From: Terrabacter sp. Ter38 | GTDB taxonomy: Bacteria > Actinomycetota > Actinomycetes > Actinomycetales > Dermatophilaceae | Reading direction: 5' to 3' | Length of the DNA stretch: 64,000 nucleotides | Assembly: GCF_024519435.1 (NCBI RefSeq) | Contig: NZ_JALJRZ010000003.1 | Coordinates: 310,001-374,000, forward strand | Part shown: one piece after another, positions 1-64,000 of the stretch | Layout of the letters: each line of letters opens with the position of its first letter | Position numbering within the stretch: the stretch's first letter is position 1 | Translations under genes and position numbers: made by a program | Notes under the pieces: generated by a model | Database searches by the model: none | What the model was told of the DNA's origin: nothing | Seen by the model: only the letters and a program-made list of their open reading frames with translations

Positions 1-58
1 AGGAGCGGGGATGGTCTACGGAGCCCTCGGCCGCACCGTCGAGGAGTACGCACGGTGA
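1..58 (+). CDS. C-terminal end of an unidentified protein (partial)
   Basis: Only the last 18 codons are inside the window, in the frame starting at base 2, ending in residues VEEYAR and a TGA at 56-58. The stop overlaps the GTG start of the next gene (GTGA, 55-58), so the two genes are probably translationally coupled and in the same EPS operon. The fragment is too short to assign a family; a glycosyltransferase would fit the context, but that is only a guess. Confidence 0.55.
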   Translation, partial: GAGMVYGALGRTVEEYAR

Positions 59-843
59 ATGTCACGACGAAGCGGGGGCCGGCGGCCGCCGCCAGACGAT
101 GGGTGCGTGGGCAGGGCTGGATGCTCGGTTCGGTCACGGGCACGACGGGCGCCTCCGTGGTCATCACCCTGGACGACGGACCCGACGAGGTCGAGACCCC
201 GAAGGTGCTCGAGGTGCTCGCCCGACACGAGGCCACCGCCACGTTCTTCGTGCTCGTGGGCCGTGCTCGGCGCCATCCACACCTGCTGACCCGCATCCGG
301 GATGCCGGCCATGAGATCGCGCTGCACGGCCCCGACCACCGGCCCCTGACGACGTTCGGCTTCACCGAGGCGCGGCGTCGCACCCGGGCCGCTCGCGCCG
401 AGCTCGAGCAGCTCGCCGGGGTGCCGGTGCGATGGTTCCGTCCGCCGTACGGCAGCCAGACGCCCGTGACCTGGGCCGCCACCAGGAGCGCCGGTCTCGT
501 GCCGGTTCTGTGGGACAGCACCACCTGGGACTGGAAGAACGTCACGCAGTCGGAACGCTTGGACAAGGCGATCGAGGGTGCCCGGCCGGGTGCCCTGCTG
601 CTCGCCCACGACGGGATCGCCGGAGCCGACGACGGCGTGACCGACGCGCCCCCGCCCCTGCTCGAACGGGCGGCGCTGCTCGACCAGGTGCTGGACGAGC
701 ACCGTCGCCGGGGTCTCCGAGGCAGGTCGCTGGGCTCGGCGCTGCAGGACGGCGCCCTCGTGCGCAGCATCGTCTTCACCGGAATACGACAAAACGGGCA
801 GGTAGAGCAGATGGCTAGCGACATGATAGGGAAACGTCGATGA
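55..843 (+). CDS. Polysaccharide deacetylase (NodB-like, carbohydrate esterase 4)
   Basis: A 262-residue protein with one NodB homology domain. Expected role: metal-dependent removal of N- or O-acetyl groups from surface polysaccharide or peptidoglycan sugars. All the motifs of the family can be seen: TLDDGPD at residues 38-44 with the catalytic and metal Asp (D40/D41), HGPDH at 91-95 with the two metal-binding His, RPPYG at 129-133, WDSTTWDW near 153-160 and LLLAHDG at 181-187 with the late catalytic His. There is no clear signal peptide, so the enzyme may be cytoplasmic or exported in another way. The GTG start at 55 overlaps the previous stop by 4 bases. It lies just upstream of a chain-length protein, which points to EPS modification. 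Confidence 0.88.
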   Translation: MNVTTKRGPAAAARRWVRGQGWMLGSVTGTTGASVVITLDDGPDEVETPKVLEVLARHEATATFFVLVGRARRHPHLLTRIRDAGHEIALHGPDHRPLTTFGFTEARRRTRAARAELEQLAGVPVRWFRPPYGSQTPVTWAATRSAGLVPVLWDSTTWDWKNVTQSERLDKAIEGARPGALLLAHDGIAGADDGVTDAPPPLLERAALLDQVLDEHRRRGLRGRSLGSALQDGALVRSIVFTGIRQNGQVEQMASDMIGKRR

Positions 844-892
844 GATCCGGAAACCACGAGCCGCAGTCCGGCCCGACGCCAGGAGGTTGGGG

Positions 893-2263
893 ATGGAGCA
901 TTCCAGCTACTGGTCACTGATCAAGCGCTACATCGTGCTCATCGTCGCCTGCAGCCTTCTTGGTGGTGCCATCGGGGCTTTCATGCAGCTGAAGGACGCC
1001 TCGGGCTACCTCGCCTCAGCTCGGGTCTTCGCCAACAGCAAGCGCGCCGACAACGTGGCCGTCTCGCAGTCCACCTCGCTGGCCGTCCAGCGGATGGAGA
1101 GCTACATCCGGCTTGCCAACAGCACACGTCTCGCCGATCGAGTGATTGCACGCCTCGGTGGCAACTCGAGCGCGGCAGCCATGGCCGACCGGATCTCGGC
1201 CACCCTCGACAAGGACACCGTCATCATGACGCTCAACGTCCAGGGGTCCACCCCTGACGAGGCTCGCCGGGTGATCGAGGTCCTGCCCTCCGAGTTCACG
1301 GCGCTCGTGAACCAGCTCGTGGACCTGCCCGTCACCAACGACAACGCGACCACCTTCACGATCGTCGACGGGCCCTTCGTCAGGAAGAACTCGTCGCTGA
1401 CCAAGCTCGTCGTCTCGACCGTGTTCGGTCTCATCCTGGGAGCCGCCATCGGGCTTGCCATCGCCTCGATCCGACTCAGGCGGATGGCCACCCGGACACC
1501 GCAGGGCGTGACCGGCATGACCGGGATGCCCGTCGTCGGCATCATCCCCGGGGGAGACCGGGGGAGGCGGAAGAACGACTCGATGCTGCCGGAGGGCCGC
1601 CGTCTTGCCTACCACCGGCTGGCCCGCAACCTCAGCCACCTCGCCACCACCAGGCATCGACTCGTCGTTGCGTGCTCGCCGGCCGGCGAGCCGTCAGCCA
1701 CCCCGACCGTCATCGGGCTGGCACGAGCGCTGGCCCAGCGCGGTGACGCCGTGCTCGTGGTCGACGCCTCGTTCAGCGGCCACGGCACGGCCGAGGCGTT
1801 CGAGGTGGCGTCGAACGGCAACGGGCTCGAGGCCGTCAAGGGGGTGCTGGGCCTCGACGAGGCCGTGACCAAGACCCCGTTCCCGAACCTGCGGTTGCTC
1901 CAGCTCGGCCACAGCCACGAAGAGCTGCTGGAGATCGGCGCCGGACACAAGCTCGCCGAGCTGCTCGACTACGCCCGGACGCAGTACGACACCGTGCTCG
2001 TCGACGCCTCCCCGGTGCTGTCCCAGGCGGACATCCCGACGGCCGTCGAGATCGCCGACTGCGTCATACTCGTCATCGACCAGTTCGAGACGCCGGCCGC
2101 CGAGACCCGGGCCGCCATCAACGGTCTCAGCGCCATGACCACCGCAGCCATCGGTATCGTGATCGACCGGGCCGTGAGCGCCAGCATGAGCCGCGTGCAG
2201 ATGGAGATCGGGCTGGTGCTCACGACTCCGGAGGAGTCAGAGGAAGCCCTGAGCCTGGGATGA
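893..2263 (+). CDS. Wzz/BY-kinase-like polysaccharide chain-length protein, kinase part degenerate
   Basis: About 456 residues. A short cytoplasmic N-terminus is followed by a membrane segment near residues 12-30, an extracytoplasmic Wzz-like region, a second membrane segment near 170-192, and a cytoplasmic P-loop-fold domain from about 240. This is the architecture of actinobacterial Wzz-BY-kinase proteins that control EPS chain length and export. The Walker A position reads SPAGEPSATP, without the GK[S/T] that binds ATP phosphate. The A' strand VLVVDASF and the Walker B strand DTVLVDASPV keep only the outline, and there is no C-terminal tyrosine cluster. I infer a structural rather than catalytic domain. 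The ATG at 893 is chosen because AGGAGG at 881-886 sits 6 bases upstream; a TTG at 887 would touch the ribosome binding site. Confidence 0.82.
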   Translation: MEHSSYWSLIKRYIVLIVACSLLGGAIGAFMQLKDASGYLASARVFANSKRADNVAVSQSTSLAVQRMESYIRLANSTRLADRVIARLGGNSSAAAMADRISATLDKDTVIMTLNVQGSTPDEARRVIEVLPSEFTALVNQLVDLPVTNDNATTFTIVDGPFVRKNSSLTKLVVSTVFGLILGAAIGLAIASIRLRRMATRTPQGVTGMTGMPVVGIIPGGDRGRRKNDSMLPEGRRLAYHRLARNLSHLATTRHRLVVACSPAGEPSATPTVIGLARALAQRGDAVLVVDASFSGHGTAEAFEVASNGNGLEAVKGVLGLDEAVTKTPFPNLRLLQLGHSHEELLEIGAGHKLAELLDYARTQYDTVLVDASPVLSQADIPTAVEIADCVILVIDQFETPAAETRAAINGLSAMTTAAIGIVIDRAVSASMSRVQMEIGLVLTTPEESEEALSLG

Positions 2264-2270
2264 GACGACC

Positions 2271-3797
2271 ATGAGCGACCCCCCACGCTACGGGCGGCAG
2301 GGCTCCTTGCCGTTCGCGACGTGGGGCGACCGGGCGGTGTCCCGGCGCTCCTTGCTGCGGGCGTTCGGTGGTGCGGTGGTGGTCGCCTCCGCGACCGCCG
2401 GCTGCCAGGGCGAGGCACCGGTGAGGGCCGGCGACTACACGGTTGCCAGGTGGGTGGCCGAGCGCGGCACTGGGTACCTGATCGGCCACCGTGGTGCCGG
2501 CGACGTCGTCCCAGAGCACACCCTGGAGGCCTACGAGGCCGCCCTCGGCTGGGGCGCCAAGGCCCTCGAGATCTCGGTCGTGCGGACCCTCGACGGCGTG
2601 CTGGTCTGCCAGCACGACCTCACGCTCGACCGCACCACCGACCTCTCCGGTACGATCTCGAAGCTGCCCTGGTCGCAGGTTCAGAACGCCCGGCTGCAGG
2701 TGCCACGACTCGGGCCACGCTGGTCGGGCGAGCGGGCGCCACGGCTGAGCCGCCTCGAGGACGTGCTGGCGAAGGTCGGCTCCCGAGCCGTCCTGTGCCT
2801 CGAGGCCAAGGACCACGAGGCCTACCCCGCCATGGTCGAGATGGTGGAGCAGCAACGGCTCAAGGAGTCGGCGGTGATCAAGCTGCACGTCAGCTCGACC
2901 CGGTTCGCCGAGGCCAAGGAGGCCGGCTACCCCGTGTTCGGCTACCTCGGCAGCTTCTTCGAGACCACGCCGGCCCGCATCAAGGAGCTGGCCGCCCGCC
3001 TCGACCCACGGACCGACTACCTCGTTGTTCCCAGCAACGAGAACGCCGAGTGGCTCCCGGACAAGCTGCTCGCCGCCGCCGTCGCGACGAAGGTGCCGGT
3101 CTGGGTCTTCGGGGTGCACCGACGCTCCGAGCTGGCCCACCACCTCGGCAATGGGGCCGCCGGGGCCGTCGTGTCGAGCATCGGCTACCTCGGGGGAACC
3201 ACGACCGCGCTGCGCGCCGACGTGTGGGAATCGGGCGCCATCTCACCGGGGGAGATGACGCACCGACCCGAGAGCAACGACTACGCCCTGGCCTGGCCGG
3301 GTGAGGGTGCGATCGGGTTGACGCTTGCCGACCGACAGTCGTTCGTGACGTTCGGCCAGCTCGCTCCGCTGCGTCAGCCGTCAGGCCCCTACGAGCTCTC
3401 GCTCGAGGTGCGAGTCGATCGCATGCCGACCCAGTCGTCCACGAACTTCACGGTCGCGTTCGGCCACGCCGACGACCGGTACTACGAGCACCGGCAGGGC
3501 ACCCAGAACGGCTACCACGCGCTGCTGCGCATGGACGGCAGCCTCGAGCTCTGGGCCCACGCCGCCGGGTCGCAGGACGGGGTGCCACTCGGCAAGCCGG
3601 TGTCCGGTGGTGCTCCCGTGGTCGGCACCTGGGTGCCGCTGCGACTGGTGGTCACACCGACGGCGCTCATCTGGACGAGGCTCGACACCGGCGCGAGCGT
3701 CACCGTCGCCGACTCGCGCTTCCGCGGAGACTACGTGCACGTGGGACGGTCCGCCATCGACGGCGCCCTGTCGGTGCGCCGACTACGAGTCGGCTGA
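2271..3797 (+). CDS. Tat-type lipoprotein with GDPD (glycerophosphodiester phosphodiesterase) and ConA-like domains
   Basis: 508 residues. The N-terminus has a twin-arginine signal (SRRSLL at 24-29), a hydrophobic stretch and a lipobox ATAGC with Cys45, so it is probably an exported lipoprotein. Residues 70-330 are a GDPD barrel: GHRGAG at 72-77, PEHT at 81-84 (usual PENT), ALEISV at 98-103 and QHD at 114-116. The usual metal-binding ExD reads E-I-S, so the Asp is Ser102. Residues about 345-508 look like a beta-sandwich of the LamG/concanavalin type. GDPD enzymes hydrolyse glycerophosphodiesters. In an EPS locus that also encodes a cytidylyltransferase and a CDP-alcohol transferase, the substrate may be a phospho-polyol on the polymer (inference). 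It follows the Wzz gene by 7 bases, and its end overlaps the convergent glycosyltransferase by 15 bases. Confidence 0.8.
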   Translation: MSDPPRYGRQGSLPFATWGDRAVSRRSLLRAFGGAVVVASATAGCQGEAPVRAGDYTVARWVAERGTGYLIGHRGAGDVVPEHTLEAYEAALGWGAKALEISVVRTLDGVLVCQHDLTLDRTTDLSGTISKLPWSQVQNARLQVPRLGPRWSGERAPRLSRLEDVLAKVGSRAVLCLEAKDHEAYPAMVEMVEQQRLKESAVIKLHVSSTRFAEAKEAGYPVFGYLGSFFETTPARIKELAARLDPRTDYLVVPSNENAEWLPDKLLAAAVATKVPVWVFGVHRRSELAHHLGNGAAGAVVSSIGYLGGTTTALRADVWESGAISPGEMTHRPESNDYALAWPGEGAIGLTLADRQSFVTFGQLAPLRQPSGPYELSLEVRVDRMPTQSSTNFTVAFGHADDRYYEHRQGTQNGYHALLRMDGSLELWAHAAGSQDGVPLGKPVSGGAPVVGTWVPLRLVVTPTALIWTRLDTGASVTVADSRFRGDYVHVGRSAIDGALSVRRLRVG

Positions 3798-4988
3798 GAC
3801 CAGCCGCTCGGTGGCGAGCGGGGCGTCGGCTCCGGGGCCGCCGTCGACCGCCTGCGCGACGGCGCGACGGTAGCGCTGGGGGGAGAATCGCTCTCCCGCG
3901 GGTTTGCGGGCCGCCTCGGCGCGCTCGACGAATCCGGGCCAGTCGGCGACGACCTGCGCCACGGCATCGGCAAGGGCCTCGGCGTCACCGGGTTCGACCA
4001 CGACGGCGCTCGCCACTCCGGCGACGGCCTCGGGCAGGCCGCCCGTGCGGCTGACAACGACGGGGCGCCCGGCCAGCACGGCCTCGACGGCCGTGTTCCC
4101 GAACGGCTCGGGCTGGGTCGAGGGGACGACGACGACGTCGTGGCTCTCGATGGTCTCCCAGACGGAGGATCGGAAGCCGAGGAACGACACGGCATCCACG
4201 TCGACGAGGTCGGCCGCCTGGGTGCGCAGGTCGCGCTCGAACCACTCGTAGCCGGCGAAGACGTCGCCGAGCAGCCCGATCGAGGCAGGGATGCCGCGTC
4301 CGCGCAGCTCGCGCACGGCGCGCACAGCGACGTCGGGACCCTTGCGCGGGGACAGTCGACCTACGAACAACAGACGGACCGTCCCGCCCAGGTCGGCGCG
4401 GGCCGGGCTGGAGTGGGACGAGTCGGGACCCGCGACCCCGTTCGGCACGACCTGGCTGCGCCCGGCCAGCCGTGGCAGGACGTCGGTGAGGACTCTGGCG
4501 GAGTACTCGCTGTTCGCGAGGACACGGTGGGCCGCAGCCAGGGGCCACACCATGCCGCGCTCGATCATGCCCGACGGGTGACGTTCGGCCTCGTGCACGT
4601 GGCACACGGTGCGTGCCTGGGCGAGCCGCCCGGCCAGCACCCACGAGGGGATGGTCTGGGTGCTCACGTAGACGGCCACGGGCCGCACCTCGCGCAGCAG
4701 GGCGGCCGTCGGCCCCGCGGAGCGCAGGAGGGTGGCGACGAGGGAGAGGAACCCGCGAGGTCGCAGGGCCGCCTTGCGCAGCACCGGCATGGCCAGCACC
4801 CGGCACTCGGCGCCGCGGTTCTCCAGCTGGGCGACGAGCGGACCGTCGGACGGAAGGGCGACGACGACGCGGTGACCCGACTCGACCAGACCCTGGACCG
4901 ACTCACAAAGCATCCGGTCCGACCCATAGAGCTCGGCCCCCGGGTGTGCGACAACGACGACCGGTCGGTTGTCGGCTGCGGGGCTCAC
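3783..4988 (-). CDS. Glycosyltransferase, GT4 / GT-B fold
   Basis: 401 residues. The N-terminal Rossmann half begins VVVVAHPGAELYGSDRML. The C-terminal half carries LLFVGRLSPRKGPD, then QPEPFGNTAVEAVLAGRPVV, the E-x7-E nucleotide-sugar binding motif of GT4 retaining enzymes. It should transfer a sugar from a nucleotide donor to the growing EPS repeat unit on the cytoplasmic face of the membrane. The GTG start at 4988 is chosen because it overlaps the TGA of the CDP-alcohol transferase gene (GTGA, 4985-4988); a longer reading frame upstream would lie inside that gene. It is the last gene of the minus-strand EPS block. Donor and acceptor cannot be told from sequence. Confidence 0.86.
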   Translation of the reverse strand: MSPAADNRPVVVVAHPGAELYGSDRMLCESVQGLVESGHRVVVALPSDGPLVAQLENRGAECRVLAMPVLRKAALRPRGFLSLVATLLRSAGPTAALLREVRPVAVYVSTQTIPSWVLAGRLAQARTVCHVHEAERHPSGMIERGMVWPLAAAHRVLANSEYSARVLTDVLPRLAGRSQVVPNGVAGPDSSHSSPARADLGGTVRLLFVGRLSPRKGPDVAVRAVRELRGRGIPASIGLLGDVFAGYEWFERDLRTQAADLVDVDAVSFLGFRSSVWETIESHDVVVVPSTQPEPFGNTAVEAVLAGRPVVVSRTGGLPEAVAGVASAVVVEPGDAEALADAVAQVVADWPGFVERAEAARKPAGERFSPQRYRRAVAQAVDGGPGADAPLATERLVSADS

Positions 4989-5725
4989 GCGGCGTCCGGG
5001 GAGAGGTCGACGTCGCGAAACCATTTCGGCAACCCGAGCACGAGGTAGCCGAGGCTGCCGAGCAGCAGCAGCCCGTACACGGCGACGAACGCGTTGGGGA
5101 GGCCCCACAGCACGAACACGACGCAGAGCAGGCCGTAGTCGGTCGGAATGACGACGATGGAGCGCAGGGTGGACGCCGGCTCATCCTTCGTGGCGCCCCG
5201 GCCCCCCTGGTTGCGCTTCAGCTGGTCGGTGAGGACGAAGGTGAAGAAGAGCATGTTCGCCACGAGCAGGAAGAGCATCGGCAGGAGGCTGACGGCGGAG
5301 TCCCCGAACGTGCGGTGAACACCAAGAAGCACCGCCAGGTGCAGGGCGGTGATCTTCGCGCAGTCGACCACGTGGTCGAGCCACTCACCTGACGGTGCAC
5401 CCGAGCCGCGGAGGCGGGCGAGCTGCCCGTCGGCGGAGTCGAACGCGTAACCCACAGCGAGCAGCAGAGCTACGAGGATGCCGAGGGGGACAGATCGCGG
5501 CAGCGCACCGACGAGCAGGATGCCGGTGAGGGAGAAGCCGGCGCTGATCGCGGTGACACCGTTCGGGGTCAATCCCGCGTGGTATGAGGCGGCCGCGAGC
5601 ACGCGGCCCGCAGGCCGGTTCACGAACCGCGAGTACGCGGGCGCTCCGCGGTTTGGCTTCTGGTGGCTGCGCAGCCGGTCGACGGTCTCGCCGAGCGTCT
5701 CGGTGGAACCTTCTCTAGCGGTCAC
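4985..5725 (-). CDS. CDP-alcohol phosphatidyltransferase family membrane enzyme
   Basis: 246 residues, with several hydrophobic helices. The full family signature DxxDGxxAR-x8-GxxxDxxxD is present: D96, D99, G100, A103, R104, then G113, D117 and D121. These Asp bind two metal ions and the CDP-alcohol. Enzymes of this family move a phospho-alcohol group from CDP to an acceptor hydroxyl in the membrane. The next gene upstream encodes a TagD-like cytidylyltransferase that could make the CDP-alcohol, so the product may be a phosphodiester-linked polyol on a lipid or EPS intermediate. The GTG at 5725 is preferred over a TTG 15 bases further upstream because a GGGGG stretch lies 7-9 bases before it. 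The stop overlaps the following GT gene by 4 bases. Confidence 0.85.
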   Translation of the reverse strand: MTAREGSTETLGETVDRLRSHQKPNRGAPAYSRFVNRPAGRVLAAASYHAGLTPNGVTAISAGFSLTGILLVGALPRSVPLGILVALLLAVGYAFDSADGQLARLRGSGAPSGEWLDHVVDCAKITALHLAVLLGVHRTFGDSAVSLLPMLFLLVANMLFFTFVLTDQLKRNQGGRGATKDEPASTLRSIVVIPTDYGLLCVVFVLWGLPNAFVAVYGLLLLGSLGYLVLGLPKWFRDVDLSPDAA

Positions 5726-5805
5726 GTGATCTGCCCCCAAAGGCGTGGTGTCGCTGGTCGCCGGATGATGACCGTGCGAGAACTCAATGTCTGCAGCGAC
5801 CTTGG

Positions 5806-6240
5806 TCAGGAAGCCGCAAGGAAGTTGCGCAGGATCGTGCTCGACGTCTCGCGGGTGTAGGGGAAGTAGACGACCTCGACCCCGACGTCCCCGAATCGCC
5901 GCTCGAGCTCGATTCCCTTGCGCGTGCCCTTCCAGTCATCGCCCTTGAAGAAGATGTCGAACTTCAGCTCCGACCAGGTCTCGAGCTTGTCGGGAACGGT
6001 CTCGGCGTGCACCTGGTCGACGAACCGGATGTGGTCGACGATCTCCAGCCGCTCGGAGAGAGGGACGACGGGACGTCGCCCCTTGGCGAGTTCGGCCATC
6101 TCGTCGGATACGACGCCGGCGATGAGGTGGTCGCACTGCGACCTGGCCATCCGCAGGATGTTCAGATGCCCGATGTGAAAGAGGTCGTAGACCCCCGGCG
6201 CGTACCCGACGCGCGCGTCTTTACCCACCATGTCCCCCAT
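5806..6240 (-). CDS. Glycerol-3-phosphate cytidylyltransferase-like (TagD family) nucleotidyltransferase
   Basis: 144 residues, a single small nucleotidyltransferase fold. The start of the domain reads YAPGVYDLFHIGHLN, with the HxGH motif at residues 22-25 that binds the CTP triphosphate; TSSTILR near the end stands for the RTEGISTS motif. Length and motifs fit TagD, which makes CDP-glycerol from CTP and glycerol 3-phosphate. Related small enzymes use other polyol phosphates, so the substrate is open. It is followed, after 80 bases, by a CDP-alcohol transferase that could use its product. The ATG at 6240 has GGGGGC 9-14 bases upstream; another ATG at 6231 is possible. There are 106 bases between it and the acyltransferase gene upstream, room for a separate promoter. 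Confidence 0.83.
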   Translation of the reverse strand: MGDMVGKDARVGYAPGVYDLFHIGHLNILRMARSQCDHLIAGVVSDEMAELAKGRRPVVPLSERLEIVDHIRFVDQVHAETVPDKLETWSELKFDIFFKGDDWKGTRKGIELERRFGDVGVEVVYFPYTRETSSTILRNFLAAS

Positions 6241-6346
6241 GATCAGTCTGCCCCCGCCGTGTGTCGTCATCCCCGCTTGCCATCGTACTGGCGCCGCCGG
6301 AGGCGTCTGAGGTATTTGGCCACATCCGCCGCTTCTCCTCACCCGG

Positions 6347-8554
6347 TCACTCGGCCAGGGCCGGAGCAACGGCCGCGGCGAACACCGTGCCCAGCATCTG
6401 TGCCGCGCGCATCGTCAGGTGGGTCGAGTCGGTGCGCAGCATCGTGTCGCCGGCGAACGCGGGGCACCGGCCGTCGGGGGTGCAGAACCAGGCGCGCACG
6501 TCGACGGACGTCACCGACCGCTGGCCGAAGCTCGCCCGGGTCTCGGCCACCGCGGCCGCGGTGGCGGCGGCCGCCTCGTCGGTCAGCTCACCCCGATGGC
6601 TGAGGCAGCGCGAAGGGCCCCCGACACGCGATAGGCAGGTCGCCGGGTCGTCGACGCGTGGTGGCGCGCCGAGGACGACGACGTCGGTGTCGAGACGGGA
6701 CAGCGCCGTCAGGGTGGCCGCCGTCCCGCGCTGCCACTCCGCCTGGGCGGCCGAGCCGGTGGCGCCGCTGTCGAGGTAGAGCAGCGAACCCTCCGAGGAG
6801 GACACCACGACGAGATCGGGCTGGAGCCGACCGACCTCGTCGAGCATCCGCTGTCTCGCGTCACGGCACTGGGCTGGGAAGCGGGAGTTCGCCGCCCGCT
6901 GGTTGACGTCGACCGCGACGAGCGGGCAGCTCGCATAGCCCAGTGACACGACGCGCCAGCCCTGCGGCACGAGGGCTCGTTCCAGCGTGGGTGCCCACGA
7001 GAGCGCAACCGAGTCGCCGACCAGCACGGCAGTGCGGGTGGCCGCGGTGGTGCCGCCCTCGCAGGTGCGGGGGATGCCGGGCGAGGCGACGTCGTTGCGG
7101 CATCCGGTTGGCGCAAGTGACATCTGGGGCGGTGCCTGGGCAGCGGTCAGCTCGTCGGCCGACGGCGAGAGGTTCGGCCAACTGGTGGCATCGGCCGCCT
7201 GCGCGATCATGGCCTGCAGGCGAGCGGCCTGCGGCTCGCCCGTCGTCGGGAAGGTGCGCTGGGGCGCCGAGCGGCCCAGCGCGTCGAGGGCGGCCGCGGA
7301 CGAGCGCACGAGAGCCGGCCCCTTCAGCTGCACGCCGATCATCCCGACGATGAGCACCGCGACGCCCGCGGCGACGACCACGTCCAGACGCAGCGGGCCT
7401 GGTGCGGCACGGTGTGCCCGGAAAGGCGTCTCTACCCACCGCTGGGACAGGACCGAAACGCCGATGCTCATCATCAGGAGCACCAGACCTGCGAAGACGG
7501 AATCGCCCAGCAGCACCGCCCCGAAGATGCCGATCGGGAAGTGCCACAGGTAAAGGGAGTAGGAGATCCGCCCGGCGAACTGCAGGGGGGCCAGCCCGAG
7601 CAGCCTTGCCACCGGGCCGTTCTCATCCCGCGCCCAGATCACGACGACGGTGCCGAGCACGGGTACGAGCGCCCACGGATAGGGAAAGCTGGAGCCGGTG
7701 TCGAGGGTGAACGCGGCCGCGAACACAGCGACGAGCCCGAGCAGTCCGATCGCGGCGAGGCGCCCCCGGTGACGTCCGTCGTCTGGACGTCGGCGGGATG
7801 CTGTGGACGTACCGACGGCGACGAGCGCACCTGCCGCCACCTCCCAGGCACGTCCGACGCTGTCGAAGTACGCGACGCTGGGGTCGCGTGCCTGCCGGTA
7901 GGCGGCAACGGCAAGGGAGGCCAGGGCAACCAGGCCCAGGGCGACGAGCAGGAGTCGCCGTCGTGCGGGAGCCTCCCACCGGCGCGACACCCAGAGCAGG
8001 ACCATGAGCAGCAGGGGCCAGACGATGTAGAACTGCTCCTCGACGGCGAGGGACCAGTAATGCTGCACCGGCGACACGGCGTCTGCTGCCTGCAGGTAGT
8101 CCGTGCCCATTGCGATCAGGTGCCAGTTACCGACGAAGGCCGCGGCGGCGGCGGAGTCGAGGAGCGTCTGAGTCGCTCGTGGCGTGGGCCATAGAGCGAA
8201 GGCGGCCACAACCGTGACGAGCAGGACGAGGGTGCCGGCCGGCAGGATGCGACGGGCGCGCTGGCCGTAGAAGGCGGTGAGGCTGACCCGACCGAACCGG
8301 CGTTCACCACGCAGCAGGATGCCGGTGATGAGGTAGCCGGAGATGACGAAGAAGACATCGACCCCGATGTAGCCCCCCGCGGGCAGCCGGAAGAAGTGGC
8401 CCAGCACCACGATCAGCACCGCGATGGCGCGCAGGCCCTCGATGTCGCGCCGGAAGGTGCTGGTGCCTCGGGCCTCGGGGTCGACAACGGTCGACGACCG
8501 TGCAGGCCCTGACCGGTCGGGGCGTGTGCGCGCGCGAATCACGTTGATGCTCAA
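6347..8554 (-). CDS. Acyltransferase-3 membrane protein with C-terminal SGNH domain
   Basis: About 735 residues. The first 400 contain roughly ten hydrophobic helices and the acyltransferase-3 signatures RDIEGLRAIAVLIVVLGH (catalytic Arg/His region) and GVDVFFVISGYLI. After a last membrane segment and linker comes a periplasmic-side SGNH domain: VLVGDSVALSW (block I) and DSTHLT near the end (catalytic Asp/His, block V). Such two-domain proteins (OatA-like) carry acetyl groups across the membrane and place them on sugars, so O-acetylation of the EPS is likely. The start is uncertain: TTG at 8554 overlaps the methyltransferase stop (TTGA) and has GGGAAG 8 bases upstream, and GTG at 8542 is in frame. 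Reading further upstream would run through the methyltransferase gene. Confidence 0.87.
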   Translation of the reverse strand: MSINVIRARTRPDRSGPARSSTVVDPEARGTSTFRRDIEGLRAIAVLIVVLGHFFRLPAGGYIGVDVFFVISGYLITGILLRGERRFGRVSLTAFYGQRARRILPAGTLVLLVTVVAAFALWPTPRATQTLLDSAAAAAFVGNWHLIAMGTDYLQAADAVSPVQHYWSLAVEEQFYIVWPLLLMVLLWVSRRWEAPARRRLLLVALGLVALASLAVAAYRQARDPSVAYFDSVGRAWEVAAGALVAVGTSTASRRRPDDGRHRGRLAAIGLLGLVAVFAAAFTLDTGSSFPYPWALVPVLGTVVVIWARDENGPVARLLGLAPLQFAGRISYSLYLWHFPIGIFGAVLLGDSVFAGLVLLMMSIGVSVLSQRWVETPFRAHRAAPGPLRLDVVVAAGVAVLIVGMIGVQLKGPALVRSSAAALDALGRSAPQRTFPTTGEPQAARLQAMIAQAADATSWPNLSPSADELTAAQAPPQMSLAPTGCRNDVASPGIPRTCEGGTTAATRTAVLVGDSVALSWAPTLERALVPQGWRVVSLGYASCPLVAVDVNQRAANSRFPAQCRDARQRMLDEVGRLQPDLVVVSSSEGSLLYLDSGATGSAAQAEWQRGTAATLTALSRLDTDVVVLGAPPRVDDPATCLSRVGGPSRCLSHRGELTDEAAAATAAAVAETRASFGQRSVTSVDVRAWFCTPDGRCPAFAGDTMLRTDSTHLTMRAAQMLGTVFAAAVAPALAE

Positions 8555-9189
8555 TTGGTTCGCTTCCCGACGACGTGATGGCCGCCCGGCTGTCGGGCCT
8601 GCGTCGCCGGCGGTGCCACGTAGAACGCGAGAAAGGTGGACGACCAGGGCGAACCGACGACCCGGGTGCCCTTTGGGAGCAGCGCCTTGAACTCGGAGAG
8701 GCTCAGCAGCCGGGTGAACTCCGACCGCCTGCGCCGCCACTGAGGGAGCCAGTGCAGCAGCACGGTGGCGGTGTGTGACTCCATGGGGAACCAGCGGTTG
8801 GGGGTTGTGATGACCCAGCTGCGCCCGACCCTCGACTGCTCCTGGACGAACCGCCGCTGGTCCTCTATGCCACCCACATGCTCGATCACGGCCTGGGCCA
8901 CGATGAAGTCGGTCTGGCGGTCGGCGAACGGAAGGGATCGTCCGTCCGCGCGCACGAACGGCCACTCGAGCGCTGGGCACGCCAGCACGTCGACGGCGGC
9001 GAGAACCCTCGACTGCTGGGCCACCGACCGCTCGACGATCATCTCGTTGACGTTGCTACCGGGGCTGCAGCCGACGAAGATCACGTCAGAGACGCCCACC
9101 TCCTGCATGAACGCCCGGATGGTCCGGGCCTTCTTCGTGCGGCTTCGCACGCTGAAGGCGAGCACGGCGTGGCGCAGGTGACGATTCAC
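8551..9189 (-). CDS. SAM-dependent methyltransferase (class I)
   Basis: 212 residues. VIFVGCSPGSNVNE at about 36-49 is the glycine-rich SAM-binding loop; VRADGRSLPFADRQTDFIVAQAVIEHV is the region that holds the second-strand acidic residue and the catalytic-side strand typical of methyltransferase type 11/25 proteins. In an EPS cluster it probably methylates a sugar or the end of a chain, where methylation can stop growth. The GTG start at 9189 has AGGAA about 6 bases upstream. The gene sits 8 bases after the DUF1972 glycosyltransferase and overlaps the acyltransferase start by 4 bases, so the three are one operon. Confidence 0.82.
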   Translation of the reverse strand: MNRHLRHAVLAFSVRSRTKKARTIRAFMQEVGVSDVIFVGCSPGSNVNEMIVERSVAQQSRVLAAVDVLACPALEWPFVRADGRSLPFADRQTDFIVAQAVIEHVGGIEDQRRFVQEQSRVGRSWVITTPNRWFPMESHTATVLLHWLPQWRRRRSEFTRLLSLSEFKALLPKGTRVVGSPWSSTFLAFYVAPPATQARQPGGHHVVGKRTN

Positions 9190-9197
9190 GGCTGTTC

Positions 9198-10547
9198 CTA
9201 GGTGAGCGAGGACGGCTGCGTGTTGGCCGCGGCCGTGTCAGGCGACGGCCCCGCCCCTTCACCGGCCGGTCCATGAACCCTCGCAGCGGACACGTCGAGA
9301 TCGGGCGGGGGGACGGGCGTGACACTGGTTCGTGCAGCGGAAGGGGCGTGGCCGATGACATCGCTGGAGGTCACGGCGAGGGAAGGCCGACGACGTCGGC
9401 GCTGCGGTCCGCTCGTCTCGCGCGCGGCCAGCGCGAAAGCGAGATTCTCGTACTCGTCGGCGACGCGGTCCCAATCGTAGTCACGGGCCCGCCGACGCAG
9501 CCGGTCGCCGCGTTCGTTGGTGAGGTCATCGAAGAACTCGGCGTCGGCCAGCAGTTCGGGCAGGTCGTCGGCCTCGAGGAAGTAGCGACCCTCCTCTCGC
9601 AGAACCTCGCGGTTGAAGTCGACGCCGTAGGCGATGGTGGGGGCGCCGGCGCCGATGGCACGCAGCAGCGACGGGTTGGTGCCGCCGACCGAGTGGCCGT
9701 GGAGGTAGGTGAGAGCGTTGCCGTAGAGTTGGTCGAGCAGCTCCTGATCGTAGATGCCGCCGACGAGACGCACGCGCGTATCGTGACCGGCCAGCCTCCG
9801 TACCTTGGCGATGTACTCGTAGGCGTAGGGGGCGGACCCCACGACGACGAGCGGCTTCTCGGCCGAGCTGCGCACGTAGCCCTCGACGATGACATCAACG
9901 TGGTTCTCAGGCTCGAAGCGGGCGACGACGAGGTGGTACTGGCCCGGCCGTACGTCCATCTCGAGCAGCCGGTCGGAGCCGACGTTCTCGAGAATCGGCG
10001 CCCCGTAGGCGATCAGCTCGGTCAGGGCGCCGAACTCGCGGTCGTAGTAGTCGGCGATGCCCTGCGCATCAGCGATGAGCGCGTCGGACAGCCGCACGCT
10101 CATCTCCTCGGCGCGGCGGTAGTAGTTCCGACCGGCCTGGCCCCATTTGGCGCGCTTCCATTCCAGGCCGTCGACGTGCGTCGCCACCGGGATGCGGGCG
10201 GCTCGAAGCGCCGGCAGAAACGGCGCGTTGGCCGCATTGAAGACGAAGGCGACGTCGGTGCGGTGAGCGAGCAGGTGCATCGTGGAGACACCGGTGTGCG
10301 CAAGCGTATCGAGCGTGCGTCGCCTCAGTGTCGGTAGCGTGACGAGTTCCATCCCGAGGTGTGAGGTCAGGTGCTCCTCGACGTTACCCTCGCGGCAGTA
10401 GACCCGCACGTGATGGCCGCGAGCGGCGAGGCGCCTGCCCACCTCCTCCACGGCTGTCTCGAAGCCGCCATATCGTGCCGGCACACCCCGCGTACCGAGC
10501 ATCGCGATCGAAAGCCGCGCGTCATGTACCCCGCGTTGACCCACCAT
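9198..10547 (-). CDS. DUF1972 family glycosyltransferase (rhamnosyltransferase-like)
   Basis: 449 residues. The N-terminus IAMLGTRGVPARYGGFET is the typical DUF1972 signature found in WchF/Cps2T-type enzymes, which add L-rhamnose to the first lipid-linked sugar of capsule repeat units. GTNPSLLRAIGAGAP near residue 285 is the donor-binding loop of the C-terminal GT-B half. The last 75 residues, rich in Pro, Arg and Ser, are low-complexity and probably disordered. The ATG at 10547 has GGGGGA about 7 bases upstream. It is the first gene of the minus-strand EPS block, which makes it the likely second transferase after the polyprenyl-phosphate sugar transferase encoded at 16.3-17.8 kb. Rhamnose as donor is inferred from the family; no dTDP-rhamnose genes are in view. 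Confidence 0.85.
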   Translation of the reverse strand: MVGQRGVHDARLSIAMLGTRGVPARYGGFETAVEEVGRRLAARGHHVRVYCREGNVEEHLTSHLGMELVTLPTLRRRTLDTLAHTGVSTMHLLAHRTDVAFVFNAANAPFLPALRAARIPVATHVDGLEWKRAKWGQAGRNYYRRAEEMSVRLSDALIADAQGIADYYDREFGALTELIAYGAPILENVGSDRLLEMDVRPGQYHLVVARFEPENHVDVIVEGYVRSSAEKPLVVVGSAPYAYEYIAKVRRLAGHDTRVRLVGGIYDQELLDQLYGNALTYLHGHSVGGTNPSLLRAIGAGAPTIAYGVDFNREVLREEGRYFLEADDLPELLADAEFFDDLTNERGDRLRRRARDYDWDRVADEYENLAFALAARETSGPQRRRRRPSLAVTSSDVIGHAPSAARTSVTPVPPPDLDVSAARVHGPAGEGAGPSPDTAAANTQPSSLT

Positions 10548-10753
10548 GAAATGTCCCCCACTCGTCGGTGCCGTCCCGAAGGCGCCGACTGTTATCGCTG
10601 AGATCCCCGATGCTGATGCTACGGGCGCCTCTGCCGCACCGTCGCGAAACGACGAAACGGGAAGGGTTGCGGCCGGCCGACGGCTTCTCGGCGCCGAAGC
10701 CGTTCCCGGTATGCACGTGCCAACCGGGGTCCGGACCTGTCACCGGGCGCACC

Positions 10754-10759
10754 TAGACT
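10754..10759 (+). promoter_or_regulatory. -10 box TAGACT before mfd
   Basis: TAGACT ends 10 bases before the mfd ATG, and no Shine-Dalgarno is visible between them. This suggests a very short or absent leader. No clear -35 was found. The 222-base space at 10548-10769 must also hold the promoter for the divergent EPS block. Confidence 0.5.
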
Positions 10760-10769
10760 TGGCAGTCTG

Positions 10770-14504
<3,735 letters not shown>

Positions 14505-14537
14505 GATGTCAGACGCATCCGCCAGAGGAGGAAATCA

Positions 14538-15107
14538 GTGAAGGCTTGGTCTGCTCAACCCGCGAGGCGCGTGGCCGTCGTCGGCATCGCCGCGCTCGGC
14601 GCCGTGTCGCTGCTCGGCGGGTGCGGTTTCGAGACGCGCCAGCAGGCTGCCGCCGTCGTCAACGGCGAGGTCATCCACGAGTCCGACGTGCGGGAGACGT
14701 ACGACCAGCTCAAGGCGGCCAAGCTCGACTTCGCCGAGAACATCGTCGTCACAGCGCTCGTGGCGGCGCCGCTGCTCAAGGACGCCGTCGAGAAGTCCGG
14801 CAGCTGGAAGCCCGACGAGACGTACGCCTCGGTCATCTCCTCGATCCCCGACGCCACCGACACGACGAAGGAGTTCGTCGCCGCGGTCGCCCTCATCCAG
14901 TCGCAGAAGATGACACCCGCCGACGTCGCCGCCTACCGCGCGGACCTCAAGAAGGCCGACATCAGCGTCAACCCCAAGTACGGCTCCGTCGTGCCGTCCG
15001 CCGAGGGGCCCGTCTACTTCACCATCGGCCAGCAGACGCCCAACTGGGTCAAGCCGGGCGGCAACACCGCCCCGGCCACCGCCCCGGCCACCGCCCCGGC
15101 CCAGTAG
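14538..15107 (+). CDS. SurA N-terminal-like lipoprotein
   Basis: 189 residues. A basic N-terminus and hydrophobic stretch end in the lipobox LLGGC (Cys about 30), so this is a membrane-anchored exported lipoprotein. AAVVNGEVIHESDVRETYDQLKA just after the anchor is typical of the SurA/PrsA N-terminal chaperone module; no prolyl-isomerase (parvulin) domain follows. It may bind unfolded exported proteins, but this is inference. The C-terminus is a short repeat (APAT three times) made of a 12-base DNA repeat near 15069-15104. The GTG start is fixed by AGAGGAGG 6-13 bases upstream. In mycobacteria a different lipoprotein (LpqU) occupies a nearby slot in the mfd-mazG-eno block. Confidence 0.78.
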   Translation: MKAWSAQPARRVAVVGIAALGAVSLLGGCGFETRQQAAAVVNGEVIHESDVRETYDQLKAAKLDFAENIVVTALVAAPLLKDAVEKSGSWKPDETYASVISSIPDATDTTKEFVAAVALIQSQKMTPADVAAYRADLKKADISVNPKYGSVVPSAEGPVYFTIGQQTPNWVKPGGNTAPATAPATAPAQ

Positions 15108-15126
15108 ACCTCAGCAGCCCTCCGTC

Positions 15127-16101
15127 GTGACCGCCCGCGTCGTCCTCCTCGTCACGACCCCACGCATCGCTCCGGGTCTGCTGACCCGTGAGGCGTGGCA
15201 GAGCCTCGCGGGGGCCCATGCCGTGTGGGGCCGTCCCGACGAGCCGCAGGTTGCCGCGCTCGTCGAGGCCGGCATCACGGTGCTTCCCCGTGGGGACGGT
15301 CACCCGGCCGACCTCGCTCGCGACCTCGTCTCCGCCTCCCAGGGGGGTGACGTCGTCTGGGTCGGCTCGTCCGACGGTGACCCCGGTCTCAGCGACTCGA
15401 TCGCCGTGGAGGTGACGCGGTTGCCCGAACCGCCTGAGGTGGAGCTGCTCATCGGCTCCTTCGACGTCCCCGGTGCGCGGCTGCTGGACGTCGTCGCCGT
15501 CATGGACCGGCTCCGCTCGCCGGGCGGCTGCCCCTGGGACGCCGAGCAGACCCACGAGTCGCTCGTGCCCTACCTCCTCGAGGAGGCGCACGAGGCGATC
15601 GAGGCCATCGAGAGCGGCGACCCGGCGCACATGCAGGAGGAGCTCGGCGACCTGCTGCTGCAGGTCGCCTTCCAGTCACGGGTGGCGCAGGAGCACCCGA
15701 GCGAGCCGTTCGACATCGACGACGTCGCCGGTGCGCTCGTCGACAAGCTCGTCCGACGACACCCGCACGTCTTCTCCGACATCGAGGCCGACACGGCCGA
15801 CGCCGTCGAGGCCAACTGGGAGTCGATCAAGGCCGACGAGAAGCAGCACCGCAGGCACCCGGTCGAGGGCGTCCCGAGCTCGCTGCCGGCCCTGGCCCGG
15901 GCCGAGAAGTACGTCTCGCGCCTGCGTCGGGCGGGCCGCGAGGACCTCGTCGACGATGCCGTCGCGCGTGGCGGGCTCGGCGCGCAGCTGCTCGACCTGG
16001 TGCGCCGGGCACGGGACGAGGGCATCGACGCAGAGAGCGCCCTTCGCCGGACGCTCGCCCAGCTCGAGCAGCACAGCGCCGAGGCACCGCGTCGCGGGTG
16101 A
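15127..16101 (+). CDS. mazG: Nucleoside triphosphate pyrophosphohydrolase MazG
   Basis: 324 residues. MazG hydrolyses NTPs and dNTPs to monophosphate and pyrophosphate, cleaning damaged nucleotides. The core starts with MDRLRSPGGCPWDAEQTHESL at about 126-146, followed by LLEEAHEAIEAIE (the metal-binding EExxE helix) and EELGDLLLQVAF (ExxD helix). The signature VEANWESIKADEK ends the domain. The N-terminal 120 residues look like a worn-down remnant of the tetrapyrrole-methylase-like domain found fused to MazG in other bacteria. The GTG start lies 19 bases after the lipoprotein gene with no good Shine-Dalgarno. Confidence 0.93.
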   Translation: MTARVVLLVTTPRIAPGLLTREAWQSLAGAHAVWGRPDEPQVAALVEAGITVLPRGDGHPADLARDLVSASQGGDVVWVGSSDGDPGLSDSIAVEVTRLPEPPEVELLIGSFDVPGARLLDVVAVMDRLRSPGGCPWDAEQTHESLVPYLLEEAHEAIEAIESGDPAHMQEELGDLLLQVAFQSRVAQEHPSEPFDIDDVAGALVDKLVRRHPHVFSDIEADTADAVEANWESIKADEKQHRRHPVEGVPSSLPALARAEKYVSRLRRAGREDLVDDAVARGGLGAQLLDLVRRARDEGIDAESALRRTLAQLEQHSAEAPRRG

Positions 16102-16151
16102 GGTCCGCCGTCCGGCGACGACGCCACCCGTGCTCGCGGAGGGGCACGGGA

Positions 16152-16187
16152 TCGGCGACGTCCGGTCAGGGGGGTGAACGTCGCCGA
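16152..16187. terminator. Hairpin between the convergent mazG and sugar transferase genes
   Basis: TCGGCGACGT (16152-16161) and ACGTCGCCGA (16178-16187) form a perfect 10-bp stem with a 16-base loop; GGG before and CCCC after extend it with a bulge. There is no T-tract. The place between two convergent stops suggests a two-way terminator. Confidence 0.5.
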
Positions 16188-16270
16188 CCCCGCATTCGGG
16201 TGGCGCTGGTGCGCGCCGCCCGGGTGCGAGGGCGGTTGAGGGACCACGTCCTCGCTGCTCGTGGGATCGG

Positions 16271-17764
16271 TCAGTACGCGCCGCGTGAGGCGAAGACGGC
16301 TCGGACGGTGCGCACCAGGATGGAGAGGTCTTGCACGGGTGACCAGTTGTCGACGTAGTAGAGGTCGAGGCGGACCGTGTCGTCCCAGGACAGGTCGCTG
16401 CGACCGGACACCTGCCAGAGACCCGTGAGTCCCGGCCGCACGTGCAGCCGCCGTTGGACGTCCGGCTCGTAGCGGCGCACTTCCGACGGGAGCGCAGGCC
16501 GCGGGCCAACCAGGCTCATGTCACCGTTGATGACGTTGAACAGCTGCGGCAGCTCGTCGATGGAGAAGCGGCGCATGATGGAGCCGACGCGGGTGATCCG
16601 AGGGTCGTCCTTGGCCTTGAAGAGCACGCCTTCCGGATTCTTGTTCAGGTGGCTGACGCCACTCAGGCGAGCCTCGGCGTCCACGACCATGCTGCGGAAC
16701 TTGAGGCACTCGAACAGCTCGCCGTCACGGCCGACCCGGATCTGGCGGAACAGCACGGGGCCGCCGTCATGGATCTTCGTCAGGATCGCGAAGACGAGCA
16801 TGACGGGCGAGGCGAGGGCGAGAGCGGTGCTGGCACCGACCATGTCGAAGATGCGCTTGAAGCTGCGGGAGGCCGCGAGGCTCTGCGGCTGTTCGACGTG
16901 GACCAGCGGGAGGCCTCCAACCGGACGCATGGCCATCCGCTCGGAGGAGATGTCGTTGAGACTGGGCGCCACCGCCATCTGGACGTCGTGGCCCTCGAGG
17001 TCCCAGGCGATGTGCCGGAACTCCTGGGGTGAGGAGAACGCGCCGCCGGTCAGCAGCACGAGGTCGGCATCAGATGCGAGCGCCTCGGACGCCGTGTTCT
17101 CCGTCGAGCCGATCACGGCCACACCACCGGGCGTCAGGGTGCCCGGAGCAAGGTCGGGCAGCAGGGCCCCGATGACCCGGTAGCCCAGCCACCGCTCGCG
17201 GTCGAGCACCCGAGCCACGTCATCGACGTGCGACGCGGCACCGGAGAGCAGGACCCGAGTGAGCAACAGGCCCCGGTCGTGCAGCCGGTAGATGATCCGT
17301 CGTGCCGACCAGCGCCAGAGGAGCAGGAGCGGGACGCCGATGAGGAACAGCTGCACGAAGAAGGCCCGCGACAGGTCGGCCTTGGTGAGGTAGCTCGTGA
17401 TGCCGATGAGGCCGGCGGTGATGCCCGCCGCACTCAGCACCCGCGCATACTCGCTCGAGCCCACCCCCAGGTGCGACTGCGCGTAGCTGCCGCGCAGGAT
17501 GTTGGCGAGCATCCATGCCATCACGACCCAGGGCCCCACGGACATGGCTGCTTCGTCGACGTCGTTCGTGCGCGGGAAGACCGGCGAGGCGAAGTGCCCC
17601 ACGCCCGCCACAGCCACGACAACGGCGATGATCACGGTGTCGCCGAGTGCCAGCCCCAGCTGCAGCAGACGGTGTTCCCGAGCTCGGTCGCTGGCCGTGT
17701 GCGTTCGAGGACGCGCACTGACTCCGAGCAGCAAAGCCCTTGGTTCGCGCATGGGAACACCCAT
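16271..17764 (-). CDS. Polyprenyl-phosphate sugar-1-phosphate transferase (WbaP/EpsY-type)
   Basis: 497 residues: four to five N-terminal membrane helices, a central Rossmann-like CoA-binding-type domain (about 150-270), a further membrane helix near 310, and the C-terminal bacterial sugar transferase domain. The last has FKRIFDMVGAS, KFRSMVVDAEARL, PRITRVGSIMRRFSIDELPQL and DMSLVGPRPALPSEV, the full catalytic signature. It should transfer hexose-1-phosphate from a UDP-sugar to undecaprenyl phosphate, the first step of EPS repeat-unit synthesis. It lies on the minus strand between mazG and eno, away from the EPS cluster at 1-10.5 kb, and breaks a usually conserved gene order. It has no copy of the GTATGCCG octamer common around it. 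The start is the ATG at 17764; GTG codons at 17773 and 17770 are alternatives. Confidence 0.9.
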   Translation of the reverse strand: MGVPMREPRALLLGVSARPRTHTASDRAREHRLLQLGLALGDTVIIAVVVAVAGVGHFASPVFPRTNDVDEAAMSVGPWVVMAWMLANILRGSYAQSHLGVGSSEYARVLSAAGITAGLIGITSYLTKADLSRAFFVQLFLIGVPLLLLWRWSARRIIYRLHDRGLLLTRVLLSGAASHVDDVARVLDRERWLGYRVIGALLPDLAPGTLTPGGVAVIGSTENTASEALASDADLVLLTGGAFSSPQEFRHIAWDLEGHDVQMAVAPSLNDISSERMAMRPVGGLPLVHVEQPQSLAASRSFKRIFDMVGASTALALASPVMLVFAILTKIHDGGPVLFRQIRVGRDGELFECLKFRSMVVDAEARLSGVSHLNKNPEGVLFKAKDDPRITRVGSIMRRFSIDELPQLFNVINGDMSLVGPRPALPSEVRRYEPDVQRRLHVRPGLTGLWQVSGRSDLSWDDTVRLDLYYVDNWSPVQDLSILVRTVRAVFASRGAY

Positions 17765-19442
<1,678 letters not shown>

Positions 19443-19446
19443 CCTC

Positions 19447-20256
19447 GTGGCCGACCGCACGCCGTCCCGCCCGGGCCGCCCGTCGTCGACGGGCCGCTCG
19501 GGCGGTAGCGCGCAACCGGCCTCCCCCCGGCAGGCCCCCGGCGCGAGTCCCGGTCCCAAGCCCGGTCCCAAGCCCGGTCCCAAGCCCGGTCCCAAGCCCG
19601 GTCCGAAGGCCGGTCCGAAGAGCACGTCCAAGCCGGGGGCCGGCGCCGGGACGTCGGGCTCGGCGTCCACCGGTCGCCCGTCCTCAGCTCGGTCGGCCAG
19701 CCGCGCGGGCGCGAGCCGCGCGTCGGCCACCCGCCCGGGTCAGTCCCGTCCCGGGGCTGCGCGCGCGAACCGTCCCGGGGCCGGCAAGGAGCGTCCCGCC
19801 CTCGCCGCACGCCCCCGCAGCCAGCAGGCGGCCCCGCCGTCGGCCTCGACCGCCTGGGTGCGCGGTGCCATCCTGCTCGGCATCCTCGTCATGCTCGCCG
19901 TGACGATCGTGCCCACCCTTCGTTCCCTCGTCCAGCAGCGGGGTGACGCCGCGGCCCTGCAGGACAAGGTCACCGCCCAGCGTGCGACCGTGGCACAGCT
20001 CGAGCGCGAGGCCGCGCTGTGGAAGGACCCCGCCTACATCGAGGTCCAGGCCCGCGAACGCCTCAAGTTCGTGCGGGTCGGCGACCGCGCCTACACCGTG
20101 ATCGACCCGTCGACCAACGAGGCGAGCGCTCCCGCCGCGGAGCGTCCCGTCGTCGCCGCGCCCATGGCCAACGCCGCATCGCCGTGGTACGGCAAGGTGT
20201 GGCAGTCCATCCAGATCGCCGACCGACCCACCGCCGGGGTCAGCCGCCCCCAATGA
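19447..20256 (+). CDS. FtsB/DivIC-like septum formation initiator with long repeat-rich N-terminus
   Basis: 269 residues. The first 135 are disordered and basic, with PGPK repeated about six times (residues 36-57) from a 12-base DNA repeat at roughly 19550-19610. A single membrane helix at about 139-160 is followed by a coiled coil (LQDKVTAQRATVAQLEREAALWKDP) and the YIEVQARERLKFVRVGD segment typical of the DivIC family. It would sit in the divisome with FtsL and FtsQ. The gene after eno is divIC-like in many actinobacteria. The basic N-terminus is cytoplasmic and may touch DNA or FtsZ-linked partners (inference). Confidence 0.88.
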   Translation: MADRTPSRPGRPSSTGRSGGSAQPASPRQAPGASPGPKPGPKPGPKPGPKPGPKAGPKSTSKPGAGAGTSGSASTGRPSSARSASRAGASRASATRPGQSRPGAARANRPGAGKERPALAARPRSQQAAPPSASTAWVRGAILLGILVMLAVTIVPTLRSLVQQRGDAAALQDKVTAQRATVAQLEREAALWKDPAYIEVQARERLKFVRVGDRAYTVIDPSTNEASAPAAERPVVAAPMANAASPWYGKVWQSIQIADRPTAGVSRPQ

Positions 20257-20314
20257 CCCCGTCGTCACCCACGGCAACCACGGCGCCCTTGAGAGCCCGA
20301 GAAGTGAGTCCCGC

Positions 20315-20884
20315 GTGAGCGACCCCTCCCGTCCGTCCGCTCCGGCCGCCGCCCACCACGTCGAGGTCGCCGACCTCGATGCGGTCGAGCGCCAGCTCGG
20401 ACGCCGCCCGCGCGGTGTGGCCGAGGTGGCCCACCGCTGCCCGTGCGGGGAGCCCGACGTCCTGCGCACCCAACCCCGCCTGCCCGACGGCACCCCGTTC
20501 CCGACGACGTACTACGCGACGTGCCCGCGCCTCACCGGCGCGGTGAGCACCCTCGAGACGGCTGGGGTCATGAAGGAGATGACCGAGCGGATCGCTCACG
20601 ACGAGGACCTCGCGGCCGCCTACGCGAGGGCGCACGAGCACTACCTCGCGCAGCGGGCCGAGCTCGGCGACGTGCCCGAGATCGACGGCATCTCGGCCGG
20701 TGGCATGCCGACCCGCGTCAAGTGCCTCCACGTCCTCGTCGGACACTCCCTGGCCGCCGGCCCGGGGGTCAACCCGCTCGGCGACGAGGCCCTCGCGATG
20801 CTCGACGACTGGTGGCTGCCGACGTCGTGCGCAGCCCTGCACGCGGCCGAGGACGCCGCCGTCGAGGGAGCCACGGATGAGTGA
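20315..20884 (+). CDS. DUF501 family protein
   Basis: 189 residues. Conserved actinobacterial protein of unknown function, always in this neighbourhood (between divIC and ppx). Visible features: VAHRCPCGEPDVLRTQPRLPDGTPFPTTYYATCP, with Cys residues that could bind metal, and GGMPTRVKCLHVLVGHSLAAGPGVNPLGDEA near residue 130-160, with a conserved Cys and His. It starts at GTG 20315 and overlaps the next gene by 8 bases. Confidence 0.9.
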   Translation: MSDPSRPSAPAAAHHVEVADLDAVERQLGRRPRGVAEVAHRCPCGEPDVLRTQPRLPDGTPFPTTYYATCPRLTGAVSTLETAGVMKEMTERIAHDEDLAAAYARAHEHYLAQRAELGDVPEIDGISAGGMPTRVKCLHVLVGHSLAAGPGVNPLGDEALAMLDDWWLPTSCAALHAAEDAAVEGATDE

Positions 20885-21851
20885 CGGGACCGTCCGCGTC
20901 GGCGCGATCGACTGCGGCACCAACTCGATCCGCCTGCTCGTCGCCGACGTCGACCCGCAGACAGGGACGCTCACCGACGTGCTGCGCCGGATGGAGATCG
21001 TCCGCCTCGGCCACGGGGTCGACCGCACCGGTGTCATCGCCCCCGAGTCGATGGAGCGCACGCTCGCCGTCACGCGGGAGTATGCCGCCTCGTGCCGTGA
21101 GCTGGGCGCCGTGCACGTGCGCTTCGTCGCCACCTCGGCGTCCCGCGACGCGCGCAACGCCTCGGACTTCATCGAGGGCGTGCACGCGGCCTTCGTCGAG
21201 CACTTCGGCTCCGAGGTCTCGCCCGAGGTCGTCTCCGGTGACGAGGAGGCCGCACTGTCGTTCGCCGGTGCGACGGGCGGCCTCGCGGCCCAAGGCGTCT
21301 CCGGGCCCTACCTCGTCGTCGACCTCGGCGGCGGCTCGACCGAGCTCGTCCGCGGCACCGACCGCGTCGAGGCCGCCCGCTCGGTCGACATCGGCTGTGT
21401 CCGGATGACCGAGCGACACCTCGTGTCCGACCCTCCCACCGACGACGAGGTCGCGGCCGCCACGCGGGACATCGACGCCGCACTCGACGTCGCTGAGTCC
21501 GTCGTCGCGCTCGAGGGCGTCGCGACGCTCGTCGGTCTGGCCGGCAGCGTCACGACGATCACGGCGCACCTGCTGCGCCTGCCGGCATACGACCCGGAGC
21601 GCATCCACCTGGCTCGTTCCGCCCCGGCCGACATGGTCGCGGCCTGCGACGACCTGCTGGCGATGCCGCGCGCGCAGCGTGCCGAGCTGCCCTACATGCA
21701 CCCGGGCCGGGTCGACGTCATCGGCGCCGGTGCGCTCGTGTGGCGCCGGATCGTCGAGCGGGTCGTCGACCGTGCAGGTGTCACCGAGGTCGTCACGTCC
21801 GAGCACGACATCCTCGACGGCATCGCCCTCAGCGCGGCCCGGCGCAGCTGA
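20877..21851 (+). CDS. ppx: Exopolyphosphatase / pppGpp phosphohydrolase (Ppx/GppA)
   Basis: 324 residues, the short actinobacterial form with only the two actin-like ATPase domains. VGAIDCGTNSIRLLVADV is the phosphate-1 motif, LVVDLGGGSTELV the phosphate-2 motif, and LVGLAGSVTTI the adenosine motif equivalent. Expected to release phosphate from polyphosphate or convert pppGpp to ppGpp. The ATG at 20877 lies inside the end of the DUF501 gene (8-base overlap); a longer reading frame upstream has the wrong codon bias for this strand. Confidence 0.94.
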   Translation: MSDGTVRVGAIDCGTNSIRLLVADVDPQTGTLTDVLRRMEIVRLGHGVDRTGVIAPESMERTLAVTREYAASCRELGAVHVRFVATSASRDARNASDFIEGVHAAFVEHFGSEVSPEVVSGDEEAALSFAGATGGLAAQGVSGPYLVVDLGGGSTELVRGTDRVEAARSVDIGCVRMTERHLVSDPPTDDEVAAATRDIDAALDVAESVVALEGVATLVGLAGSVTTITAHLLRLPAYDPERIHLARSAPADMVAACDDLLAMPRAQRAELPYMHPGRVDVIGAGALVWRRIVERVVDRAGVTEVVTSEHDILDGIALSAARRS

Positions 21852-21857
21852 CCACGC

Positions 21858-21873
21858 CTGACCGGCGGGTCAG
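21858..21873. terminator. Small hairpin between convergent ppx and mptB-like genes
   Basis: CTGACC and GGTCAG form a 6-bp stem with a 4-base loop in the 29-base gap between the two stop codons. Weak, no T-tract. Confidence 0.3.
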
Positions 21874-21880
21874 CGGCGAG

Positions 21881-23464
21881 TCAGCGGCGGGGGAGCGCGG
21901 CAGCGAGCACGGGCTCGTCGGCCTGCTCGTGCACGCGACGGCGGTTGGCGCGCAGGCGCGCCGCCATCCACAGCGCGGCCGAGACGCCGAGCGCCCACGT
22001 GCCGTTGGAGACCGTCGCGTCGACGACGCCGTAGGTGACGAAGAAGAGCGTCACGAAGACGACGGCCCGCACGTGCTTCGCCGAGAGGCGCACGGCCGCG
22101 AGGAGCAGCCCTCCCCAGAGGAGGTACCACGGGTGGATGACCGGACCCGAGGCGCAGAGCACGAGCAGGGCGCCGGCCGTGGCGAGCACCGGGTTGCGTG
22201 GTGCGACGCGCCAGGTGATCCAGGCGATGCCGGCCAGGCCGAGGAGCAGCCCGATCGTCTGGGCGATCGGGACGGGCGCCGAGGTCACGCTCTCGGGCAT
22301 GCCGGCAAGCCTCAGCAGCCACTCGACGGCGCTGCCGATGAAGGTCGGCGGCGACAGCATCGAGCGCAGTGAGACGGGCACGGAGAGGTTGGGGATCCAG
22401 CCCCAGCCGAGACCGGAGACCGCGGTGATGGCCGTGAAGGTGGCCGCGGTGATGCCGCCGCAGACGAGGCCGTGCCGGACCATCGCCTTGAACCGTGCCG
22501 GGGCTCCGGGCTCGAGATCGCTCTGCGCCTGCAGGGCCATGCCGACGACGCCGATGAGCGCGAGGACGGCCGTCTGCTTGTAGGCGGCAGCCGCCGCGAT
22601 CGTCACGGCTGCGACGACGAACTGGCCGCGGCTCGCGAGGAGCAGGGCAAAGGTCACGAGGGCGACCATGACGGCGTCGCCGTGGCCCCCGCCCACGAAG
22701 TGCATGAGGACGAGCGGGTTGAGCACGCCGAGCCAGAGGGCGTGCCGACCGCTGACGCCGTAGCGCTCGGCGAGGCGCGGCAGGGCGTAGGCGAGCAGCC
22801 CGACGGCCAGGAGCGCAGGCACGCGCATGGCCAGGGCCGAGACGTAGGCGTTCTCCGGGAAGATGCTGACGACGAGGTGCTGCACCTGCAGCGCGAGCGG
22901 ACCGTAGGGCGCCGGCGTGTCGATCCACATCGGATCGACCTGGTCGGCGAAGGGGCCGGGCACCCAGAAGGGGCCCACGGCATACGGGTCCATCCCGCGC
23001 AGGACGATCTGTCCCTGCGCTGCGTAGCTGTAGGCGTCGCGGCTGAAGAGCGGCGGCGCGAGCATGATCGGCAGGCTCCAGAAGAGCCACGCCATCGACG
23101 GGGCCTTGCGGCCGTGCACGGGGCGCATCCGCAGCCACGCGTCGACGAGCAGGGCCATGCCGACGGCGAGCAGGATCGTCGTGAGGACCCGTCCGGCCCC
23201 CGAGCCGAGCCACACGAGGCCGAAGCGCTCGATGAGCGGCGAGGCGGGCAGCTCGAAGGTGTCGGCGGGCAGGAAGGCGGGGCTGACGGAGCCGGCGGCC
23301 ACGAAGGTGGTACCGAGCGTGCCGCGCCGGACCATCGGGTCGGCCCACGTGCGCCGGAGCGAGGCGGAGAGGCGCTCACCGAAGGCAACGAGGCGCGGGT
23401 CGACGACCCACCCGGCGCGCGGCGGAGCAGCGGTCGTCGCGCCGGCGACACGATGCTCCAGCAC
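21881..23464 (-). CDS. mptB: MptB-type alpha-1,6-mannosyltransferase (polyprenol-phosphomannose dependent)
   Basis: About 527 residues with more than ten hydrophobic helices, a GT-C fold. DTPAPYGPLALQVQHLV and NPLVLMHFVGGGHGDAVMVAL are characteristic of the MptB/MptA group that extends the mannan core of lipomannan in Corynebacteriales; similar proteins occur widely in actinobacteria. The equivalent of the catalytic acidic loop is in the first periplasmic part after residue 110. The GTG start at 23464 has AAGGAG 6 bases upstream; the reading frame continues 22 codons further without a better start. The name is by family likeness; the real acceptor is unknown. Confidence 0.78.
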   Translation of the reverse strand: MLEHRVAGATTAAPPRAGWVVDPRLVAFGERLSASLRRTWADPMVRRGTLGTTFVAAGSVSPAFLPADTFELPASPLIERFGLVWLGSGAGRVLTTILLAVGMALLVDAWLRMRPVHGRKAPSMAWLFWSLPIMLAPPLFSRDAYSYAAQGQIVLRGMDPYAVGPFWVPGPFADQVDPMWIDTPAPYGPLALQVQHLVVSIFPENAYVSALAMRVPALLAVGLLAYALPRLAERYGVSGRHALWLGVLNPLVLMHFVGGGHGDAVMVALVTFALLLASRGQFVVAAVTIAAAAAYKQTAVLALIGVVGMALQAQSDLEPGAPARFKAMVRHGLVCGGITAATFTAITAVSGLGWGWIPNLSVPVSLRSMLSPPTFIGSAVEWLLRLAGMPESVTSAPVPIAQTIGLLLGLAGIAWITWRVAPRNPVLATAGALLVLCASGPVIHPWYLLWGGLLLAAVRLSAKHVRAVVFVTLFFVTYGVVDATVSNGTWALGVSAALWMAARLRANRRRVHEQADEPVLAAALPRR

Positions 23465-23655
23465 CCGCTGCTCCTTCGTGTGTTGAGGGGTTCGCACTCG
23501 AGGTGCGGTACAGGTCGTGCAGGAGCGCATCGGAAGGGCCCCTGGACCTCGGTCTCGACGGCCAGTCTAGGCGGAGCGGGTGCGTGCGTGCCGTGCCACG
23601 CCAAGGCGTGAGCGGCGTGTTACCGAACCGTGGCGGACAGCCGACGCCCGTGACG

Positions 23656-23730
23656 TACCCCCGGAGGGACTCGAACCCTCACCTGTGGCGATTTTAAGTC
23701 GCCTGCCTCTGCCGATTGGGCCACGGGGGC
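23656..23730 (-). tRNA. tRNA with anticodon UAA (Leu by anticodon), short variable loop
   Basis: A complete cloverleaf of 75 bases can be folded: acceptor GCCCCCG with CGGGGGT (the first pair is G-U), 3-bp D stem GCC/GGC with 11-base loop, anticodon stem GGCGA/TCGCC with loop CTTAAAA, variable loop ACAGGT and T stem GAGGG/CCCTC with loop TTCGAGT; discriminator base A. CCA is not encoded. The anticodon TAA predicts Leu (UUA codon). However, tRNA-Leu is normally class II with a long variable arm, and this one has only 6 bases there. The D arm with three pairs and an 11-base loop does look Leu/Ser-like. Confidence 0.85.
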
Positions 23731-23846
23731 GGGGCCCCCAGTATGCCGTCGTGCCGGGGCGCCGGCGCCACCGCGGCGCGCGTCACGATCCAGTGTCGGG
23801 CGAGCACTTCTCGCGCGCGGGAACCTTCCGGTGGGGTGCGTTCGCT

Positions 23847-23852
23847 TACTCT
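23847..23852 (+). promoter_or_regulatory. -10 box TACTCT for the Bax-inhibitor-like gene
   Basis: TACTCT fits TANNNT and would give a leader of about 57 bases ending in AGGAG (23902-23906), 9 bases before the ATG at 23916. No strong -35. Confidence 0.4.
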
Positions 23853-23915
23853 TGGGGACAGTCGCCACGCCCAGTCGCGGGTCGTGGCACCCAGTGCTTT
23901 TAGGAGCGCACTCAC

Positions 23916-24797
23916 ATGGCAGGTGGAAACCCGGTCTTCGACCGGCTCAACAAGCAGATCGAGAAGGAGCGCTACGCCGGCTTCGGCTCGCCGCAGGGCA
24001 GCCCACAGCAGGCGCAGCAGGGCACCCAGGCTGCGACGACCGGCTACGCGACCCAGGACGCGATGACGGCGCAGCAGCTCAACGAGATGTATGCGCAGCC
24101 GCCGGCCGGCCCGGCCGACACCGGTCGCGTCACGGTCGACGACGTCGTCGTCAAGAGCATCACGCTCTTCGTCGTCACGATCGCCGTCGCCTTCGTGTCG
24201 TGGTTCTGGACCGAGGCCAACACCGCCATGACGCTGCCGTTCTGGCTCGGCGGCATGTTCGGCACCCTGATCCTCGGCTTCGTCATCGCCTTCATGAAGA
24301 AGGTCTCGGTGCCGCTGCTCATGGTCTACGCCGTGCTGCAGGGCGCCTTCCTCGGTGCCTTCAGCCAGTACATCGCGGCGATCCCGGAGTACGACGGCGT
24401 CGTGCAGATGGCCGTCCTCGCCACCCTCTGCGTCTTCGTGGCCATGTACGTCGGCTACGCGACCGGCTTCGTCAAGGTCAACGACAAGACGCGCCGGATG
24501 TTCTTCTTCGCGATCGTCGGCTACGGCCTCTTCTCGCTGCTCCAGGTCGTGCTGCTCATGACCGGCGTCATCGACGGCTGGGGCTTCGGCGCCAGCGGCC
24601 CGCTCGGCATCGGGCTGTCGATCCTCGGTGTCGGCCTCGCGTCGTACTCCCTCGCCGTCGACTTCGACTCGATCGACCGTGCGGTCCAGATGGGCGCCCC
24701 CAAGAAGTACTCGTGGCTGCTCGCCCACGGCCTCATCGTCTCGATCGTCTGGCTCTACATCGAGTTCGTCCGGCTCTTCGCGCGTCTGCGCGACTGA
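23916..24797 (+). CDS. Bax inhibitor-1 / YccA family membrane protein
   Basis: 293 residues. A soluble Gln-rich N-terminus (about 75 residues) is followed by seven hydrophobic segments: DVVVKSITLFVVTIAVAFVSW, LPFWLGGMFGTLILGFVIAFM, VPLLMVYAVLQGAFLGAF and so on, ending with LAHGLIVSIVWLYIEFVRLF. The family forms pH-sensitive membrane channels or regulators; the bacterial actinobacterial branch has no known function. RBS AGGAG 9 bases before the ATG. The next small gene begins 7 bases after its stop. Confidence 0.9.
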   Translation: MAGGNPVFDRLNKQIEKERYAGFGSPQGSPQQAQQGTQAATTGYATQDAMTAQQLNEMYAQPPAGPADTGRVTVDDVVVKSITLFVVTIAVAFVSWFWTEANTAMTLPFWLGGMFGTLILGFVIAFMKKVSVPLLMVYAVLQGAFLGAFSQYIAAIPEYDGVVQMAVLATLCVFVAMYVGYATGFVKVNDKTRRMFFFAIVGYGLFSLLQVVLLMTGVIDGWGFGASGPLGIGLSILGVGLASYSLAVDFDSIDRAVQMGAPKKYSWLLAHGLIVSIVWLYIEFVRLFARLRD

Positions 24798-24804
24798 CGC
24801 GCTC

Positions 24805-25128
24805 GTGACGCCTCCGAGCGTGGGTTCGCCGACCCCGCACGAGGTGTCCGACGAGCTCCGGCGCGTGGTCGAGCGGTGGCACCAGCTGCCGCTCGACCAC
24901 GCGCTCTCGCGTCTTCCGTCCGTCCGGGCTCTCGTCCAGTGGCTCGCCGACCGGGTGGCCGCGGCTCGCGGAGCCTCCGACCCACACGCGCAGCCGGTGC
25001 CCGACCTCGGCCCGGCCGTCGTCATGGACCAGCTGTCCGTCCTGGTCTTCGACCTCTTCCGGGCCGAGCCGGACGCCGACGCGCGCGTCGTCACGGACGC
25101 CCTGGCCGGCATACGCCGCTCCCTGTGA
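24805..25128 (+). CDS. Small conserved-looking hypothetical protein
   Basis: 107 residues, no signal peptide or membrane segment. Mostly helical by eye: ELRRVVERWHQLPLDHALSRLPSVRALVQWLADRVAAAR, then VVMDQLSVLVFDLFR. The third codon positions are strongly G/C as in the neighbours, so it is a real gene. The GTG at 24805 lies 7 bases after the Bax-inhibitor-like gene, likely cotranscribed. Function unknown. Confidence 0.7.
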   Translation: MTPPSVGSPTPHEVSDELRRVVERWHQLPLDHALSRLPSVRALVQWLADRVAAARGASDPHAQPVPDLGPAVVMDQLSVLVFDLFRAEPDADARVVTDALAGIRRSL

Positions 25129-25164
25129 CCCGAGTCGGGCGGGGTCCCGGACGCCGCGAACGCA

Positions 25165-25203
25165 TCGAGTGGGCACCCTCCCGCGGGGAGGGTGCCCACT
25201 CGA
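25165..25203. terminator. Strong 18-bp hairpin, bidirectional terminator
   Basis: A perfect inverted repeat of 18 bases on each side (TCGAGTGGGCACCCTCCC and its complement) with a 3-base loop GCG. It lies between convergent genes, 37 bases after the hypothetical gene and 31 bases after the thiolase gene on the other strand. No T-tract, as is common in high-GC actinobacteria. Confidence 0.85.
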
Positions 25204-25233
25204 CGTGGTTCTGGCGGGCCGCAGCCCGCGAGG

Positions 25234-26457
25234 TCAGCTGAGGCGCTCGAAGATGACGGCCATGCCCTGGCCGCCGCCGACGCACATCGTCTCGAGACCG
25301 AACTGGCCGTCACGCTCGCGGAGCGCGTTGATGAGCGTGCCGGTGATGCGGGCGCCGGTGGCACCGAAGGGGTGTCCGATCGCGATGGCACCGCCGTTGA
25401 CGTTGAGCTTGTCGTAGTCCATGCCGATCTGGTCGGCCGACCCGATGACCTGCGCGGCGAACGCCTCGTTGATCTCGTAGAGGTCGATGTCGCCGATCGA
25501 GAGACCCGCGCGCTTGAGCGCGAGGTTCGTCGCGTCGACCGGGCCGAGGCCCATGATCTCGGGGGAGAGGCCTGTCGCCGCCGTCGAGACGACGCGGGCG
25601 AGCGGCTCGAGGCCGAGCTCCTTCGCCTTGGTGTCGCTCATGATGACTAGGGCCGCGGCGCCGTCGTTGAGGGGGCAGCAGTTGCCGGCCGTGACGGTGC
25701 CCTCCTGACGGAAGACGGGGTTGAGGCCCTGCACGGCCTCGAGGGTGACGCCGGCGCGCGGGCCGTCGTCCTTGCTCACGACCGTGCCGTCGGGCGTCGT
25801 GACGGGCGTGATCTCCCAGTCGAAGAAGCCACGGCCGATGGCGGCCTCGGCGCGGTTCTGGCTCGTGACGCCCCACTCGTCCTGACGGTCGCGCGAGATG
25901 CCGTAGGCCGTCGCGACGTTCTCGGCCGTCTGACCCATCGCGATGTAGATGTCGGGGAGCAGGCCCTCCTCGCGGGGGTCGGTCCACGTCTCGTTGGTCT
26001 CGGCGATGCGCTTGGTGCGGGCCTGGGCATCGGCGAAGCGGCCGTTCTGCTGGTCCTCCTTGGCGCCACCGGCCCCGGCCCAGTCCGTGTACTGCGAGAC
26101 GCACTCGACACCGGCCGAGACGAAGATGTCTCCCTCCCCGGCCTTGATCGCGTGGAAGGCCATCCGCGTCGTCTGGGCCGAGGAGGCACAGAAGCGGTTG
26201 ATCGTCGCCGCGGGAGTCGCGTCGATGTCGAGGAGCGTGGCGACGACCTTGGCCATGTTGGAGCCGTGTCGGCCCGATGGCTCGGCGCATCCGAGGTAGA
26301 GGTCCTCGACGAGGCGCTTGTCGAGCGCGGGCACCTTGTCGAGCGCAGCCTGGATGACCGTGGCGGCGAGGTCGTCGGGACGGACCTCCTTGAGCGAGCC
26401 CTTGAAGGCCCGGCCGAACGGCGAGCGGGCGGTCGAGACGATGACGGCTTCGGTCAC
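25234..26457 (-). CDS. Acetyl-CoA C-acyltransferase (thiolase)
   Basis: 407 residues. Cleaves 3-ketoacyl-CoA with CoA in fatty acid breakdown, or makes acetoacetyl-CoA. Catalytic residues are all present: Cys90 in NRFCASSAQTT, His362 in AIGHPFGATGA and Cys392 in CVGGGQGMA. Length and the ILYLGCAEPSG-like N-terminal segment fit FadA/FadI-type steroid or fatty acid thiolases. The GTG at 26457 has AGGAG 7-8 bases upstream; a longer frame upstream has no proper codon use. No hydroxyacyl-CoA dehydrogenase gene lies next to it. Its promoter region carries a TetR-like operator (26508-26527), suggesting control by an acyl-CoA-sensing repressor. Confidence 0.93.
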   Translation of the reverse strand: MTEAVIVSTARSPFGRAFKGSLKEVRPDDLAATVIQAALDKVPALDKRLVEDLYLGCAEPSGRHGSNMAKVVATLLDIDATPAATINRFCASSAQTTRMAFHAIKAGEGDIFVSAGVECVSQYTDWAGAGGAKEDQQNGRFADAQARTKRIAETNETWTDPREEGLLPDIYIAMGQTAENVATAYGISRDRQDEWGVTSQNRAEAAIGRGFFDWEITPVTTPDGTVVSKDDGPRAGVTLEAVQGLNPVFRQEGTVTAGNCCPLNDGAAALVIMSDTKAKELGLEPLARVVSTAATGLSPEIMGLGPVDATNLALKRAGLSIGDIDLYEINEAFAAQVIGSADQIGMDYDKLNVNGGAIAIGHPFGATGARITGTLINALRERDGQFGLETMCVGGGQGMAVIFERLS

Positions 26458-26794
26458 GGGGGATCTCCTGGTGCAGCATCGACGGCCCGTGCGGCGGTGC
26501 GACGGGCGACTAAGCGCTTGCTCAGTCCCCACGATGGTAGGACGTCCTCGCACCCGTTGGACAGGCCACCGGCCATGACGTGCGTCTCGCCCACCCAGGC
26601 CCACCGCCACCCCCACGCGCGCGCTCGGTCCGCTCCTCCCGCCAGCGGGCTCCGAGGACGCCTCCGCCGAGCGGGTACGACTCCGGGGGCCGTCAGGGCG
26701 ACCGCTAGGGTGGATGAGTTGTCGGCGCCTCCGCGCGCCGGCCGGGTCCGGACGCTCACGCCGGACCCTCCGACGATCAGGGGGCCCGCCCACC
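26458..26794. other. 337-base divergent intergenic region
   Basis: Holds control elements for the thiolase gene (minus) and the LppX-like lipoprotein gene (plus). On the minus strand TACCAT (complement of 26533-26538) is a plausible -10 box for the thiolase. On the plus strand TAGGGT at 26706-26711 is a plausible -10 for the lipoprotein gene, with a leader of about 77 bases. Between 26540 and 26700 I see nothing recognisable. Confidence 0.5.
26508..26527. promoter_or_regulatory. TetR-type operator upstream of the thiolase gene
   Basis: GACTAAGC-GCTT-GCTCAGTC is a near-perfect palindrome (7 of 8 positions match in the two arms). It sits just downstream of the likely -10 box (26533-26538, minus strand), so a bound protein would cover the transcription start. 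Operators of this look are common for TetR repressors of fatty-acid or steroid breakdown in actinobacteria. The regulator gene is not in this window. Confidence 0.55.
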
Positions 26795-27556
26795 ATGAAG
26801 ACCTTCACGACCCGCGTCGTCGCCGTGTCCGGCGCGATCGCGATCAGCCTCGGCGCCGCCGCGTGCTCGAAGTCCGAGACGCCGGCCACCGGCTCCACCA
26901 GTTCGAGTGCGTCCACGCCCGCAGCCTCGGAGAGCTCGTCCACGTCCGCCGCCACCGACGCCCCCGAGGCGTCGGAGATCCTCGACAAGGCCAAGACGAA
27001 CGCGCTCGCCGCGACGTCGGGCGCCTTCGTCGGCCAGGTCGACCAGAGCGGCAAGACGATCAAGATCGACTTCAAGGGCGCGAGCGACGGCAAGACCGCC
27101 GACATCGCCATCGAGATGGAGGGCGACGGCAAGGCACGCGTCATCTCCGTCGACGACGCGGTCTACATCCAGGGCGACGCGACCTTCTGGAAGAAGCAGG
27201 GCGCTCCGGCGTCGGTGCAGAACGCCGGCGACAAGTTCATCAAGGCACCGTCCTCGGCCGCCTCGATGACCCAGAGCCTCAGCCTCAAGAACTTCCTCCA
27301 GAAGGCCTTCGGCGCGGTCACGCCGCAGCAGCTGGCCACCGACGTCGCGAGCGAGAACGTCGGCGGCGTGGACTGCTGGGTCCTCACCGACAAGAAGGGC
27401 AAGTCCGAGGGTGCGCTCTACGTCTCCAAGGACAAGTTCGAGGTCGTGCGCTTCACCGGCTCCTCGACCAGCCCCGGTCAGCTCGACTTCTCGCAGTGGA
27501 ACGCCGACCTCGGCATCAAGGCGCCCGATGCCAGCCAGATCATGAAGATCAGCTGA
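26795..27556 (+). CDS. Lipoprotein of the LppX/LprG (LolA-like) family
   Basis: 253 residues. Signal peptide with lipobox GAAAC (Cys25), then a Ser/Thr/Ala-rich linker to about residue 55. The remaining 200 residues look like one LolA/LppX-type beta-clam: ILDKAKTNALAATSGAFVGQV at the start, DDAVYIQGDATFWKKQG in the middle and CWVLTDKKGKSEGALYVSKD towards the end. Family members carry lipids or lipoglycans across the envelope in mycobacteria. The ATG at 26795 is preceded by GGGGGCCC. A terminator hairpin follows. Confidence 0.8.
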   Translation: MKTFTTRVVAVSGAIAISLGAAACSKSETPATGSTSSSASTPAASESSSTSAATDAPEASEILDKAKTNALAATSGAFVGQVDQSGKTIKIDFKGASDGKTADIAIEMEGDGKARVISVDDAVYIQGDATFWKKQGAPASVQNAGDKFIKAPSSAASMTQSLSLKNFLQKAFGAVTPQQLATDVASENVGGVDCWVLTDKKGKSEGALYVSKDKFEVVRFTGSSTSPGQLDFSQWNADLGIKAPDASQIMKIS

Positions 27557-27571
27557 GCTCGCCCACCCAGC

Positions 27572-27605
27572 GAAGGGGTCGTCCGCACGAGCGGGCGGCC
27601 CCTTC
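27572..27605. terminator. 15-bp hairpin, bidirectional terminator
   Basis: GAAGGGGTCGTCCGC and GCGGGCGGCCCCTTC pair over 15 positions (two G-U or equivalent wobbles) around a 4-base loop ACGA. Located in the 61-base gap between the lipoprotein gene and the convergent SGNH gene. Confidence 0.75.
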
Positions 27606-27617
27606 GGCGTGGCCCGG

Positions 27618-28826
27618 TCAGTGCAGGACGGGGTCCTCGGCACGGCCGCCGCCCGGCCGCTCGTCGGCTCGGCCGGTGTGGTCAGCGGACTCCGTCCGGT
27701 CGGAGCCGTCCGACGCGTCCGGGTCCGAGTCACCGAGGGCGTATGCCGTCCCGGATGCCCCTGCGTCCGGCGCGGTCGCGGCGGAGGCGGGCGCCGCGGA
27801 CGGGGCGGCGGGTCGGCCCGGCAGTGCCGGCAGGGGGACGGCCGGCCGGATGCGGTGCAGCAGGACGGCCCAGCGACCGTGGGCACCGCGCGCCTGACCG
27901 CCCACCTCGGCAGGAGCCACCTCGGTGCCCGGCTGGGCGACCGCCTTGGTCGCGGCCACGGCCAGCGGCCCGACGCTCTCGCCGCGCCGCGGGTTGGGCT
28001 CGGCGGAGGCACTGCCCTCGCCGAAGAGATCGAGCGCCGCACTCACGGTCGGGAGCAGGGCGGCGGCGACGCGGGCGTAGCCCGCCGGGCTCGGGTGGAA
28101 GCGGTCCTTGCTGAACATGACGTGCGGCTCGGCCGAGAACGCCTCGCTGAGCAGGTCGCCGATCGACACGGCGCGTCCGCCCGCCTCGACGACTGCGACG
28201 GTCTGGGCAGCTGCGAGGTCGCGCGACCAGCGGCGTGCGAGCAGCCGCAGCGGCTGCGGCACGGGCTCGATGGCTCCGAGGTCGGGGCACGTGCCCACGA
28301 CGACCTCGGCCCCGGCCTCCCGCAGGCCGCACACGGCCATCTCGAGGTGGCGCACGGCGATCGAGCGGTCGATGCGGTGGGTCACGTCGTTGGCGCCGAC
28401 CATGATGACGGCGACGTCGGGCCGGGGGACGGCCGCGAGGCCGCGCTCGAGCTGCTCGTCGAGGCCGGTCGACTCGGCGCCGATGACGGCCACGTTGGTC
28501 AGCTCGACCGGGCGGCCGCTGAAGGCGGCGATGCCGGTCGCGATCGTCGCCCCGACGGTCTGGTGGGGGTGTTCGGCGCCCATCCCGACGCCGGACGAGT
28601 CGCCGAGCACGAGGAACCGCACGGGCGACCCCGAGCCGGACCCGTAGGTGCCGCTGTCGGACGGCGCACCCTCGAAGTGCTGGCCGACGATCCGCCGGGC
28701 CATCATCGCCTCGCCGCGCAGGATGCCGTAGCCGAGGGCTCCGAGCGCGCCGAGACCGGCAACCCCCATCCCACCGCCGTAGGCCGCCGCCTGGGCGATC
28801 TTGCGCGCGCGTCGTGCACGCCCCAT
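27618..28826 (-). CDS. SGNH/GDSL hydrolase with N-terminal membrane anchor
   Basis: 402 residues. A hydrophobic N-terminal segment (about residues 13-36) is followed by an SGNH esterase fold: FLVLGDSSGVGMGAE (block I with the catalytic Ser), a central Gly, IMVGANDVTH (block III Asn) and DRFHPSPAGYARVA (block V Asp and His). The last 150 residues are low-complexity Ala/Pro/Gly. It probably removes acyl groups from envelope lipids or glycans. The ATG at 28826 has AGGAAGGGGG about 6 bases upstream. A second SGNH protein is encoded at 60676-61392. Confidence 0.85.
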   Translation of the reverse strand: MGRARRARKIAQAAAYGGGMGVAGLGALGALGYGILRGEAMMARRIVGQHFEGAPSDSGTYGSGSGSPVRFLVLGDSSGVGMGAEHPHQTVGATIATGIAAFSGRPVELTNVAVIGAESTGLDEQLERGLAAVPRPDVAVIMVGANDVTHRIDRSIAVRHLEMAVCGLREAGAEVVVGTCPDLGAIEPVPQPLRLLARRWSRDLAAAQTVAVVEAGGRAVSIGDLLSEAFSAEPHVMFSKDRFHPSPAGYARVAAALLPTVSAALDLFGEGSASAEPNPRRGESVGPLAVAATKAVAQPGTEVAPAEVGGQARGAHGRWAVLLHRIRPAVPLPALPGRPAAPSAAPASAATAPDAGASGTAYALGDSDPDASDGSDRTESADHTGRADERPGGGRAEDPVLH

Positions 28827-28981
28827 GCCGGACCCCCTTCCTGTGCCGTGTCGAGCTTTCTCGACCGGGTCCACCACGGTAACGCCCGGGCCGGACGCTC
28901 CGTGCCGCTTCGTACCGCTTCGAAGGTCCGGCCGGAGCGGTGGTGGGCACCCGCGTGTCTCGGACCGTGGGACCACGCTCC

Positions 28982-28987
28982 TAGGAT
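28982..28987 (+). promoter_or_regulatory. -10 box TAGGAT for the cystathionine beta-synthase gene (leaderless)
   Basis: TAGGAT ends 6 bases before the GTG start at 28994 with no Shine-Dalgarno. The transcript should begin at or next to the start codon. Confidence 0.65.
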
Positions 28988-28993
28988 GGACGC

Positions 28994-30364
28994 GTGAAGT
29001 ACGCAGAGAACGTCGCCGATCTCGTCGGCAACACGCCCCTGGTCAAGCTCGGCTCCGTCGTCGCGGACGCGGGGGTGAGGTGCACGGTGCTGGCGAAGGT
29101 CGAGTACTTCAACCCCGGCGGCTCGGTGAAGGACCGCATCGCGCTGCGCATGGTCGAGGCCGCCGAGCGCGACGGTCTGCTCGAGCCGGGGGGCACCATC
29201 GTCGAGCCGACGAGCGGCAACACCGGTGTCGGTCTGGCCCTCGTGGCGCAGCGCCGCGGCTACCACTGCGTGTTCGTCTGCCCCGACAAGGTGAGCCAGG
29301 ACAAGCGTGACGTCCTCAAGGCGTACGGCGCCGAGGTCGTCGTCTGCCCGACGGCCGTCGAGCCCGAGCACCCCGACTCCTACTACTCCGTGTCCGACAG
29401 GCTCGTCCGCGAGATCGACGGGGCCTGGAAGCCGAACCAGTACTACAACCCCGAGGGGCCGAACAGCCACTACCTGACGACCGGGCCCGAGATCTGGCGC
29501 GACACCGACGGGCGCATCACGCACTTCGTGGCGGGCGCCGGCACGGGCGGCACGATCAGTGGCACCGGCAAGTACCTCAAGGAGGTCAGCGACGGCGCCG
29601 TGCGGATCATCGCGGCCGACCCGGAGGGCTCCGTCTACTCCGGCGGCACGGGCCGCCCCTACCTCGTCGAGGGCGTCGGTGAGGACTTCTGGCCGGGCGC
29701 CTACGACCCGTCGGTCGTCGACGACGTCATCGCCGTCAGCGACGCCGACTCCTTCGAGATGACCCGCCGCCTCGCCCGCGAGGAGGGCCTGCTCGTCGGC
29801 GGCTCGTGTGGCATGGCGGTCGTGGCCGCCCTGCGCGCCGCGAAGGACCTGCCCGAGGACGCCGTCATGGTCGTGCTGCTGCCCGACTCGGGCCGCGGCT
29901 ACATGAGCAAGATCTTCAACGACGAGTGGATGCACTCCTACGGCTTCCTCAACGACCACACCGAGGCGACCGTCGGGTCCGTGCTCCACGGCAAGTCCGG
30001 TGACATGCCGGCCCTCGTGCACACCCACCCCAACGAGACGATCCGCGACGCCGTGCAGATCCTGCGCGAGTACGGCGTCTCGCAGATGCCGGTCGTCAAG
30101 GCCGAGCCGCCCGTCATGTCCGGCGAGGTCGCCGGCTCGGTCAGCGAGCGGGCCCTGCTGGCAGCGCTCTTCACCGGTCAGGCGCACCTCGCCGACTCCG
30201 TCGAGAAGCACATGGAGAAGGGCCTGCCCCTCGTGGGTGCCGGCTCGCCCGTCTCGGCCGCGCGCAAGGAGCTCGAGGAGTCCGACGCGATCCTCGTCGT
30301 CGAGGACGGCAAGCCGATCGGCGTGCTGACGCGGGCCGACCTGCTCGGGTTCCTCGCCGACTGA
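28994..30364 (+). CDS. cbs: Cystathionine beta-synthase
   Basis: 456 residues. PLP enzyme joining serine (or O-acetylserine) with homocysteine to cystathionine, the first step of reverse transsulfuration. NPGGSVKDR contains the PLP-binding Lys47; SGNTGVGLA binds the substrate carboxylate; GTGGTISGTGKYL is the phosphate-binding loop. Residues about 335-455 form two CBS domains (GDMPALVHTHPNETIRDAVQIL and AILVVEDGKPIGVLTRADLL) that may sense adenosyl ligands. The pair with the CGS-type gene at 61457 suggests both directions of transsulfuration. GTG start, leaderless. Confidence 0.95.
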   Translation: MKYAENVADLVGNTPLVKLGSVVADAGVRCTVLAKVEYFNPGGSVKDRIALRMVEAAERDGLLEPGGTIVEPTSGNTGVGLALVAQRRGYHCVFVCPDKVSQDKRDVLKAYGAEVVVCPTAVEPEHPDSYYSVSDRLVREIDGAWKPNQYYNPEGPNSHYLTTGPEIWRDTDGRITHFVAGAGTGGTISGTGKYLKEVSDGAVRIIAADPEGSVYSGGTGRPYLVEGVGEDFWPGAYDPSVVDDVIAVSDADSFEMTRRLAREEGLLVGGSCGMAVVAALRAAKDLPEDAVMVVLLPDSGRGYMSKIFNDEWMHSYGFLNDHTEATVGSVLHGKSGDMPALVHTHPNETIRDAVQILREYGVSQMPVVKAEPPVMSGEVAGSVSERALLAALFTGQAHLADSVEKHMEKGLPLVGAGSPVSAARKELEESDAILVVEDGKPIGVLTRADLLGFLAD

Positions 30365-30389
30365 CCTCCGTCAGGCGCTGCCTGAGGCG

Positions 30390-30440
30390 ACGTATGCCGC
30401 TGGGCTCGCTTCCACGAGAAGCGAGCCCAGCGGCATACGT
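30390..30440. terminator. Perfect 23-bp hairpin carrying the GTATGCCG octamer in each arm
   Basis: Left arm 30390-30412 and right arm 30418-30440 are exact reverse complements (23 bp) with a 5-base loop. The outermost part of each arm contains GTATGCCG / CGGCATAC, the octamer repeated through the window. It lies 25 bases after the cbs stop and 18 bases before the stop of the convergent HhH-GPD gene, so it can end transcription from both sides. Confidence 0.85.
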
Positions 30441-30457
30441 GCGAAAGGTCTTGTGGC

Positions 30458-31030
30458 TCAGGCCTCCTGCTTGGCCTTCGCCTCGGCCTTCTTGGCCTGC
30501 TTGAACTCCCGCACCTTGATGAGGGAGTCCCCATCGACGACATCGGCCACCGAGCGATAGCCGTCGAGCGCGTAGTCACCGGCGACGGCCTCCCAGCCCT
30601 CGGGCCGGACGCCGAGCTGCTTGGCGAGCAGCGCGACGAAGATCTGCGCCTTCTGCTTGCCGAAGCCCGGCAGCTCCTGGACCCGCTTGAACAGCTCCTT
30701 GCCGGTCGTCGCCTCGGTCCAGAGCCGGGTCACGTCGCCGTCGTAGCGGTCCACGACGAGGGCGGCGAGCTCCTGCAGGCGGGCCGCCATCGAGCCGGGG
30801 AAGCGGTGGATGGCCGGTGGGGTGCTCGCCATGGCCTTGAACTCCGCGGGGTCCGCGGCGGCGATCGCGGCGGGGTCGAGCGTGCCGAAGCGGCTCAGCA
30901 CCTTGTAGCCGCCGCGGAACGCGTGCTCCATGCCGTACTGCTGGTCGAGCATCATCCCGACGACGACGGCGAACGGGTACTCGTCGAGGACCTGGTCAGC
31001 GGCTGGTTCGTTGGCGATCTGGAAGCCCAT
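30458..31030 (-). CDS. HhH-GPD type DNA glycosylase-like protein
   Basis: 190 residues. The middle part ELPGFGKQKAQIFVALLAKQLG is the helix-hairpin-helix of HhH-GPD base-excision enzymes, and YPFAVVVGMMLDQQYGMEHAF at about 18-40 fits the start of that fold. The catalytic Asp that usually follows the hairpin by about 18 residues may be the Asp of AGDYALDGYRSV, but this is not sure. The protein belongs to a small actinobacterial subfamily of unknown substrate. The C-terminus is Lys/Ala-rich. ATG at 31030. Confidence 0.82.
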   Translation of the reverse strand: MGFQIANEPAADQVLDEYPFAVVVGMMLDQQYGMEHAFRGGYKVLSRFGTLDPAAIAAADPAEFKAMASTPPAIHRFPGSMAARLQELAALVVDRYDGDVTRLWTEATTGKELFKRVQELPGFGKQKAQIFVALLAKQLGVRPEGWEAVAGDYALDGYRSVADVVDGDSLIKVREFKQAKKAEAKAKQEA

Positions 31031-31092
31031 GCAGGCATGCTCTCACGCGTCCGCCGGCTGCCGGCGGGACCGGCGAGGACCGGAGGCGACGA

Positions 31093-31746
31093 CTACCGCG
31101 TCGGGACCCGGACCCACGACCCGGGGCCGGCGGTCACCTCTCCCGCGCCCGCGGTGAGGGCGCCGACGAGGCCGCGCACGGACTCCCCGGTGCCGGGCTC
31201 GACCGCGAGGGCGAGGACGAGGCCGGTCGCGCCCCACGACGTGGAGGTGACGGCACAGCCGGGAAGGCCGCGCAGGGCGTTCTCGACGCGGGGCCCGTCG
31301 GCGCTGCCCACCGTGACGACGAGCCCGTCGCGCCGCGCGTAGGCCACCACCGTCGCGGTGTCGACGGCGGCGGAGACGGCGTCCCCGTAGGCGCGGATGA
31401 GGCCGCCCGTGCCGAGCAGGGTGCCGCCGAACCACCGTGTGACGACGGTGACGACGTCGGTCAGCCCGCGGCCGCGCAGGACGTCGAGCATCGGCGCCCC
31501 GGCCGTGCCCGACGGCTCGCCGTCGTCGTTGCTGCGCTGGGTGCCGGCGTCGGGCCCCAGCACAAACGCCGTGCAGTGGTGGCGCGCGTCCCGCGTGGCC
31601 GACCGCACCGTCTCGACGAACGCCCGGGCATCGTCCTCGGTCGGCACCGGCGCCACGTCGCAGGCGAAGCGTGACCGCTTCACCTCGAGCTCGGCGGAGG
31701 CCGGGGACGCGAGGGTGAGGTAGCGACGCGGCGGGCTCAGCGGCAT
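31093..31746 (-). CDS. YigZ / IMPACT family protein
   Basis: 217 residues. The N-terminal domain contains EVKRSRFACDVAPVPTEDDARAFVE, ARHHCTAFVLG and DDGEPSGTAGAPMLDVLRG...VVTRWFGGTLLGTGGLIRAYGDA, the UPF0029 (YigZ) signature. The C-terminal 60 residues are the DUF1949 domain. Function in bacteria is uncertain; links to translation control or peptide handling have been proposed for relatives. The ATG at 31744-31746 is part of a GTATGCCG octamer (complement of 31741-31748). GAGAAGGT ends one base before the start codon, too near for a normal ribosome binding site. Confidence 0.9.
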   Translation of the reverse strand: MPLSPPRRYLTLASPASAELEVKRSRFACDVAPVPTEDDARAFVETVRSATRDARHHCTAFVLGPDAGTQRSNDDGEPSGTAGAPMLDVLRGRGLTDVVTVVTRWFGGTLLGTGGLIRAYGDAVSAAVDTATVVAYARRDGLVVTVGSADGPRVENALRGLPGCAVTSTSWGATGLVLALAVEPGTGESVRGLVGALTAGAGEVTAGPGSWVRVPTR

Positions 31747-31870
31747 ACCTTCTCGGGCGGTGGGCGGGACGCTCCGAGTATGCCGTGCAACCGGGGGAAG
31801 GCTCCCCATTGCACGGCGCGCCGCCGGCAGGTGAGGATGGGCCCGGTGTGCAGGGGTGAAGGGGAGATCT

Positions 31871-32494
31871 GTGTTCTCGAAGGGTGCTGACGTCGACGCG
31901 CTGCGCGACTCGGCGGGCCGGATGGCGACGTTCGGCCGTGAGGTCGACGTCGTCCGCGCGCGTGGGGAGCGAGCCGTGTCGACGATGCAGCGGGCCTGGC
32001 AGGGGCCGGACCTGCACCACCTCGTCGAGCGGTGGCGGCGGGTCGAGCACGACCTCACGCGCCTCAGCACCGAGTTCGACCGGCTGTCGCGACGCCTGCA
32101 CGACAACGCCGACCTCCAGCAGCGCTCGAGCGGCACGTCCGTCGGCGACGGTGGGTCGCGCCACGGCGTGGTCGGCGGGGGCAGTGGTGCCGTGGCTCGC
32201 ACGGGCGGCGGCCAGACGGATGGCCGCCCCGGTGCCCACGGGGGGCGACCCACGCTGCACGCTGCGCCTGCCGCCGTGTGGTCGCGGGCCCTCGTCGGGT
32301 GGGGCCCGGACGGCGGTCGACCGGTGGTCACGCCGGGCGTTCCGCAGCCGCTGCACGGGATGGGCTGGGGTCACTGGTTCGGCAGCCCGTTCGACGGTGC
32401 CGGGTCGGAGCCGCTCGACGCGACGTACGGCCCGACCCTTCCTGCCGACGTGGCAGCCGCGGCAGCGCACGGCCTCGGTCTGCCGATCCGCTGA
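31871..32494 (+). CDS. WXG100-like hypothetical protein
   Basis: About 207 residues. The first 90 residues form helices with the WxG-type turn AWQGPD in the middle (residues about 37-42), the layout of WXG100/ESAT-6-like proteins exported by type VII systems. The rest is a Gly/Pro-rich tail with no known domain. No signal peptide. No other ESX genes are in the window. The GTG at 31871 is chosen because GGGGAGA lies 4-5 bases before it; a GTG at 31856 is in frame. The upstream space is short (125 bases from the divergent YigZ gene). Confidence 0.6.
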   Translation: MFSKGADVDALRDSAGRMATFGREVDVVRARGERAVSTMQRAWQGPDLHHLVERWRRVEHDLTRLSTEFDRLSRRLHDNADLQQRSSGTSVGDGGSRHGVVGGGSGAVARTGGGQTDGRPGAHGGRPTLHAAPAAVWSRALVGWGPDGGRPVVTPGVPQPLHGMGWGHWFGSPFDGAGSEPLDATYGPTLPADVAAAAAHGLGLPIR

Positions 32495-32596
32495 GGCGCC
32501 CGGACCCGCCGAGGACCGCTCGGCACGCTCGTGTCGCGGCTCGCCCGGACCGTGGCCTCGCGCGGACGGCGGTGCCCGGGCTGAGAGACTGGCGCC

Positions 32597-32962
32597 ATGC
32601 ACCCGTTCGCAGTGGCCCTCGGTGGTGCCGCGGGCACGCTGCTCAGGCTGCTCCTGACGGCCGGCGGCAGCGGAGCGGCCGGCTGGGACCCACGGATCAG
32701 CGTCATCAACGTCGTCGGCGCCTTCCTGCTCGGGGTGCTCGTCCGGCTTCCCGTGCGGCCTCGACTCCGCTCGATGCTCGCCTCGGGCGGGCTCGGCTCG
32801 CTGACGTCCTTCTCGGCGCTCAGCATCGCCTTCGTCGACGGCACCCCCGGGTATGCCGTCGCGCTCGGCCTGCTGACGAGCATCGTGCTCGGGGTGGCCG
32901 CGGCGGCGCTGGGCATGTGGCTCGGTGGCCTGCTCACCGCCGGTGACCGGGAGACCGCGTGA
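32597..32962 (+). CDS. crcB: CrcB/FluC fluoride channel subunit 1
   Basis: 121 residues with four hydrophobic helices. VALGGAAGTLLR is the first-helix motif, VINVVGAFLLG carries the conserved Asn and Gly, and GGLGSLTSFSALS is the Phe-box region with one Phe kept. Fluc channels are dual-topology dimers that let F- leave the cell. The gene overlaps the second crcB by 4 bases (GTGA 32959-32962). No fluoride riboswitch was recognised upstream. GAGACT ends 6 bases before the ATG, so the transcript may be leaderless. Confidence 0.92.
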   Translation: MHPFAVALGGAAGTLLRLLLTAGGSGAAGWDPRISVINVVGAFLLGVLVRLPVRPRLRSMLASGGLGSLTSFSALSIAFVDGTPGYAVALGLLTSIVLGVAAAALGMWLGGLLTAGDRETA

Positions 32963-33324
32963 CCGCGGTCGCGTGGTGGGGCTGGGCGCTCGCCGTGGGA
33001 GCCGGCTCGATCGGCGCCCTCCTGCGCACGTGGCTCGTGCGGACGCTGTCGAAGCGACCGCTGCCCTTCGGGGTGCTCGCCGCCAACGTCGTGGCGTCGG
33101 TGGTCGGGGGAGCCGTCGTGGCCGACCGCGTCGAGCTGGGCGCCACGTGGTCGCTCGTCCTCATCGGTGGCTTCTGCGGCGGCCTGTCGACCCTGTCGAC
33201 GCTCGCGGCCGACACCGTGGAGCTGTGGCTCGAGAACCGTTGCCGTGACGCCGTCGGCAACGTCGCCGTCAACGTGGCACTCGGACTCCTCGCGGCCTGG
33301 GCCGCCTGGACGCTCGTCAGCTGA
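32959..33324 (+). CDS. crcB: CrcB/FluC fluoride channel subunit 2
   Basis: 121 residues, four helices. VGAGSIGALLRTWLV and LAANVVASVVGG match the family. The Phe box reads GGFCGGLSTLSTLA: both Phe that line the fluoride path in single-gene Fluc proteins are Leu here, while the partner gene has TSFS. I infer an obligate heterodimer in which only one pore keeps a Phe. It starts with GTG overlapping the stop of subunit 1. Its end overlaps the convergent CbiX gene by 8 bases. Confidence 0.9.
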   Translation: MTAVAWWGWALAVGAGSIGALLRTWLVRTLSKRPLPFGVLAANVVASVVGGAVVADRVELGATWSLVLIGGFCGGLSTLSTLAADTVELWLENRCRDAVGNVAVNVALGLLAAWAAWTLVS

Positions 33325-34012
33325 GGTAGCGCTCGACGACGACGTCGACGAGGGCCTCGGGCGCGGGTTCATGGGGCAGCAGGAGCGGTGGCGTGACGAC
33401 GTCGGCACCGGACCTGCCGGCGAGGTCGGCGAAGAATCCGGGCGCGAGCAGGTAGGTGGCGACGACCACGCGACGCCCCGGAACGCGTTGTGCTGCAACG
33501 GCGTCGGCGAGCCTCGGTTCAACGGCCGACAGGTAGCCGGCGACGACGGGTCGCCCCAGGCGCCGGCCGAGGGCGGCAGCGACGCGCTCGCAGTCGGCGA
33601 TCGCCGAGGCCTGGGACGACCCCGCCGCCCCGAGCACGACCGTGTCGTCGTCGCGCAGCCCGGCCGCCACGAGCCGCTCGCGCAGCAGGTCGGCGAGGCG
33701 GTCGTCGGGGCCGAGAGCCGGTGCGACCGTGGTGCCGGGCACTCCCGCGGCCGCCTCGGCGAGGTCGACGTAGACGTGGTAACCGGCCGACAGGAGCAGT
33801 GGCACCAGCCGGGCGGGCGCGTCGTCGTGCAGGGACGACAGCACGGCGGCAGGGTCCGGGGGCTGCACGTCGACGAAGGCCGCTCGGACGGTGAGGTCCG
33901 GGCGCCGCGCGGCGACGGCCGCGACGAGGCAGCCGATGGCCGACCGGCCGGCGGCGGACGACGTGCCGTGCGCCACGGCCACAAGCACGGGCGCGGGCAC
34001 GGGGCTGGTCAT
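33317..34012 (-). CDS. CbiX/SirB-family chelatase-like protein
   Basis: 231 residues, two CbiX repeats. VLVAVAHGTSSAAG at the start contains the metal-binding His of the family; LVPLLLSAGYHVYVDL holds the second His. The second half has VVVATYLLAPGFFADL. Members insert Co or Fe into sirohydrochlorin; the actinobacterial forms often sit near nitrite or sulfite reductase genes, but none is here. ATG at 34012. Confidence 0.87.
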   Translation of the reverse strand: MTSPVPAPVLVAVAHGTSSAAGRSAIGCLVAAVAARRPDLTVRAAFVDVQPPDPAAVLSSLHDDAPARLVPLLLSAGYHVYVDLAEAAAGVPGTTVAPALGPDDRLADLLRERLVAAGLRDDDTVVLGAAGSSQASAIADCERVAAALGRRLGRPVVAGYLSAVEPRLADAVAAQRVPGRRVVVATYLLAPGFFADLAGRSGADVVTPPLLLPHEPAPEALVDVVVERYLS

Positions 34013-34071
34013 GGGCTCACTCTGTCAGGTCGGAGCCGCGGCGGAAGGCCGGCGTGCGCCGGGCTACCGGC

Positions 34072-34461
34072 TCAACGTGTAGCGGCCGCCGCCTCGGCGT
34101 CACCGACGATGGCGGGCGCGTGGTCGGCGATCCAGTCCATGAGCGGCACCATCCGCTCGGCGAGGTCGGCGCCCCGCGCGGTGAGGGAGTACTCGACGTG
34201 CGGCGGGACGACCGGCCGGGCGTCCCGGTGGACGAGCCCGTCGGCCTCGAGCATCCGCAGCGTCTGGGCGAGCATCTTCTCGCTGACACCCTCGGCGCGA
34301 CGGCGCAGCTCGCTCCACCGCAGCGGCTCGCCCTCGGCGAGGGCGAGGATGACGAGCGTGCCCCACTTGCTCGTCACGTGGTCGAGCACGACGCGGCTGG
34401 GGCAGTCGGAGGCGAAGACGCCGTCGGGGAAGTGCCGACGCAAGATGGGACTAACCGTCAT
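34072..34461 (-). CDS. HxlR family transcriptional regulator
   Basis: 129 residues, one winged helix-turn-helix. SDCPSRVVLDHVTSKWGTLVILALAEGEPLRWSEL is the classical HxlR start, with a single Cys (residue 19) just before the first helix, the position of the redox Cys in HypR/QorR/YodB-type sensors. RRAEGVSEKMLAQTLRMLEADGLV is the recognition region. Divergent from a QorB-like reductase gene; the palindrome between them probably is its operator. This arrangement means self-control and quinone- or electrophile-induced expression of the reductase (inference from family). Confidence 0.93.
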   Translation of the reverse strand: MTVSPILRRHFPDGVFASDCPSRVVLDHVTSKWGTLVILALAEGEPLRWSELRRRAEGVSEKMLAQTLRMLEADGLVHRDARPVVPPHVEYSLTARGADLAERMVPLMDWIADHAPAIVGDAEAAAATR

Positions 34462-34464
34462 GTC

Positions 34465-34489
34465 AGTACCTTACTTCAAAGTGGGTACT
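34465..34489. promoter_or_regulatory. Likely HxlR operator
   Basis: AGTACC (34465-34470) and GGTACT (34484-34489) are perfect inverted half-sites with 13 bases between them. The left half-site begins 4 bases upstream of the hxlR ATG, so binding would block hxlR and act on the divergent gene. The region is visibly A/T-rich compared with the genes around it. Confidence 0.7.
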
Positions 34490-34557
34490 AACTTCTGGGA
34501 AGTATGCCGTGCGCGCGGTCGTTCTCGAGGGTGTCAGCCCCACCCGAAAGGAACGTC

Positions 34558-35430
34558 ATGACCCTTCTCGTCACCGGTGCCAGCGGCCACCTCGGCCGTC
34601 TCGTCGTCGAGTCCCTCCTCGAGCGCGGCACGCCTGCCGCCGACGTCGTCGCCATCGCCCGCAACCCCGAGTCCGTCGCCGACCTGGCCGACCGTGGTGT
34701 CGTGGTGCGCCGGGCCGACTACACCGACCCGGCGTCGCTCGATGCTGCGTTCGTCGGTGTCGACCGGCTCCTCCTCGTCTCCGGAAGTGAGGTCGGCCAG
34801 CGGATCCCCCAGCACGCCAACGTCATCGACGCGGCTGCCCGCGCCGGGGTCGGCTTCGTCGCCTACACCAGCATCACCCGTGCCGACACCTCTGACCTCG
34901 TGCTCGCCGCCGAGCACCGCGCGACCGAGGAGCTGCTCGCCGCGTCGGGCCTGCCGCACGCCCTGCTGCGCAACTCCTGGTACCTCGAGAACTACACCGG
35001 CCAGCTGCCGACGATCCTCGAGCACGGCGCCGTCCTCGGTGCCGCCGGCCACGGCCGGGTCAGCGCCGCGACCCGGGCCGACTATGCCCACGCCGCGGCC
35101 GTCGTGCTCGCGGGTGAGGACGGACGGGTCCACGAGGGGGCCGTCTACGAGCTCGGTGGCGACGACGCGTTCACCCTCGGCGAGCTCGCCGAGACGGTGG
35201 GTCGCGTCGCCGGGCGCGAGGTCGCCTACCGCGACCTGTCCGTCCCCGACTACACCGCGGCCCTCGTCGCGGCCGGCGTCCCCGAGGGGTATGCCGGCGT
35301 GCTCGCCGACAGCGACCGCGGGATCGCCGAGGGCGCCCTGTTCACCGACAGTGGCGACCTGTCGCGTCTCACCGGTCGGCCGACGACCAGCCTCGAGGAC
35401 GCCCTCCGCGCCGCCTTCGTCACCACCTGA
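34558..35430 (+). CDS. NmrA-like / QorB-type NAD(P)H:quinone oxidoreductase
   Basis: 290 residues. MTLLVTGASGHLGRLVVESLLERG is the NAD(P)-binding Rossmann start (GxSGxLG). VGFVAYTSITRADTS and LPHALLRNSWYLENY fit the QorB (YtfG) group of atypical short-chain reductases that reduce quinones with NADPH. The HxlR regulator divergent from it supports this role. The ATG at 34558 has AAGGA 5-6 bases upstream; a GTATGCCG octamer lies at 34502 in the leader. It is followed by the 32-bp repeat array. Confidence 0.88.
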   Translation: MTLLVTGASGHLGRLVVESLLERGTPAADVVAIARNPESVADLADRGVVVRRADYTDPASLDAAFVGVDRLLLVSGSEVGQRIPQHANVIDAAARAGVGFVAYTSITRADTSDLVLAAEHRATEELLAASGLPHALLRNSWYLENYTGQLPTILEHGAVLGAAGHGRVSAATRADYAHAAAVVLAGEDGRVHEGAVYELGGDDAFTLGELAETVGRVAGREVAYRDLSVPDYTAALVAAGVPEGYAGVLADSDRGIAEGALFTDSGDLSRLTGRPTTSLEDALRAAFVTT

Positions 35431-35431
35431 A

Positions 35432-35679
35432 CCGTCGAGAGGCCACGTTCGGCCGCCTCCCTGCCGTCGAGAGGCCACGTTCGGCCGCCTCCCTGCCGTC
35501 GAGAGGCCACGTTCGGCCGCCTCCCTGCCGTCGAGAGGTCAATTCGTGCATCTCACCGAGCGGATGGCACTGGCCTCTCGACAAGCGCGACTCGGCACAT
35601 CGTGGCCTCTCGACAAGCGCGACCCGGCACATCGTGGCCTCTCGACGGGCGCGATCGGGCAGATGGTGGCCTCTCGACG
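35432..35679. repeat. Symmetrical array of 32-bp repeats with a shared 12-base core
   Basis: Left half: three identical 32-bp units starting at 35432, 35464 and 35496, then a partial one at 35528; each begins CCGTCGAGAGGCCA (the last has GGTCA). Right half: units at 35571, 35603 and 35635 and a partial one at 35667, each beginning TGGCCTCTCGAC, the reverse complement of the left core. The period is exactly 32 on both sides. The non-core part is identical in the left units, about 90% alike in right units 1 and 2, and less alike in unit 3. It fills most of the 358-base space between the reductase and hydrolase genes; no gene is seen there. Confidence 0.92.
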
Positions 35680-35775
35680 GTGGAGCGACGCATTTCGCGC
35701 GGTCGCCGTCCCGGTCGGACCGCGAGCGCCAGCGCGCTCAGAGGAGCGGAGAGCGGCGTGAGGTGGGACGCCGCG

Positions 35776-35781
35776 TAGGCT
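35776..35781 (+). promoter_or_regulatory. -10 box TAGGCT for the hydrolase gene (leaderless)
   Basis: TAGGCT ends 7 bases before the ATG at 35789, no Shine-Dalgarno, as for several genes in the window. Confidence 0.65.
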
Positions 35782-35788
35782 CGCGCTC

Positions 35789-36619
35789 ATGACCACGGCT
35801 GCTGACCAGGCCTCCCTCAACACCCTGTCCGTGGGCACGGCCGGGCCCCGCATCGCCTTCCTCCACGGGCTCTTCGGCCAGGGCCGCAACTGGAACCAGA
35901 TCGCCAAGGCGGTCAGCGGCGCGGAGGGCACGGACGCCCGCTGCCTGCTCGTCGACCTCCCGGACCACGGCCGGTCCCCGTGGTCGCAGCAGTTCTCGCT
36001 CGACGCGTATGCCGATGCCGTGGCCGCGACGCTCCGCGCGGTCGCCGCGGGGGAGCAGTGGGCCGTCGTCGGCCACTCGCTCGGCGGCAAGGTCGCCATG
36101 GTGCTCGCGCTGCGCCACCCCGAGCTCGTCGAACGGCTCGTCGTCGTCGACATCGCACCCAAGGGCTACGGCTCGCTCGAGCGCTTCGAGGGCTACATCC
36201 GCGAGATGCAGGCCCTGCCGCTCGGCGAGCTGACGAGCCGCGGTGACGCGGAGGCCCGCTTCAGCGAGCCCGATCCCGGCGTCAAGGCCTTCCTCCTGCA
36301 GAACCTGCGCCGTGACGGGCAGACGTGGCGCTGGCAGGTCAACCTCGACCTCGTCGCCGGCGACGCCGCGCTGGGGGTCGACTCACGCATCGCCGACTGG
36401 CCTCAGGACGCCGACGACCTCCCTCCCTACGAGGGCCCGGTGCTGTGGGTCGCCGGCGGCGACTCGCGGTACATCAAGCGCGAGGACGGCGAGCGCATGC
36501 GACGCCACTTCCCGCGCACGCGGCTCTTCACGATCAAGGGCGCCGGTCACTGGGTGCACACCGACGCGCCTGAGATCATCGTCACCGCCCTGCGTCGCTT
36601 CGTCACCGACCCCGCCTGA
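35789..36619 (+). CDS. Alpha/beta hydrolase (YbfF-like esterase)
   Basis: 276 residues. IAFLHGLFGQGRNWNQIA gives the oxyanion HG motif, VVGHSLGGKVAM the nucleophile elbow with the catalytic Ser, and GAGHWVHTDAP the catalytic His near the C-terminus. The Asp is probably that in VDSRIADW or the later GGDSRYI segment. The likeness to YbfF suggests a small-ester or acyl-CoA hydrolase. Leaderless start. The 3' side has a palindromic repeat cluster before the convergent response-regulator gene. Confidence 0.88.
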   Translation: MTTAADQASLNTLSVGTAGPRIAFLHGLFGQGRNWNQIAKAVSGAEGTDARCLLVDLPDHGRSPWSQQFSLDAYADAVAATLRAVAAGEQWAVVGHSLGGKVAMVLALRHPELVERLVVVDIAPKGYGSLERFEGYIREMQALPLGELTSRGDAEARFSEPDPGVKAFLLQNLRRDGQTWRWQVNLDLVAGDAALGVDSRIADWPQDADDLPPYEGPVLWVAGGDSRYIKREDGERMRRHFPRTRLFTIKGAGHWVHTDAPEIIVTALRRFVTDPA

Positions 36620-36647
36620 CGCATACGCCTCAGGACCGCTCACGTCG

Positions 36648-36717
36648 ACCGAACGCAGCGTTCGGTCGCGAACTCACTGTTCGACCAAGGCTTTCGCGAC
36701 CGAAGGCCGCGTTCGGT
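36648..36717. repeat. Two 19-bp palindromes in a larger inverted repeat
   Basis: ACCGAACGCAGCGTTCGGT (36648-36666) is a perfect palindrome around one A. ACCGAAGGCCGCGTTCGGT (36699-36717) is the same with one changed pair. The segments 36658-36672 and 36693-36707 are also inverted copies of each other (14 of 15). The cluster lies between convergent genes and can fold into a cruciform or two hairpins; it may end transcription. Confidence 0.75.
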
Positions 36718-36740
36718 GCAGAGTAGAGGGTGCGGCGGGT

Positions 36741-37445
36741 TCAGAGGAGGCGGCGGCCCATGGCCCAGGCGGTCAGCTCGTGGCGCGAGCTGAGCTGGAG
36801 CTTGCGCAGCACCGAGCTGACGTGGGTCTCGACGGTCTTGACGGAGATGAAGAGCTCCTTCGCGACCTCCTTGTACTGGTAGCCGCGCGCGATGAGGCGC
36901 ATGACCTCGCGCTCGCGCGCCGAGAGGCGGTCGAGCTCCTCGTCGATCTCGGCGACCTCGCCAGCCGTCGCACCGAACGCGTCGAGGACGAAGCCGGCGA
37001 GCCGCGGGCTGAAGACGGCGTCGCCGTCGGCCACCCGACCGATGGCGGTGAGCAGCTCCTCGGCGCTGATCGTCTTCGTGACGTAGCCCCGAGCGCCGGC
37101 GCGGATGACCGCGATGACGTCCTCGGCGGCGTCGGAGACGGAGAGCGCGAGGAAGCGCACCGGCACGTCGGCGCCGGACTGGACGCCGGCACACGCCCGG
37201 ATGACGTCGGCACCACCGTGTCCGTCGCCGCCCGGCAGGTGGACGTCGAGGAGCACGACGTCGGGTCGCTGCTCCTTGATGACCTGCACGGCCGACTCGA
37301 CCGCACCGGCCTCACCGGCGATCTCGAGCGTGAAGGCCCCGGCCCGCGGCGTGGCGGCGAGGGAGGTCAGCTCGGCGCGCACGCCGGTGCGGAACATGTG
37401 GTGGTCGTCGACGATGACGATGCGGATGGTCCGCGGGTCGGTCAT
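36741..37445 (-). CDS. NarL/LuxR-type response regulator
   Basis: 234 residues. Receiver domain at the N-terminus with the acidic pair in VDDHH (D13, D14), phospho-acceptor Asp67 in VVLLDVHLPGGDG, Thr/Ser in FLALSVSD and Lys in YVTKTIS. The C-terminal LuxR-type HTH starts at about residue 165 (LSAREREVMRLIARGYQYKEVAKELFISVKTVETHVSSVL). The ATG overlaps the TGA of the kinase gene (ATGA, 37442-37445). The pair is one two-component system; the divergent PspC gene is a likely target. Confidence 0.95.
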   Translation of the reverse strand: MTDPRTIRIVIVDDHHMFRTGVRAELTSLAATPRAGAFTLEIAGEAGAVESAVQVIKEQRPDVVLLDVHLPGGDGHGGADVIRACAGVQSGADVPVRFLALSVSDAAEDVIAVIRAGARGYVTKTISAEELLTAIGRVADGDAVFSPRLAGFVLDAFGATAGEVAEIDEELDRLSAREREVMRLIARGYQYKEVAKELFISVKTVETHVSSVLRKLQLSSRHELTAWAMGRRLL

Positions 37446-38965
37446 GAAGCCTGCTCCTGGGGGTCGGGGTCCGGCGTGCTGCTGGGGTCCGGCGTGCTGC
37501 TGAGGTCGGGGTCCGGCGTCCTGCTGGGGCTGGTGGCGGTTGCGAGGGGATCAACGGGCCCGACGGCGGCGGCGGACGCGTCGGGCTCGTGCGGCTGCCG
37601 GACCGGCAGGCGCAGGACGACCTCGGTGCCGTCGGCGCGACGCCGGATGCGGGCCGTGCCGCCGTGGCGCTCCATGCGGCCGATGATCGACTCGCGCACA
37701 CCGGCTCGGTCGTCGGGCACGGTGTCGAGGTCGAAGCCAGCGCCGTGGTCGCGGACGAACGCCTCGACGGCGTCGGGCCCGACCTCGACGTAGGCGCTGA
37801 CGGGCGGGCTCGCATGGCGCACGGCGTTCCACGTGGCCTCGCGCACGGCCTTGACGAGGGCGTCGAGGTGCTCGTCCATCGGTCGGTCGCCGGTGACGAC
37901 GAGCTGGACGGGAACGCCGTGGAGGTCCTCCACCTCGCCCATGGCCGCGGTGAGGGCGGCACCGAGCGTGCCCGCGCGGGCATCCTCGTCGTAGAGGTAG
38001 CTGCGCAGCTGCCGCTCCTGTGCGCGGGCGAGTCGCGCGACGGTCGCGGCGTCGCCCGACTGGCGCTGGATGAGGGCCAGGGTCTGGAGCACGGAGTCGT
38101 GCAGGTGGGCGGCGATGTCGGCGCGTTCGGTGGCTCGGATGCGCGCAGCCTGCTCGAGGCGCAGGTTGCTCCAGAGCCGCAGGATCCACGGCGCCGACAG
38201 GACGGCGACCCCGACGAGGGCGGCGAGAACGGCACCCGCCACCTGCCACAGCTCGGTGAGGTTGGTACCGCGCACGAGCAGGCCGACGAGGCCGAGGATG
38301 GTGAGGCCGAGGCCGACGACGAGCCAGATCCAGCGCACCGGGCGGCGGGCGCCGAGGGTGTCGGTGTCATCGAGCTGCGACCAGAAGAAGATCGCGCCGA
38401 TGACGATGGCGACGACGGGGAGGACGAGCTCGGCGTGGACGTCGAGACCGGCACCCCCGAGCCAGAGCGCCCCCGCGACGGCCAGGGCGGCCACGCCGAG
38501 GAGGGTGATGATGACGGCCTGGTTGCCGCTGCGCAGCCACGTGCGCAGGCCGGCGAGGTCGACGTGGTGCTGTCCGGCTCCGGGGGAGCCGGACGTGGTG
38601 CCGGCGCTCCCGGTGCCGGCGGCGCCGGCGGCTGTCGGGCTGCCCGGCGACAGGGTCGGGGTGGAGGCGACGGCCGGGTCGACGTCGCCGACCTCGCGCA
38701 TCGTGGCCCAGAGGAAGACGTAGACCGCGAGCCCCGCGCCGAAGGGGATGCTCGTCAGGACGAGCGCCACGCGCACGGCGACGACCGGCAGGCCGAGGTG
38801 CTCGGCGAGCCCCATGGCGACTCCCGCGATGACCTTGCCCTGCCGCTGGCGCACGAGCGGGGGCCGTGGCGTCGCCCGCCAGGCCGGGCGCACGGGGCCC
38901 GTTCCGTTCTCGTATGCCGTCTGCACCGTTCCATCCTGACCCACCCGGCGGGCGAGGGCGACCAT
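37442..38965 (-). CDS. PspC-domain sensor histidine kinase (HisKA_3)
   Basis: 507 residues. Residues about 32-95 are a PspC domain (KVIAGVAMGLAEHLGLPVVAVRVALVLTSIPFGAGLAVYVFLWATM). A Pro/Gly/Ala linker follows, then four membrane helices (about 148-168, 178-195, 212-232, 242-262). After a coiled helix the phospho-acceptor His289 sits in IAAHLHDSVLQTL, then the ATPase domain with the N box ATWNAVRHA and DHGAGFDL. The last 35 residues are a STPDP repeat. The design (membrane PspC plus DesK/LiaS-like kinase) points to sensing envelope stress. The ATG at 38965 has AGGAGG 5 bases upstream. Confidence 0.94.
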   Translation of the reverse strand: MVALARRVGQDGTVQTAYENGTGPVRPAWRATPRPPLVRQRQGKVIAGVAMGLAEHLGLPVVAVRVALVLTSIPFGAGLAVYVFLWATMREVGDVDPAVASTPTLSPGSPTAAGAAGTGSAGTTSGSPGAGQHHVDLAGLRTWLRSGNQAVIITLLGVAALAVAGALWLGGAGLDVHAELVLPVVAIVIGAIFFWSQLDDTDTLGARRPVRWIWLVVGLGLTILGLVGLLVRGTNLTELWQVAGAVLAALVGVAVLSAPWILRLWSNLRLEQAARIRATERADIAAHLHDSVLQTLALIQRQSGDAATVARLARAQERQLRSYLYDEDARAGTLGAALTAAMGEVEDLHGVPVQLVVTGDRPMDEHLDALVKAVREATWNAVRHASPPVSAYVEVGPDAVEAFVRDHGAGFDLDTVPDDRAGVRESIIGRMERHGGTARIRRRADGTEVVLRLPVRQPHEPDASAAAVGPVDPLATATSPSRTPDPDLSSTPDPSSTPDPDPQEQAS

Positions 38966-39050
38966 CCCGGCCTCCTTTGGGGGTCGCGTCAGGGTGCGCT
39001 CAGGGTCGACCCTCATGGTTGGAGGGTGTCCGGCGCGCCACTGTGGTGGC

Positions 39051-40397
39051 ATGACGAAATGCAATGACGCCCCTCCGCAGGGGCACGGCCTCGACGGTTT
39101 CTACACCGCTCTGCGACGCCCGGGGGTCGTGCGTCAGGGAGACGGTCGCTGGTTCGCCGGCGTCGCGACGGGCCTGGCCCGTTGGCTCGGCGTCGACCCG
39201 CTCGTCGTCCGGGCGGGCTTCATCCTCTTCTCCATCTTCTTCGGGATGGGCGTCGCCCTCTACCTCGTGCTGTGGCTGCTCATGCCCGACGAGCGTGGCG
39301 AGATCCACGTCGAGCGCGCCCTCAAGCACGGCGAGGGCAGCTCGATCTTCCTCCTCGTCGTCACGGCCATCTCCGTCCTCGGGGGTGGGCCCTGGTGGGG
39401 CGGCGACTCTAGGGGCTTCCGCTTCTTCGGCTTCGGGCTCCTCGTCGTCGGTGTCTGGTGGTTCGCAACGCGGACTGCCACCGGCCGCGAGCTGATGGAG
39501 CAGGCGCCGTGGCGCAACCGCGGCACCTCAGGACCGGGTGCGGCGGGCGCGACGACCGTCGACCCCGTGACCGGGCAGGGCGTCGGCCAGCCCGGCACCG
39601 GAACCGGCACGTCGGCACCTGCGGCCCCGACGGCATACGGCTCGACGGGCAACGCGGCAGCCAACGCCGGCGCGACCCTCGCGACGCCGCGCCCACCCGC
39701 ACCGACGCCGGTCCGTGAGCGGACCCGCGCGATCGGCTTCGCCGGTGGGCTGCTCGTCCTCGGACTCGCCATCGTCGTCGGTGTCGTCATGTCGTCCGTC
39801 GCCCAGGGCGCCGGCTGGCCCGGCAACCACGTGGCCGTCGGGATCGCCTCCGGGCTGGGCGTGCTCGGTCTCGGCATCCTCGTGGCCGGCATCGCCGGCC
39901 GCCGGGCCGGAGGGCTCGCGTTCTTCGCCGTGACCGGCATGATCGCGGCCGCAGCCACGACGGCTGCACCGATGGGTCTCTCGCAGCCCTGGCAGGCAGG
40001 CGACCGCACGTACACGGTGACCTCGATGACGCCGGCCCCAGCCTTCGAGCTCGGCCTCGGCCAGATGAAGGTCGACCTGCGCGACGCGAACTGGAAGGGC
40101 ACGAACGGAACGGACACCGTGACGACGACGTTGGGCGTCGGCGAGCTCGACCTCGTCGTCCCCGAGGGCGTCAGCGTGGTCGTCAACACCAAGGCACGGG
40201 CCGGCGAGATCATCGCCACGGGACCCGGCGTGGCCGGCGAGGGCATGCGAAGCGAAGGGCCGGACCAGCTCCAGCACGAGGGCACGGGCTGGACGCAGAC
40301 GGTGACCTTCGGGGACACCACGAAGGCCCCCGAGATCGTCGTCGACGCCGAGCTCGGCGTCGGCCAGATCACGATCACGACGGCGAGCGCGTCATGA
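39051..40397 (+). CDS. PspC domain membrane protein with LiaF-like C-terminal region
   Basis: 448 residues. PspC at about 20-85 (RQGDGRWFAGVATGLARWLGVDPLVVRAGFILFSIFFGMGVALYLVLWLLMPDE), then membrane helices near 105-140, an Ala/Pro/Gly linker (150-220), three more helices (222-320) and a C-terminal soluble part of about 125 residues. The last has repeated beta-type motifs (TTTLGVGELDLVVPEGVSV, VVDAELGVGQITIT) as in LiaF/DUF4097 proteins. LiaF-type proteins hold their cognate kinase off. It is divergent from the kinase operon (85-base gap), so the three probably form one module. The ATG at 39051 has GTGGTGG before it. The stop overlaps the next gene (ATGA). Confidence 0.9.
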   Translation: MTKCNDAPPQGHGLDGFYTALRRPGVVRQGDGRWFAGVATGLARWLGVDPLVVRAGFILFSIFFGMGVALYLVLWLLMPDERGEIHVERALKHGEGSSIFLLVVTAISVLGGGPWWGGDSRGFRFFGFGLLVVGVWWFATRTATGRELMEQAPWRNRGTSGPGAAGATTVDPVTGQGVGQPGTGTGTSAPAAPTAYGSTGNAAANAGATLATPRPPAPTPVRERTRAIGFAGGLLVLGLAIVVGVVMSSVAQGAGWPGNHVAVGIASGLGVLGLGILVAGIAGRRAGGLAFFAVTGMIAAAATTAAPMGLSQPWQAGDRTYTVTSMTPAPAFELGLGQMKVDLRDANWKGTNGTDTVTTTLGVGELDLVVPEGVSVVVNTKARAGEIIATGPGVAGEGMRSEGPDQLQHEGTGWTQTVTFGDTTKAPEIVVDAELGVGQITITTASAS

Positions 40398-41032
40398 GCG
40401 CCGCACCCCAGAACCCGACGAACGACCCCACGAACCACCCGACGACGAACCCAGCGGAGAGCAGCGACATGAGCAGCAACGACACCCCGGACCCGACGGT
40501 GGAGTTCCGCGACCCGACGGCCGATCCGGCGCCCGACCCGACGGCCGATCCGACGGCCGATCCGGCGCCCGACCCGACGCCCGACCCGGCGCCTGACCCG
40601 ACGCCCGACCCGGCGGAGACGACGACGATCCCGGCCACGTCGACCCAGGCGCTGCCCGCGGCGACGCCCTTCCGCGTCGAACCTGCGACGCCGGTCCCCG
40701 ACGACGCGGTCGCCGAGGGGGCCCGCCTGCCGCACCTGCCGCCGCCGACGACCTCGGCGCCCGACCCCTCGTGGCCGGCACCGGTGGTGCCCACGCCGGC
40801 ACCGCAGCCGGCCCCGCGTCCGGCCCTCGTCACGGTCCGCAAGGGCCCGCGACCCGGGTCGATCATGCTCGGCCTGCTGACGATGCTCGTGGCGGCCTAC
40901 GTGCTCGTCGCCAACCTCACGGACGCCGACCTCAGCTTCCGGATGGTGGGCCCGTCGATGATCGGCGCGTTCGGCGGCATGCTGCTGCTCGTCGGCCTCG
41001 CAGGGGTCGTCGCCGGCCGGATGCGGCGCTGA
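40394..41032 (+). CDS. Small membrane protein with Asp-Pro-rich N-terminal repeats
   Basis: 212 residues. Residues 30-75 are an irregular repeat of DPTADPAPDPTPDPA, from repeated 12-18-base DNA units at about 40490-40617. Residues 75-155 are Pro-rich. The C-terminal 60 residues have two membrane helices (SIMLGLLTMLVAAYVLVANL and MVGPSMIGAFGGMLLLVGLAGVV). Overlaps the PspC gene by 4 bases and is thus cotranscribed with it; a role in the same envelope module is likely, function unknown. Confidence 0.8.
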   Translation: MSAAPQNPTNDPTNHPTTNPAESSDMSSNDTPDPTVEFRDPTADPAPDPTADPTADPAPDPTPDPAPDPTPDPAETTTIPATSTQALPAATPFRVEPATPVPDDAVAEGARLPHLPPPTTSAPDPSWPAPVVPTPAPQPAPRPALVTVRKGPRPGSIMLGLLTMLVAAYVLVANLTDADLSFRMVGPSMIGAFGGMLLLVGLAGVVAGRMRR

Positions 41033-41107
41033 GCCGCGGCCGCCGACGCCAGCGCACGGCACACCTCCTCATCGGTGGTCGCCGGCCGTGGCGTCGGCGG
41101 TCGTGAC

Positions 41108-41113
41108 TAGGCT
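41108..41113 (+). promoter_or_regulatory. -10 box TAGGCT for the M13 peptidase gene
   Basis: TAGGCT lies about 50 bases before the GTG start; the leader ends with GGGGAGAG (41152-41159), a good ribosome binding site. Confidence 0.5.
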
Positions 41114-41162
41114 CGGGAGCACGCTCGCCGGTCAGGTCCGGCACTCGCAGTGGGGAGAGAAC

Positions 41163-43127
41163 GTGCTCATGAAGTCCGGCATCACGCTCGAAGGTTTCGA
41201 CCGGTCGGCCCGGCCGCAGGACGACCTGTTCCGGTTCGTCAACGGCACCTGGCTCGACACGACGGAGATCCCGGGCGACCGCGCGCGCTTCGGCACCTTC
41301 GACATCCTGCGTGAGGAGTCCACCGCGCGGGTGCGTGACCTCATCGAGGAGGCGGCCGCCGACGAGGCCGGCGTGCCCGGGTCGCCGAAGCGCCAGGTCG
41401 GCGACCTCTACGCCAGCTTCACCGACACCGACCGCATCGAGGAGCTCGGGCTCGCGCCCCTGCAGGTCGTGCTGTCGGAGGTCGCTGCGGTCGACGACGT
41501 CGAGTCCCTCGGAGCGGCCCTCGGCCGCGTCGCCCGTGACGGCGTCGCCGGCGCCCTGCAGCACTTCGTGTCGCCCGACGAGCGCTCCCCGGAGGACTAC
41601 GTCGTCTATCTCGAGCAGGCGGGTCTCGGTCTGCCGGACGAGTCCTACTACCGTGAGGACAAGTACGCCGACATCCGCACGGCCTACGTCGCGCACATCG
41701 AGCGCCTGCTCGGTCTGGCCGGCATCCCCGATGCCGCAGCCAAGGCCACGAGCATCATGGCGCTCGAGACCCTCCTCGCGGCCTCGCACTGGGACACCGT
41801 GAGCAACCGCGACGCGATCAAGACCTACAACGCCCACTCGCTGGATGAGGTCAAGGCGCTCGCGCCCCAGTTTCCTTGGGACGCATGGCTGTCCGGCCTC
41901 AGCGCGCCCGCAGGCTCGTTCGACAAGGTCGTCGTGCGCCAGCCGAGCTTCGTCGCGGGCCTCGGCGCGGCGCTCGAGTCCACCGACGTGGCCGACTGGC
42001 GCTCGTGGCTGACGTGGCACGTCCTCTCGGAGTTCGCGTCCGCGCTCCCACAGTCGTTCGTCGACGAGGACTTCGACTTCTTCGGCCGCACGCTCTCGGG
42101 CCAGCCGGAGAACAAGGAGCGGTGGAAGCGTGGCGTCTCCGTCGTCGAGTCCTGTGTCGGCGAGGCCGTCGGGCAGCTGTATGCCGAGCGCTGGTTCCCG
42201 CCGGCGGCCAAGGAGCGCATGCAGCAGCTCGTCGCCAACCTCGTCGAGGCCTTCCGCCGGTCCTTCTCGTCGCTCGAGTGGATGGGTCCCGACACCCGCG
42301 CACAGGCCGTGGACAAGCTCGACGCGTTCACGCCCAAGATCGGCTACCCCGACGTGTGGCGGGACTACTCCACCATCGAGATCGACCCGACCGACCTCAT
42401 CGGCAACGTGCGCCGCAGCTCGGCCTTCGAGGTCGACCGCAACCTTGCCAAGATCGGCGGTCCGATCGACCGCACCGAATGGTTCATGCTGCCCCAGCAC
42501 GTCAACGCCTACTACATGCCGTCGATGAACGAGATCGTCTTCCCGGCCGCGATCCTGCAGCCGCCGTTCTTCGACCTCGACGCCGACGACGCCGTCAACT
42601 ACGGCGGCATCGGCGCCGTCATCGGTCACGAGCTCGGCCACGGCTTCGACGACCAGGGCTCTCGTTACGACGGCACCGGAGCCCTGCGCGACTGGTGGAC
42701 CGAGGCCGACCGCGAGCGGTTCGACGCGCTGTCGCAGCGGCTCATCGAGCAGTTCAGCGGCTACACCCCGGCGGGGCTGTCCGACGACCACAAGGTCAAC
42801 GGCGGTCTGACCGTCGGCGAGAACATCGGCGACCTCGGCGGCCTGCAGATCGGCTACTCCGCCTACCGCATCGCGACCGAGGACTCCGGGATGCTCGAGC
42901 TCGACGGGTTCACCGGCCCTCAGCGCTTCTTCATCGGCTGGGCGCAGGTCTGGAAGGGCAAGGCCCGCGAGGCCGAGGCCATCCGGCTGCTCGCGATCGA
43001 CCCGCACTCGCCGCAGGACGTACGCGGCAATGCCGTGCGCAACCTCAGCGAGTTCCACGAGGCCTTCGCGGTCAAGCCCGGCGACGCCCTGTGGCTCGAC
43101 GAGGCCGAGCGGGTCCGCATCTTCTGA
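41163..43127 (+). CDS. M13 family zinc metallopeptidase (PepO/neprilysin-like)
   Basis: 654 residues. The zinc site is complete: HELGH at about 489-493 (two His ligands and catalytic Glu) and ENIGDLGG at 553-560 (third ligand Glu). NAYYMPSMNEIVFPAAILQPPFF is the substrate-binding stretch (NAYY equivalent). ARPQDDLFRFVNGTWLDTTEIP opens the mature fold directly, with no signal peptide or membrane anchor, so it is a cytoplasmic oligopeptidase rather than a surface enzyme. It lies alone, with its own promoter. Start at GTG 41163 because of the Shine-Dalgarno 4-5 bases upstream; ATG at 41169 is also possible. Confidence 0.95.
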   Translation: MLMKSGITLEGFDRSARPQDDLFRFVNGTWLDTTEIPGDRARFGTFDILREESTARVRDLIEEAAADEAGVPGSPKRQVGDLYASFTDTDRIEELGLAPLQVVLSEVAAVDDVESLGAALGRVARDGVAGALQHFVSPDERSPEDYVVYLEQAGLGLPDESYYREDKYADIRTAYVAHIERLLGLAGIPDAAAKATSIMALETLLAASHWDTVSNRDAIKTYNAHSLDEVKALAPQFPWDAWLSGLSAPAGSFDKVVVRQPSFVAGLGAALESTDVADWRSWLTWHVLSEFASALPQSFVDEDFDFFGRTLSGQPENKERWKRGVSVVESCVGEAVGQLYAERWFPPAAKERMQQLVANLVEAFRRSFSSLEWMGPDTRAQAVDKLDAFTPKIGYPDVWRDYSTIEIDPTDLIGNVRRSSAFEVDRNLAKIGGPIDRTEWFMLPQHVNAYYMPSMNEIVFPAAILQPPFFDLDADDAVNYGGIGAVIGHELGHGFDDQGSRYDGTGALRDWWTEADRERFDALSQRLIEQFSGYTPAGLSDDHKVNGGLTVGENIGDLGGLQIGYSAYRIATEDSGMLELDGFTGPQRFFIGWAQVWKGKAREAEAIRLLAIDPHSPQDVRGNAVRNLSEFHEAFAVKPGDALWLDEAERVRIF

Positions 43128-43174
43128 GCGCGCGCGTGCGGCGACCGCCCGAGTGGCGCCGCCGCGTGACGACC

Positions 43175-43201
43175 GACCCCGTGGGCAGTGCCCGCGGGGT
43201 C
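43175..43201. terminator. 12-bp hairpin between convergent genes
   Basis: GACCCCGTGGGC and GCCCGCGGGGTC pair with one wobble around a 3-base loop AGT. It overlaps the last bases of the GNAT gene (stop at 43200) and lies 48 bases after the peptidase stop. Confidence 0.7.
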
Positions 43202-43655
43202 AGTCGTCGAGGGCGAGCTTGAAGCCGATGTGCGAGGCCACGAAGCCGAGCCGCTCGTAGAAGCGGCGGGCGTCCGTGCGGCTCGCGTCGCTCGTCAGCT
43301 GCACGAGGGTGCACCCGAGACGGCGGGACTCCTCGACGGCCCACGTGACGAGCTCGGTCCCGAGACCCGTGCCGCGCTCGTCGCGGGAGACGCGCACTCC
43401 CTCGACGACCGAGCGCGTGGCTCCGCGACGGGACAGCCCGGGGATGACGGTGAGCTGGAGCGTGCCGACGACCCTGCCGTCGCGCTCCGCGACGACGAGG
43501 TGCTGCGCAGGGTCGGCCACCACCCGGTCGTAGGCCGCGTCGTACGTCTGCCGGTCACCGAGGTCCTCGCGGGCGGCGCCGAGCGGGTCGTCGGCGAGCA
43601 TGGCCACGATCGCCGGCACGTCGCCGCGGATCGCCGGCCGGATCGTGACCTCCAT
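43200..43655 (-). CDS. GNAT family N-acetyltransferase
   Basis: 151 residues, one GNAT fold. VEGVRVSRDERGTGLGTELVTWAVEESRRLG has the acetyl-CoA pyrophosphate loop (RGTGLG); DARRFYERLGFVASHIGFKLAL is motif B. Substrate unknown. Its ATG shares a base with the TGA of the SRPBCC gene (TGATG), so the two are one operon. Confidence 0.9.
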   Translation of the reverse strand: MEVTIRPAIRGDVPAIVAMLADDPLGAAREDLGDRQTYDAAYDRVVADPAQHLVVAERDGRVVGTLQLTVIPGLSRRGATRSVVEGVRVSRDERGTGLGTELVTWAVEESRRLGCTLVQLTSDASRTDARRFYERLGFVASHIGFKLALDD

Positions 43656-44119
43656 CAGGCGCTCTCCGCGGTGCGCTTGAGCTGCGCGAGCCCCTTCTCG
43701 AAGTCGGGGCCGATGAGCTTCTCCATCGACCACACCTTGCTCATGAGACGCATGACGAGGTTCTGCGGGCCGGTCATGGCCCATTCGACCCGGGTGCCGT
43801 CGCCCACGGGCGTCAGCGTGAAGTCGACGCGGTTGTGCGCCTTCATCGGGGCGGCGAAGAGCAGGTCCACGGCGAGGTGCCGCGGCTCCGACTCGAGGAT
43901 CTCCATGCGGCCCTCCCCGGCCTTGCTGTTGCCGCGCCAGGCGTAGACGGCGCCCACGCCGGACGTCGGGCCGGCGTACGTGCGCTCCATCGCCGGGTCG
44001 AGGCCCTCCCAGGGCGACCAGGCCTGCCACTCGTGCAAGTCGTTGACGAGAGCGTGGATCCGCTCCGGGGGAGCGGCGATCGTCGTCTCGCGGCTGATGT
44101 GGAAGCTCTTGTCGGCCAT
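43655..44119 (-). CDS. SRPBCC (polyketide cyclase/START-like) protein
   Basis: 154 residues. HISRETTIAAPPERIHALVNDLHEWQAWSPWEGLDPAM is the typical N-terminal strand-helix of the SRPBCC fold, and VEWAMTGPQNLVMRLMSKVWSMEKLIGPDFEKGLAQLK the long C-terminal helix of such ligand-binding proteins. Probably binds a hydrophobic small molecule in the cytoplasm. The ATG at 44119 has AGGA 8 bases upstream; ATG at 44128 is in frame. Confidence 0.87.
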   Translation of the reverse strand: MADKSFHISRETTIAAPPERIHALVNDLHEWQAWSPWEGLDPAMERTYAGPTSGVGAVYAWRGNSKAGEGRMEILESEPRHLAVDLLFAAPMKAHNRVDFTLTPVGDGTRVEWAMTGPQNLVMRLMSKVWSMEKLIGPDFEKGLAQLKRTAESA

Positions 44120-44184
44120 GGCCCGCATCCTGCCATCGCGAGCCACCGGTAGGGCGTACGCCGGGTCGGACGACCCCTATGTCC

Positions 44185-44197
44185 CATGTGTCACATG
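44185..44197. promoter_or_regulatory. Palindrome CATGTGTCACATG upstream of the giant exported protein gene
   Basis: A perfect 13-base palindrome around one T. A related half-site ACATGTGACGTG occurs at 44243-44254. Both lie in an A/T-richer 224-base region between the divergent SRPBCC and giant genes. The GTG/CAC symmetry recalls CRP/FNR-type sites but the spacing is shorter. Likely regulator binding site. Confidence 0.5.
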
Positions 44198-44343
44198 CGC
44201 CCCGATATCACCGATTCAGAATGAGTTCGGGGGGTTTTCCGGACATGTGACGTGTTCCTCAATACCTTGGGCCGAGGGATGGCGTGGCGGACACGGCCCG
44301 CGCAGGGAACGGGCACACGACACGCCCCCTCATGGGGAGAATC

Positions 44344-47300
44344 ATGGTGCGCAAGTCGATTCGTCGTGCCCTCGGAGCCGGTCTCACCTCGCTCCTCGTC
44401 GTCGTGGGAGCGTTGGCCGGCCAGTCGCCTGCGTATGCCGCGGACCCCGATCCCGGTGTCGACCGCGTCGTCGCGCTCCTGGGTGGTAGCGGAGGCACGC
44501 GGAACCTCGCCGCCTGGACCTCCGGGCTCGCCGACATCGGCGCACTCGGGAAGCCGATCCCCTTCGTGTCGGCGAGCCCCGGTGGCCTCGCCGGCGCCGA
44601 CGACCTCATCGACAAGGGCGTGGCCCCGGCCCTCGCCGGGACGACGACGTGGGCCGGCCTCGCGACGTCGGGCGAGTCGGTCGCCCTGCCCGGAGGCCGC
44701 GCCGGGACGCTCGACGTCTCCGTCGACGACCTCGGCGACGGCAAGCGCGTCCACGTGAACCTCGTCGTGACCCGGACGGCCACCCAGCAGGCGCTCGCCG
44801 TCAGCTCCACGAGCCCCAAGGTCGAGCTGTCCTCACCCAAGGGGGTCACGGCCACCGTCGAGGCCACGCTCTCGCTCTGGGTCGTCTGGACCGGACCCAC
44901 GACCAACCGCGTCTATCTCGCCAGCGACACGGCCCACGCGCCGCGGCTCGACGTCGACGTCACGGCACAGCTGTCCGGCTCCGCCAAGGCGGCCGTGGGC
45001 ATCCTCGGCGTCACGCTCAAGAGCACGGACTTCACGGTCAAGGCCCACGCGTACGCCCGTGTCAACGACCCGAACAACGACGGGATCCTCGCCTTCGACG
45101 CGGCCGGGGTCGGCGACGGCGAGCTCGCCGCGGACGGCTCCCTGGCCGGCCTCGCCTCGGCCGACCTCGACCCGACGGGCTCGCCCTCGGACCCCGGCAC
45201 GCCGGGCTCGGTCAGCGGCACCCTGTCGGTCGCCGCGGACACGAGCGGCATCGCCGGTGTCAGCTTCCCGGCCAACGTCGCCGCCGACGTCACCCTGACG
45301 TGGCCGAACATCTCGACGGGCACGCCGACCGTCTCGGCGCCGAGCCTGGCCACCCTCGTCGGCAGGTTCCAGAACATGAGCCTGCGCGACCTCGCCGACG
45401 GCCTCGCGCAGGTCGCGGTCGCCCTCACCGGCATCCAACAGGCGAAGTTCGACCCCGACGGTGCCGGGCCCCTCCCGACGACCGGCAACCTCGACCTGCC
45501 GTTCCTGCGCGGCACCGTGTCCGACGCCATCAAGGCGAACCAGGTCCTCGTCGACTTCCTCAAGGCCAACGTCGTCCAGCAGCCCGACCCCGACCAGCCG
45601 ACGCCGCCGGGGTTCGACGCGACGACCGTCGGCAACCCGACTTTCGACTCGCTCCAGGACCTCATCGGCAAGCTCAAGGCAGCCGGCATCGGCCTCGACG
45701 ACCTCGCGTGGGACCCGACGACGAGCAAGCTCGTCTTCCGCATGCGGATGGTCAAGGCGGCACCCGACACCGGCGTCGCCATGGACGCCGGCAGTGCCCG
45801 TACGTCCCGGCCCACGGCGACGTATGCCGCCACCGGCCTCACGCTCGACGACGGCACCCAGCCCTGGCAGGCGAACCAGTGGACGGGCATGCGCGTCATG
45901 GCCGGCACGTCCGCCGGAGAGATCGCCTCGAACACCAAGAACGCGCTGACCCTCTCAGGTCCCTGGATCGGCGGGCAGCCTTCTGCCGGGACGCCATTCG
46001 TCATCGTCGGTCCGGAGGCACAGCTCGGGGCCGTGACCTTCGGTGACCGACTGACCGACCAGCCCGTCGCCGGTGGGCCGCGCCGCGGGATCCTCCGGGC
46101 GAACTCCGCCCAGACCTTCGCCACCGTCAAGCCGTCGTTCGCGGCGGACCTGACCCTCGTCCTCGACCTGCAGGATGCCCGCACCGGCGCCGCGTGCATC
46201 GGCTTCGAGGGCAACACGAAGGCCTGCCCCTTCCTCCAGACGACCGGGGCCTTCAAGACCAACGTCACCTCGCTCCCGCTGGGCGCCGACCGCGTGCTCA
46301 TCCGCACCGGCAGTCCACTGCTCACGGCCGACTTCCCGATCGACACCGCGGTCGACTTCACCGCCAACGCCGGCTTCTTCCAGGTGCGCCTCAAGGGACA
46401 CCTCGCGGTGTGCAACAGCGATGCGCCCGCCGGCTGCTCGGCCCCCGGCTCGGGGCACATGCTCTCGATCGGCCTCAAGCAGGCCGGAGATGCCCAGCAC
46501 GACATCCGCCTGCGCCAGCTCTTCGACCAGCTCGTCACGGCGAGCCCGACCGGGCCGAGCAAGGCCGGTGACCTGCTCGACGTCGACGTCAACGTCCGTG
46601 CCACCGCAGACCTGTCGGCCTCGATCCCCGAGGCCGACGGCTTCCTGCCTGCCGGCACCGACGTCGGCGTCTCCGCCTCGTGGAACGACCTGACCCAGCT
46701 CACCGGGACCGACGGTCCGCAGCTGGACCTCAGCCGACTGAGCCGGATCTTCGCGCTCGACATCAAGCCGGGCTCGCAGGCGGAGCTCTTCGCGATCGTG
46801 CTCAAGACCCTCCAGACCCTCGCCGCCCAGCTCGCCGACGCCCAACCCGGCGGCGCGTCGGGCGTCTACAGCCGCGAGATCCCCGGCATCGGCACGTCCC
46901 TGCGCGACCTCATGCAGCGCGACTCGTCGGGTGTCGGCAGCGACGTCAACTACGGCACGAACACCCTCCAGCACGTGGGCCGCACGTTCGACGCGTCCTT
47001 CGTCGGACGCACCGTCATCGTCGGCACCCAGGTGGCCGTCGTCGCGTCGGTCGCGGGTGACACGGTCACCCTGACCGAGAACTGGACGACCAAGCCGGCC
47101 GACGACACCGCATACACCTTCCGCTCGCCCCTCGACGACGCCATCGACATCATGTCGGTGCACCCGCCGCAGAACATGCAGGACCTCGTCGCGTTCCTCG
47201 ACGAGCGACTCGGCACGGGCGCGCTGCACTTCCGCTACCTCGACGACGGCGGGACGCCGAGCGTCGTGCTCGACCTCGACTGGAAGCGCGACTACCAGAC

Positions 47301-50300
47301 GAACGCGCCCCTGCGCCTCGACCTCGGCGGCGACCAGTCGCTCGTCTCGGCGGCCGCCACTGGCCAGGGCTCCGTGCACGTCAAGGGCGGCGTGGACGTC
47401 GGCCTCGTCGTGCCCCTCGCGCCCGGTACCGGGCCGGGCGACGCCTCATCGCTCAAGGTCCTCGCCGACTCGAAGGTCAGCGTCGCGGCCGCGGCCAGCT
47501 TCGACGGCCGCGTCGCGGGCACCATCGGACCGCTGACCGTCTCGGCCGGCGACCCCGGCGGCGATGCATCCAAGCAGGTGTCCCTCAAGGCGGACGTCAG
47601 CCTCGACCTGGCCGACGCGAGCGCCACGGCCGACACCCCGGTGAGCTTCTCGACGTTCCTCTCGGGCCTCGACGTCAGCTTCAACGCCACGAACACCCCC
47701 GTCGACTGCGGCGAGAGCCTCGCGACCCCGCTCATGGTCTGTGGCACCGTCCCGCTCTACGCGACCGTGCCGGGCAGCCCGGCGGCCTCCCTGGGCTCCA
47801 TCGCGCTGCGGCTCCCGGACTCGACGAACCCCGCCGACCTGGCCACCCTGACCGGGAACCTCCCGGCCCCCGATGCCGCCAAGAAGCGCTTCGAGGTGCC
47901 CGACCTGTCCGCGGCGTTCGCGAGCGCCTTCGCCGACTTCACCCAGATCGGGCCTGGCCTCGACGGCTACCTCGAGAAGATCGAGCAGGCCATGCGCCTG
48001 GCCACCTTCGATGGCAAGCTGCCGTTCGTCGGCAAGGACCTCCAGCAGGGCGCCGACTCCATCGGCCGGCTCCGGACGGAGATCAAGTCCAAGCTCGGCA
48101 ACGTGCCGGCCAGCCCGGCCGAGGCCCGCACCTACGTCAACGACAAGCTCGCCGAGGCGATCACCGCAGCCGGTCTGCAGAAGACGACGCTCGAGGTCAA
48201 CTACGAGTGCAAGCTCAAGCTCGAGCCGACCGGCGCACCGACCCTGGCTGCCACGCCGTCCACGACGGGCTCCACCTCATGGCGCTACGAGATCGTCGCC
48301 AGCCAGGGCAGCGGCACCGGCACGGGCGGCGACACCGTCCCTTCGGGCGCGAGCGCCTCGGCGACGACGTCGTGGACGACCCTCGGCGGCGGCAACTCGA
48401 TCACGGTCTCGTGGTCGGCGGCCGCGGGTGCCACGAAGTACAAGGTGCTGCGCAGCAAGGACGGCGGCGCCTACGAGCTCGTCAAGGTCGTCGACGCGGC
48501 GCCCGGCAGCGCGCAGACCTTCACCGACGACGGCACCGCCACGGCCACGGCATACGCCCCGGTGAGCACGAAGCCCGACCGCACCGACTGCCCGACGACG
48601 AGCATCAACGGGATCAGCCTGTCGTTCACCATCAAGGCGGGCACAGTCACCCCCGAGCAGGGCTGTGTGGCCGGCTCGGGCTGTCTCGGTGACGGCAAGA
48701 AGCTGCCGCTCGACATCGGCATCCCGGGCCTCGCCCTCAAGGCGGGCGACACGGACGCCATCACCTACGGCGTCGGTCTCCAGCTGCACCTCAAGGCCGG
48801 TGTCAACACGACCAAGGGCTTCGTCATCTACACGCACGACGCCTGGCAGGACGGGGCGCCCGCGCCCGAGTTCGGCCTCGGCGCCCGCTTCGACATGCCC
48901 GCGTCGATGAAGGCCCAGCTCGCGTTCCTCGACATCGACGTCACGAAGAACGGCACCGCGCCGCTCTTCGCCGGCGCCTTCCTCGTCGACCTCAAGTCGC
49001 GCGACACGACCGAGTCCGACGGCTCGGTCCTGACGGTCGCCGACATCGGGGACGGGGACGCGTCGTCGCTCTTCGGCATCTCGCTCACGGCCAAGGTCAA
49101 GGCCGACTGGATCGTCAAGGCGTCGGTCGACTCGGTGCTTCCCGGTGTCCAGGCGAACTTCGTCATGGGCTGGGAGTTCACGAACCAGGACCTCAAGCAC
49201 CTCGGCGCACCGTCCATCGAGTTCAAGGACGTCGCCATCGACGCCGGTGGCTTCCTGTCCAACCTGCTCGGGCCGGTGCTCAAGAAGGTCAAGTCCGTGA
49301 CGGGCCCGCTCCAGCCGGTGCTCGACACGCTCTACGCCCCGATCCCCGTCCTGTCCGACCTCAGCCGGATGGCAGGTGGCGGCGACGTCAGCCTCATGAC
49401 GCTGGCCAAGACGTTCAACACCCTGGCCGGCGGCCCGAAGCTCGACTTCGTCGACAAGATCGCCGCACTCACCACGCTCATCAACAACCTGCCCGACTGC
49501 GGCGGTGGGGGGCCGTCGTGCCTCATCCCGATCGGCAGCTTCACCGTGAGCGGTGACAAGGCTCTCGACACCGACGTGTCCCCGACGAGCAGCCTCGCGC
49601 CGGGCACCGCGGGCTCCCTCATCAAGGCCGCCAGCGCCGCCAGCCCGGACACCGTGAAGTCCGCCCTCAACACCAAGGGCGGCAAGGGCAACGTCTTCGG
49701 TGCCGGCGGCGCCGCCGGCAGCGCCAGCAAGTCCGGCTTCACCTTCCCGATCCTCGACAACCCGTCGTCGGTCTTCAGCCTGCTCATGGGCAGCGACGTC
49801 TCGCTCGTCGAGTTCGACAGCGGCCCGCTGACCCTCGGCTTCACGTGGCGCCAGTCGTTCGGGCCGGTCTACGCCCCGCCGCCCGTCATGGTGACGCTGT
49901 CGGGGTCCGCCTCGGTGACGTTGCGCTTCATGGCCGGTCTCGACACGGCCGGCATCAGGTATGCCGTCGAAGCCGCCCAGCAGGGGGCTGCGGTCAACCC
50001 CGTCAAGCTCCTCGACGGCCTCTACTTCAAGACGACGGACTCCGAGGGGCGGCCGGTGCCGGTCGTCCAGCTCGACGGCGAGATCGCGGCGGGGGCCGCG
50101 GTCACGGCCGTCATCATCACCGTCGGCATCGAGGGTGGGCTGCACCTGACCATCGGCTTCCACTGGAACGACCCGAACAACGACGGGAAGTTCCGGGTCA
50201 GCGAGTTCCTCCACGCCGCGGTCAACAACCCGCTCTGCCTCTTCACGACCACGGGTCGGCTCAGCCTCTTCCTGCGCCTCTACGTGACGCTCGGGTTCTC

Positions 50301-53300
50301 CCCGTTCAGCGTGTCGTTCTCGATCAACCTCGCGGACATCACCCTGCTCGACTTCACGGCGCAACCCAACTGCACCCCACCACCACCCAGACTCGGCGGC
50401 ACCTCGGACGGCACGCTCGCCGTGTTCGCGGGACGCTTCGGCACCGATGCCCAGCGCGGTGAGCCCTGGGGCAACACGAGCGAGACCGAGGCGGACGTCG
50501 TCAAGGTGACGGCCCTGCACTTCGCCCAGACGGCCGCCGACCCCGACGGCGCCGACGCGGGCTTCGACGGGTTCGCGATCCAGATGCTCGGCGAGCGGCG
50601 TGAGTACCTCGACCCGACGCTGAAGCGTGTCGTCGTCGACGGCCGCGGCTCGTCGACGCCCCTCGTCGTCAGCTTCGTGGGTGACGGCAAGAAGGACTCC
50701 GACCCGTCGTCGGCGGGCGGCGCGGGAGACCTGAGGTCCTTCGACAAGGACGCCATCGTCTTCGGCACCCCCGGCAACGACCAGATCCAGACCGGCACGG
50801 GCAGCTCCTGGGTCGACGGCGGCGACGGGGACGACCGCATCGTCACGGCCGACGTCGTGGGCCAGGTGGCCCGCGTCGCCGGCGGGCTCGGCGCCGACGC
50901 CATCACGACCGGACAGGGCGACGACTTCATCACGGGCGACGGCAGCCTGCCCTCGCCCCCGAAGTCCTTCTCGGCGACGCTCAACGGCGTCGACGACGCC
51001 AACTGGCCGGGCAAGACGCCCATCACGCTCGGCGACCTCGTCGACCCGGCCCAGCTGAGCGTCGACCCGACGACCCGCGCCCAGACCACGGGCGGCGCCG
51101 ACACCATCAGCGTGGGCCTCGGCCGCAACCGCGTCGACGCCGGTCCCGGCGACGACAAGGTCGGCGTCGCCGCGGATCGGCCCGACAGTTCGGGGACGAC
51201 GATCCGCTCGAAGGGCAACGTCCTCGTCGGCGGCCTCGGCAGCGACTCGGTGACCGGCGGGACCGGGCCCGACACGATCTACACGTCGTCGGAGCAGACC
51301 TTCGGCGTCGACGCGGCGGGCCAGCCCGACACGCTCACGACGCCGAGCGGCCAGCCGACGGTGCCGAACATCGTCGAGACCGGCTCCGGCGACGACGTCG
51401 TCTACGGCAGCCGCGAGCAGGACGTCGTCACGAGCCACTCGGCGCCGTCCGAGCACGCACGCATCCTCGGCGGCGGGGGCGAGGACGCCCTCGTCGGTGG
51501 CTACGGCTCCGACGCCGTCTACGGCGGCCCGGGTGACGACTACGTCGTCGCCGAGCCCAGCCGCGTCGGTGGTCTCGGTGCGACCGAGACGATCGAGGGG
51601 GTCACCTTCGGGCACACCCGCGTCGTCGAGCACCAGGCCCTTCCTGCCGGCACGGCACCGTCGTCCAAGACGCTCGTCGGTGGCCGGGGCAGCGACCACG
51701 TCATCGGCGGCGACGGACCGTCCACGATCTTCGGCGACACCCTGCGTGACGCTGCGACCGTGACAGCCGCAGCCGACGAGACCTGCCGCGCGGGCGCCCC
51801 CGTCGCCTCGGACCCCGTGCCGGAAGGCACGTCGGGTGGCAGCGACCCGAGCACCGACGACGGTCCCGACCTCATCACCGGCGGCGCCGGCGTCGACACC
51901 ATCTCCGCCGGGGGTGCGGCCGACCGGGTCGACGCCCGTGGCGGCGACGACCTCGTCTGCGGTCAGCAGGGCGACGACGTCCTCTTCGGCGGCGACGGCG
52001 CCGACCGGGCCTGGGGCGGCACCGGTCAGGACCGCGGCTACGGCGGCCAGGGCCTCGACCAGCTCTTCGGCAACACCGGGGCCGACGTGCTCTACGGCCA
52101 AGAGGCCGCGGACGTCATCGAGGGCAACGACGGCGCCGACTGGGCCAGCGGCGGCGACGGCGACGACCTCGTCTACGGCGGCACGCGGGCCGCGGGCCGC
52201 ACCGACACGGATCCGGCCGATGCCGGGGACGTGCTCTCGGGCGACACCGGTCGCGACATCCTCATCGGCGACAACGGCACCGTGGACGACCCGTCGTCCT
52301 CCGCCGACGCGCCTGCCGTCCCGTTCGACCTCGCCGGGACCTCTCCCGACGCCGGTCGCGGCGACCAGCTCTTCGGCGGCGCCGGCGACGACACGGCGTA
52401 CGGCGGGCTCGGCGACGACCGCGTCAACGGCGGCGACGACGCGGACCACCTCGAGGGCAACAACGGCTCCGACCTCGTCCACGGTGACCGGGGCGAGGAC
52501 GAGGTGGTCGGTGGCTCGTTCCAGCAGGCGACCGCCGGCGTCGGGCGACCGGACTCCGGTGACGTGCTCTTCGGCGACGCCGGCCCCGACATCGTCGCCG
52601 GTGACAACGCCGTCGTGACCTCCGGGGTCAGCGCGGCCGACTCGACGCCGATCACGCGCATGCGCGGCTTCGCGACCACGCACCGCATCACGCTGCTCGA
52701 CCTCGGCGCCGGCCCGGTCCTCGCCAACTCGGGGGCCGACCAGGTCTTCGGCGGTGACGACCCGGACGTCGTGCTCGGTCAGCGTGGCACCGACCGACTC
52801 AAGGGCGACGCGGGCGACGACTACGTCGAGGGTGGGCCCGACATCGACTGGGTCGAGGGCGACCTCGGCGACGACGACCTCGTCGGCGGCAGCTCGACGC
52901 CTGCGGGTGGCTCCGGCGACACGACGTCCGGCCAGCCCGACACCGACGACGCCGTCTTCGGTGGTCCCGGCGACGACGTCGTCCTCGGCGACAACGGTCA
53001 GGTGCTGCGCCCGGGCGCGGGCCAGGCACCCACCTCGGTGACGGTCCGCCTCGGGAGCACCCCGGGCGCGGCGATGACGTCCCGTGTCATCGAGCCGTAC
53101 GACCGCTCGGTGGGTTCGGGCTTCCTCACGACCCCGTCCGCGACGCTCTACGGTTTCGACCGCCTCTCCGGCGGCGACGGCGTCGACGTGCTCGAGGGAC
53201 AGGACGGCAACGACGTCATCACCGGTGACGCCGGCGCCGACCACGTGCAGGGCAACGGGGGAGCCGACGCGCTCTTCGGTGACCTGCCGTTCGGCACGGC

Positions 53301-54879
53301 CTCGGCGCACGGCACGGCGGCGACGGCACTGAGCGCCGCCTGGCCCGGGTCGGCCAGCGCCGTGGGGCTGCTCCGGGGCACGAGCACCGATGCGGGTCAG
53401 GACGACATCGTCGGTGGCACCCCGACTCCCGGCTTCCGCGACGGCGCCGACGTCATCGAGGGCAACGGCGGCGACGACGTCGTCCTCGGCGACAACGGCT
53501 CGCTCCTCCGCACGCTCGTCGGCGCAGCGGGCACTCGCTCCGAGAAGGCGTATGCCGACCGCTACCCGGACGGTCCGCTCCCTGCCGACGCGACCGCGTC
53601 GCGCACGCACGACCCGGCCCTGCCGGGTCCGAGCACCCGCTTCTGCACCACGGCGCAGGCGACGTGCGAGGTGGCCGGTGCCTTCGGCGCCGACGTCATC
53701 TGGGGTGACGACGGCAACGACGGCATCTGGGGCCAGGACGGTGACGACACCGTGTCCGGTGGGGCCGGCGACGACGACCTCTACGGCGAGCTCGGCAACG
53801 ACCGTCTGACCGGCGACAGCGGTCGGGACGCCATCGTCGGCGACCGTGGCGGCATCGTGAACCAGTACCTCAGCGCCGGCGACAGCCCGGCGGCGTTCAC
53901 AACCTCGCTCAACAGCCCGCCCAAGGAGAGCTTCACCGGTTTCCCGCGGACGGCGTACGACCGGCGCGTCGACCTGCTCCACGACGTCGACGGTGACCAG
54001 TGGATCGGCTTGTCGACCGACGCGTCCATGCCGCACAACGGCATGGACGAGGGCGGACGCGACCTCATCCGGGGCGGCACCGACGACGACACGATCCACG
54101 CCGGCTACGGCGACGACGTCGCCAACGGCGACAGCGGCGGTGACGACGTCTTCGGTGACGACGGCGAGGACGTGCTGTGGGGCGGTCAGGGCTGCGACGC
54201 CGGGCTCGACGGCAACACGCCCGACTGCCGCACCAACGGCGCCTTCGACCCGACGTCGCGCGGCACGGGTGACCGGTTCGTCGACCACCTCTTCGGTGGG
54301 GCAGGCGAGTCCGACCCCGCGAAGCAGGACGTGCTCGGCTCGGACCTGCTCGACCTCAGGCCGCGCGGCAGCTACACGCCGGGCACCGGGTGCACGCTCG
54401 GCGACTGGCCGCTGACGTCGGGCACGAAGAAGGCCGTCACGACGGTCGACCCGTGCCTGTGGTTCGAGATGACCGGGACCGACGACGCCGACCCCGCGAA
54501 CAACAACCACCACCAGGGGACCGACTGGATCTACGGCGGCTGGGACCGCGACGTCATGCAGGGCGACGTGACGGCCAACGGCCCGAACGCCGGTGACCGG
54601 CTCATCGACTGGAACGGCGCCTACAACCTGTTCTCGCACTGCAACTCGGCCTACGGCGGCTTCAACGACGTGCGTCAGCACTCGCCGGCGATGCAGGACT
54701 TCCTGCAGCAGCTGGCGTGGGCCACGGGCGCCGGACGGTCCGCCACGGACGTGACGACGGCTGGGACGTCGGCCTTCCGCGAGCTCGCCCTCGTCCACCC
54801 GGGCGAGACGGAGCACGGGGCAGGGGCGGCCTACCCGGGCACGCCCGGCCACTTCGACGAGGCGGCCTGCCAGAACTGA
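44344..54879 (+). CDS. Giant Sec-exported protein with RTX-type calcium-binding repeats
   Basis: 3511 residues. Signal peptide RKSIRRALGAGLTSLLVVVGALAGQSPAYA with AYA-AD cleavage at about residue 33. Residues 35-2020: large beta-rich regions with no domain I can name; two related inserts at about 490-555 and 880-920 (Val/Thr-rich, TGMRVMAGTSAGEI and TVIVGTQVAVVASVAGDTVT); an FN3-like domain near 1335-1410. Residues about 2140-3290: many nonapeptide RTX repeats of the GGxGxDxxx type (VDGGDGDDRI, FGGDGADRAWGG, GGAGDDDLYGE), which bind Ca2+ and fold outside the cell. The rest ends with Cys-containing ACQN; no LPXTG anchor. No type I secretion genes nearby, so Sec export and calcium folding are likely. 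Role perhaps adhesion or surface layer. The ATG at 44344 has GGGGAGA 4-5 bases upstream. Confidence 0.88.
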   Translation: MVRKSIRRALGAGLTSLLVVVGALAGQSPAYAADPDPGVDRVVALLGGSGGTRNLAAWTSGLADIGALGKPIPFVSASPGGLAGADDLIDKGVAPALAGTTTWAGLATSGESVALPGGRAGTLDVSVDDLGDGKRVHVNLVVTRTATQQALAVSSTSPKVELSSPKGVTATVEATLSLWVVWTGPTTNRVYLASDTAHAPRLDVDVTAQLSGSAKAAVGILGVTLKSTDFTVKAHAYARVNDPNNDGILAFDAAGVGDGELAADGSLAGLASADLDPTGSPSDPGTPGSVSGTLSVAADTSGIAGVSFPANVAADVTLTWPNISTGTPTVSAPSLATLVGRFQNMSLRDLADGLAQVAVALTGIQQAKFDPDGAGPLPTTGNLDLPFLRGTVSDAIKANQVLVDFLKANVVQQPDPDQPTPPGFDATTVGNPTFDSLQDLIGKLKAAGIGLDDLAWDPTTSKLVFRMRMVKAAPDTGVAMDAGSARTSRPTATYAATGLTLDDGTQPWQANQWTGMRVMAGTSAGEIASNTKNALTLSGPWIGGQPSAGTPFVIVGPEAQLGAVTFGDRLTDQPVAGGPRRGILRANSAQTFATVKPSFAADLTLVLDLQDARTGAACIGFEGNTKACPFLQTTGAFKTNVTSLPLGADRVLIRTGSPLLTADFPIDTAVDFTANAGFFQVRLKGHLAVCNSDAPAGCSAPGSGHMLSIGLKQAGDAQHDIRLRQLFDQLVTASPTGPSKAGDLLDVDVNVRATADLSASIPEADGFLPAGTDVGVSASWNDLTQLTGTDGPQLDLSRLSRIFALDIKPGSQAELFAIVLKTLQTLAAQLADAQPGGASGVYSREIPGIGTSLRDLMQRDSSGVGSDVNYGTNTLQHVGRTFDASFVGRTVIVGTQVAVVASVAGDTVTLTENWTTKPADDTAYTFRSPLDDAIDIMSVHPPQNMQDLVAFLDERLGTGALHFRYLDDGGTPSVVLDLDWKRDYQTNAPLRLDLGGDQSLVSAAATGQGSVHVKGGVDVGLVVPLAPGTGPGDASSLKVLADSKVSVAAAASFDGRVAGTIGPLTVSAGDPGGDASKQVSLKADVSLDLADASATADTPVSFSTFLSGLDVSFNATNTPVDCGESLATPLMVCGTVPLYATVPGSPAASLGSIALRLPDSTNPADLATLTGNLPAPDAAKKRFEVPDLSAAFASAFADFTQIGPGLDGYLEKIEQAMRLATFDGKLPFVGKDLQQGADSIGRLRTEIKSKLGNVPASPAEARTYVNDKLAEAITAAGLQKTTLEVNYECKLKLEPTGAPTLAATPSTTGSTSWRYEIVASQGSGTGTGGDTVPSGASASATTSWTTLGGGNSITVSWSAAAGATKYKVLRSKDGGAYELVKVVDAAPGSAQTFTDDGTATATAYAPVSTKPDRTDCPTTSINGISLSFTIKAGTVTPEQGCVAGSGCLGDGKKLPLDIGIPGLALKAGDTDAITYGVGLQLHLKAGVNTTKGFVIYTHDAWQDGAPAPEFGLGARFDMPASMKAQLAFLDIDVTKNGTAPLFAGAFLVDLKSRDTTESDGSVLTVADIGDGDASSLFGISLTAKVKADWIVKASVDSVLPGVQANFVMGWEFTNQDLKHLGAPSIEFKDVAIDAGGFLSNLLGPVLKKVKSVTGPLQPVLDTLYAPIPVLSDLSRMAGGGDVSLMTLAKTFNTLAGGPKLDFVDKIAALTTLINNLPDCGGGGPSCLIPIGSFTVSGDKALDTDVSPTSSLAPGTAGSLIKAASAASPDTVKSALNTKGGKGNVFGAGGAAGSASKSGFTFPILDNPSSVFSLLMGSDVSLVEFDSGPLTLGFTWRQSFGPVYAPPPVMVTLSGSASVTLRFMAGLDTAGIRYAVEAAQQGAAVNPVKLLDGLYFKTTDSEGRPVPVVQLDGEIAAGAAVTAVIITVGIEGGLHLTIGFHWNDPNNDGKFRVSEFLHAAVNNPLCLFTTTGRLSLFLRLYVTLGFSPFSVSFSINLADITLLDFTAQPNCTPPPPRLGGTSDGTLAVFAGRFGTDAQRGEPWGNTSETEADVVKVTALHFAQTAADPDGADAGFDGFAIQMLGERREYLDPTLKRVVVDGRGSSTPLVVSFVGDGKKDSDPSSAGGAGDLRSFDKDAIVFGTPGNDQIQTGTGSSWVDGGDGDDRIVTADVVGQVARVAGGLGADAITTGQGDDFITGDGSLPSPPKSFSATLNGVDDANWPGKTPITLGDLVDPAQLSVDPTTRAQTTGGADTISVGLGRNRVDAGPGDDKVGVAADRPDSSGTTIRSKGNVLVGGLGSDSVTGGTGPDTIYTSSEQTFGVDAAGQPDTLTTPSGQPTVPNIVETGSGDDVVYGSREQDVVTSHSAPSEHARILGGGGEDALVGGYGSDAVYGGPGDDYVVAEPSRVGGLGATETIEGVTFGHTRVVEHQALPAGTAPSSKTLVGGRGSDHVIGGDGPSTIFGDTLRDAATVTAAADETCRAGAPVASDPVPEGTSGGSDPSTDDGPDLITGGAGVDTISAGGAADRVDARGGDDLVCGQQGDDVLFGGDGADRAWGGTGQDRGYGGQGLDQLFGNTGADVLYGQEAADVIEGNDGADWASGGDGDDLVYGGTRAAGRTDTDPADAGDVLSGDTGRDILIGDNGTVDDPSSSADAPAVPFDLAGTSPDAGRGDQLFGGAGDDTAYGGLGDDRVNGGDDADHLEGNNGSDLVHGDRGEDEVVGGSFQQATAGVGRPDSGDVLFGDAGPDIVAGDNAVVTSGVSAADSTPITRMRGFATTHRITLLDLGAGPVLANSGADQVFGGDDPDVVLGQRGTDRLKGDAGDDYVEGGPDIDWVEGDLGDDDLVGGSSTPAGGSGDTTSGQPDTDDAVFGGPGDDVVLGDNGQVLRPGAGQAPTSVTVRLGSTPGAAMTSRVIEPYDRSVGSGFLTTPSATLYGFDRLSGGDGVDVLEGQDGNDVITGDAGADHVQGNGGADALFGDLPFGTASAHGTAATALSAAWPGSASAVGLLRGTSTDAGQDDIVGGTPTPGFRDGADVIEGNGGDDVVLGDNGSLLRTLVGAAGTRSEKAYADRYPDGPLPADATASRTHDPALPGPSTRFCTTAQATCEVAGAFGADVIWGDDGNDGIWGQDGDDTVSGGAGDDDLYGELGNDRLTGDSGRDAIVGDRGGIVNQYLSAGDSPAAFTTSLNSPPKESFTGFPRTAYDRRVDLLHDVDGDQWIGLSTDASMPHNGMDEGGRDLIRGGTDDDTIHAGYGDDVANGDSGGDDVFGDDGEDVLWGGQGCDAGLDGNTPDCRTNGAFDPTSRGTGDRFVDHLFGGAGESDPAKQDVLGSDLLDLRPRGSYTPGTGCTLGDWPLTSGTKKAVTTVDPCLWFEMTGTDDADPANNNHHQGTDWIYGGWDRDVMQGDVTANGPNAGDRLIDWNGAYNLFSHCNSAYGGFNDVRQHSPAMQDFLQQLAWATGAGRSATDVTTAGTSAFRELALVHPGETEHGAGAAYPGTPGHFDEAACQN

Positions 54880-54903
54880 GACTCGCTCGAACACTCCGAA
54901 AAA

Positions 54904-54946
54904 GGCTGCGGCCCTGTGGGATCCGAGATCCCACAGCGCCGCAGCC
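54904..54946 (-). terminator. Intrinsic terminator of msrA with T-tract
   Basis: A 20-position inverted repeat (one C-C mismatch) with loop CGA. On the minus strand five T follow the stem (complement of 54899-54903), the classical form. It also lies 25 bases after the giant gene stop, so it can serve both. Confidence 0.85.
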
Positions 54947-54958
54947 CTGCGTCCGGCG

Positions 54959-55663
54959 TCAGGCCGGCGGCGCGATGTCCTGCTGGGCCGGGAGCTGGTC
55001 CTGGCGAACGATCCCGACCGGGCACGTCATGCCGTTGGGGCCGTGGTTGCAGTAGCCGCCGGGGTTCTTGTGGAGGTAGCCCTGGTGGTAGTCCTCGGCG
55101 AGGTAGAACGGGCCCGCGTCGTCGGCCGAGCGGATCTCGGTCGTGATCTGTCCGTAGCCGTTGTCGTCGAGCACCTTCTGGAACGCCTCGCGCGTCGCCT
55201 CCGCGGCGAGCCGCTGCCCCTCGGTCGTCCAGTAGATCGCCGAGCGGTAGGCGGTGCCGATGTCGTTGCCCTGGCGGTTGGACGTCGTCGGGTCGTGGTT
55301 CTCCCAGAAGGCCTTGAGCAGCAGCTCGGGCGAGGTCTTCTCGGGGTCGTAGACGACGCGGACGGTCTCGGCGTGGCCGGTGCGCCCGGTGCACGTCTCC
55401 TCGTAGGTCGGGTTGGGCGTGTAGCCGCCCATGTAGCCCGCGGCCGTCGAGACGACGCCGTCCTGCTTCCAGAAGATCCGCTCGACCCCCCAGAAGCAGC
55501 CCATCGCGACGTAGAGCACCTCGGAGCCGTCGGGCCACGGGCCCTCGAGCGGGGTGCCCAGCACGACATGGGTGGGGTTCACGGCATATGGGCGGTCCGC
55601 ACGACCCGGGAGGGCCTCGTCGCGGCTGGGCATCTGGGACTTCCTACCGAATCCGAACACCAT
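54959..55663 (-). CDS. msrA: Peptide-methionine (S)-S-oxide reductase MsrA
   Basis: 234 residues. Reduces methionine-S-sulfoxide in proteins with thioredoxin. YVAMGCFWGVERIFW holds the catalytic Cys56; GYMGGYTPNPTYEETCTGRTGHAE and FWENHDPTTSNRQGNDIGTAYRSAI are the conserved substrate-pocket motifs. The C-terminal HKNPGGYCNHGPNGMTCPVG has the recycling Cys. The first 45 residues are an extension. The ATG at 55663 is the first in frame after the divergent GNAT promoter region. Confidence 0.96.
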   Translation of the reverse strand: MVFGFGRKSQMPSRDEALPGRADRPYAVNPTHVVLGTPLEGPWPDGSEVLYVAMGCFWGVERIFWKQDGVVSTAAGYMGGYTPNPTYEETCTGRTGHAETVRVVYDPEKTSPELLLKAFWENHDPTTSNRQGNDIGTAYRSAIYWTTEGQRLAAEATREAFQKVLDDNGYGQITTEIRSADDAGPFYLAEDYHQGYLHKNPGGYCNHGPNGMTCPVGIVRQDQLPAQQDIAPPA

Positions 55664-55783
55664 GCCAGTGTCACATCCTTCGTGCTGGGAGCGTCTTACG
55701 TCCCTGTAACGTCCGCGACCCCCGGCGTATGCCGGAAGGCGCGGTCCCGGACAAATCCCTCGCCGAGCGCGGGCCCGGACCGA

Positions 55784-55789
55784 CAGACT
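55784..55789 (+). promoter_or_regulatory. Possible -10 box CAGACT for the two-domain GNAT gene
   Basis: CAGACT ends 6 bases before the ATG at 55796, no Shine-Dalgarno; the first base departs from TANNNT. Confidence 0.35.
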
Positions 55790-55795
55790 CCCCCC

Positions 55796-56812
55796 ATGAG
55801 CGACGACCTCGAGATCCGGCCGATCGACCTGCTCGACCGTGTCCAGGAGGCCGCGGCCCGCGACTGGATCGGCGTCCACGCAGCCGTCCAGCGCGAGCTG
55901 TTCGGTTCCGCGGGCAGCGCCTGGACGCTCGAGGAGATCAGGGGCTTCCACCGCTCACCGTCGGGCACGCGGGTCGCCCGCGCGGCGTGGGTGGGGGACC
56001 GTCTCGTCGGAGCCTTCGAGGCAAGGATGCCGACGACCGACAACCTCGATCTGGCCCTGTTCTGGCTGTCCGTCCTGCCGGAGCACCGGCGGCGTGGCAT
56101 CGGTGAGGCCCTCCTGCGCGAGGGGGAGGCGATCGCCCGCGAGCACGGCCGCCGCACGTTGATGGGCGAGACGGAGTGGGCCGAGGGAGGTGTCGACCTC
56201 GCCGAGACGTTCGCGGCTCGGCACGGCTACGTCGTGGGGCAGACGATGCTGCGCAGTGCCATGTCGCTTCCCGCCGACCGCGACGCGCTCTCGGCGCTGG
56301 TGGCCGTGACCGACGACTACACCGTCGAGACCTTCGTCGACACGATGCCCGAGGCGTGGCTCGACGACCGCGCGGTCCTCCAGCAGCGGATGAGCACCGA
56401 CGCTCCCACGGACGACCTCGCTCTCGAGGAGGAGGCCTGGGACGCCGACCGCCTGCGGGAGACGCACGCCCGCACTCTGGCCTCCGGGCGGCGGATCGTC
56501 GAGTCGGCCGCGCGCCACACGCCCTCGGGCCGCCTCGTCGCCTTCACGACGATCGGGGTGTCCGCAGGAAGCCCGGACCTCGGCTATCAGCAGGACACCC
56601 TCGTCCTCAAGGAGCACCGCGGCCACGGGCTCGGTCTCCGGCTCAAGGCGGCCAACGCGGTGCGGCTCATGGACGAGCTGCCCGACGTGACGGCGGTCCG
56701 CACGTGGAACGCCGCCTCCAACGAGCACATGCTCGCGGTCAACCGACAGCTCGGCTACACCGTCGACGGCTACAGCCGGGAGTGGCAGAAGATCACCGGG
56801 GGCGGCGAATGA
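55796..56812 (+). CDS. Two-domain GNAT acetyltransferase
   Basis: 338 residues, two GNAT domains in tandem. Domain 1 has WLSVLPEHRRRGIGEALLREGEAIA (RRRGIG acetyl-CoA loop). Domain 2 has VLKEHRGHGLGLRLKAANAVRLM (RGHGLG loop) and TVRTWNAASNEHMLAVNRQLGYTVDGYSREWQK, the typical end. Such Eis-like or mycothiol-synthase-like tandem proteins acetylate amines; substrate unknown. The stop overlaps the ATG of the next, decayed gene (ATGA). Confidence 0.9.
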   Translation: MSDDLEIRPIDLLDRVQEAAARDWIGVHAAVQRELFGSAGSAWTLEEIRGFHRSPSGTRVARAAWVGDRLVGAFEARMPTTDNLDLALFWLSVLPEHRRRGIGEALLREGEAIAREHGRRTLMGETEWAEGGVDLAETFAARHGYVVGQTMLRSAMSLPADRDALSALVAVTDDYTVETFVDTMPEAWLDDRAVLQQRMSTDAPTDDLALEEEAWDADRLRETHARTLASGRRIVESAARHTPSGRLVAFTTIGVSAGSPDLGYQQDTLVLKEHRGHGLGLRLKAANAVRLMDELPDVTAVRTWNAASNEHMLAVNRQLGYTVDGYSREWQKITGGGE

Positions 56813-57594
56813 GCCTGCAGATCAAGGAGATCCACCTCGCTGTCGACGACCCGACGAGCGAGGCCTGGCTCGAGGTGCACCACGCAGCCAACCGTCACGT
56901 GTGGGGCGACGACGCCGAGCGCACGTCGGTCGCCGAGATCGTGGACGTCGCGGAGCGCCGCCACGAGGTGCGGCGTTCCTTCCTCGTCATCGAGGATGGG
57001 CGGACCTCCCGACTGCCGCGGCCCAGACGATCCGCCGGACCCGCGACAACGTCGGGACCGCAGGCCTCTGGCTGTCGGTCCACCCCGACCGCCAGAGGCA
57101 GGGGATCGGCTCGTCCCTCCTCGCCCGGTGCGAGCAGGTGCTGCGCGACGACGGGTGTGAACGCGTCCACGAGCACAGTGGCGCGCCGGTCGAGAACGGT
57201 GACGCGGCAACCGGATTCGCCCACGCGAACGGCTACCGGCAGACCCTCCTCGACCTCCGGCAGGACCTGGCCCTGCCGGTTGACGCTGCCGCGCTGACTG
57301 CGCTCGACCCCCGACCAGACCCGGCGGCATACGTCATCGAGACCTCGGTCGACGGGCTCCCCGAGGAGTGGCTCGAGGACCGCGCGCTGCTCGCACGACG
57401 GATGAGCACCGACGCCCCGTCCGGCGACATCGACCTCGACGAGGAGGACTCTCGGCGCCCTCCGGCGGGAGCGCCCCGACGTCACGACGGTGCGCACGTG
57501 GAACGCCGACACGAACACCCACATGGTCGCCATCAACGAGCGGATGGGCTTCGTCGTCACGGGCTGGACGCGGGAGTGGGTCAAGCACCTCTGA
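56809..57594 (+). pseudogene. Decayed tandem copy of the two-domain GNAT gene
   Basis: Starts at ATG 56809 overlapping the intact gene and reads LQIKEIHLAVDDPTSEAWLEVHHAANRHVWGDD in one frame until about 57003. From about 57010 the likeness continues in the next frame (TAGLWLSVHPDRQRQGIGSSLLARCEQVL) through PEEWLEDRALLARRMSTDAPSGDIDLDEED at about 57450. It then jumps, without the whole middle of domain 2, to a third frame LRRERPDVTTVRTWNADTNTHMVAINERMGF ending at 57594. So at least one deletion with frameshift near 57005 and one of about 250 bases near 57450. No single frame gives a working protein. Confidence 0.85.
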
Positions 57595-57679
57595 GCCCGG
57601 CGCCGGAACCGGGGGAGGGCACGCAGCGTCCCTGCCCTGCGGCGCACCGGTGGTCGGTGCCGCAGACAGGAGACCCCTC

Positions 57680-58168
57680 ATGGTCCGGAACGTCTTCGCC
57701 TCGCTGGCCGTCGGGGTCCTCGCCCTCGCCGCGTGCACCTCGTCCCCGGCCGACGCCCCGTCTCCCGGGGCCTCCGGGTCGGTCGCTGCGAACGTCCGCG
57801 CGCAGGCGCTCTGGGCCGACCGGACGGCGTACGTCGGCGACAACTCCAGGGTCCTCGCCCTCGTCGAGGACGCCGGCTTCGGGCCGGTGGGCAGCTACTC
57901 GCTCTCGCTGTGGACGACTCGCCCTCCGTATGCCGTGACGATCACCGTCACCGACCCGGCCAAGCCGCTCGATGCGACCGACCTCACCGGACCGGCCACG
58001 TTGCTGCTCGGCACGGTGACCAACCTCGACGCCGTCCACGTCACCGGTCCGGGCCGCGAGTTCTCGCTGACGGCGCGTGAGGCGACCGCGGCCCTCGGGC
58101 ACGACGTCAAGATGCTGGGCACCGACCGCACCGCCCTCGCCGACTACGTCCGATCGCTCGGCGACTGA
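57680..58168 (+). CDS. Small lipoprotein of unknown function
   Basis: 162 residues. Signal peptide with lipobox ALAAC (Cys19). After a short Ser/Pro linker, about 130 residues with beta-type segments (TAYVGDNSRVLALVEDAGFGPVGSYSLSLWTTRPPYAVTITV, ATLLLGTVTNLDAVHVTGPG) and no known motif. The ATG at 57680 has AGGAGA 7 bases upstream. It lies between the decayed GNAT and the ABC transporter; no functional link visible. Confidence 0.75.
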   Translation: MVRNVFASLAVGVLALAACTSSPADAPSPGASGSVAANVRAQALWADRTAYVGDNSRVLALVEDAGFGPVGSYSLSLWTTRPPYAVTITVTDPAKPLDATDLTGPATLLLGTVTNLDAVHVTGPGREFSLTAREATAALGHDVKMLGTDRTALADYVRSLGD

Positions 58169-58257
58169 GCGTCTCCCCGGCGGTGGGCGACACGCCGGGC
58201 GGGAATGCCGGCGGCTCGCGCCGGGTTGGCACGCGATGACACCGTCAACGCTTGATT

Positions 58258-58281
58258 ATGCCCATCCCAAGGTGGGCTTAT
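58258..58281. promoter_or_regulatory. Inverted repeat in the promoter region of the amino-acid ABC transporter
   Basis: ATGCCCA (58258-58264) and TGGGCTTAT (58273-58281) are inverted half-sites (6 of 7) in an A/T-rich block (58252-58286) that also contains TTGATT and TAGGTT, possible -35/-10 elements. It may bind the transporter regulator. The first ATG of the operon is 50 bases downstream. Confidence 0.45.
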
Positions 58282-58331
58282 AGGTTGCCGAGGTCATCAC
58301 CACCCGACCGATCCACCAGGAAGTGCCCACC

Positions 58332-59144
58332 ATGCGTTCGAGGTTCACCCTCACCGCCCTGCTCGCCACGCTCGTCGCCGTCGTCCTCACCGCCTGCAGC
58401 ACAGGCTCGTCCGGCGGCTCGGACCTCGAGTCCGTCAAGCAGGCGGGCGTCCTGCGCGTCGCCACGGAGGGCACCTACTCGCCGTTCTCGTTCCACGACC
58501 CGAAGACGAACGCCCTGACCGGCTACGACGTCGAGGTCGCGAAGGCCGTCGCCGACAAGCTCGGCGTCAAGGTCGAGTACGTCGAGACACCCTGGGACGC
58601 CATCTTCGCCGGCCTCGCCGCCAACCGCTACGACGTCGTCGTCAACCAGGTGACGAAGAACCCCGAGCGAGCCGGCCTGTACGGCCTGAGCAGCACCTAC
58701 ACGTGGTCCGAGGGCGTCATCGCGACCCGGGCCGACGACGCGTCCATCACCTCGCTCACGAACATCGAGGGCAAGAAGTCCGCGCAGAGCCTGACGAGCA
58801 ACTGGGCCAAGGTCGCCAAGGACGCCGGCGCCCAGGTGGAGTCGGTCGAGGGGTTCACCCAGGCCATCACCCTCCTCAAGCAGTCGCGGGTCGACGCGAC
58901 CGTCAACGACAGCCTCGCGATCCTCGACTACCTGAAGTCGACGGGCGACACGACGGTGAAGATCGCGGCGAAGACCGGTGACGTCTCCGAGCAGGTCGTC
59001 GCGACCCGCAAGGGCTCCGACCTCGTCGCCGCCATCGACAAGGCGCTCGCCGACCTCGAGGCCGACGGCACCCTGAGCAAGATCTCGCAGAAGTACTTCT
59101 CGGCCGACGTCTCGAAGCAGCCGGCCGGCGCCTCCGGTTCGTGA
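58332..59144 (+). CDS. Amino-acid ABC transporter substrate-binding lipoprotein
   Basis: 270 residues. Lipobox LTAC (Cys22). VLRVATEGTYSPFSFHDPKTNALTGYDVEVAKAVADKLGVKVEYVETPWDAIFAGLAANRYDVVVNQVT is the usual opening of family-3 periplasmic-binding proteins, with Phe and Arg/Asp positions for an alpha-amino acid. It catches the substrate outside and passes it to the permease. Most like cystine/glutamine-type binders. ATG at 58332 with AGGAAG 8 bases upstream. Confidence 0.92.
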   Translation: MRSRFTLTALLATLVAVVLTACSTGSSGGSDLESVKQAGVLRVATEGTYSPFSFHDPKTNALTGYDVEVAKAVADKLGVKVEYVETPWDAIFAGLAANRYDVVVNQVTKNPERAGLYGLSSTYTWSEGVIATRADDASITSLTNIEGKKSAQSLTSNWAKVAKDAGAQVESVEGFTQAITLLKQSRVDATVNDSLAILDYLKSTGDTTVKIAAKTGDVSEQVVATRKGSDLVAAIDKALADLEADGTLSKISQKYFSADVSKQPAGASGS

Positions 59145-59151
59145 GCGGGTC

Positions 59152-59820
59152 GTGAACGAACAGACGACCCAGCTGGTCCTCGACTCGCTGGGCCCGCTCT
59201 TGCGGGCCACGGTGACCACGACCATCCCCCTGACCCTCATCAGCTTCGTCCTCGGACTGGCCCTCGCGCTCGGCGTCGCCCTCATGCGGCTGTCGTCGGT
59301 GCGGGTGGTCTCGTCCGTGGCGCGCATCTACATCTCGCTGGTGCGCGGCACGCCGCTGCTGCTCCAGCTGTTCATCATCTTCTACGGGCTGCCCGCCCTC
59401 GGGGTGCGCTTCGACCCCTTCCCGGCGGCGGTTCTCGCCTTCACGCTCAACGTCGGCGGCTACGCGGCCGAGGTGATCCGGTCGGCCATCCTCTCGGTCC
59501 CCAAGGGCCAGTGGGAGGCCGCCTCGACGGTCGGGATGGGCTACGTCACGACCCTGCGCCGGGTCGTCCTGCCGCAGGCCGCGCGGACGGCGATCCCCCC
59601 GCTGTCCAACACGCTCATCTCCCTCGTCAAGGACACCTCGCTGGCCTCGACCATCCAGGTCACCGAGCTGCTCCGCGTGGCCCAGGAGGCCGCGGCGCCC
59701 ACGTACGAGTTCTTCGTCCTCTACGGCGTCGCCGCCATCTACTACTGGGTGGTGTGCCTCGTCCTCTCCTTCACCCAGGCCCGTCTCGAGGAACGACAGA
59801 ACAGGTACGTCGCAACATGA
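59152..59820 (+). CDS. Amino-acid ABC transporter permease
   Basis: 222 residues with five or so helices. [23 protein letters not shown] and [59 protein letters not shown] are the His/Glu/Gln-type permease motif (EAA loop). Seven bases after the binding-protein gene; the stop overlaps the ATP-binding gene (ATGA). Confidence 0.95.
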
Positions 59821-60626
59821 CCGAGCCCACCACGCCCCTCACGACGACGAACTCCGCTGTGCTGCAGCCCGGCCCGCTCGTGTCGGTGTCGGCCCTCGCG
59901 AAGTCGTTCGGCCACCACGAAGTGCTCCGGTCGATCGACTTCGAGGTTGCCCCCGGCAGTGTCACCGTCCTCATCGGCCCGTCCGGTTCGGGCAAGACGA
60001 CGGTGCTTCGCTCTCTCAACGCGCTCGATGTCGCCGACGCGGGTGTCGTCCGCATCGGTGAGGTCGAGGTCGACTTCGCACAGCGTCCGGTGACCAAGCA
60101 GCAGGTGGCGACCCTTCGCGCCCAGAGTGGCATGGTCTTCCAGTCGCACCATCTCTTCCCGCACCTGACGGTCCTCGAGAACGTCACGGCGGGTCCGGTC
60201 CTCGCGCAGCGTCGCGACCGGTCCGAGGTGGCGCGGGAGGCACTCGAGCTGCTCCGGCTCGTGGGGCTCGAGGAGAAGGCCGACGCCTACCCGTACCAGC
60301 TCTCCGGCGGCCAGCAGCAGCGCGTCGGCATCGCCCGCGCGCTCGCGATCAAGCCCCAGCTGATGCTCTTCGACGAGCCGACGTCGGCCCTCGACCCGGA
60401 GCTCGTCGGCGAGGTGCTGATGGTCATGAAGAACCTGGCGGCACAGGGCTGGACGATGGTCGTGGTCACGCACGAGATCCGTTTCGCCCAGCAGGTCGCA
60501 GACCAGGTGCTCTTCATGGACGGCGGCGTCATCGTCGAACGCGGCACTCCGGACGAGGTGCTGACCCGGCCGCGCACCGAGCGTGCCCGCCAGTTCCTCC
60601 ACCGCATCCTCGACCCCCTCGACTGA
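59817..60626 (+). CDS. Amino-acid ABC transporter ATP-binding protein
   Basis: 269 residues. Walker [11 protein letters not shown]-loop [14 protein letters not shown], signature [19 protein letters not shown], Walker [15 protein letters not shown] and the His switch VVTHEIRFA are all intact; polar amino-acid (GlnQ/TcyC) type. It powers uptake with the two genes before it. Substrate probably a polar or sulfur amino acid, to be tested. ATG at 59817, 4-base overlap with the permease gene. Confidence 0.96.
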
Positions 60627-60675
60627 GCACTCCTGCGGCGCCACCGGATCCGAGGACGTATGCCGTCCGGCCGGC

Positions 60676-61392
60676 TCAGGCGACGAGGCGCGCCCGGTCG
60701 ACGGCGCGCTCCACCACCGTCGCCATCTCGGCGTAGCCGCGGTCGTTGGGATGGAACCTGTCGGACGCGAGCCGGCCCCGCCATGACCGGGGCCCGTCAC
60801 GGCGCATGTCGACGAGGACGAGGCGTCCGGCGTCGGCGCGTTCGCGCAGCATGGCGTCGACAGCGCGGGCCTCGCGGTGCGGGTTGGGCAGGTTCGAGAC
60901 GAGCGCACCCTCGGGCAGCCGATCGAGCATGGCCGCGAAGCGCTCGACGAGCCCGCGACGGTGGCGACGCACGACGACGTCGTTCGAACCGATGACGACC
61001 GTGACCAGAGCGGGCGTCCGGCCCTCCGGGGCCAGGGCCTCGAGAGCCGGCAGCTGCCGGTCGAGCACGTCCTCGACCCGCGCGCCGTTGACCCCGAGGT
61101 TGACGACGCGGTGGTCCCACCCGCGCACGGCGAGCCGCTCGCTCAGCTGCCCGACCCATCCGCGGTCCGGGGCACTCGCCCCGATGCCCTGCGTCATGGA
61201 GTCACCCAGAGCGACCCACAGGCGCCCGTCGCCCTCGGCGGCCACACGGTTGTGGGACTCCCACCACACGGCATACGGCAGCACCTGCTCCTGGACCGAG
61301 CGGATGCCGGGGAAGGCCGCCCCGAGCGCCGACAGCACGGGGCCGCGCGGCCGCTCACTGCGGTTGCTGTAGTCGAAGTCGGGCGCCACCAC
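60676..61392 (-). CDS. SGNH/GDSL hydrolase, cytoplasmic type
   Basis: About 238 residues. [23 protein letters not shown] is block I with catalytic Ser; [13 protein letters not shown] gives the Gly block; [15 protein letters not shown] the Asn block; [15 protein letters not shown] the Asp-His pair. No signal peptide. The frame is open far upstream; the GTG at 61392 (or 61389) is chosen because the space before belongs to the divergent CGS promoter. Esterase of unknown substrate. Confidence 0.85.
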
Positions 61393-61443
61393 GGCAGCAT
61401 CGCAGACGCCCGGGCGGCCGTCGGGCAGGTGACGCTCAGGGCA

Positions 61444-61449
61444 TAGGCT
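61444..61449 (+). promoter_or_regulatory. -10 box TAGGCT for the CGS-type gene (leaderless)
   Basis: TAGGCT ends 7 bases before the ATG at 61457, with GTCCCC between and no Shine-Dalgarno, the same arrangement as at 35776. Confidence 0.65.
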
Positions 61450-61456
61450 CGTCCCC

Positions 61457-62635
61457 ATGTCTGACGAGCACGGCTTCTCCACACGCGCCATCCACGCCGG
61501 CCAGGAGGCCGACGCGCTCACCGGAGCGGTGGTGCCCCCGATCTACCAGGTCTCGACCTACAAGCAGGACGGTATCGGCGGCTTCCGGAGCGGCTACGAG
61601 TACAGCCGGTCGGCCAACCCGACGCGCACCGCGCTCGAGGAGTGCATCGCCGCGCTCGAGGGCGGCAGCCGCGGCTTCGCCTTCGCGTCCGGACTCGCCG
61701 GCCAGGACACCGTGGCCCGCGCGCTGCTCGTCCCCGGAGACCACGTCGTCGTCCCGAACGACGCCTACGGCGGCACGTACCGCTACTTCAACAAGGTCGC
61801 GAAGCCCCAGGGCATCGAGCACTCCATCGCGAACATGGGCGACCTCGAGGCGGTCCGCGCCGCGATCCGCCCGGGGCAGACGAGGATGGTCTGGGTCGAG
61901 ACCCCGACCAACCCGCTGCTCGGCATCGCCGACATCGAGGCCATCGCCGCGATCGCCCACGAGGCGGGTGCCGTCCTCGTCGTCGACAACACGTTCGCGA
62001 CGGCCTACCTCCAGAGTCCCCTGGCGCTCGGCGCCGACGTCGTGACGCACTCGACGACGAAGTACTCCGGCGGGCACAGCGACGTCGTCGGCGGCGCCGT
62101 CGTGACGGCCGCGAGCATCACGGTGCCGGGCTACGAGGACGCGGAGGAGCGGATCGCCTTCCACCAGAACAGCATCGGTGGCGTCGCCGGACCGTTCGAC
62201 TCCTGGCTGACCCTGCGCGGTCTCAAGACCCTCGCGATCCGCATGGAGCGCCACTGCGACAACGCCGAGAAGGTCGTCGATTTCCTCGAGGGCCACGACG
62301 GCGTCTCGCAGGTGCTCTACCCGGGCCTGCCCGGCCACGCCAACCACGACGTGGCCGCACGCCAGATGAAGCGCTTCGGCGGGATGGTCAGCTTCCGGAT
62401 GCGTCGCGGTGAGGACGCCGCCGTCAAGGCGTGCGCAGCCGTCAGCCTCTGGACGCTGGGGGAGTCGCTCGGCGGTGTCGAGTCGCTCATCGAGCACCCG
62501 GGCCGGATGACGCACGCGAGCGTCGCCGGCACCGAGCTCGAGGTGCCCTCGGACCTCATCCGTCTCTCGGTCGGCATCGAGGACGTCGGCGACCTCGTCG
62601 CCGATCTGCGCGAGGCGCTCGACATCCACGGCTGA
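61457..62635 (+). CDS. metB: Cystathionine gamma-synthase / gamma-lyase (PLP)
   Basis: 392 residues. Cys/Met metabolism PLP enzyme. SGYEYSRSANPTRTALEECIAALEGG holds the substrate and PLP phosphate Tyr/Arg, GDHVVVPNDAYGGTYRYF the stacking Tyr, and HSTTKYSGGHSDVVGG the PLP Lys202. Makes cystathionine from O-acyl-homoserine and cysteine, or splits it; sequence alone does not decide. With CBS at 29 kb and the amino-acid transporter just before, it fits sulfur amino-acid supply. Leaderless. Confidence 0.93.
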   Translation: MSDEHGFSTRAIHAGQEADALTGAVVPPIYQVSTYKQDGIGGFRSGYEYSRSANPTRTALEECIAALEGGSRGFAFASGLAGQDTVARALLVPGDHVVVPNDAYGGTYRYFNKVAKPQGIEHSIANMGDLEAVRAAIRPGQTRMVWVETPTNPLLGIADIEAIAAIAHEAGAVLVVDNTFATAYLQSPLALGADVVTHSTTKYSGGHSDVVGGAVVTAASITVPGYEDAEERIAFHQNSIGGVAGPFDSWLTLRGLKTLAIRMERHCDNAEKVVDFLEGHDGVSQVLYPGLPGHANHDVAARQMKRFGGMVSFRMRRGEDAAVKACAAVSLWTLGESLGGVESLIEHPGRMTHASVAGTELEVPSDLIRLSVGIEDVGDLVADLREALDIHG

Positions 62636-62665
62636 CGCTCCGCCACGAGACCGCGACCACCGCGC

Positions 62666-64000
62666 ATGACGATCCTCGCCGTCGACTTCGGGTCGACCTT
62701 CACCAAGGGTGCCCTCCTCGCCGACGACGGCGCCGTGCTCGGCACGGCATCGACCCCGACGACCGGCACCGACGGCCGGGGCGACATCCTCGACGGCTAC
62801 CGGACGGTGCGCGACGAGCTGGACGTCCCCGACGACGCGACGGTGCGTGCCTGCTCGAGCGCGGGTGGCGGGCTGCGGCTCGCCGTCGTCGGCTACGAGC
62901 GCACCGTCACCGCCCAGGCCGGGCACCGGGTCGGGCTGTCGGCCGGGGCCAAGGTCGTCCACGTCGCGGCCGGGGAGCTGACGACCGGCGACGTCGCGGG
63001 CATCCGCGCGGCCCGGCCCGACATGATCCTGCTCGTCGGCGGCACCGACGGCGGCAACAGCAACGTCCTGCTGCACAACGCCGCCCGGCTCGCCAAGGGG
63101 GCCATCGGCGGTCACGGGGCGCACGCCGTACCGGTCGTCGTCGCCGGCAACGTCGACGCGCGCGACGATGCGGCGGCCGTCCTCGCGACGACGGGCCGGC
63201 CGACGGTCCTCGCCGAGAACGTCCTCCCGCAGATCGGGGTCATCGCGCCCGAGTCGGCGCGGGCGGCGATCCGCGACGCCTTCCTGCGCCACGTCATCGG
63301 CGGCAAGGGGCTCTCGCACGACCCGGCCTTCGCCTCGATGGTCGAGGCCGCGACCCCTGACGTCGTCCTGCGCGGCGTCGAGGTGCTGGCGTCGGTGACC
63401 GACGGCGGCGACGTCCTCGTCGTCGACATCGGCGGTGCGACGACCGACGTCTACTCCTGCCTGACGCCCGAGGGTGAGGACGCCGGCCTGCGCAAGGACG
63501 TCGTCGCCCCCCTGTGGCACGCCCGCACCGTCGAGGGCGACCTCGGCATGCGGTGGAACGCCGAGCACGTCGTCGAGGCCGCCGTGGCCGAGCACCTGCT
63601 CGACACGGTGGCCGACCCCGACGCCCTGACCGCGTATGCCGCCCGCGTCCACGAGCGCCCCGGCTCGCTCCCCGTCGACGACGGTGAGCGTGCGCTCGAC
63701 CTCGAGCTCGCGCGGCTCGCGGCGCTCGTCGCGGTGCGCCGGCACGCGCGCCCGGCCCAGCCGACGGAGTCGCCGCGACCGCTGGCGAACGTCACGGCGC
63801 TCGTCGGGTCCGGGGGAGTGCTGCGCCACACCGACGCCGCCGGGCGCGACCACGTGCTCGGGGCGGTCCTCGCCGACCACGCCGGAGGCTGGAAGGTGCC
63901 GCGCGCCGCGCGCGCGACGGTCGACACGGCATACCTTCTCTTCGCTGCCGGCCTGCTCGCCGACGACCCCGACGACGGGCGCGTCGCCCGAGCCGTCGCC
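62666..64000 (+). CDS. GlmL/MutL family ATPase, cut by the window end
   Basis: 445 codons without stop to the end of the window. MTILAVDFGSTFTKGALLADDG is the phosphate-1 loop of an ASKHA ATPase; LLVGGTDGGNSN and VLVVDIGGATTDVYS are further family motifs. This is the GlmL/MutL group found beside B12-dependent mutases (glutamate mutase GlmS/GlmE, ornithine or lysine aminomutase) and thought to repair or load the cofactor; it is not the mismatch-repair MutL. ATG at 62666, 30 bases after the CGS-type gene. The next gene may be the mutase, outside the window. Confidence 0.88.
   Translation, partial: MTILAVDFGSTFTKGALLADDGAVLGTASTPTTGTDGRGDILDGYRTVRDELDVPDDATVRACSSAGGGLRLAVVGYERTVTAQAGHRVGLSAGAKVVHVAAGELTTGDVAGIRAARPDMILLVGGTDGGNSNVLLHNAARLAKGAIGGHGAHAVPVVVAGNVDARDDAAAVLATTGRPTVLAENVLPQIGVIAPESARAAIRDAFLRHVIGGKGLSHDPAFASMVEAATPDVVLRGVEVLASVTDGGDVLVVDIGGATTDVYSCLTPEGEDAGLRKDVVAPLWHARTVEGDLGMRWNAEHVVEAAVAEHLLDTVADPDALTAYAARVHERPGSLPVDDGERALDLELARLAALVAVRRHARPAQPTESPRPLANVTALVGSGGVLRHTDAAGRDHVLGAVLADHAGGWKVPRAARATVDTAYLLFAAGLLADDPDDGRVARAVA

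Follow-up and report, generated by a model that had tools for sequence, protein, structure and literature searches.

In the eukaryotic choline/ethanolamine phosphotransferases, CHPT1 and CEPT1 among them, a polar phospho-alcohol is transferred from CDP to a lipid hydroxyl in a pathway that includes an HxGH cytidylyltransferase, and the mark of these enzymes is a Glu/His pair within the motif D..DG..AR..GE..DH..D. In Xenopus CHPT1 the same pair is Glu129/His133, whose Ala mutants are nearly inactive, and it is absent from most bacterial CDP-APs (PMC10182977). Enzymes of this class II combine a polar CDP donor with a lipophilic acceptor (PMC10156783). On the side of donor synthesis, the signature RTEG(I/V)ST(S/T) is common to GCT, ECT and CCT, and in CCT its Arg is stacked against cytosine (PMC6060094). 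A CDP-linked small acid has also been suggested to donate the head group of a membrane lipid in the Caulobacter CpgD route to ceramide diphosphoglycerate (PMC12275187), which has a sphingolipid acceptor and a cytidylyltransferase fold unrelated to that of TagD (PMC13228409).

The locus studied here lies in a window of 64,000 nucleotides (the whole stretch of DNA analysed, positions 310001-374000 of contig 33; genome of 4.83 Mb in 54 contigs) and comprises the following genes.

55-843, plus strand: polysaccharide deacetylase
887-2263, plus strand: Wzz-like chain-length protein with a BY-kinase-like domain (Wzz match just under cut-off)
2271-3797, plus strand: GDPD-like lipoprotein, an optional gene outside the core module (RR and ATAGC lipobox recognised by eye)
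3783-4988, minus strand: GT4 glycosyltransferase (GT), downstream of CDPAT
4985-5725, minus strand: CDP-alcohol phosphotransferase (CDPAT), 246 aa (Pfam CDP-OH_P_transf, 33 bits, cut-off 22)
5806-6240, minus strand: TagD-like cytidylyltransferase (hereafter TagD), 144 aa, with FHIGH and GDDW motifs (Pfam CTP_transf_like, 57 bits)
6347-8554, minus strand: Acyl_transf_3 and SGNH O-acyltransferase, upstream of TagD (start uncertain, 8554 being taken from the codon-GC caller)
8551-9189, minus strand: methyltransferase (Methyltransf_11)
9198-10547, minus strand: DUF1972/GT4 glycosyltransferase resembling the Cps2T rhamnosyltransferase (GTB)
16271-17773, minus strand: priming sugar-phosphate transferase (Bac_transf PF02397 and CoA_binding_3), separated from the genes above by mfd and further housekeeping genes

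The GTG start of the GT4 gene overlaps the CDPAT stop, and the plus-strand block of deacetylase, Wzz/BY-kinase-like and GDPD-like genes converges on the minus-strand EPS genes, the 3' end of the lipoprotein gene overlapping GT4 by 15 bp. To the left of the window edge lie a Wzy_C-like protein (just under cut-off), a flippase (Polysacc_synt) and two GTs. With a PF02397 priming transferase, flippase, Wzy_C and Wzz all present, the EPS locus is a complete one of the Wzx/Wzy type, broken up by mfd and other housekeeping genes. The genes on which the initial annotation had built its proposal, namely the TagD-like enzyme with its FHIGH motif, CDPAT, GT4, the acyltransferase and the convergent GDPD-like lipoprotein, are all where it had placed them. 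Within 10770-17773, the EPS genes are separated from the PF02397 transferase by mfd and by genes for a SurA-like lipoprotein and a MazG-like protein (names assigned by eye). Elsewhere in the window (44284-54879), a 3531-aa ORF with a signal-like N-terminus probably encodes a giant surface protein.

CDPAT (E <= 1e-20) and then TagD were searched in the same 297 genomes of the order. CDPAT was detected in 66 genomes and TagD in 67, each in 29 genera, and 65 genomes contained both (Fisher p = 4e-62, without correction for phylogeny), which bears out the conserved co-occurrence that the initial annotation had proposed to look for. Since conservation of both genes extends over dozens of genera and 65 of 66 genomes have them together, chance does not account for their association. 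Of 64 pairs compared, 63 shared a contig, with the two genes at most 1.5 kb apart in 23 of them, 20 kb in 57 and 36 kb in all 63. TagD and CDPAT are thus a near-obligate pair. Strong GTB matches were found in 42 of the 297 genomes, 39 of which have CDPAT; among the genomes without strong GTB, 26 have both TagD and CDPAT, one has CDPAT alone, two have TagD alone and 226 have neither, so the pairing goes beyond mere linkage to EPS genes. The exceptions included G068, with CDPAT and no TagD, and G088, with TagD (72% identity) and no CDPAT. No strong CDPAT match was detected in the 8 other species of the genus, and the two genes are accessory.

In a comparison of 80 public CDPAT loci, nearly all actinobacterial, the gene immediately upstream of CDPAT was a same-strand GTB relative in 39; TagD adjoined CDPAT in 26, and a GT4 relative stood immediately downstream on the same strand in 18. 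Over about 35 loci the neighbours were mostly GTs, followed by Wzz, Wzx, PF02397, Wzy_C and beta-helix proteins, and those found across genera were GT4, DUF1972 GT, Wzz, Wzx, Wzy_C and PF02397 proteins. Among the 25 families most often found as neighbours there was neither a lipid-synthesis family nor a recurrent enzyme for the supply of a special polyol phosphate, the lack of the latter hinting that the alcohol comes from a housekeeping metabolite. Co-occurrence, synteny and the fused proteins described below all support the earlier proposal of a single pathway, located in EPS loci, to which both enzymes belong. A search restricted to the open literature, without subscription papers, turned up no account of a TagD/CDPAT pair in EPS loci.

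The CDPAT motif in the window, DSADGQLARLRGSGAPSGEWLDHVVD, conforms to the PF01066 pattern D1xxD2G1xxAR...G2xxxD3xxxD4 and carries the Glu and His of the class II pattern G2ExxD3HxxD4, as do 94 of 95 homologues; the extended motif D..DG..AR..GE..DH..D is likewise found in 94 of the 95. GExxDH is absent from the genome's five other CDP-OH_P proteins, in which DP, DS or DM replaces the DH of CDPAT. This class II motif, missing from the five paralogues, supports transfer of a polar phospho-alcohol and makes a role in phospholipid housekeeping unlikely. The AlphaFold model (pLDDT 91.5) has the six-helix membrane fold of CDP-alcohol phosphotransferases and matches AF2299 (Z 18.6) and IPCT-DIPPS (17.7) most closely, followed by PIPS (15.7) and CHPT1 (12.6; range for CHPT1/CEPT1, 10.6-12.6). 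As modelled, CDPAT is therefore nearest in fold to archaeal enzymes, with an active-site pair like that of eukaryotic ones. AF2299 has GAWLDG where CDPAT has GExxDH, and DIPPS is fused to its own cytidylyltransferase, IPCT, which is of another type than TagD. CHPT1 and CEPT1 share the extended motif with CDPAT but are larger (364-387 versus 246 aa) and belong to lipid synthesis, whereas CDPAT is bacterial, sits in an EPS locus and probably has another acceptor. CDPAT has the signature of enzymes that move a polar phospho-alcohol onto a lipophilic acceptor, in keeping with the transfer to a membrane acceptor suggested initially, and its partnership with TagD supports a polar CDP donor.

TagD retains HxGH, the catalytic lysine (K53) and GDDW. 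Its model has B. subtilis GCT as the best PDB match (E 9e-12, TM 0.78/0.88), and it shares with TagD/GCT (1COZ, 2B7L) the fold, these three elements and about 30% identity. Unlike GCT, it has PYTRETSST (pattern PYTxxTSST) in place of RTEG(I/V)ST(S/T), with Tyr at the position of the signature Arg in 50 of 51 sequences, and it scored 69 bits against the curated TIGR01518 model, below the cut-off of 165.4. In sequence comparisons TagD is about as close to ECT as to GCT and the Fom1 CyTase. The Fom1 CyTase (5X3D), third among the profile matches, has HxGH, GDDW and PYT...SST in common with TagD (27% identity) but forms part of a fusion with PEP mutase and has a phosphonate as its substrate. Judged by these motifs, TagD is a separate cytidylyltransferase subfamily without the signature common to GCT, ECT and CCT, and its assignment to CDP-glycerol synthesis in the initial annotation is not established. 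Use of CTP is still likely because Fom1 also has PYT...SST, and TagD is predicted to join CTP to a small alcohol phosphate, forming a CDP-alcohol. The other PF01467 proteins of the genome are three matches elsewhere. No match to TagF (PF04464, CDP-glycerol glycerophosphotransferase) was detected in the genome, in which control searches were positive, and CDPAT is thus the only evident consumer of the CDP-alcohol. Ordinary teichoic acid synthesis was rejected since TagF is missing. In another genome of the genus (G003), a different locus, L159 (5324-11044), contains two CDP-OH_P proteins (DCVDGE.. and DCSDGE..) alongside an ABC transporter pair and a GT, and its TagD has GDDW and PRTPSVSTT; the locus resembles a TagGH-associated Streptomyces locus (PMC13118837) and seems to be missing from the genome of the window.

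We consider it fairly probable that TagD and CDPAT together serve as a CDP-alcohol transfer module in Wzx/Wzy EPS synthesis, placing a phospho-alcohol on the undecaprenyl-linked repeat unit before flipping. Judging from the family to which it belongs and the catalytic residues that are conserved, the cytosolic TagD-like enzyme would combine CTP with a common phospho-alcohol, glycerol phosphate being a first guess and inositol phosphate, phosphoethanolamine or another compound being possible. At the inner leaflet, Glu114 and His118 of CDPAT would activate a hydroxyl on a lipid-anchored acceptor, as the class II motif suggests, so that the phospho-alcohol is attached and CMP released. From the genomic context, we infer that the acceptor is most likely an undecaprenyl-diphosphate-linked oligosaccharide whose synthesis the PF02397 transferase and the Cps2T-like GT initiate. 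GTs would then complete the unit, Wzx flip it and Wzy polymerise it, with the acyltransferase, and perhaps the GDPD-like lipoprotein, acting outside. Counting against this reading, the acceptors known for class II enzymes are diacylglycerols and not lipid-linked glycans, the fold of CDPAT is closer to AF2299 and archaeal IPCT-DIPPS than to CHPT1/CEPT1, and TagD does not have the signature shared by GCT, ECT and CCT. The position of the group in the polymer may differ: it is possible, if rather doubtful, that the class II CDPAT inserts a phospho-polyol into the undecaprenyl-linked unit, that GT4 glycosylates the polyol and that Wzy polymerises the product, giving a TagF-independent, teichoic-acid-like polymer with a phosphodiester in the EPS backbone.

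The same enzymes might instead serve a Kennedy-type synthesis of phospholipid or glycolipid, TagD supplying CDP-ethanolamine or CDP-glycerol and CDPAT acting on diacylglycerol to form a special membrane lipid or polymer anchor. The characterised GExxDH enzymes do act on diacylglycerol (PMC10182977, PMC10156783), and human ECT matches TagD about as well as bacterial GCT does. We nevertheless regard this as unlikely, given the accessory distribution of the genes, their position among GT, Wzx, Wzy and Wzz genes with no common lipid-synthesis neighbour, and the five other CDP-OH_P proteins already available in the genome. The plainer reading of CDPAT as an ordinary phospholipid synthase, which would have overturned the initial annotation, was rejected on its accessory nature, EPS context and class II motif.

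Loading of polyprenol or polyprenyl phosphate by CDPAT, yielding a lipid-linked phospho-alcohol that is flipped to become an outer-face donor or primer, would agree with a lipophilic acceptor and with a locus built on the undecaprenol pathway; a PF02397 priming transferase is already there, an acceptor of this kind is not known to us for any CDP-alcohol phosphotransferase, and we consider this improbable. Still less probable is the production of a soluble di-polyol phosphate stress solute, as by archaeal IPCT-DIPPS: AF2299 and the A. fulgidus IPCT-DIPPS are the closest folds to CDPAT, but the EPS context in the sampled lineages, the class II Glu/His pair and the lack of a recurrent solute partner gene among the 25 commonest neighbour families argue against it. 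The likeness of TagD to the Fom1 CyTase, a maker of CMP-phosphonate, in profile rank and PYT...SST could point to transfer of a phosphonate rather than a phosphate, a reading that we find scarcely credible and rejected because PEP mutase is missing from the genome.

A conserved module and the direction of its chemistry, as first proposed, are therefore retained, and CDP-glycerol as the product and the role given to GDPD are not. The GDPD-like lipoprotein has E-I-S in place of the E-x-D in the GDPD pattern HRG...E-x-D...H; the replaced Asp is a canonical acidic ligand among the catalytic and metal residues. E-x-S is common to its full-length relatives, PEHT replaces PENT, and a long C-terminal part has no Pfam match. 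Strong matches occur in only 2 of the 297 genomes, one being that of the window, and a fixed place in the module was rejected on this count. Relatives over most of its length were found in few CDPAT loci (L038/L047, L049, L078, L090 and G125/L141), and it may be an optional surface partner, for which canonical activity should not be assumed.

Our results suggest an undescribed way of adding phosphate groups to bacterial surface polysaccharides, encoded in actinobacterial sugar-coat loci. If correct, a common actinobacterial gene pair adds phospho-alcohols to surface polysaccharides by Kennedy-type chemistry, and phosphorus is predicted in many EPS. To our knowledge, such a route lies outside the known ways involving TagF, LicD or phosphatidylglycerol. 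GExxDH together with PYTxxTSST provides a sequence signature for finding such loci, with two testable genes.

A strict search for fusions, requiring a single ORF in which both HxGH and GExxDH are intact, returned none, and a looser search found degenerate ones. These come from the same genus, one from each of two species (L145, 4414-5808; L146, 5220-6758, minus strand), and consist of a single frame in which a degenerate TagD domain is followed by an intact CDPAT. The fused domain has neither HxGH nor GDDW, and an intact TagD is encoded just downstream of the fusion in both loci; the dead domain may hold the active TagD through dimerisation.
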